A DNA stretch of 24,776 nucleotides from a virus. Positions 1 to 24,776 of this stretch are shown piece by piece. The notes beneath the pieces were generated by a model. That model was not told where the DNA came from. It did not search any database and worked only from the letters and a program-made list of their open reading frames with translations. Numbering within the stretch: the stretch's first letter is position 1; every line of letters begins with the position of its first letter. Position numbers and translations under genes: made by a program. The stretch is from positions 1 to 24,776 of the IMG/VR virus record IMGVR_UViG_3300024255_000151. One strand, 5' to 3'.

Positions 1-91
1 TAGCAGGAGGTTTAGGTTTTGTGGGTTCAATATCAGTAGATTCAACTTCGATATCAAACATATCTTCCATATTATTTTCAAACTTGCTCAT
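1..91 (-). CDS. Putative small terminase subunit (gp16-like), N-terminal fragment
   Basis: Only the first 30 codons are inside the window; the gene runs off the left edge. The ATG (positions 89-91 on the complement) overlaps the stop codon of gp15 as ATGA, so it is translationally coupled to gp15. The visible N-terminus, MSKFENNMEDMFDIEVE, is acidic and is followed by a Pro/Lys-rich stretch (EPTKPKPPA). In T4 the order is 13-14-15-16, and gp16 is the small terminase subunit that regulates DNA packaging by gp17. The call therefore rests mainly on gene order; the short N-terminus is compatible with cyanophage gp16 but not diagnostic. Another small late protein is possible. Confidence 0.55.
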   Translation of the reverse strand, partial: MSKFENNMEDMFDIEVESTDIEPTKPKPPA

Positions 92-891
92 AGTATTTCA
101 ATCCCTTCATTAAATCCAAAGTCATCTCCACTTGTTAATAGCGCATCGTCTGCTGAATTGATGACACCATCAGCATTTTTATCTTCCAATGCTCTGGGAG
201 TATATGTAACTTTTGTAGTTCTCTGTGGAACAGAAGCATTGATGCCTTCGTATACAATTGCTTTCTTGATAACACTTGCCTGATCGAAAGGACCATAGAT
301 ATAAGATTTGGCAGTAAATGTTAGAGACCAAGTAATGTATCTACGCTCAAGAAAACTATCATCCCACGCATCATCATGATTAACTCCATTTAAAATGATA
401 GAAACATCACGTTTCTCATTCATTTCTGGAATCATGTTGAGCGTGATATTAAACGCTGGTTGGAAGTAGGGAAGAATTTGCTCAAGAATTTGTAGTCCAT
501 CATCCTGAGATTTAGCGATGATACCAAGTTCAAACTCAATGTTATATGGTACAGGAACGTACTGCTCCTTTATCTCAGTGCCATCGTCTTGAACAATAGT
601 TCTATACTTTTGAATGGGGGATGTTTTGCGTTGAGCATCATATCCAATACCAGTCATCTCAAAATATAGACGTGGCAATGTGATAGCAACTTTACGATCT
701 ACATCTGGATTTTGTTCCAAACGTGTCAGAAACTTTGCCCTAGGACCATATGCCAAAGGAACTTTCTCTTCCTCAAGCACAGTAGTTCCATCGCTAGGAT
801 CTACTTTCTTCAAAGTAATGTTGTTGAATAAGGTTCCAAACCCAACAATGTTTTTACGAATAATTTCGTTATAAAAATGTGACCCGAACAT
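88..891 (-). CDS. 15: gp15-like tail sheath stabilizer / tail completion protein
   Basis: The 267-aa product matches T4 gp15, the hexameric terminator that caps the tail tube and sheath and joins the tail to the head-neck complex. It begins MFGSHFYN, like T4 gp15 (MFGYFYN). It carries the conserved EQILPYFQP at residues 137-145 and RRYITWSLTF at 183-192, where T4 has RRRIEWSLTF. Length is close to T4 gp15 (about 270 aa). The C-terminus (about 240-267) is acidic and poorly conserved. The start overlaps the gp14 stop by one base (TAATG), and its stop overlaps the next start as ATGA, so it sits inside a translationally coupled late operon 13-14-15-16. No transmembrane or signal segment is seen. 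Confidence 0.93.
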   Translation of the reverse strand: MFGSHFYNEIIRKNIVGFGTLFNNITLKKVDPSDGTTVLEEEKVPLAYGPRAKFLTRLEQNPDVDRKVAITLPRLYFEMTGIGYDAQRKTSPIQKYRTIVQDDGTEIKEQYVPVPYNIEFELGIIAKSQDDGLQILEQILPYFQPAFNITLNMIPEMNEKRDVSIILNGVNHDDAWDDSFLERRYITWSLTFTAKSYIYGPFDQASVIKKAIVYEGINASVPQRTTKVTYTPRALEDKNADGVINSADDALLTSGDDFGFNEGIEIL

Positions 892-1775
892 TAGATACTA
901 CCTGTAAAATTACCTGCTTCACCGAATGGGTTGCCCTCAGTCCAATCCACAATGTTGTCAGCGGCATTTTCGATCTGTCTATTTTGATCGTACTCGCTGT
1001 TGGTATTATTTAGAGTGTCAAATGTACCAACTACATGAACAGCACCGCTGTCATTCCCAGTCATAGCTTCACCAGTAGCAAATGTACCAGTTCTGTTGAT
1101 GACTTGTAAAACTCTTGTGCCAGCATCCCAAGATTTTACTTCTGCTTCTGTGCCTGTAGTTGATCCTGTAATTGCTTCACCGATGGTAAAGTCTCCAGTA
1201 CCACCGACTGCCATAGTGAGAGCAATAGAATTACTAAACAGAGTCTCCATTACATCGATCTCTGCAACTCCTGTAGAGATGTTATCACTACCATACTCGT
1301 AGATTTCTGCAGTCATTGTATAGTAGTAGATCTTACCCAACTGATAGAAGGGGTCTTCTCTCTCAACAAACTTGATCTCATAAAGATCTTTAGTTAGTGG
1401 GAAGTAAAGTAGATCTCCCTCATTGGGTCTACCATCAACAGTTAATGTAGGATTATGCTCGGTAACCTCTGCATCCCAACGTCTTTGAGATACTGAGAAT
1501 TTTACTTCGTCCGAAATTCTAAGACCAAACTTACTGATGAACTCAGATGGAGATCCAAATCCTTCAACATTTTGAAGCATCATTTCAATCTGAAATTGTT
1601 CCGTGTACTTATTGTAGATGATATCATCTAGAGTATTATCTCTAAGAATAGTTCTAGGCATGTAGTAGATATCCGTGCCGAACAATTTAATTTGTTCGTC
1701 CACAAGATCTTGCAGCAATCCCTGTTCGCCAGAGGTGCCGCCGTAATAAGTTGGAAAATAAGGACTAGTAGGCAT
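891..1775 (-). CDS. 14: gp14-like neck protein with an inserted repeat domain
   Basis: The 294-aa product resembles T4 gp14, which forms the neck with gp13 at the portal vertex and helps connect head and tail. Conserved parts are DIYYMPR (35-41), IEMMLQNVEGF (63-73) and SKFGLRISDEVKFS (81-94), followed by a beta-rich segment with YYTMTAEIYEYG (151-162). Residues about 184-256 look like an inserted domain: two similar halves, FTIGEAITGSTTGTEAEV and FATGEAMTGNDSGAVHVV, separated by about 36 residues. The ordinary gp14 C-terminal tail (NIVDWTEGNPFG) then resumes. It starts one base after the gp13 stop and overlaps gp15 by one base. The duplicated G-E-x-x-T-G half-motif also occurs in other marine phage virion proteins. 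Confidence 0.9.
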   Translation of the reverse strand: MPTSPYFPTYYGGTSGEQGLLQDLVDEQIKLFGTDIYYMPRTILRDNTLDDIIYNKYTEQFQIEMMLQNVEGFGSPSEFISKFGLRISDEVKFSVSQRRWDAEVTEHNPTLTVDGRPNEGDLLYFPLTKDLYEIKFVEREDPFYQLGKIYYYTMTAEIYEYGSDNISTGVAEIDVMETLFSNSIALTMAVGGTGDFTIGEAITGSTTGTEAEVKSWDAGTRVLQVINRTGTFATGEAMTGNDSGAVHVVGTFDTLNNTNSEYDQNRQIENAADNIVDWTEGNPFGEAGNFTGSI

Positions 1776-1776
1776 C

Positions 1777-2607
1777 TTATCCGATCATATCCATTGGTGG
1801 AAGGGAATAATCTGTCATCATTCTAGACTCTAATTCTTTCACTTCGCGATTTCCATCTTCCCAGATCTGGCGACCATTAAGGTTAATACCACCAGGAAGT
1901 GAAACGTTGTTGTACTTGATTAGATTCTGACCCCACTGCCTCTTCATCAAAGCAGTAGCATACTTCTTGACAAAACTATCGTTAAAAACCTGACCAAAAG
2001 TTGATGGGTCTAGATAGCGATAACAATCAATAACAAGGTATTGATCTTCTACCACTCTAGATTTATCAATATCAAGATACAAACGATCTTGTCTTTTATT
2101 AAATCTGTATTGAACTAGACCACCAGTATTGATAACCATATCGATGGTTTCAAAATGCTGTTTGATCATATAGTAGTTGGTTAGATCAAAATTGCCAAAA
2201 CTAAATGCAGAACCTGAAGAGAAAGAAAACAGATCCATTAGATAGTATTGATTACTCATACCAAAAAGATTGTTCCTCATAAAATTTGAGGAAACACCAA
2301 ATACTTTTTCAATGCCAAGCACAAGTTCAGGAACTTCTATGTAGTTGCTCCTGTTTTCCCATGCAGACCCGTCAACAGATGTAGATGAAACATCAGTTTC
2401 ATTGAAACGAGTTACCTCAGCTGCAGTAAATTTGTGCTTGAGGTACATCTTTTCAACACCATCAAAATGGTATTCATGATAATACTGAAGTGCTTCATCG
2501 ATGATGTCATCCTTCTGGGTGGCATCCATATTGATCTGCAGAACAGGCGCACCCAACTGACGTTCACAATAGTCAATTAATTCTTGTTTGGTTGTTGGTG
2601 TAGCCAT
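1777..2607 (-). CDS. 13: gp13-like neck protein
   Basis: The 276-aa product matches T4 gp13, the head-completion/neck protein that binds the portal vertex after DNA packaging. The N-terminus has the typical ELIDYCERQLGAPVLQIN (9-26) and HEYHFDGVEKMYLK (44-57). The C-terminus has QWGQNLIKYNNVSLPGG (about 224-240), LNGRQI and the terminal PPMDMIG; T4 gp13 ends in a very similar way. It is the first gene after a strong intrinsic terminator (2620-2653), so it probably has its own late promoter; the best candidate is the CTAAATA in the terminator loop, 29 bases upstream of the ATG. A short AGGT precedes the ATG. gp14 follows after a one-base gap. Confidence 0.93.
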   Translation of the reverse strand: MATPTTKQELIDYCERQLGAPVLQINMDATQKDDIIDEALQYYHEYHFDGVEKMYLKHKFTAAEVTRFNETDVSSTSVDGSAWENRSNYIEVPELVLGIEKVFGVSSNFMRNNLFGMSNQYYLMDLFSFSSGSAFSFGNFDLTNYYMIKQHFETIDMVINTGGLVQYRFNKRQDRLYLDIDKSRVVEDQYLVIDCYRYLDPSTFGQVFNDSFVKKYATALMKRQWGQNLIKYNNVSLPGGINLNGRQIWEDGNREVKELESRMMTDYSLPPMDMIG

Positions 2608-2619
2608 GCACCTAGATAC

Positions 2620-2653
2620 AAAAAATCCCTACTTCTATTTAGGAAGCAGGGAT
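2620..2653 (-). terminator. Intrinsic terminator after the 65-aa gene, upstream of gp13
   Basis: On the minus strand the arms ATCCCTGCTTC and GAAGTAGGGAT form an 11-base-pair stem (one G-T wobble) with a 7-base loop CTAAATA. A run of six T follows, beginning at the last stem base. It starts 6 bases beyond the stop of the 65-aa gene and ends 12 bases before the gp13 start. The geometry is that of a rho-independent terminator. The loop itself contains CTAAATA, close to the phage late promoter core. Confidence 0.88.
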
Positions 2654-2658
2654 ATTTG

Positions 2659-2856
2659 TTATTCTGATTCTTGTTCTGCTAGTGATCCAGTAGGTTCTTC
2701 TTCTGGTGGATTGAGAAGATCTAGGGTTTCAATACCCCCAAGTAATTTCAATTTATATTCTTTTGCTTTTACAAGATTTGCTTCCAGATCTCTAATTTGT
2801 TTATCGGTTTTAGAAATTTGTTCGTCAAAATTCTTTCTCAGTTCTGTTGTATCCAT
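2659..2856 (-). CDS. Small coiled-coil protein, unknown function
   Basis: A 65-aa hydrophilic protein that I do not recognise. Residues about 5-42 form a heptad-like amphipathic helix (LRKNFDEQI, KQIRDLEANLVKAKEYKLKLL), followed by a loop and an acidic tail ending EQESE. It has no membrane segment and no Cys. An exact NATAAATA-type late promoter sits 31 bases upstream of the ATG and an intrinsic terminator lies 6 bases after the stop. It therefore appears to be a single-gene late transcription unit between the oxygenase and gp13. Small coiled-coil proteins beside neck genes could act as assembly or scaffolding helpers, but this is inference from position only. Confidence 0.75.
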   Translation of the reverse strand: MDTTELRKNFDEQISKTDKQIRDLEANLVKAKEYKLKLLGGIETLDLLNPPEEEPTGSLAEQESE

Positions 2857-2859
2857 TGG

Positions 2860-2887
2860 TTGATATAGAATAATAATGTGCTATAAT
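2860..2887 (+). promoter_or_regulatory. Sigma-70-type extended -10 promoter for the oxygenase gene
   Basis: TTGATA (2860-2865) and TATAAT (2882-2887) are separated by 16 bases, and TGC precedes the -10 as an extended element (TGCTATAAT). The predicted start is about 2894, only about 17 bases before the GTG. It is the strongest host-type promoter I noticed in the window, and it shares base 2887 with the divergent late promoter. Confidence 0.8.
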
Positions 2888-2894
2888 ATTTATG
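2887..2894 (-). promoter_or_regulatory. Late promoter (CATAAATA) for the 65-aa gene
   Basis: The complement of 2887-2894 reads CATAAATA, a full match to the T4-like cyanophage late motif NATAAATA (7/8 to T4 TATAAATA). It lies 31 bases upstream of the ATG at 2856 and abuts the opposing sigma-70 -10 element. Confidence 0.7.
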
Positions 2895-2910
2895 TATGAT
2901 GTAAACTGCC

Positions 2911-3531
2911 GTGAATGTATACCCCCTGTTCCCTAGTGTAGTTGGTGCATCAGTTCTTGATTCAAGAGTTGACAAATACCATGATGTCTTAAAGTCTGAA
3001 GAGTTTACATCAGATTCAAGAAGATATGCTGCTCCAGATAGTAATCCAAGCATATCAAGAAAAGTTTTAGACAAACATCTAGAACTAAAAAATATTATAC
3101 TGCAAGAGTTCAAAAAATTCAAGAATGAAACTTTAAAACTCTCGACTACTGACTTTAAAATTACAACATCTTGGATGACAGAAACAACTCCTGGAGGATA
3201 TTGTCATTATCACAACCACAAAAATTGTTATTATAGTGGTGTGATGTATCTTGACAATCACGAATCTGGAGATTTAGTTTTTAAAAATGTACTAACAAAT
3301 CTTCATAGTATATGTGTTAATCCTGCAGATGAGTGGACTCAAGAAACATATCAAACATTTTATATCCGCCCACAAAAAAACCTTGTAGTATTTTTCCCGA
3401 GTTATATAGAGCATAAGATTGATCTCTATACAGGAAAACCTACAAGGTATTCTTTAGCATTTAACTTTCATCCAACTGGAAAATTTGGAGAAGCAGATAG
3501 TTATATTGAAATGGATGTATCTAAGAAATGA
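2911..3531 (+). CDS. 2-oxoglutarate/Fe(II)-dependent oxygenase (2OG-FeII_Oxy_5 / TIGR02466-like)
   Basis: A 206-aa protein with the double-stranded beta-helix signature of this oxygenase family. The N-terminal VYPLFPSVVGA resembles the usual L-F-P-x-x-V-G start. The metal-site candidates are H99/H101/H103 (CHYHNHKN) followed by YYSGVMYL, the distal H168 in FFPSYIEH, and R179 in RYSLAFNF, the expected 2-oxoglutarate carboxylate ligand 11 residues later. The GTG start is chosen because an in-frame TAA lies three codons upstream and the family N-terminus begins here; no Shine-Dalgarno is visible. It is the only plus-strand gene and has its own host-type promoter. Its stop overlaps the 3' end of the opposing adhesin gene by 11 bases. 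Such oxygenases are common in cyanomyoviruses; the substrate is unknown (protein, nucleic acid or small molecule). Confidence 0.82.
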   Translation: MNVYPLFPSVVGASVLDSRVDKYHDVLKSEEFTSDSRRYAAPDSNPSISRKVLDKHLELKNIILQEFKKFKNETLKLSTTDFKITTSWMTETTPGGYCHYHNHKNCYYSGVMYLDNHESGDLVFKNVLTNLHSICVNPADEWTQETYQTFYIRPQKNLVVFFPSYIEHKIDLYTGKPTRYSLAFNFHPTGKFGEADSYIEMDVSKK

Positions 3532-4696
3532 ATGTAACTATGACGTATCCTTGTCCAGTATTATATTGATTTAAATTGTCAACTGATCCTGTATATGCAG
3601 TGTGTGGTTCAGAACCACCAGGCGACCACGATCCATTAGATGTTCCGTAGTTAGATCCACTATCAGCAAGGAAGGATCCACCTCCACCACCACCTGGGTC
3701 ACCGCTACCAGACGCACCGCCACCTGAGTAACCGCCGCCTGCGCCACCACCCTCAGCATCATTTCCGTTGAAGGACTCACCGCCTCCACCGCCATGACCA
3801 CCAGAGTTAGTTGTCAGCGAGGTGCCATCTGCCTGACCACCTTTACCACCAGAAGTAGCTGCAGCACCACCGCCAGCACTAGAACCACCAGAAGCACCAG
3901 CAGTTAGGAATCCTCCGCCAGCACCAGGACCGCCGTCTGCGTTATTAACAGTTCCTCCATTTCCGTTTTGTCCACGATAATTCCCTCCACCAGAATTTGG
4001 TTCAGTTCCCTCAGTACCTGATGCGTTTCCATCATCACCAGCAGATTGAGAAATTGTTCCGTAGTAAACGTCGCCGTTTCCACCGCCACCACCTGCTACA
4101 ATTAGTGGTTCGCCAGTAATAGCAGACCAAACGAAGGATCCACCTCCGCCTCCACCACCTTCACCAGAAGTGTTTGGTTTGACGCCTGCAATAATATTGT
4201 AAACTTCTCCTTCTTCTAGTTGCCATTCCCCACGCATCACTGCACCACGACCAGCAGTTCTTCCAGCGTTGTTGGCGATAGCGTTACCTTCTCCGCCTTT
4301 TGCTCCAGCAACTAAGAACCTATAAACTCCAGATTTAGGAACTGTCCAAGACTGAACTCCACTACTATCAACGTTATAGTACAACGTATTAGTATTCCAG
4401 AGACCAACACCTTGCCCCGCCATAGTGCTTCTTGCTTGAGAGATTGTTGGTCCCTCGGCACCAGTTCTACCACCATTATTAAAGGTTACATTAATAAAGT
4501 CATATAGACCAGCACCACCAGCGAGTCCAATCCAATCAGATCCATCCCAAACCTGGAGACCAGAATCATCGCCATCATTCAAATAAATTAAAGTTCCAGT
4601 AACTACGCCACTTAAAGAATTCCTCTGTGCCACAGAGTACTGAGGAATAGATAGTTGGGTATTTACTTGTAGTTTATCTACGATTAATTGTGACAT
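3521..4696 (-). CDS. Glycine-rich tail protein, putative receptor-binding adhesin
   Basis: 391 aa in three parts. The N-terminus (1-60) ends in a short virion module, GTLIYLNDGDDSGLQVW then WIGL. A linker with NNGGRTGAEGPTISQAR (73-89) follows. From about residue 115 there is a domain opening WTVPKSGVYRFLVAGAKGG, then Gly-rich runs at 179-187, 202-206, 236-239, 302-306, 317-327 and 335-340, and a closing beta strand GYVIVTFIS. This pattern matches the glycine-rich domain type of ALK/LTK receptors, and is reminiscent of the polyglycine-II adhesins (gp38) at long-tail-fibre tips of some T4-like phages. It lies four bases after the 59-aa gene, next to the giant fibre gene, so a role at the fibre tip is plausible. 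Cognate receptor unknown. Confidence 0.7.
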   Translation of the reverse strand: MSQLIVDKLQVNTQLSIPQYSVAQRNSLSGVVTGTLIYLNDGDDSGLQVWDGSDWIGLAGGAGLYDFINVTFNNGGRTGAEGPTISQARSTMAGQGVGLWNTNTLYYNVDSSGVQSWTVPKSGVYRFLVAGAKGGEGNAIANNAGRTAGRGAVMRGEWQLEEGEVYNIIAGVKPNTSGEGGGGGGGSFVWSAITGEPLIVAGGGGGNGDVYYGTISQSAGDDGNASGTEGTEPNSGGGNYRGQNGNGGTVNNADGGPGAGGGFLTAGASGGSSAGGGAAATSGGKGGQADGTSLTTNSGGHGGGGGESFNGNDAEGGGAGGGYSGGGASGSGDPGGGGGGSFLADSGSNYGTSNGSWSPGGSEPHTAYTGSVDNLNQYNTGQGYVIVTFIS

Positions 4697-4700
4697 ATTT

Positions 4701-4880
4701 TTAGACCCACTTCCCGTCGTTAGTGTATAGTTTTACTTGTCGTCTGTCGGTAATAAACATAATTTCCCCAGCAACTGGTGCAGGGAGAGAATTATTTCTG
4801 GCGATAACAGACTCATATACAGGCAAAACTGCATATGATCCTGGATTTACTGTACCGACAGTTAGTTTTCTTTCCGCCAT
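4701..4880 (-). CDS. 59-aa virion-associated mini-protein
   Basis: An ATG on the complement at 4880 opens 59 codons and closes with TAA at 4701-4703. The protein starts MAERKLTVGTVNPGSYAVLP and ends MFITDRRQVKLYTNDGKWV. The ending resembles the RYNT-type module (short hairpin, then W) found twice in the 1506-aa protein and once at the N-terminus of the 391-aa protein. A perfect late promoter (4902-4909) lies 22 bases upstream, and the next gene starts four bases after the stop, so it heads a two-gene late unit with the adhesin. It may be a fibre connector or adhesin helper; that is inference. It is easily missed because it is under 60 codons. Confidence 0.8.
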   Translation of the reverse strand: MAERKLTVGTVNPGSYAVLPVYESVIARNNSLPAPVAGEIMFITDRRQVKLYTNDGKWV

Positions 4881-4901
4881 CGTAATCAGATTATTTAATT
4901 T

Positions 4902-4909
4902 TATTTATA
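4902..4909 (-). promoter_or_regulatory. Perfect late promoter TATAAATA
   Basis: The complement of 4902-4909 is TATAAATA, identical to the T4 late consensus. It spans the TAA stop (4905-4907) of the 3381-aa gene and sits 22 bases upstream of the 59-aa ATG. It probably drives the 59-aa and 391-aa genes separately from the giant gene. Confidence 0.82.
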
Positions 4910-7900
4910 CCAATAACCAAGTTCCATTAGTAGCGATGGTGACTACAGCATTATTATCAATTACGATGTCTCCGACACTATAAGCAGTAACGTTAGTAGG
5001 AATTGTTACTGACTCGGCAATATTGGTTCTTTGAACCTTGATGATTCCATAAGAATCAACCCATTGTCTTTGACCATTAGCATATAGAGTTGCGTCAACC
5101 TGTCCATTAGTTTTAGTAGTTCCTTCAATCTGTACATCACCAGCAATTTGCAATGTATATGATGGATCTGCTATATTAATGCCAACTTTAGAGAGTCTGT
5201 AAATATTGGCACCACTCGCATCAGAAGATTCAGTCCATCTAGAAGTAACAAACTCTTCATTATTTTGATATAGAATACCATTGATATTCATATCACCACC
5301 AACGTTCAACTTATACTCTCTATCAATAATATTCTGAGGATCTGATTGATCCTGACCACCAAAGTCTAGAGTGTTGATTGCAACTTGGTTATCAGATCCC
5401 TTGATTGCAAATGCAGGGGTAGACTTAAATCCTGGAGAAGAACCAGCACCATCTTGAGGTGTGATTTCAAAAACATCACCTGCCAGAATGTTGTTACCCA
5501 TTCTGAAGTTGCTTAGAATTTCGCCTGGAGTTCCAGAAGAAGAACCTGTTGCGCCGTTAAAGAAGATAGGAGCATCATCGTTATTCGCAGTAGTTCCTAG
5601 ATAGAGACCATCAACACCTCTCAAGAACTGGTTAGTATAGATGTCTCCATCAATAACTTCTAGTTTATAACTATTTGGTGCAATGGTTCCGATTCCAACG
5701 TGACCATTTGCGTCTACGCGGAATCTCTCCGAGAGAGTATTGGATGTTTCACCAGTTCCTTTGGAAGTATAAACAACGAATGCAGAAGAACCTTCCAGAG
5801 TAGTGCTATCAGCATTAGCATTTTCGCCAACTTCAGCACCAATCTTGACGTGTGGTTTTCCGTTGTTGTTGGAATCACGGAACTCAAACTCAATGAAAGT
5901 CTTTTGCATACTCAGATCACTGACCTTTTGAGTCAGACGCTGCATTGTCAAACCTTCATTGCCTGAACTAGAGTTCTCCTGGAAAACATCTAGTTGATAT
6001 GTTGGTGATGCATCACCAAGACCAATTCTCTTCGTATCTTTGTCAACGAAGAATACATCAGTATCAACTGCAAGATCTTCAGCAATAGTAACGTTGCTTA
6101 AGAAGTCTGCTCTACCAGATGTGCTTAGTGCCTGATTTGCTGCAGTGATACCACTGATAATCAAAGCACCAGACATTGTGTCGCCTGCCTTGAGAACGTT
6201 CAAGGAAGCAGCACCAGTCAGTGCAGCAGTGATTGTTCCTGCTTCAAAGTTGCCAGAAGCATCGCGAATAACACCAGTGCTTGCAACATTAGAAGAGTTG
6301 AATGTAATGTTACCAGCATTCCAAACTTTGTTACCATTAAGTGTTAACTGATCTGCGTCAGCAACTTTTACTTCCAAACCGCCAGATCCATCAGTGTTGT
6401 TGCCACCAGTTGCAATAAGTGCAACGTTGTAGTTAGTTGCAGCAACTACAGAAGATCTAAAATAGATTGAAGGATCAGAAGCAATGACACCATCTGCTCT
6501 ACCGATTTTTAGTCTTGCATTACCACCAGAACTTTCTGCAGTGATAACCTCGAATGTTCCATCAACTAGACCATCGCTGTTATCATCAAGTACTGCGACA
6601 CTATAATCTTGGAATGCAAATGCGTTTGCAACACCACCTTTACCAATAAAGTATGCATCTTGTACTCCATTGGAATCAGTAAAGTCACCAGAAATTAGAG
6701 TACCAGTGAGCATTGTGTAGTTGTTTGCAGCATCATTAACATCCTGAATTGGTTCAACTTTCGTTAGAGAAAGTTCGCCAACACCATTACCACCATTGTC
6801 GTATAGATTTACTGATAAACCAGCAAGGAATGGTGCAGCAGTTCCAAGAAGTTCATCGCGGACAAGAACCTTAAATCTTGGATTACCAAGCCAATCAACA
6901 ACACGCAATTGCGAAAGAACATCTTTCTGTGTTTGTAAGAATGGTAGTCTCTCATCAGAAAGAATGCCATAGTTCATATGAGTAGCAGTCTGATACCACT
7001 TACCTTGGCGACCATCCATCTTGTCAGCATCTAGTCCGCTGAGTTCGCCATCATTTCCAGAACTCCAAATCTTATTCCAACCACCAAATTGGTTTGCGGG
7101 ACTAGTAAACGAACCACGCAACCACATGTTACCGCCATTAGAAGCAGTACCATCAGTGAATGCTAATTGCCTTACACCACCAAAAGTAGCGTCAAAGTCA
7201 GAACCACCATTTCTGATAGTCATTACTAAGTGACGTGTGCCACCATCAAATAGACCATCAGCAGAGTTGTTCTTAGTATCAGAAATGATACCAGCAGAGA
7301 ATTCGTTTGGATCTGGATTACCAACAGGGGTTCCAGTAGAAGTTTTTAGTCTTAGTGTGTTACCAGATTGGTTTGCAATACTGATATTATATGTACCAGA
7401 TAGTCTATCAACAGGTACAACACCTGCGCTCAAGTTACCTGCATTTGTATAGAACGTACCTTGTGCTCCATCCAGAGTATCAGCGTCAAGACCAGAGTTT
7501 GGACCAGTGTTAATGTCGATAGAACCATTACCACTTTCACCAATGATAAACTGAGATTTTTTAAATCTAGCAACACCTAGTGTTCCATATGCATCACCAG
7601 AAGTTGTTAGATTTGATACTCTATCGATATCAACAGCAACGTTTGCATATTGTCTTAGAACTGTCGTTACTTTTGCAAGTAAAATTAGACCAGATCCAGC
7701 ACCAATTTCTGATGGAGTAGACGAAACAATAAAGTCAACATTCTGCTGATTAGTATTTTGACCATATCCAGAACCGCCATTAACAATAGTAACATCGGTA
7801 ACAACACCAGCAGTTGTAATAATGTTTACTCTCAGATCTGTACCATTACCACCTGATAATGGAACGTTAAAGAATGGACCTGCATCGAAATTAGATCCAC

Positions 7901-10900
7901 CATTTTGGATAACAATTTGATCAACAAATCCACCTTGAGTCTGAGAAGATTCAAAGGTTAGAGGAGAAGCACCTCTATCAAATTCGATTACTGTATCAGC
8001 AGGTAGAGTTGCAGTTAAGAACTTATCGATAGTAACTGTAGTCTCTCCACTTTCAGTAAGAACACCACTAATGTTTGTGTCTGTCTGAATACCTGTAATT
8101 GGTTTAATTGCATGACCTAACAGGAAGTTAGAACTACCTTCAAAAATTAGTGTGGAAGCACCACTATTAGCTTGTGTTTTGATTTTAGCAAAGTATCTAG
8201 TTTCAGGACCTTTGACTGTTTGTACTGCAGGTGCATATGCTTGGTCACCTCTCAAGAAAGTAAAGGAGTTTGCAGCACTAACTGCTCCTTGTGCATTAGT
8301 TGCTAAACGTGCTGTTGAGATAACACCAGATGTAATCTGGTTTGCTGCAATCTGATCAGCTGATAGTGATACCCAGTTGTTAGTATCACTTGCAGATGTA
8401 TTAACAACGCGAGTGATATTGATTGTTTCTGGTGGAAGATCACTAGATTGAATATTGTCAGTATCTATAATCTTGATATTGTTAACAATATCGCCATACA
8501 ATCTACTTTCAATTAATGTATTTGCAGATGCTTGAGTACCAGAACCCGCTGGTGGAGCAATTGTAATTGTTGGGGGAGTGGTGTAACCTTTACCACCAAC
8601 AAAACCATTGAATAGTACAATCTCAATGATAACAACTTGACCATTAGCAATTGTACATTCTGCGCTCGCTGAAACTGCACCTGCTTGTGGGTTGCCACCA
8701 GAGAATGTGACAACAGGAGGAGTAATATATCCAGAACCACCATCAGTAATGAGTATCTGATAAACAACACCTTGTCTATATTCGGTTGCTTGAAGTTTAC
8801 CACCAGTGGTTGAACCAGTATAAATGTCACTTAGAGTAAACTGGAGTGTCGTATCAACAGGGAATGATGCAAACAAACTATCGTTATCATTATTCAAAAT
8901 GAACGATATACTTAGATCCTGTTGAATTGCGATATCACCAGCAAGTGCTCCTTCAATAGCAATTCTTTCAGGTTGATTTGCAACTGTGTAAACCTGGAAA
9001 GGACGCAGCGGTGGAATCTGATCTTCTGAAATCTTACCAGAATCAGTAAGTTCTACTAGTGCTCTAGGAACTGGGTTCGTAGAGTATGGTTTGTTGATGT
9101 ATGGACCGAGGTTGTTAGTAATAAAGTCTTTAACTGCTTTCTGTGTAGGCAGTTTAGAGTCAGTTGAGTTGGCACCACCAAGTGTATTGCTGTTATCGAA
9201 ACCAGTAACAACAACGTCGCCACCTTTCAGTTTCAAGAACTCAACTTCCGAGATGGTTACAGTACCTGTGAAGGTGATGTTACCAGTTCTGTTTTCAATT
9301 CTAGCAAATGTACCAACTTTAAAATCACCTAGTTCGTCAGTACCAGAAACATATGTTCTACCATAATTTTCAGAAACTTGTTCATTTGCTTCAACTTTAG
9401 TTCCACCATTCTCTGGGAGAGCAAGGTAGCTAGTTCCCGAACCAGCATATTCCCAAGTGTGGGAAGAAGAGTTAACAATAGATGGTCTGTGTAGTCTGAG
9501 TGTTTGTCCTACTAGACCTGCAAGAGAGATAGGACTATTCGTTGAAGAATCCTTGATCTCCATCGGACCACCAGATCCAGAATCAAATGTAAGTTGAGCA
9601 GAGAAAGGAGGACCAACAGTTACTCCTTCTACTTCATCAACAAAGTATTCAATGTCTGGATTAATATTTTCAAATCCATCAATTTTTCCGACATAATGCT
9701 CTAGGGGTTCTCTTCCAAGACCACTAACTGCTAAAATTGTTCTTCCAGTTGGAGTTGAAGATACATTATTAATAGTACCAACGTCAAAAGTGTATGCTTC
9801 TCTTCGGAAACCAGTTGATCTAAGTGCAAAAATACCAAAGTTGGTAGCAGAGTTAGTAATAGATGCATAACCACCAGTATCTGCTAGAACACCATCTGCA
9901 CAGAAAATACAGAATACAGAAACTAATTGTACATAACCATCTTCGATAATCTGATAACCAATACCACCTTCAGAAACAATCGTGAAGGCAGATGCAACCA
10001 TCGACTTACCCTGGTTAGGGAACTTCGCGGCTCCGTCAACTGTCAAACCAGGGAATGGGCAGTTAGGTTTCTTGACTTTAGAACCATCAATTAGAGCACC
10101 ATTACCACCTAGTTTGGAAATAATAGAAGCATTCTGTGTATATGGTGATGCCTCAATAATTGGATTATCATCATAAGTTGCTCTAACGGTAATTTTAGTT
10201 CCGTTTAGATCACTAATAATGCTATCTGCATATGTGTATAGATTAGCTACATCTAGTAAAGTTCCTGTTGTTTGTGCAGTAGCTCCTTTAAGAATTGTTC
10301 CTCCTAAAATCTGATCAAGAATTAAGAACTGAGCAGTTATAGCAGATTCAACACCTGCACATAGTGGATCTCCATTTGGATCTGCAAGGATAGTATTGTC
10401 CGTGAAAGCGGGAATTATGCTATATGGAGGTACTACAGCATTTCCAGAAGAATCTTTCCAGTTACGCATTGCCGAGATCAAAAGATCTCTTACTTCAGTA
10501 AATGCATATCTAGTTGCTCCAAGTTCGTTTGTAGGAACTCCTGTTAGTTCTGTTCCTGTGAAGTAAGATTCTGCTGCATTGACAATACCAAAGTTTCCAC
10601 CTAGAACAAGATCTCTAATAACAGCATCAATAATATAATTGATATCTCTACGACACTTGCGCTCATCAATGTTATTAAGACCAAGAGAAGGATATTGAAC
10701 AATTGCTGATCTATATGCAGAGTCTGCAACTAGATGTCTGTTTCTAGCAATTAGGTAAGCGCCATCTAGAACTGTACCGCTTGCATTATTTGCTAGAACA
10801 TCATTAAACAAATATGCAAGAGTATCAATTGCAGATTTTACATTATTACATGCACCACTAGGATCCAGATCATTAATAACAGTATCATCAAAGTATCTCG

Positions 10901-13900
10901 GTACACTAGAATATACTGGTGTATAGACAGGTTGAGAAATAGAACCATCTCCAGTTCTCCACTTTCTCATTGCATAAACCATCAACTCGCGAGTATATTC
11001 AAACGCACGTACTGTTTGAATTATCTCAGTATTTACAAAATCAATTTGAGTATTAGTTCCATCAATATATTTTTTAGCAGCATCGATCACATTATTGTTG
11101 CTGCCAAATTCCAAGTCTGCGGTGATAGCATTAATGAAGTGTTTAACGTCTCTACGGCACTTCTCGTCACTTACAGGGATACTGAAACTTGGATAGGTCT
11201 TCTGTGTAACTACGTTATCTACAGTACACTCTAGGAGGATATCTGCGACTAAGACTGTACCATCTTCAACTAGGTTAGCAATTGGGGTGTCAATAGTAAT
11301 TGTTGCTTCACCCCTAACAATATTATCATAGACAAAATTTGTAACATTTGCTGTTTGTCCATCATATGTTATTGTACCACCAGAGACATATGTATGTACA
11401 AATCTGGATGGTCCGAGAAAAATTTTAAATTCAGAACCACCAACAATCAAAGAGTTTGCCGCTGCTCTTACAAAAGTATGAACAGATTGTGGTAGGTGCT
11501 TAACAGAATTGCTTGTAGCACCTTGGAAAGAGTGAGAAGACTGAGGTAGATGCTGTACAGCGTTTGCAGTTGCACTGATAAAGGTATGTACAGAACCAGA
11601 AGCACTTCCACCATTACCAACATTGATTGTAACGTTGCCAGTCAATCTCTTGACAGAATTAGGGTCAGCACTTACAAAAGTATGATCTCCAGTGTAAGAA
11701 GAAGCACCAATGTTTACCTCAAAAGTATTTGTAGTTGTATTAGAGATTTCTAACCAGCGACCAGATGGATAGTCATACCCAGCACGAGGATAAGACTTAG
11801 TAGCAACATTGCCATCTAGAACACATGTATATTCTAAAGAATCATCATCGATTTTAATGTAATCGCCATCGGAAAATCCATGACCATTGATCTCAAAAAC
11901 AACAATTCCAGTTGCAGCATCATAGTCTGCATCAGATGGTGTGTGGAATGTCTGACTTACAGCAGTGATGGGAATAGACTTACCTGCATAAGGATCTTGT
12001 CCTGGACGTGGATAAGTTTTTGGTGCTACGTTACCATCTTGATCGCATGTAAATGTGAATGAGTTATCTGCAAGAACAACACTTCTACCAACACCTAGAC
12101 CATGCTGAGGTCCGAGGTTCATTACTAAATCACCCGTTGCAGCATCATAAGTTGTGCCACTCAGTGGTTGGAACGTTCTATTAGGAGCAGATACACCGAC
12201 ATTCAGGGTAATTGTTCCTGCTACTTTGTCAACGTCAACGATAGGAATAGAACGACCTGCATAAGGATCAATACCAGGACGAGGATATGTTTTGACTGAA
12301 TCATTATTATCCATGTCACAAGTAAACGACATGGAGTTGTCATCTAGGACAATACCTTCGCCTATATCTAGTGTATGAGGACCAATGTCAAGAACCAGTT
12401 CTCCACTAGAAGGACTATAAGTTGCTCCACTTGGAGTGAACTGCTGATTAGGTCCAGAAGCACCTACGTTAATATCAAATGTATTAGTAGTTACGTTTTG
12501 AATAGGTAGAGTTTTGCCATATGCAAAGTGATGTGACTGAGGTGCAGCATGCTCAGTCTTATCTCCATCCATTCCACAGGTAAAGACGATAGAATCATCA
12601 GCAATTCTTACGCCGTCGTTATTAGATAGACCATGCCCATTAACTGTAAATGTAGCGATGCCTGATGCAGGATCGTAGACTACATTAGTGGGAGTAAATA
12701 ATTGATCAGGTGTTCCACTGATGTCGTATGGGAAGAAGTATTCCTGTTTGAACTGATCATTTACTTTAGAAACTACTTCATCAGCAATGAAGTCTCTGTT
12801 GTTTCTGATCTGGTTTACAGCATCCTGGAATCTTCTAGCAACAATAGTTGCTTCCGAGAATTTGTTAGGAGAGTTGAGCAGAGATAAAGTTACAGACTTA
12901 GAGTAGTTTGTTACCTGTGCAAACTGACCAGGATCATAGTTATCATTCGTTAGAGAAGGTGCTTTCTTAGGAATGACAAAACGTCTAGATCTACCATCAG
13001 GATCTTCGATGACTTTGTAGATTCTTTGCTTACCCATCAAGAATGATAGGTCAGGAGCACTGGTAGACAGACCAGAGATTTCGATCTCTTGACCTTCTTT
13101 GAAGTCGTGGATGTTGTCTGCTTCTACTAGTGGGTTTGTGTAGAATACGATACCACCAAGATCTTCTTGAACACCATAGTCTCCAAATCCACCAGTTGCT
13201 ACTTCGGCAGTTCCTTGCTTGGCAAAGTCAATACGAGAAATAGGCAGAACTTTAATAGTATCTCTATCCTCAAATACAACCTCACCCTCAGCTCTAATTG
13301 ATAGAATATCAGTTGTGACAAGAGAGTATGTATCTCTTATGTAAGTAAACTCTAGGGTGTCTGGTCCATTAGCTGCTGTACCAGTATCGTGAGTTGGGTT
13401 TGTTGGTCCAGATGTACCAGCAACACTTACGTTATACAGGTTATCTTCTGTCCAAACTTGATCACCTATATCATATGCAGTGTCTGGTGCGAATCTTTTG
13501 GTGCCAGCACCAGCAAATACTAGAGTTTCACCAGCGTCTACTGAACCAGATACTTTTTCAAAATCAAACTTACCATTAATAAATGCACTAGGACCAGTTG
13601 TTAAACTAAAATCAACGTTTCTAGATTTAACAATACCACCAGCGTTAACACCTCTAAATTCTTGGTTTGCAGTTAGAGCACTCAAACCTCCATTAGATTG
13701 GAATGTCGCTCTAAACAGATCTTCGCCAAAGATCTGGTGACCAATTGGGAACGTAGTATCAAAATTTCCATTTACATCATAATCATATGTAATTCTTTGC
13801 TTGTCATCAAAGACCATCGCAAAGTCCCAAGTTGCGACTGAGAAACCATCCGAGTCAATTTGGTCACGATAAGTAACGCCGATAACATAGTTCTTGTCAC

Positions 13901-15050
13901 CGAACTTGAAGATATGCTTTCTTGGGTTAGCAGGACGAATGATAACCAGACGTAGGTTGTCACCAACGATAGATGCATCTGGTGGGATGGAAATCGGGTT
14001 GTCTTCTACATAGTCACCACCAGAAATAATGATTGATTCTTTGATGCCAACAGTTTCCCATGCCAACTGACATGCTTTCTTGATGGTTCTGACAGGAGCA
14101 ACTGCAGAACGACCATCATTCTCGTCGTTACCAATCAACTGCGAAACATAAATACGACCACCAACGTCATTCGTTGCTAGGTTGAGGACGTATTCAGTAG
14201 TTGCAATTTTGTCAGACTTATCACCTAGGATTGGAGTGATAGATCTTGGATAAATGCCCGACTCACCAGTTTTGTTGTAGTATACTTCGTTCTCGTCAGA
14301 TACACGGAAACCAACGTGCTTGAACTCAATAGTTCCATTAGTCTCGATTCCATCAATATGAAGAGGAGGATCGAGAGGATCTATAGAAGTTGTACCAGCA
14401 CCTAGAGACTGATATACATTAGGACCACGGAAGACAAATGTATTTTTTTGATACAAAGTGTCTGGTGCCCAAGGAGTACCAGTATTATTGATAAAAGTTT
14501 TAAGATTTGGTGCTCTATATTGAGCATCTGGAGTAACTAGGTTATCGATATCCAGGTTTAGAATTCGCGCCGTATCAGAAATGATAGACGTGGAAGTTCT
14601 AATAGCGCCGTTAATGTCAAGTTCAAAATCAACAGTATCAAGGAACGAGGTTGCAGTCGCTCCAACACCATCACCACCAGTGATACTTACCCCTGGTGCA
14701 GAAGTATACCCTTCTCCAGGAGAATCAATAATAACAGATACAACTCTACCTTCAGAAACAACAGCAGATGCTAATGCCTGAACACCACCTTCAGTTTGCG
14801 GTGCTCCTAAAAGAACAGTCGGTTGAGTGGTATACCCACCACCTTGGTTATCAACCCTAATGACATCAATTCTACTTCCAGTTCTATTGATACCAACGCG
14901 AGGAAGTTTACTAACAGGATCTAATTGAGTCCTAAGAATTTCTATTTCATTAGAACCCGTTCCGCCCCTGATCGTTAGTTGGTTGTCCCCGATAAAAGCA
15001 GGCGAGATCGCCCTAAATTGTTCCCTATCAGAATTTAACTTAAAGCTCAT
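4905..15050 (-). CDS. Giant modular tail-fibre-like virion protein (3381 aa)
   Basis: Modules by approximate residue: G-x-G-Y beta repeats (70-125); CBM5/12-like segment (187-249); parallel beta-helix-like region with GNDENDGRS and VRTIKKA (296-400); second CBM-like segment (517-572); four Cys/Asp tandem repeats (785-1118); His-Thr/Ser-Phe repeats (1118-1224); two CRRD helical repeats (1295-1371, 1461-1536); a fibre motif KLPTQKAVKDFI (about 1964); further G-x-G-Y units (2090-2440); two GLDAD-DG-Q fibre repeats (2517-2700); and a C-terminal series of V-G-I-G/N-x-x-x-P strands (3000-3300). There is no peptidase S74 chaperone at the end. It is most likely a long fibre or whisker reaching the cell surface. 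The ATG follows the 169-aa gene by 47 bases, and the stop codon lies inside a late promoter. No membrane or signal segment is evident. Confidence 0.85.
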   Translation of the reverse strand: MSFKLNSDREQFRAISPAFIGDNQLTIRGGTGSNEIEILRTQLDPVSKLPRVGINRTGSRIDVIRVDNQGGGYTTQPTVLLGAPQTEGGVQALASAVVSEGRVVSVIIDSPGEGYTSAPGVSITGGDGVGATATSFLDTVDFELDINGAIRTSTSIISDTARILNLDIDNLVTPDAQYRAPNLKTFINNTGTPWAPDTLYQKNTFVFRGPNVYQSLGAGTTSIDPLDPPLHIDGIETNGTIEFKHVGFRVSDENEVYYNKTGESGIYPRSITPILGDKSDKIATTEYVLNLATNDVGGRIYVSQLIGNDENDGRSAVAPVRTIKKACQLAWETVGIKESIIISGGDYVEDNPISIPPDASIVGDNLRLVIIRPANPRKHIFKFGDKNYVIGVTYRDQIDSDGFSVATWDFAMVFDDKQRITYDYDVNGNFDTTFPIGHQIFGEDLFRATFQSNGGLSALTANQEFRGVNAGGIVKSRNVDFSLTTGPSAFINGKFDFEKVSGSVDAGETLVFAGAGTKRFAPDTAYDIGDQVWTEDNLYNVSVAGTSGPTNPTHDTGTAANGPDTLEFTYIRDTYSLVTTDILSIRAEGEVVFEDRDTIKVLPISRIDFAKQGTAEVATGGFGDYGVQEDLGGIVFYTNPLVEADNIHDFKEGQEIEISGLSTSAPDLSFLMGKQRIYKVIEDPDGRSRRFVIPKKAPSLTNDNYDPGQFAQVTNYSKSVTLSLLNSPNKFSEATIVARRFQDAVNQIRNNRDFIADEVVSKVNDQFKQEYFFPYDISGTPDQLFTPTNVVYDPASGIATFTVNGHGLSNNDGVRIADDSIVFTCGMDGDKTEHAAPQSHHFAYGKTLPIQNVTTNTFDINVGASGPNQQFTPSGATYSPSSGELVLDIGPHTLDIGEGIVLDDNSMSFTCDMDNNDSVKTYPRPGIDPYAGRSIPIVDVDKVAGTITLNVGVSAPNRTFQPLSGTTYDAATGDLVMNLGPQHGLGVGRSVVLADNSFTFTCDQDGNVAPKTYPRPGQDPYAGKSIPITAVSQTFHTPSDADYDAATGIVVFEINGHGFSDGDYIKIDDDSLEYTCVLDGNVATKSYPRAGYDYPSGRWLEISNTTTNTFEVNIGASSYTGDHTFVSADPNSVKRLTGNVTINVGNGGSASGSVHTFISATANAVQHLPQSSHSFQGATSNSVKHLPQSVHTFVRAAANSLIVGGSEFKIFLGPSRFVHTYVSGGTITYDGQTANVTNFVYDNIVRGEATITIDTPIANLVEDGTVLVADILLECTVDNVVTQKTYPSFSIPVSDEKCRRDVKHFINAITADLEFGSNNNVIDAAKKYIDGTNTQIDFVNTEIIQTVRAFEYTRELMVYAMRKWRTGDGSISQPVYTPVYSSVPRYFDDTVINDLDPSGACNNVKSAIDTLAYLFNDVLANNASGTVLDGAYLIARNRHLVADSAYRSAIVQYPSLGLNNIDERKCRRDINYIIDAVIRDLVLGGNFGIVNAAESYFTGTELTGVPTNELGATRYAFTEVRDLLISAMRNWKDSSGNAVVPPYSIIPAFTDNTILADPNGDPLCAGVESAITAQFLILDQILGGTILKGATAQTTGTLLDVANLYTYADSIISDLNGTKITVRATYDDNPIIEASPYTQNASIISKLGGNGALIDGSKVKKPNCPFPGLTVDGAAKFPNQGKSMVASAFTIVSEGGIGYQIIEDGYVQLVSVFCIFCADGVLADTGGYASITNSATNFGIFALRSTGFRREAYTFDVGTINNVSSTPTGRTILAVSGLGREPLEHYVGKIDGFENINPDIEYFVDEVEGVTVGPPFSAQLTFDSGSGGPMEIKDSSTNSPISLAGLVGQTLRLHRPSIVNSSSHTWEYAGSGTSYLALPENGGTKVEANEQVSENYGRTYVSGTDELGDFKVGTFARIENRTGNITFTGTVTISEVEFLKLKGGDVVVTGFDNSNTLGGANSTDSKLPTQKAVKDFITNNLGPYINKPYSTNPVPRALVELTDSGKISEDQIPPLRPFQVYTVANQPERIAIEGALAGDIAIQQDLSISFILNNDNDSLFASFPVDTTLQFTLSDIYTGSTTGGKLQATEYRQGVVYQILITDGGSGYITPPVVTFSGGNPQAGAVSASAECTIANGQVVIIEIVLFNGFVGGKGYTTPPTITIAPPAGSGTQASANTLIESRLYGDIVNNIKIIDTDNIQSSDLPPETINITRVVNTSASDTNNWVSLSADQIAANQITSGVISTARLATNAQGAVSAANSFTFLRGDQAYAPAVQTVKGPETRYFAKIKTQANSGASTLIFEGSSNFLLGHAIKPITGIQTDTNISGVLTESGETTVTIDKFLTATLPADTVIEFDRGASPLTFESSQTQGGFVDQIVIQNGGSNFDAGPFFNVPLSGGNGTDLRVNIITTAGVVTDVTIVNGGSGYGQNTNQQNVDFIVSSTPSEIGAGSGLILLAKVTTVLRQYANVAVDIDRVSNLTTSGDAYGTLGVARFKKSQFIIGESGNGSIDINTGPNSGLDADTLDGAQGTFYTNAGNLSAGVVPVDRLSGTYNISIANQSGNTLRLKTSTGTPVGNPDPNEFSAGIISDTKNNSADGLFDGGTRHLVMTIRNGGSDFDATFGGVRQLAFTDGTASNGGNMWLRGSFTSPANQFGGWNKIWSSGNDGELSGLDADKMDGRQGKWYQTATHMNYGILSDERLPFLQTQKDVLSQLRVVDWLGNPRFKVLVRDELLGTAAPFLAGLSVNLYDNGGNGVGELSLTKVEPIQDVNDAANNYTMLTGTLISGDFTDSNGVQDAYFIGKGGVANAFAFQDYSVAVLDDNSDGLVDGTFEVITAESSGGNARLKIGRADGVIASDPSIYFRSSVVAATNYNVALIATGGNNTDGSGGLEVKVADADQLTLNGNKVWNAGNITFNSSNVASTGVIRDASGNFEAGTITAALTGAASLNVLKAGDTMSGALIISGITAANQALSTSGRADFLSNVTIAEDLAVDTDVFFVDKDTKRIGLGDASPTYQLDVFQENSSSGNEGLTMQRLTQKVSDLSMQKTFIEFEFRDSNNNGKPHVKIGAEVGENANADSTTLEGSSAFVVYTSKGTGETSNTLSERFRVDANGHVGIGTIAPNSYKLEVIDGDIYTNQFLRGVDGLYLGTTANNDDAPIFFNGATGSSSGTPGEILSNFRMGNNILAGDVFEITPQDGAGSSPGFKSTPAFAIKGSDNQVAINTLDFGGQDQSDPQNIIDREYKLNVGGDMNINGILYQNNEEFVTSRWTESSDASGANIYRLSKVGINIADPSYTLQIAGDVQIEGTTKTNGQVDATLYANGQRQWVDSYGIIKVQRTNIAESVTIPTNVTAYSVGDIVIDNNAVVTIATNGTWLLV
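10445..10668 (-). repeat. CRRD helical repeat, copy 2 (protein level)
   Basis: Encodes ERKCRRDINYIIDAVIRDL, a GGN turn, an A-A-E-S-Y-F-x-G segment, and LLISAMRNW about 70 residues on. It aligns with copy 1 through KCRRD, two short helices and the closing A-M-R-x-W. Confidence 0.8.
10940..11166 (-). repeat. CRRD helical repeat, copy 1 (protein level)
   Basis: Encodes EKCRRDVKHFINAITADL, a GSNN turn, AAKKYIDG and MVYAMRKW. The same order occurs again at 10445-10668. Motifs of the form C-x-R-D-x-x-x-x-x-D-A recur in large marine phage structural proteins. Confidence 0.8.
11380..11698 (-). repeat. His-Thr/Ser-Phe short repeats in the giant fibre
   Basis: Four short units follow one another in translation: HTFVSADPNSVKRL, HTFISATANAVQHL, HSFQGATSNSVKHL and HTFVRAAANSL, with a degenerate HTYVSGG after them. 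The last three full units are 19 to 20 residues apart. Each pairs a beta-like HTF with a polar N-S/A-V turn. Confidence 0.8.
11699..12698 (-). repeat. Four tandem Cys/Asp repeats in the giant fibre
   Basis: About 80 residues per unit. Each unit has a Y-x-x-x-[ST]-G-x-[ALV] opening, an N-G-H-G or G-P-x-x-L turn, a D-[DN]-[ND]-S strand, then [FY]-T-C-x-x-D and, in units 2-4, a YPR-x-G stretch. It closes with a P-I or E-I strand and N-[IV]-G-[AV]-S. A fifth partial unit (ECTVDNVVTQKTYPS) follows near 11200. Confidence 0.85.
13335..13500 (-). other. CBM5/12-like module in the 3381-aa protein
   Basis: Encodes FAPDTAYDIGDQVWTEDNLY, then GTSGPTNPTHDTGTAANG and LEFTYI. A more diverged copy, WAPDTLYQKNTFVFRGPNVY, lies at 14305-14490. 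The spacing of Y-x-x-G-D-x-V-x, x-x-L-Y and P-T-H-x-x-G is as in CBM5/12. Confidence 0.55.
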
Positions 15051-15088
15051 CTTCTATGCAACCTGCTGATGATTTTATTTCCTCTATC

Positions 15089-15095
15089 TATTTAG
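15089..15095 (-). promoter_or_regulatory. Weak candidate late promoter for the giant fibre gene
   Basis: The 47-base gap before the 3381-aa gene contains CTAAATA on the minus strand (GCTAAATA, one mismatch to NATAAATA), 38 bases upstream of the ATG. The same CTAAATAGA occurs in the gap before gp13. It could also be chance in an A+T-rich gap. Confidence 0.35.
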
Positions 15096-15097
15096 CA

Positions 15098-15607
15098 TCA
15101 TGTCCATTCGATACTGACTACCTTTACGTATGCAACCCATTTAACTGTACGAGTTGTTCCTGACCTAGTAGTACTGTAAGAATACCTATTTGCTGCACCA
15201 CCAACAAAGGGTTCGATGGTCCAAGATTGACCCAAAGGAATACTATCTTTGATAGTGGTAGTCATTGATCCTAAATCTGATACTGTCCCATTAATTGAAA
15301 CTTGAATAGCAGATTCTAATTTAGTATTAATAGTTGCAGAACCATTATCATTAATTGCAATGATTGATGCCTCTACAAAATTTATAGTATTATTTGGTAA
15401 AATAATAGAAGAAGTAACATCATCAGTAGATAGAATAGATGTATTAACACCTCTCAAAATATAATGAGTGACATTACTATCCTGATAAAATGAATTTTTT
15501 ACTTCCAGGCTGTTGACGTTCTTAACATTTCTTTCTTCGTTGACTAGTGTAGTATTACCTACAGAAAATCCACCTACAGAGTCAAAGGTCTTTAAATTTA
15601 CTGCCAT
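15098..15607 (-). CDS. Virion structural protein, unknown role (169 aa)
   Basis: I do not recognise a domain. The N-terminus MAVNLKTFDSVGGFSVGNTT, followed by a VKNVNSLEVKNS strand, resembles the openings of other large cyanophage virion proteins. The middle is beta-rich with N/T-rich turns. The C-terminal quarter has SWTIEPFVGGAANRYSY and a strand ending KVVSIEWT, typical of a small beta-sandwich. There is no Cys, membrane segment or signal peptide. It starts two bases after the 1506-aa gene stop, so the two are co-transcribed. It probably decorates or connects the large fibre-like proteins on either side, but this is inferred from position. Confidence 0.7.
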   Translation of the reverse strand: MAVNLKTFDSVGGFSVGNTTLVNEERNVKNVNSLEVKNSFYQDSNVTHYILRGVNTSILSTDDVTSSIILPNNTINFVEASIIAINDNGSATINTKLESAIQVSINGTVSDLGSMTTTIKDSIPLGQSWTIEPFVGGAANRYSYSTTRSGTTRTVKWVAYVKVVSIEWT

Positions 15608-15609
15608 TT

Positions 15610-18600
15610 TTATTTCTTAGTGATTTGGGATACTACAGTAATGTTGACATTATTTCCAACAGAAATGCTGGAATTCAAAATGAATGTCAAACGACATTCA
15701 TTGAACGCATTGAAGTCAAACTCGGTTAGTACCTGCTGACCATTTGTTCTCATATTCGCAATTTCTGTGTGGAATATATCTGTACCTTTTGCGAACACTG
15801 TATATTTAACTAGTTCTTTATCGCCTGTTGTTGTATTGTGTGCAATAAGTTGGACATCTGCACATTCATCTGTCGAAGGATCAAACAAAACTGCTTCATT
15901 CTGGTTGATAGATCCTCTAGTTAGAGCAACTTTAGTAGTAGAAACTTTTACATGTGCAAGTTCAAAATTTTGTAACGTATCGTCAAGGAGTTTGATACCT
16001 GTGAATGTTGATGTTCCGAATCCTAAATTAAAAGTAACCTCTCCAACATCAGACAATCTGATCAAAGGATCTACTGTTAATCCAGTTGATAAACCAATAT
16101 CAAAGAATTGCTTAGAACAATGTAAAAATGAACTATCCGAAGCAGTATTGTCTAGAGTAGTTTCGTTAGTGTTAAAAGTAAGAAGTGAAACATTAACTGC
16201 CAAAGAATCTGTGTCGGTAGATTTAATGCTATCAACTAAATCAAATTCTAAGTCATTAGCAGTCAGTCTGAGTGCTTCGTTATTAGCAGTGATAAAGAAC
16301 AAAATATCTTCATCAGTACCAGGACCAACCTCTGCTTTAATTAGAGTATCCTGATCAATATCTTTTACTCCACCAAGACCACCCCACTGAATTCCATTGT
16401 ATCCTTCAAACTGAGAATCGTCAGTATTGTATCTAATAGAACCTTGTTCTGGACTCCCTTTTTCGTTATTACTACCTACAGGAATTACCAGAGAAGTTGG
16501 TGCTACAATTTTTACTTTCTTTCCGCTAGAAGGTTCAATTTGAAGATCATTTGTTGTTGTAAGGATATTATTGTTAGACAGGCGAATCTCATTATTAACA
16601 ACTAAATCTGTAAATCCTAGAGGATCAACACGTAGTTCGGAGATCTCTTCAAATGTTAGGGAAGATACTGCACTGATATACCATTCCAGTTGTGCTGTTC
16701 CATTTGGTTGTGTACCAGTTGTGTGAGTTGGTTCACTACCACTAGTAGCAGTAGTACCACCACCACCGACAGGAACAACGTAAATGTTATTTCTATACTT
16801 GAGGTATTCTCCTTCAACTACAGGAACGTTTGCTCTCCACTCATCATAATCAGGTGCTGCGGTATTAGGAGATCTTACTTTCTTGACGTTAACAAACTCT
16901 TGATATTCTGGAGTGAATCTAACTGTATTAATATTGTCGTTAATGAACCACAGAGTATTGTCATTAGAACCAATAGTTTCTTCTGCAAGAATTGTGGTAT
17001 TACCATCTAGGTCTCTAATACCACCAAGAGAAGACCACGAAGTTGTGGAAGCATTATATCCTTCATATTGGTTTGTCTCAGTATTGTATCTGATAGAACC
17101 ATTATAAGATACATTGGGAAGAGGTCTTTGTGAAATATCACCTGCAGGAATAACCAGTGCAGTTGTTCCAATAATTTTAGTTTGATTTGCAGATGCAGGT
17201 TCAAAGACGAGATCTTCGCCAGGAACTGTACTAATTACATTATTAGTAATCTCTAGTTTGTCGCTAGAGTTAAAATTGCCAGTTGTCTTAATGGCACCAG
17301 AACTAGTAATATTACCAGTTGTATTTTCAATTTGAATTGAAGATCCAATATTGACATTACCATAAGAGAAGTTTGTAGAAACTCCTGCATTCATTTCAAT
17401 GATGTCATCGCCATCAGCATCAGATTGAATCATACCAACAACATGAGTGTCGGTAGTTTTAGATGTTGTACTCGTAAGATCAGTAATCGTACCAGAACCA
17501 AATGATAGAGTAGTACCCTGAGAACCTATTGATGTAATCTGACCAGTTTCAACATCTAGAGAAATTACATCTGTACTACCAATTGCATTTACTTGGATAG
17601 TTCCGCCAGTACCAAATACTTTAGGATTGTTTGCATTATAAGTTAGAAGTCCCTCCAAATTATCACTACCACCCATATTTGGGTGTACGGTACAATAGTA
17701 GTATAAATTTGGTGTGGTTGAAGTGACCTTTAGAGTCAGATCATTTGCAGTTCTAACTACGTTATCTGTAAATTCTGTTCCAATAAAATCAAGAACAGCA
17801 GAACCAGAACCTGTTGCTGCAGCATCAAGAGTAATCTGTGTTCCACTATCAACGCTAAGAACTTTAGTGCCTGCAGGAATAACAGCATTTCCTGATTGAA
17901 TACTAACTTCCATTCCAGGCAGAATACCTGTGCTGTCGGTTACACCAACTACAGCACTTAAAGAGACATTAGAAGTTATACCTGTTACAAGTCCTCTACC
18001 TGTATCTCCACCTGGAATATCAGATAATGCAAAAATGTGACCAGTATTTGATACATCAGATACATCAAAGACATACTTATTACTAAGGAAAATAGTGAAA
18101 GAATCACCGACTACTCCATCTAGAGCAAATCTATTTACATTTGTAGCAGTATCAATTGAAAAAGCAGTACCTGATCCAATCTGAATAGTTTGTCCAGCAG
18201 CAGCACCAACAGATTCAACAATAACTTCAATAATATTACCGCCCGAAGTTCCTACAGAAAGAACCTGTGCTTGTACAGTACCAGCATCTCCACCGCCAAT
18301 ATCGGCAGTGTCTCCAACAGAGATGGCATTAGAAGGAACAGCAGAAGCAAACGTTAGTACCTCAACGTTAACAGTCGTTACTACTTTAGTGATTGGTTGA
18401 GTTAGGTCTGTTGCTGAAATTGTAACAACGTCAGCGACATCATATCCAGATCCTCCTTCAAGAACATTAACCGCATCGATAGATCCTAAAGTTTCAAGTT
18501 GGAAATTAACTTCTGTAGTTGGACTACCATATGCTGGAGTGAAGTCTAGTACAACTGCACCCGCTAGTGCTGGTTGATCACTAAGAGTCAATATATTTGT

Positions 18601-20130
18601 AGCAGTATCAATTGCCGTGACAGTAGTTATAACTCCAGCCGCAAGATCGCCCGATCCAGAAACTTTAGTAACAACTGCTCCCTGACCAATTGAAGTTGCT
18701 TGTAATGCTGATACCTGTACTGCAGTGAAATTGCCACCAGGAGATTCAAAACTAACATTAGCAGCTGCTAATGTACTAGTTGCTGCAGCACTCGCTGTAA
18801 TAGTAGTTCCAGAAATATTAGTAACAGTTGTTCCTTCTGGGAAAAATCCATTTTCATCAACAACTGTCATTCCCTGAAGAATTCCAGTAGTAGTAGCAAG
18901 ATTTGTGATGTCTGTACTACCACTAGTAATATCACCAGTAGTTGCTACAGAACCTAGTAAATCAGTTGATACGTTATTTGTAGCACCAGGAAGAGTGATG
19001 TTATCACCAACAGCATAACCCTGTCCTTTACTAGCAAATTCTAGGTTCTGAGGTATTCCAGGTTGACTAGAAATACTAAATTCAAATCCAGAACCTCCCC
19101 CACCACCGAGATTAGCATCGCTTGCCGATATAACATCTAGTTGTTGATAACCTTGACCACTATCTGTGATAGTGACAACATCAATTACACCATCATATGC
19201 GATATTGGAAATTGTAAATGCAAACCCACTACCAGCAGCAGCACTGTCTCCAGATAAATCTTGTGCATCCGCACTCAGTACATCACTAGATACGTATCCT
19301 TCTCCGTTGTCGGTGATAGTTACATCAGTAACAACACCACTGGCAAGAGTGATATCTGCTGTGATTGGAGTAACAACTCCTGTACCACCAGTGAGAGTAA
19401 CGCCAGCGACTACGCCATCGGGACCAGGATAACCACTACCACCATTAGTAATACTACCTGTTACAGTCTGTGCTCCAATAATATCAATATCGGCAATTGC
19501 ACCAGATCCTGAACTATTGATATTAGATATAGGAACGTCAACATATGATCCAGGTTTATATGCAGATCCAGCATTCGTAATATTACCTAGAATACCTTCT
19601 ACTAAAAATGCAATTTCTGCTCCAGTTCCACTACCATCGGTTTCTACTGGAGTAAAGAACGAACCTTCATTATATCCAGTACCAATAACTGTAAATGTTC
19701 CCAAAAACTCAGTTACATCTATATTTAATGTAGCACCAAGACCTGTACCACCAATAACAGGAACGTTGACATATGATCCTGCATCATAATTAGATCCAAC
19801 TGCCGTAACAGAAAGACCAGCAGATGTTAAAGTTTTGTTTTGGACATTAATATCTTTAAAAGAAACTACTTGAGTTTCGCGGAAATCAATAATACGTTTC
19901 TCGCCACTAACTAAACCAATTGCCTTCAGATCTGGTTTAAAGATGCCGAGAGTCGCATCGGTATTAAATGCCAACGAGGGTACTACTTTAGTTCCATCTC
20001 CAAGTTTCAGATTACCAGTAGATAGGTCACTACCGCCAGCAGAAATATTGAAGATCTGTGTGCCGATATCGTTAATTTTTACCCTTTGAGTTTCAAAGGT
20101 ATCTGTTTTAGCTACATTAATTGCTGGCAT
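15610..20130 (-). CDS. Large modular tail protein with a cupredoxin-like domain (1506 aa)
   Basis: The N-terminus (1-96) has a virion start, FETQRVKINDIGTQIFNIS, then LGIFKPDLKAIGL. Residues 97-385 hold a run of G-x-G/A-Y beta repeats (TGYNEGSFF, GGSGYPGPDG, GEGYVSSDV, GQGYQQLDV), with one more at about 558. Three G-x-x-x-G-M or related modules occur around 395-530 and 714-783. A cupredoxin-like domain spans 664-833, with H698 and C813-H816-M819. Two SIRYNT-Q-x-EGYN-W modules lie near 1010 and 1230, with a CBM5/12-like segment between them (about 1094-1152). The C-terminal about 200 residues form a beta-rich cap ending TVVSQITKK. It overlaps the 64-aa gene by 14 bases in another frame; a late promoter lies 55 bases upstream. 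It is probably a fibre or tail-appendage protein. Confidence 0.82.
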   Translation of the reverse strand: MPAINVAKTDTFETQRVKINDIGTQIFNISAGGSDLSTGNLKLGDGTKVVPSLAFNTDATLGIFKPDLKAIGLVSGEKRIIDFRETQVVSFKDINVQNKTLTSAGLSVTAVGSNYDAGSYVNVPVIGGTGLGATLNIDVTEFLGTFTVIGTGYNEGSFFTPVETDGSGTGAEIAFLVEGILGNITNAGSAYKPGSYVDVPISNINSSGSGAIADIDIIGAQTVTGSITNGGSGYPGPDGVVAGVTLTGGTGVVTPITADITLASGVVTDVTITDNGEGYVSSDVLSADAQDLSGDSAAAGSGFAFTISNIAYDGVIDVVTITDSGQGYQQLDVISASDANLGGGGGSGFEFSISSQPGIPQNLEFASKGQGYAVGDNITLPGATNNVSTDLLGSVATTGDITSGSTDITNLATTTGILQGMTVVDENGFFPEGTTVTNISGTTITASAAATSTLAAANVSFESPGGNFTAVQVSALQATSIGQGAVVTKVSGSGDLAAGVITTVTAIDTATNILTLSDQPALAGAVVLDFTPAYGSPTTEVNFQLETLGSIDAVNVLEGGSGYDVADVVTISATDLTQPITKVVTTVNVEVLTFASAVPSNAISVGDTADIGGGDAGTVQAQVLSVGTSGGNIIEVIVESVGAAAGQTIQIGSGTAFSIDTATNVNRFALDGVVGDSFTIFLSNKYVFDVSDVSNTGHIFALSDIPGGDTGRGLVTGITSNVSLSAVVGVTDSTGILPGMEVSIQSGNAVIPAGTKVLSVDSGTQITLDAAATGSGSAVLDFIGTEFTDNVVRTANDLTLKVTSTTPNLYYYCTVHPNMGGSDNLEGLLTYNANNPKVFGTGGTIQVNAIGSTDVISLDVETGQITSIGSQGTTLSFGSGTITDLTSTTSKTTDTHVVGMIQSDADGDDIIEMNAGVSTNFSYGNVNIGSSIQIENTTGNITSSGAIKTTGNFNSSDKLEITNNVISTVPGEDLVFEPASANQTKIIGTTALVIPAGDISQRPLPNVSYNGSIRYNTETNQYEGYNASTTSWSSLGGIRDLDGNTTILAEETIGSNDNTLWFINDNINTVRFTPEYQEFVNVKKVRSPNTAAPDYDEWRANVPVVEGEYLKYRNNIYVVPVGGGGTTATSGSEPTHTTGTQPNGTAQLEWYISAVSSLTFEEISELRVDPLGFTDLVVNNEIRLSNNNILTTTNDLQIEPSSGKKVKIVAPTSLVIPVGSNNEKGSPEQGSIRYNTDDSQFEGYNGIQWGGLGGVKDIDQDTLIKAEVGPGTDEDILFFITANNEALRLTANDLEFDLVDSIKSTDTDSLAVNVSLLTFNTNETTLDNTASDSSFLHCSKQFFDIGLSTGLTVDPLIRLSDVGEVTFNLGFGTSTFTGIKLLDDTLQNFELAHVKVSTTKVALTRGSINQNEAVLFDPSTDECADVQLIAHNTTTGDKELVKYTVFAKGTDIFHTEIANMRTNGQQVLTEFDFNAFNECRLTFILNSSISVGNNVNITVVSQITKK
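16675..16850 (-). other. CBM5/12-like module in the 1506-aa protein
   Basis: Encodes a W-x-x-x-x-x-V-x-x-G-x-Y opening, KYRNNIYVV, then GSEPTHTTGTQPNGTAQLEW. The W/Y, N-x-x-Y and P-T-H-x-x-G-x-x-x-N-G order is the hallmark of chitin/cellulose-type CBM5/12 modules, and occurs again in the 3381-aa protein at 13335-13500. Confidence 0.55.
17632..18140 (-). other. Cupredoxin-like domain with an amicyanin-type copper motif, split by an inserted module
   Basis: The first half reads GDSFTIFLSNKYVFDVSD then NTGHIFALSD (His 698). The second half reads LTLKVTSTTPNLYYYCTVHP then NMGG, giving Cys 813, His 816 and Met 819. C-x2-H-x2-M is the spacing of the amicyanin type 1 copper site (C-T-P-H-P-F-M). 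Between the halves, 17784-17991 encodes a separate G-I-L-P-G-M-E-V module that also occurs at 18744-18944. Confidence 0.68.
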
Positions 20131-20311
20131 TTCTTGCGATCTCTCTAAGAAGTAGTTTGATTTCAGATAGTTCTTCCTTCAAAGTATTTATGTCACTCTT
20201 CATTCCTCGAATCGTGTCGGAAGCAGTCTTTTTAGGGGGAGATTGTGTGTTAATAATCGCCCCCGTTTCTGGGTCTCTATAAAGACCTATATGACCATCA
20301 ACTTTTATCAT
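20117..20311 (-). CDS. Small coiled-coil virion-region protein (64 aa)
   Basis: The N-terminal half MIKVDGHIGLYRDPETGAII is a short beta-type motif (G-H-x-G-L-Y-R-D-x-x-T-G-A-I-I-N), which I associate with small proteins of T4-like marine phages. Residues 33-60 form an amphipathic helix with heptads (MKSDINTLKEELSEIKLLL), likely a coiled coil. The start overlaps the upstream structural gene as ATGA, and its end overlaps the 1506-aa gene by 14 bases, so it is translationally coupled on both sides. It also contains a late promoter match within its coding sequence. A tail assembly or connector role fits the context, but nothing in the sequence proves it. Confidence 0.75.
   Translation of the reverse strand: MIKVDGHIGLYRDPETGAIINTQSPPKKTASDTIRGMKSDINTLKEELSEIKLLLREIARNASN
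20185..20192 (-). promoter_or_regulatory. Late promoter (CATAAATA) inside the 64-aa gene
   Basis: The complement reads CATAAATA, a full NATAAATA match, 55 bases upstream of the 1506-aa start. It would allow the 1506-aa gene and its followers to be transcribed without the large upstream gene. Confidence 0.55.
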
Positions 20312-23300
20312 GTTGATGCTACAACTCTAATGTCTTGAATCTTTGGAACAAAAGATGGGTTATCAGACTTCATTACAAGTTTGATACCAAAAGAAGTGAA
20401 GTTATCTAGACCAGCAATACTATATCGGAACTCTTGGTAATCACCTTGCTCTTCTTTTTGTGGAGAGATTGCATTTTGAGGATTCGCATTTTTCATCATA
20501 TCTGGTCTACCATCGGTGTTAAAGAATAACCATTCCAGTTCGTCAAAGTCTTTCTGTACAGAGGTTGTTTTTACTTTGTACAGAGCAGCAATATCTAGAG
20601 AATCTTTTACATTTGCTGTAATAATTAGATCAACAGCTTTTGCTGGTGTCTCTAGACTCAATTCTTTTGTTACATATTTTGAGATACTTGAAGAATCACT
20701 GACACTATCTTCGGGAACATAATCTACGCCATTAGTATAATTAACGGACTTAATTTCAAAGAATCTTTCTTCACCAGTCCCGATACTTGGGAAAGAAACT
20801 AAATCACCAACTCTAAAGATGTCACTTTGTTGATCGAGAGTTTCTTGCTCTCTAACAAATGCGCCATTCAAAGCACTGGAAGTGTAGTCATTATTGATAG
20901 GTTGTCTATCAGATTCTACTCTAAGAATTTTATTGGGAATATCCCAAAGTTTTACTGTTCCAGTAATACTGGTATTATAAACTTCCGTTACTGAAGATGG
21001 ATTAATAGCGTTAATAACATCATTGAATGCAAAATCTGGTTGGAAAAGTTGTGCGCCAGACGCCGCTACTGATATTACTCTACCATCAAGTGTTTGACCA
21101 TTTTGAGATTGGTTTGAGAAGAACAACTGCTCGTTAGGTTCAAACAGATTATTGTTTGTAACCTTGATTGTAATCTCATTGCTATTATTATTGAAATTAA
21201 CAATTGTGCCTTTAGCACCAGTTGCACCAATTCCCAAATTAATGTTACCAATACCTTCTACTGTTTGACCAGTATTGATAGGAAGTTGGGCACCACCTTC
21301 TGCTTCTGTCTGATAGTTTCCACTAAGAACCATTTTATAGACAGGGAAGAATTCAATTTCTTGGAATCTCTTACCATATCTTTCTTCTGTTCCAACAGCA
21401 GACTCAATTCTATTTGTAGAAGTTTTGATAGAAGAAGCAGTCAAGTCGATAATAGGAGACAAGTAAGACTTGCTAGAAGAGAAAATCAATCTATAAACTA
21501 GACCATTGTCCAGGTTATTCATAAGAAGGTTGATATCAGAAGGAATAACTTTCTGGTTGATAAAGTATTGCTCTTCGTTTAAGAAAGTTTTCTCAAAATC
21601 AGAAACAGAATATGAATTGTAGTTTTTTGTATTAGAATCAACGGGAACAATATCAGTAGTTTTGACTGAAGTACTAATATTAGTTCCAGGGGATTGAATA
21701 TAAGCAAGTTGTGCTAGAAGTCTTTCGTACTTTTTGTTAGAAGCAATAAGTCCTCTTGCTCCACCACCTTTAATAGAATCAGCTGCTCTACCAATTCCAG
21801 AAATATTAAATACGTCAACGCCAGGGTTAGAAACCCTGAATAGATTTGTATTCAAAGATCCTTCAGTATAACCAGCAGTAGTAGCTAGATTTTTAAAGAA
21901 GACGTAAGAATCATTATTTTCAAATCCATGATTCTTGTGATTAATTTTAATAATATTGTTATTATTTTTAAATAATGTTGAAGTTGCATTAGCATTAGCA
22001 AAAGCATAAGTCTCAATAGGATCTACAATCATTTTCTCATAACCAATAGAAACGTTTGTTAGATCAATAACAGGAGACTTAGTGATATCAAATTCTGCTC
22101 TATACAGAGTAAACTTGATATCCTCAAATAGATCTTCCGTCCAATTATCTACGTTCTGGGACTTAAACACAGAACCTAAAGATGGATTGGTGGTAACTGT
22201 CGTGCTAGTAGCAATTTCAGTCTCTCCAAGTCTAGAAGACCAAATCTCAAAATCTTGAGAGTCCGTTTCGACTGTCAGTGCATACTCAGCATTGTTGCTG
22301 AGATATACTGGATACTCAAAGTTAAATCTAGTAGGAACGATAGATGGTGTCTGACCAATCTCATCGATAGCAACACCCATTCTGACAGCAGGTTCAGTAA
22401 TTTCAATTCTTGTAGATAGTGCAGCACCTGCATTACCAAGACCAGTTCCTCTAATGACAACAGAAGGTGGTTCTGTGTATCCTCTTCCAGGAAGAGTTAG
22501 AGTTGCGTTATATATTCTGCCATCAGAAACAGCAACTGTTGCAGTTGCATTACTACCACCAGGAAGACTTGGACTTTCAATTGTGATAGTTGCAGAGTCA
22601 TAACTCTCCCCAGTATCATCAACATTAATAGATGAAATAAATCCAGAGTCTTTAGCAATTCTCATTGCAATCTCTGCATTATTCTGATTGTTGAAAGAAA
22701 CGATGGAAGGTAAAGTTACAATTTCATTTTGAACAAAAGAAATACCATTATGATTACTAAGAATCATAGTATATACTTGCTCGTTTGTTAGTTGAATCTC
22801 TCCATCTTCGGAAACAGCAACTTGATTATTATTTTTATCTAGAACTTTAAGGATAGGACCACTTGCACTGGACTGATTGCCAGATACTCTTTCTCCCACT
22901 TTAATAGAAACCGACGCAGTTACATATACTTGTAGATAAGTATATGGTTCTACTACTACCTCTGTTCCAGGAATAATGTTCTTACCTGGTTTCTCGGAAT
23001 CAACATCCGTTAGATAAATTCTAATAGGAATACTTTCACTCTTCTTAGAGAAGAAGAGATCAACACCTGTAGAGAAACAACCACCTTCATATCCTTCGAC
23101 CTTAAATGTTTGTGCCAAAGGATTAGGTTTTTGTTCTTGCTCAGTATTATTGGAAATTAACTGAATACCTTCATTTGCCTTGAAGTATGCTGGTTTTGTG
23201 GATACAATACTACCAGGATTTTCTGGAAGCAATCCAGTTGCATAAAACTTGATTTCTGCAAATGTCTCTACAGAATCCTTCGATGCATTAGTTTTACTAG

Positions 23301-24776
23301 AAGTAAATCTGATAGTCTTCTCGCCAGTAGAAATTCTGATGTCTTCTCCAGATCCGTCATAAGTAACTGTGCTAACATCACCAGTCCAGTAACTACCATC
23401 AGTAGGAGGAGCACCAGCAGGGATTAGAATAATACCACTGATGTTACCATTATCATCGGTAATTAGAGGAGAGTTGAAAGTAGATGTAGAGTTACCAGCA
23501 ATACCAGTAAATCTGATATCGGGAACACACCAGCGATTGATCTTCTTGCCTTCTAGGAATACAGAAAGTTCGGTCTTGGGTTTTAGTCTTCTAGCAACAA
23601 ACTTAACTGGAATACTACGAGCGAAGTAGTTGAGTGAAGTAATTACAGACTTGCCTCTGCTTGCTTTTGTAGAAACACCTTTTGGAGTTTCATTATTTTG
23701 AGGACTGATATTAGAGGAACTTGCTACCAATGCATCTTCAACCGAACCACCAGATGTCTCACTATTTGTGGTAGATAGAGAATTTATATTAAAGAATGCT
23801 CTTTCTGTTCCAGTCCAAGTTACAATAAATGAGTTGTAGATTTGGGAGAATGCAGTTGTTACATCATCCTTAGCAAGGAATGGAACAAACAAATTAGTGT
23901 TGTTATCTGTAATTAGTGGAGCAACAGATCTGTCATACCAAGTATCAACATTAGGTGTAATAGAAATATCACCAACGTATTGCAGAACAACGAATGGGTT
24001 GGGGTTGATTGTCTTGGTAGCAAAGTCATTACCTAGTAGTTTGACATTCTCATAAGGGAGAGTCAAGACACCATTATTATTAACATATCCAGCAACTTCT
24101 CTCTGGTCTTCTCTTGTATTAATTTCTTTAACAAGGAAACTTTCCTCATTGACAGGTGCTCTCATTACAGATTGCTGTGTGTCAACAGAAACTAGATGAT
24201 CATTAGATTTAATATTTCCTTTATGGGTCTCAAAATTATCAACGAAGAAACCACACTTGAATCTATCGAGACCAATGTCGTCACGAATCTGCATGCTTAA
24301 TGCTTGCTGTTCAAGGACACTTAAAGAAGTATAGTACTCAAGACGCTCAACACGCTGACTCAGTTTACCGATGTCCTTCATCGTATAACGCTTATTCTCA
24401 GCAGGAATAATACGTACATCTCTATAACTATCGGTAAAAGCAGGAACATACAGATAGTATAGAGGGATAGAGTCGCTTACCTGTTCTGGTTTAGAAGGAT
24501 TAAGTGATGGGTTTCCTTTCTTGATGATAAACTCGCCATTAGTATTCAGATATACTCCATCAATTCTATCTAAATATTGTGTTTTGTTAAACTTAACAGT
24601 GTATGGAAGCAATGCATCTGGTGCTGGTGTGCTAGAAGCAATACCACCAGAACCAGAGAATTGTAGATAGTTATCTTGACCTAATAGAGACTGGTTCTGA
24701 TAACCAGTAATGATGTTTGTGTTGTCAACTTTAGGACGGAAGTCAATTACATCTTTGAGCGATACGATTCCATTAG
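20308..24776 (-). CDS. Large tail/baseplate-like structural protein, N-terminus outside the window
   Basis: The frame stays open to the right edge, adding 54 codons upstream of a TTG at 24612; the true start lies outside. The visible N-terminal part reads GIVSLKDVIDFRPKVD, a D-V-x-D-[FY]-R-P motif I associate with large phage structural proteins (possibly DUF4815-type). Numbering from the window edge, about 127-165 is a helical segment MKDIGKLSQRVERLEYYTSL; about 547 begins NPLAQTFKVEGYEGGCF and a beta domain; about 719-779 holds G-x-S/G-Y repeats (GRGYTEPPSVVI) that look inserted; about 812-890 has FNFEYPVYLSNNAEY and SQNVDNWTEDLFEDIKF. The C-terminus ends PKIQDIRVVAST. A baseplate or tail-fibre attachment role is likely, inferred from context. 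It ends in an ATGA overlap with the 64-aa gene. Confidence 0.8.
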   Translation of the reverse strand, partial: NGIVSLKDVIDFRPKVDNTNIITGYQNQSLLGQDNYLQFSGSGGIASSTPAPDALLPYTVKFNKTQYLDRIDGVYLNTNGEFIIKKGNPSLNPSKPEQVSDSIPLYYLYVPAFTDSYRDVRIIPAENKRYTMKDIGKLSQRVERLEYYTSLSVLEQQALSMQIRDDIGLDRFKCGFFVDNFETHKGNIKSNDHLVSVDTQQSVMRAPVNEESFLVKEINTREDQREVAGYVNNNGVLTLPYENVKLLGNDFATKTINPNPFVVLQYVGDISITPNVDTWYDRSVAPLITDNNTNLFVPFLAKDDVTTAFSQIYNSFIVTWTGTERAFFNINSLSTTNSETSGGSVEDALVASSSNISPQNNETPKGVSTKASRGKSVITSLNYFARSIPVKFVARRLKPKTELSVFLEGKKINRWCVPDIRFTGIAGNSTSTFNSPLITDDNGNISGIILIPAGAPPTDGSYWTGDVSTVTYDGSGEDIRISTGEKTIRFTSSKTNASKDSVETFAEIKFYATGLLPENPGSIVSTKPAYFKANEGIQLISNNTEQEQKPNPLAQTFKVEGYEGGCFSTGVDLFFSKKSESIPIRIYLTDVDSEKPGKNIIPGTEVVVEPYTYLQVYVTASVSIKVGERVSGNQSSASGPILKVLDKNNNQVAVSEDGEIQLTNEQVYTMILSNHNGISFVQNEIVTLPSIVSFNNQNNAEIAMRIAKDSGFISSINVDDTGESYDSATITIESPSLPGGSNATATVAVSDGRIYNATLTLPGRGYTEPPSVVIRGTGLGNAGAALSTRIEITEPAVRMGVAIDEIGQTPSIVPTRFNFEYPVYLSNNAEYALTVETDSQDFEIWSSRLGETEIATSTTVTTNPSLGSVFKSQNVDNWTEDLFEDIKFTLYRAEFDITKSPVIDLTNVSIGYEKMIVDPIETYAFANANATSTLFKNNNNIIKINHKNHGFENNDSYVFFKNLATTAGYTEGSLNTNLFRVSNPGVDVFNISGIGRAADSIKGGGARGLIASNKKYERLLAQLAYIQSPGTNISTSVKTTDIVPVDSNTKNYNSYSVSDFEKTFLNEEQYFINQKVIPSDINLLMNNLDNGLVYRLIFSSSKSYLSPIIDLTASSIKTSTNRIESAVGTEERYGKRFQEIEFFPVYKMVLSGNYQTEAEGGAQLPINTGQTVEGIGNINLGIGATGAKGTIVNFNNNSNEITIKVTNNNLFEPNEQLFFSNQSQNGQTLDGRVISVAASGAQLFQPDFAFNDVINAINPSSVTEVYNTSITGTVKLWDIPNKILRVESDRQPINNDYTSSALNGAFVREQETLDQQSDIFRVGDLVSFPSIGTGEERFFEIKSVNYTNGVDYVPEDSVSDSSSISKYVTKELSLETPAKAVDLIITANVKDSLDIAALYKVKTTSVQKDFDELEWLFFNTDGRPDMMKNANPQNAISPQKEEQGDYQEFRYSIAGLDNFTSFGIKLVMKSDNPSFVPKIQDIRVVAST

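Follow-up and report, generated by a model that had tools for sequence, protein, structure and literature searches.

What does a cyanophage do with a long glycine-rich protein encoded just downstream of its giant fibre gene? The question arises in a 24.8 kb fragment of a T4-like marine cyanophage from an IMG/VR record (hereinafter the window), which at the DNA level is matched best by Synechococcus phages such as Sf-CH11, S-RIM44 and Syn1. Few receptor-binding proteins of marine T4-like cyanophages have been assigned. A defined slot in which one module carries many heads would make it possible to recognise such proteins in genome sequences and to test them for host range. From profile searches, comparisons of related loci and a structural model, we consider it likely that the protein is a late virion component which sits at the end of a cyanomyovirus fibre as an exchangeable receptor binder and has an ALK/LTK-type head. 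As such, it is a new form of an already known kind of phage adhesin, and we refer to it below as the adhesin.

The locus and its glycine-rich gene

On the minus strand of the window, large structural genes are followed by the giant fibre gene (4905..15050, 3381 aa), the gene for a 59-aa mini-protein (4701..4880), the adhesin gene (3521..4696, 391 aa) and the genes for the phrog_580 protein (2659..2856), the head-tail adaptor gp13 (1777..2607), gp14 and gp15. A convergent plus-strand gene coding for a 206-aa 2OG-Fe(II) oxygenase (2911..3531; PF13759, E 9e-16; phrog_81) separates the adhesin gene from phrog_580, overlapping the former by 11 bases, and is kept in the three closest relatives (L008, L009 and L030). 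The sequence-only reading had taken the adhesin for the last gene of the late unit: this holds for the short unit of promoter, mini-protein and adhesin, but not for the late genes as a whole, as phrog_580 and gp13–gp15 follow on the same strand. Among these downstream genes, gp14 (891–1775, minus strand) differs in length between relatives (885 versus about 1122 bases) and its residues 182–240 match the baseplate wedge family phrog_708 (E 2e-4).

The adhesin ORF is a real gene. At the same site, the three closest relatives code for proteins of conserved length with 93, 86 and 72% identity to it, and the respective dN/dS values of 0.22–0.61 indicate purifying selection. The protein comprises two parts, a module spanning residues 1–60 (4517..4696, as with all its segments on the minus strand) and a TNF-like/glycine-rich domain spanning residues 65–391. 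Within the region occupied by the latter, residues 61–172 (4181..4516) are assigned by the profile, the model and its structural match to the TNF-like part and the opening of the ALK/LTK-type domain, with the motif GVYRFLVAGAKGG at residues 123–135; residues 173–345 (3662..4180) constitute the glycine-rich part; and residues 346–391 (3524..3661) supply the return strands of the TNF-like part, the last of which, at residues 384–389 of the model, corresponds to the closing beta strand anticipated from the sequence. Glycine makes up 27% of the whole protein and 40% of residues 173–345. Runs of four to seven glycines do occur, although there are just four (180–186, 202–206, 302–306 and 335–340) rather than the many first described, along with six GGG triplets; whole-protein shuffles yield 1.45 such runs on average (P 0.05).

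No named phage has a close relative of the adhesin; only its N-terminal 61 aa are matched, in ACG-2014e and ACG-2014i. Direct searches with the adhesin itself against Pfam and NCBIfam returned no match, with Pfam giving none even at an E-value of 10 and the PF12810 gathering score not being reached, which weighs against its interpretation as an adhesin.

The ALK/LTK-type head and the module that bears it

We aligned nine proteins of the adhesin kind from the swap site (see below) with others from unrelated phages, and a profile of residues 62–391 comprising 25 phage sequences was run against the Protein Data Bank. It recovered human ALK (E about 1e-32), LTK (1e-31) and worm SCD-2 (3.5e-16), and beyond these nothing below 0.01. 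It is in the TNF-like part, and not among the glycine runs, that the match starts, and 15 of 26 adhesin relatives match PF12810 (ALK_LTK_GRD) with E-values up to 0.01. An HMM derived from phage relatives outside the swap locus scores the adhesin at 178 bits, as against at most 16 bits for 300 shuffles of it with the glycines held fixed; hence, the resemblance to ALK/LTK goes beyond composition. The Gly_rich_2 proteins and the other glycine-rich proteins of the same locus show no match to this HMM.

The AlphaFold2 model of the adhesin (pLDDT 86.5, pTM 0.81) superimposes on LTK with a Z-score of 31.8 (2.2 Å over 243 residues, 33% identity) and on ALK with 31.5, followed by the worm protein (22.4), the Bxb1 tail tip (8.4), the fibre of the cyanophage Pam3 (8.1 over 139 residues) and TNF family members (near 5). 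Among the matches listed, ALK and LTK are closer to the model than any phage structure. The AlphaFold2 training set is older than the ALK structures (2021), and so this likeness should not be a product of its memory. The predicted shape of the head is nearly that of the ligand-binding part of human ALK and, judged by sequence profile and predicted fold, the head is a homologue of the ALK/LTK TNF-like plus glycine-rich domain. The ALK/LTK-type glycine-rich domain recognized in the sequence-only reading is thus upheld by the phage-only profile, the PF12810 matches of the relatives and the structural match alike.

When compared with the TG domain of ALK/LTK (PF12810; 7nx1, 7mzy, 7lir), both parts have the same order and extent in the adhesin, with about 30–33% identity on structural alignment and Z-scores of about 31. 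In contrast to its animal counterparts, the adhesin is viral, lacks the EGF-like domain, the kinase and the membrane part, is preceded by the 60-aa module and has no known ALKAL-like ligand. Such closeness bears on the origin of the animal domain, which is also present in phages and bacteria. In bacterial genomes we find it mostly in Bacteroidetes and Myxococcota (L130–L174). Phage proteins with an ALK-like fold in BFVD, for example those of S-RIM12 and the Caulobacter phage Ccr34, carry the UniProt name 'receptor protein-tyrosine kinase', which seems to have been given on the strength of the ALK-like domain alone.

Among phage proteins, the fibre gp24 of the myocyanophage Pam3 (7ypx, 7yfw) shares a TNF-like plus glycine-rich head with the adhesin; its likeness to ALK is already published, and it has been proposed to be a receptor-binding fibre (PMC9608196). 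However, the glycine-rich part of gp24 is shorter and the match reaches a Z-score of only 8. Further, the N-terminal domain of gp24 is alpha-helical, whereas that of the adhesin is a beta module, and gp24 is served by a dedicated chaperone (gp25). The neighbour of the adhesin is the mini-protein; an N-terminal alpha-helical trimeric stalk of the gp24 type is absent from the adhesin model. The gp38 adhesins of T4-like phages (e.g., S16 gp38) likewise present a polyglycine-rich tip and are encoded beside the long-fibre gene, but S16 gp38 has, by its description in PMC9608196, different N-terminal and middle domains, and gp38 is not among the fold matches listed for the adhesin model. The analogy proposed to the glycine-rich sandwiches of T4-like phages needs correction: among the matches listed, the closest solved phage structures are the Pam3 fibre and the Bxb1 tail tip.

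Residues 1–60 of the adhesin are homologous to the 59-aa mini-protein (module HMM, E 1e-15, and alignment), which consists of the same module, and, again by HMM, to a stretch inside a 1506-aa structural protein. At the swap site, the module is N-terminal in proteins longer than 200 aa that fall into 14 clusters by C-terminal domain, that of the adhesin and 13 others; among the heads are Gly_rich_2, Laminin_G_3 and one with a fibrinogen-like match below threshold. The module HMM had zero matches to shuffled sequences. The module is predicted to be mostly beta with one short helix (model pLDDT 78), and most of the folds that match it best belong to the N-terminal domains of trimeric phage receptor-binding proteins and to the trimerisation domains of collagen XV/XVIII. 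The small beta folds of the K2-2 tailspike and BPP-1 major tropism determinant N-terminal domains and of collagen XV/XVIII resemble it over 43–48 of 62 residues, but with Z-scores of only 4–5 and no significant sequence match. Comparisons with Mtd_N and Collagen_trimer gave E-values of 0.05–0.11 with one or two members only, nothing significant was found among the sequences of solved structures, and Foldseek returned no E-value below 0.1; these weak fold matches weigh against the interpretation as an adhesin. The module would nevertheless be a probable anchoring and trimerising unit, making the adhesin tip probably trimeric. The 1506-aa structural protein (15610–20130, minus strand) has two internal module copies, at residues 980–1039 and 1201–1256.

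The swap site and its late promoter

The gene sets between the giant fibre gene, which forms the upstream flank, and the conserved downstream flank that begins with phrog_580 and gp13 differ widely among related cyanomyoviruses. Two S-RIM44 isolates show 96.4% identity from the point where phrog_580 begins, yet no similarity of their DNA can be detected across the cassette, and the matching pieces of their fibre gene are 65–70% identical. ACG-2014e keeps the late promoter, a mini-protein and residues 1–61 of the adhesin (57%), while beyond residue 61 nothing significant is found and the head is unrelated. By these sequence comparisons, the site is one at which genes are swapped. At a single site, a common N-terminal module bears different heads, in line with the adhesin-like position and exchangeability supposed at the outset.

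The adhesins of the three closest relatives, at 93, 86 and 72% identity, can be set beside the corresponding gp13 proteins at 99, 91 and 82%. It is mainly in the relative with 72% identity that the glycine-rich loops vary more than the TNF-like opening. The further supposition that the loops are hypervariable found no support when the locus was compared in the closest relatives, there being no region with a clear amino-acid excess. We accordingly rejected hypervariability by point mutation: the dN/dS of 0.61 against the closest relative reflects low dS in the glycine-rich part and not high dN, and positive selection on the loops was seen against none of the three relatives, which again weighs against a receptor-binding role. 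Since the same adhesin is inherited in the closest kin at dN/dS values of 0.2–0.6 while whole cassettes are swapped, its diversity arises mainly by replacement of whole heads rather than through fast-evolving loops. The dS of the glycine-rich part (3662–4180) is about a third of that of gp13 in the three nearest relatives (0.24 versus 0.74 in L009), which could reflect codon limits in glycine runs or recombination.

The mini-protein and adhesin pair is preceded by TATAAATA (4902..4909, minus strand), the sole exact match in the window, which is located 21 bases ahead of where the mini-protein starts and is conserved in the three closest relatives and ACG-2014e. The late promoter of cyanophages reported for S-PM2 is NATAAATA (PMC2984593). 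The motif ATAAATA is present in the 60 bases preceding 27 of the 51 adhesin-type ORFs and 28 of the 35 phrog_580 genes; among enzyme ORFs the figure is 9 of 151, and random stretches have it in 1% of cases. A late-promoter-like CATAAATA (2887..2894, minus strand) precedes phrog_580–gp13. In contrast to the adhesin, the oxygenase has a sigma-70-like promoter (TTGATA-16-TATAAT; 2860..2887, plus strand) that matches at 11 of 12 positions and has a TG before its second hexamer. The mini-protein and adhesin hence read as a late unit with a conserved late promoter, which bears out the late-gene status assigned earlier.

Candidate role at the virion surface and enzymes of the slot

We propose that the adhesin is switched on late together with the mini-protein from the single late promoter. 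The N-terminal module would dock it on the virion, probably at the end of the giant fibre or on the mini-protein, and probably trimerise it, with the TNF-like and glycine-rich head facing outward. Contact with the host surface might then be made by the loops that connect its polyglycine helices, and lineages would change receptor by swapping either the head alone or the entire cassette that lies between the giant fibre gene and phrog_580–gp13. Three proteins of this slot in S-PM2, all with the module, are annotated as virion structural proteins.

The protein could instead be a virion component that binds no receptor, decorating or capping the fibre or the neck, in which case the ALK-like domain would be a rigid spacer. 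Its gene adjoins the neck genes as well as the fibre gene, and ALK-like domains occur in bacterial genomes too; however, at the same site this module also carries lectin-like and other heads, whole cassettes are swapped within a species as expected of recognition proteins, and Pam3 gp24, with the same architecture, has been proposed as a receptor-binding fibre (PMC9608196). We therefore consider such a role improbable. Still less credible is a late product outside the virion, for example a decoy or aggregation factor that is secreted or left on the lysed cell: phages do have free-standing proteins with the head domain and without the N-terminal module, but this module also lies inside the 1506-aa virion structural protein and in the S-PM2 proteins annotated as structural. 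The high glycine content and the lack of a Pfam match to the adhesin itself might even point to a spurious ORF or low-complexity artefact; this, however, is already contradicted by the purifying selection and conserved length in relatives and by the gap between 178 bits and the at most 16 bits of the glycine-fixed shuffles, and we give it virtually no credence. A receptor-binding tip thus remains our preferred interpretation.

The slot also houses enzymes. The cassette of the window has one oxygenase only. Of the 25 cassettes visible from end to end in this group, 17 contain one or more recognised 2OG oxygenases and eight have none, as counted by cluster labels, which rest on the Pfam matches of one representative per cluster. 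Flavin halogenases are found in the slot of relatives (27 proteins, 21 loci) and, with a JmjC protein, sit between or after glycine-rich adhesins in many of them. Loci whose slot is shared with 2OG-Fe(II) oxygenases, one or two flavin halogenases and a JmjC protein are L001, L005, L011–L015, L018, L020–L022, L024, L026, L027, L032, L036, L043, L050, L062, L066 and L123. The same gene set follows fibre and glycine-rich adhesin-like genes in Syn10 (L120, 4418–19177), the source of the VirX1 halogenase, and in syn9 (L127), the Syn10 set being placed by these fibre and adhesin-like neighbours. The Syn10 halogenases are 507 and 530 aa long, while VirX1 is given as 531 aa.

The presence of these enzymes beside glycine-rich adhesins suggests covalent maturation of the tips, whereby the oxygenases, halogenases and JmjC protein might modify them after translation to yield hydroxylated or halogenated adhesins. 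We offer this as a speculation that is rather unlikely to be correct; if true, it would name the natural substrate of viral halogenases. Oxygenases by themselves were rejected as a mark of the swap locus, as they are present at many places in the 12 genomes searched. Syn1 codes for about nine 2OG oxygenases, several of them beside other fibre genes. In two of its loci (L128, 5336–8163, and L129, 4573–5145), 2OG oxygenase genes lie immediately behind the gene for the short tail fibre gp12 and immediately ahead of another fibre gene.
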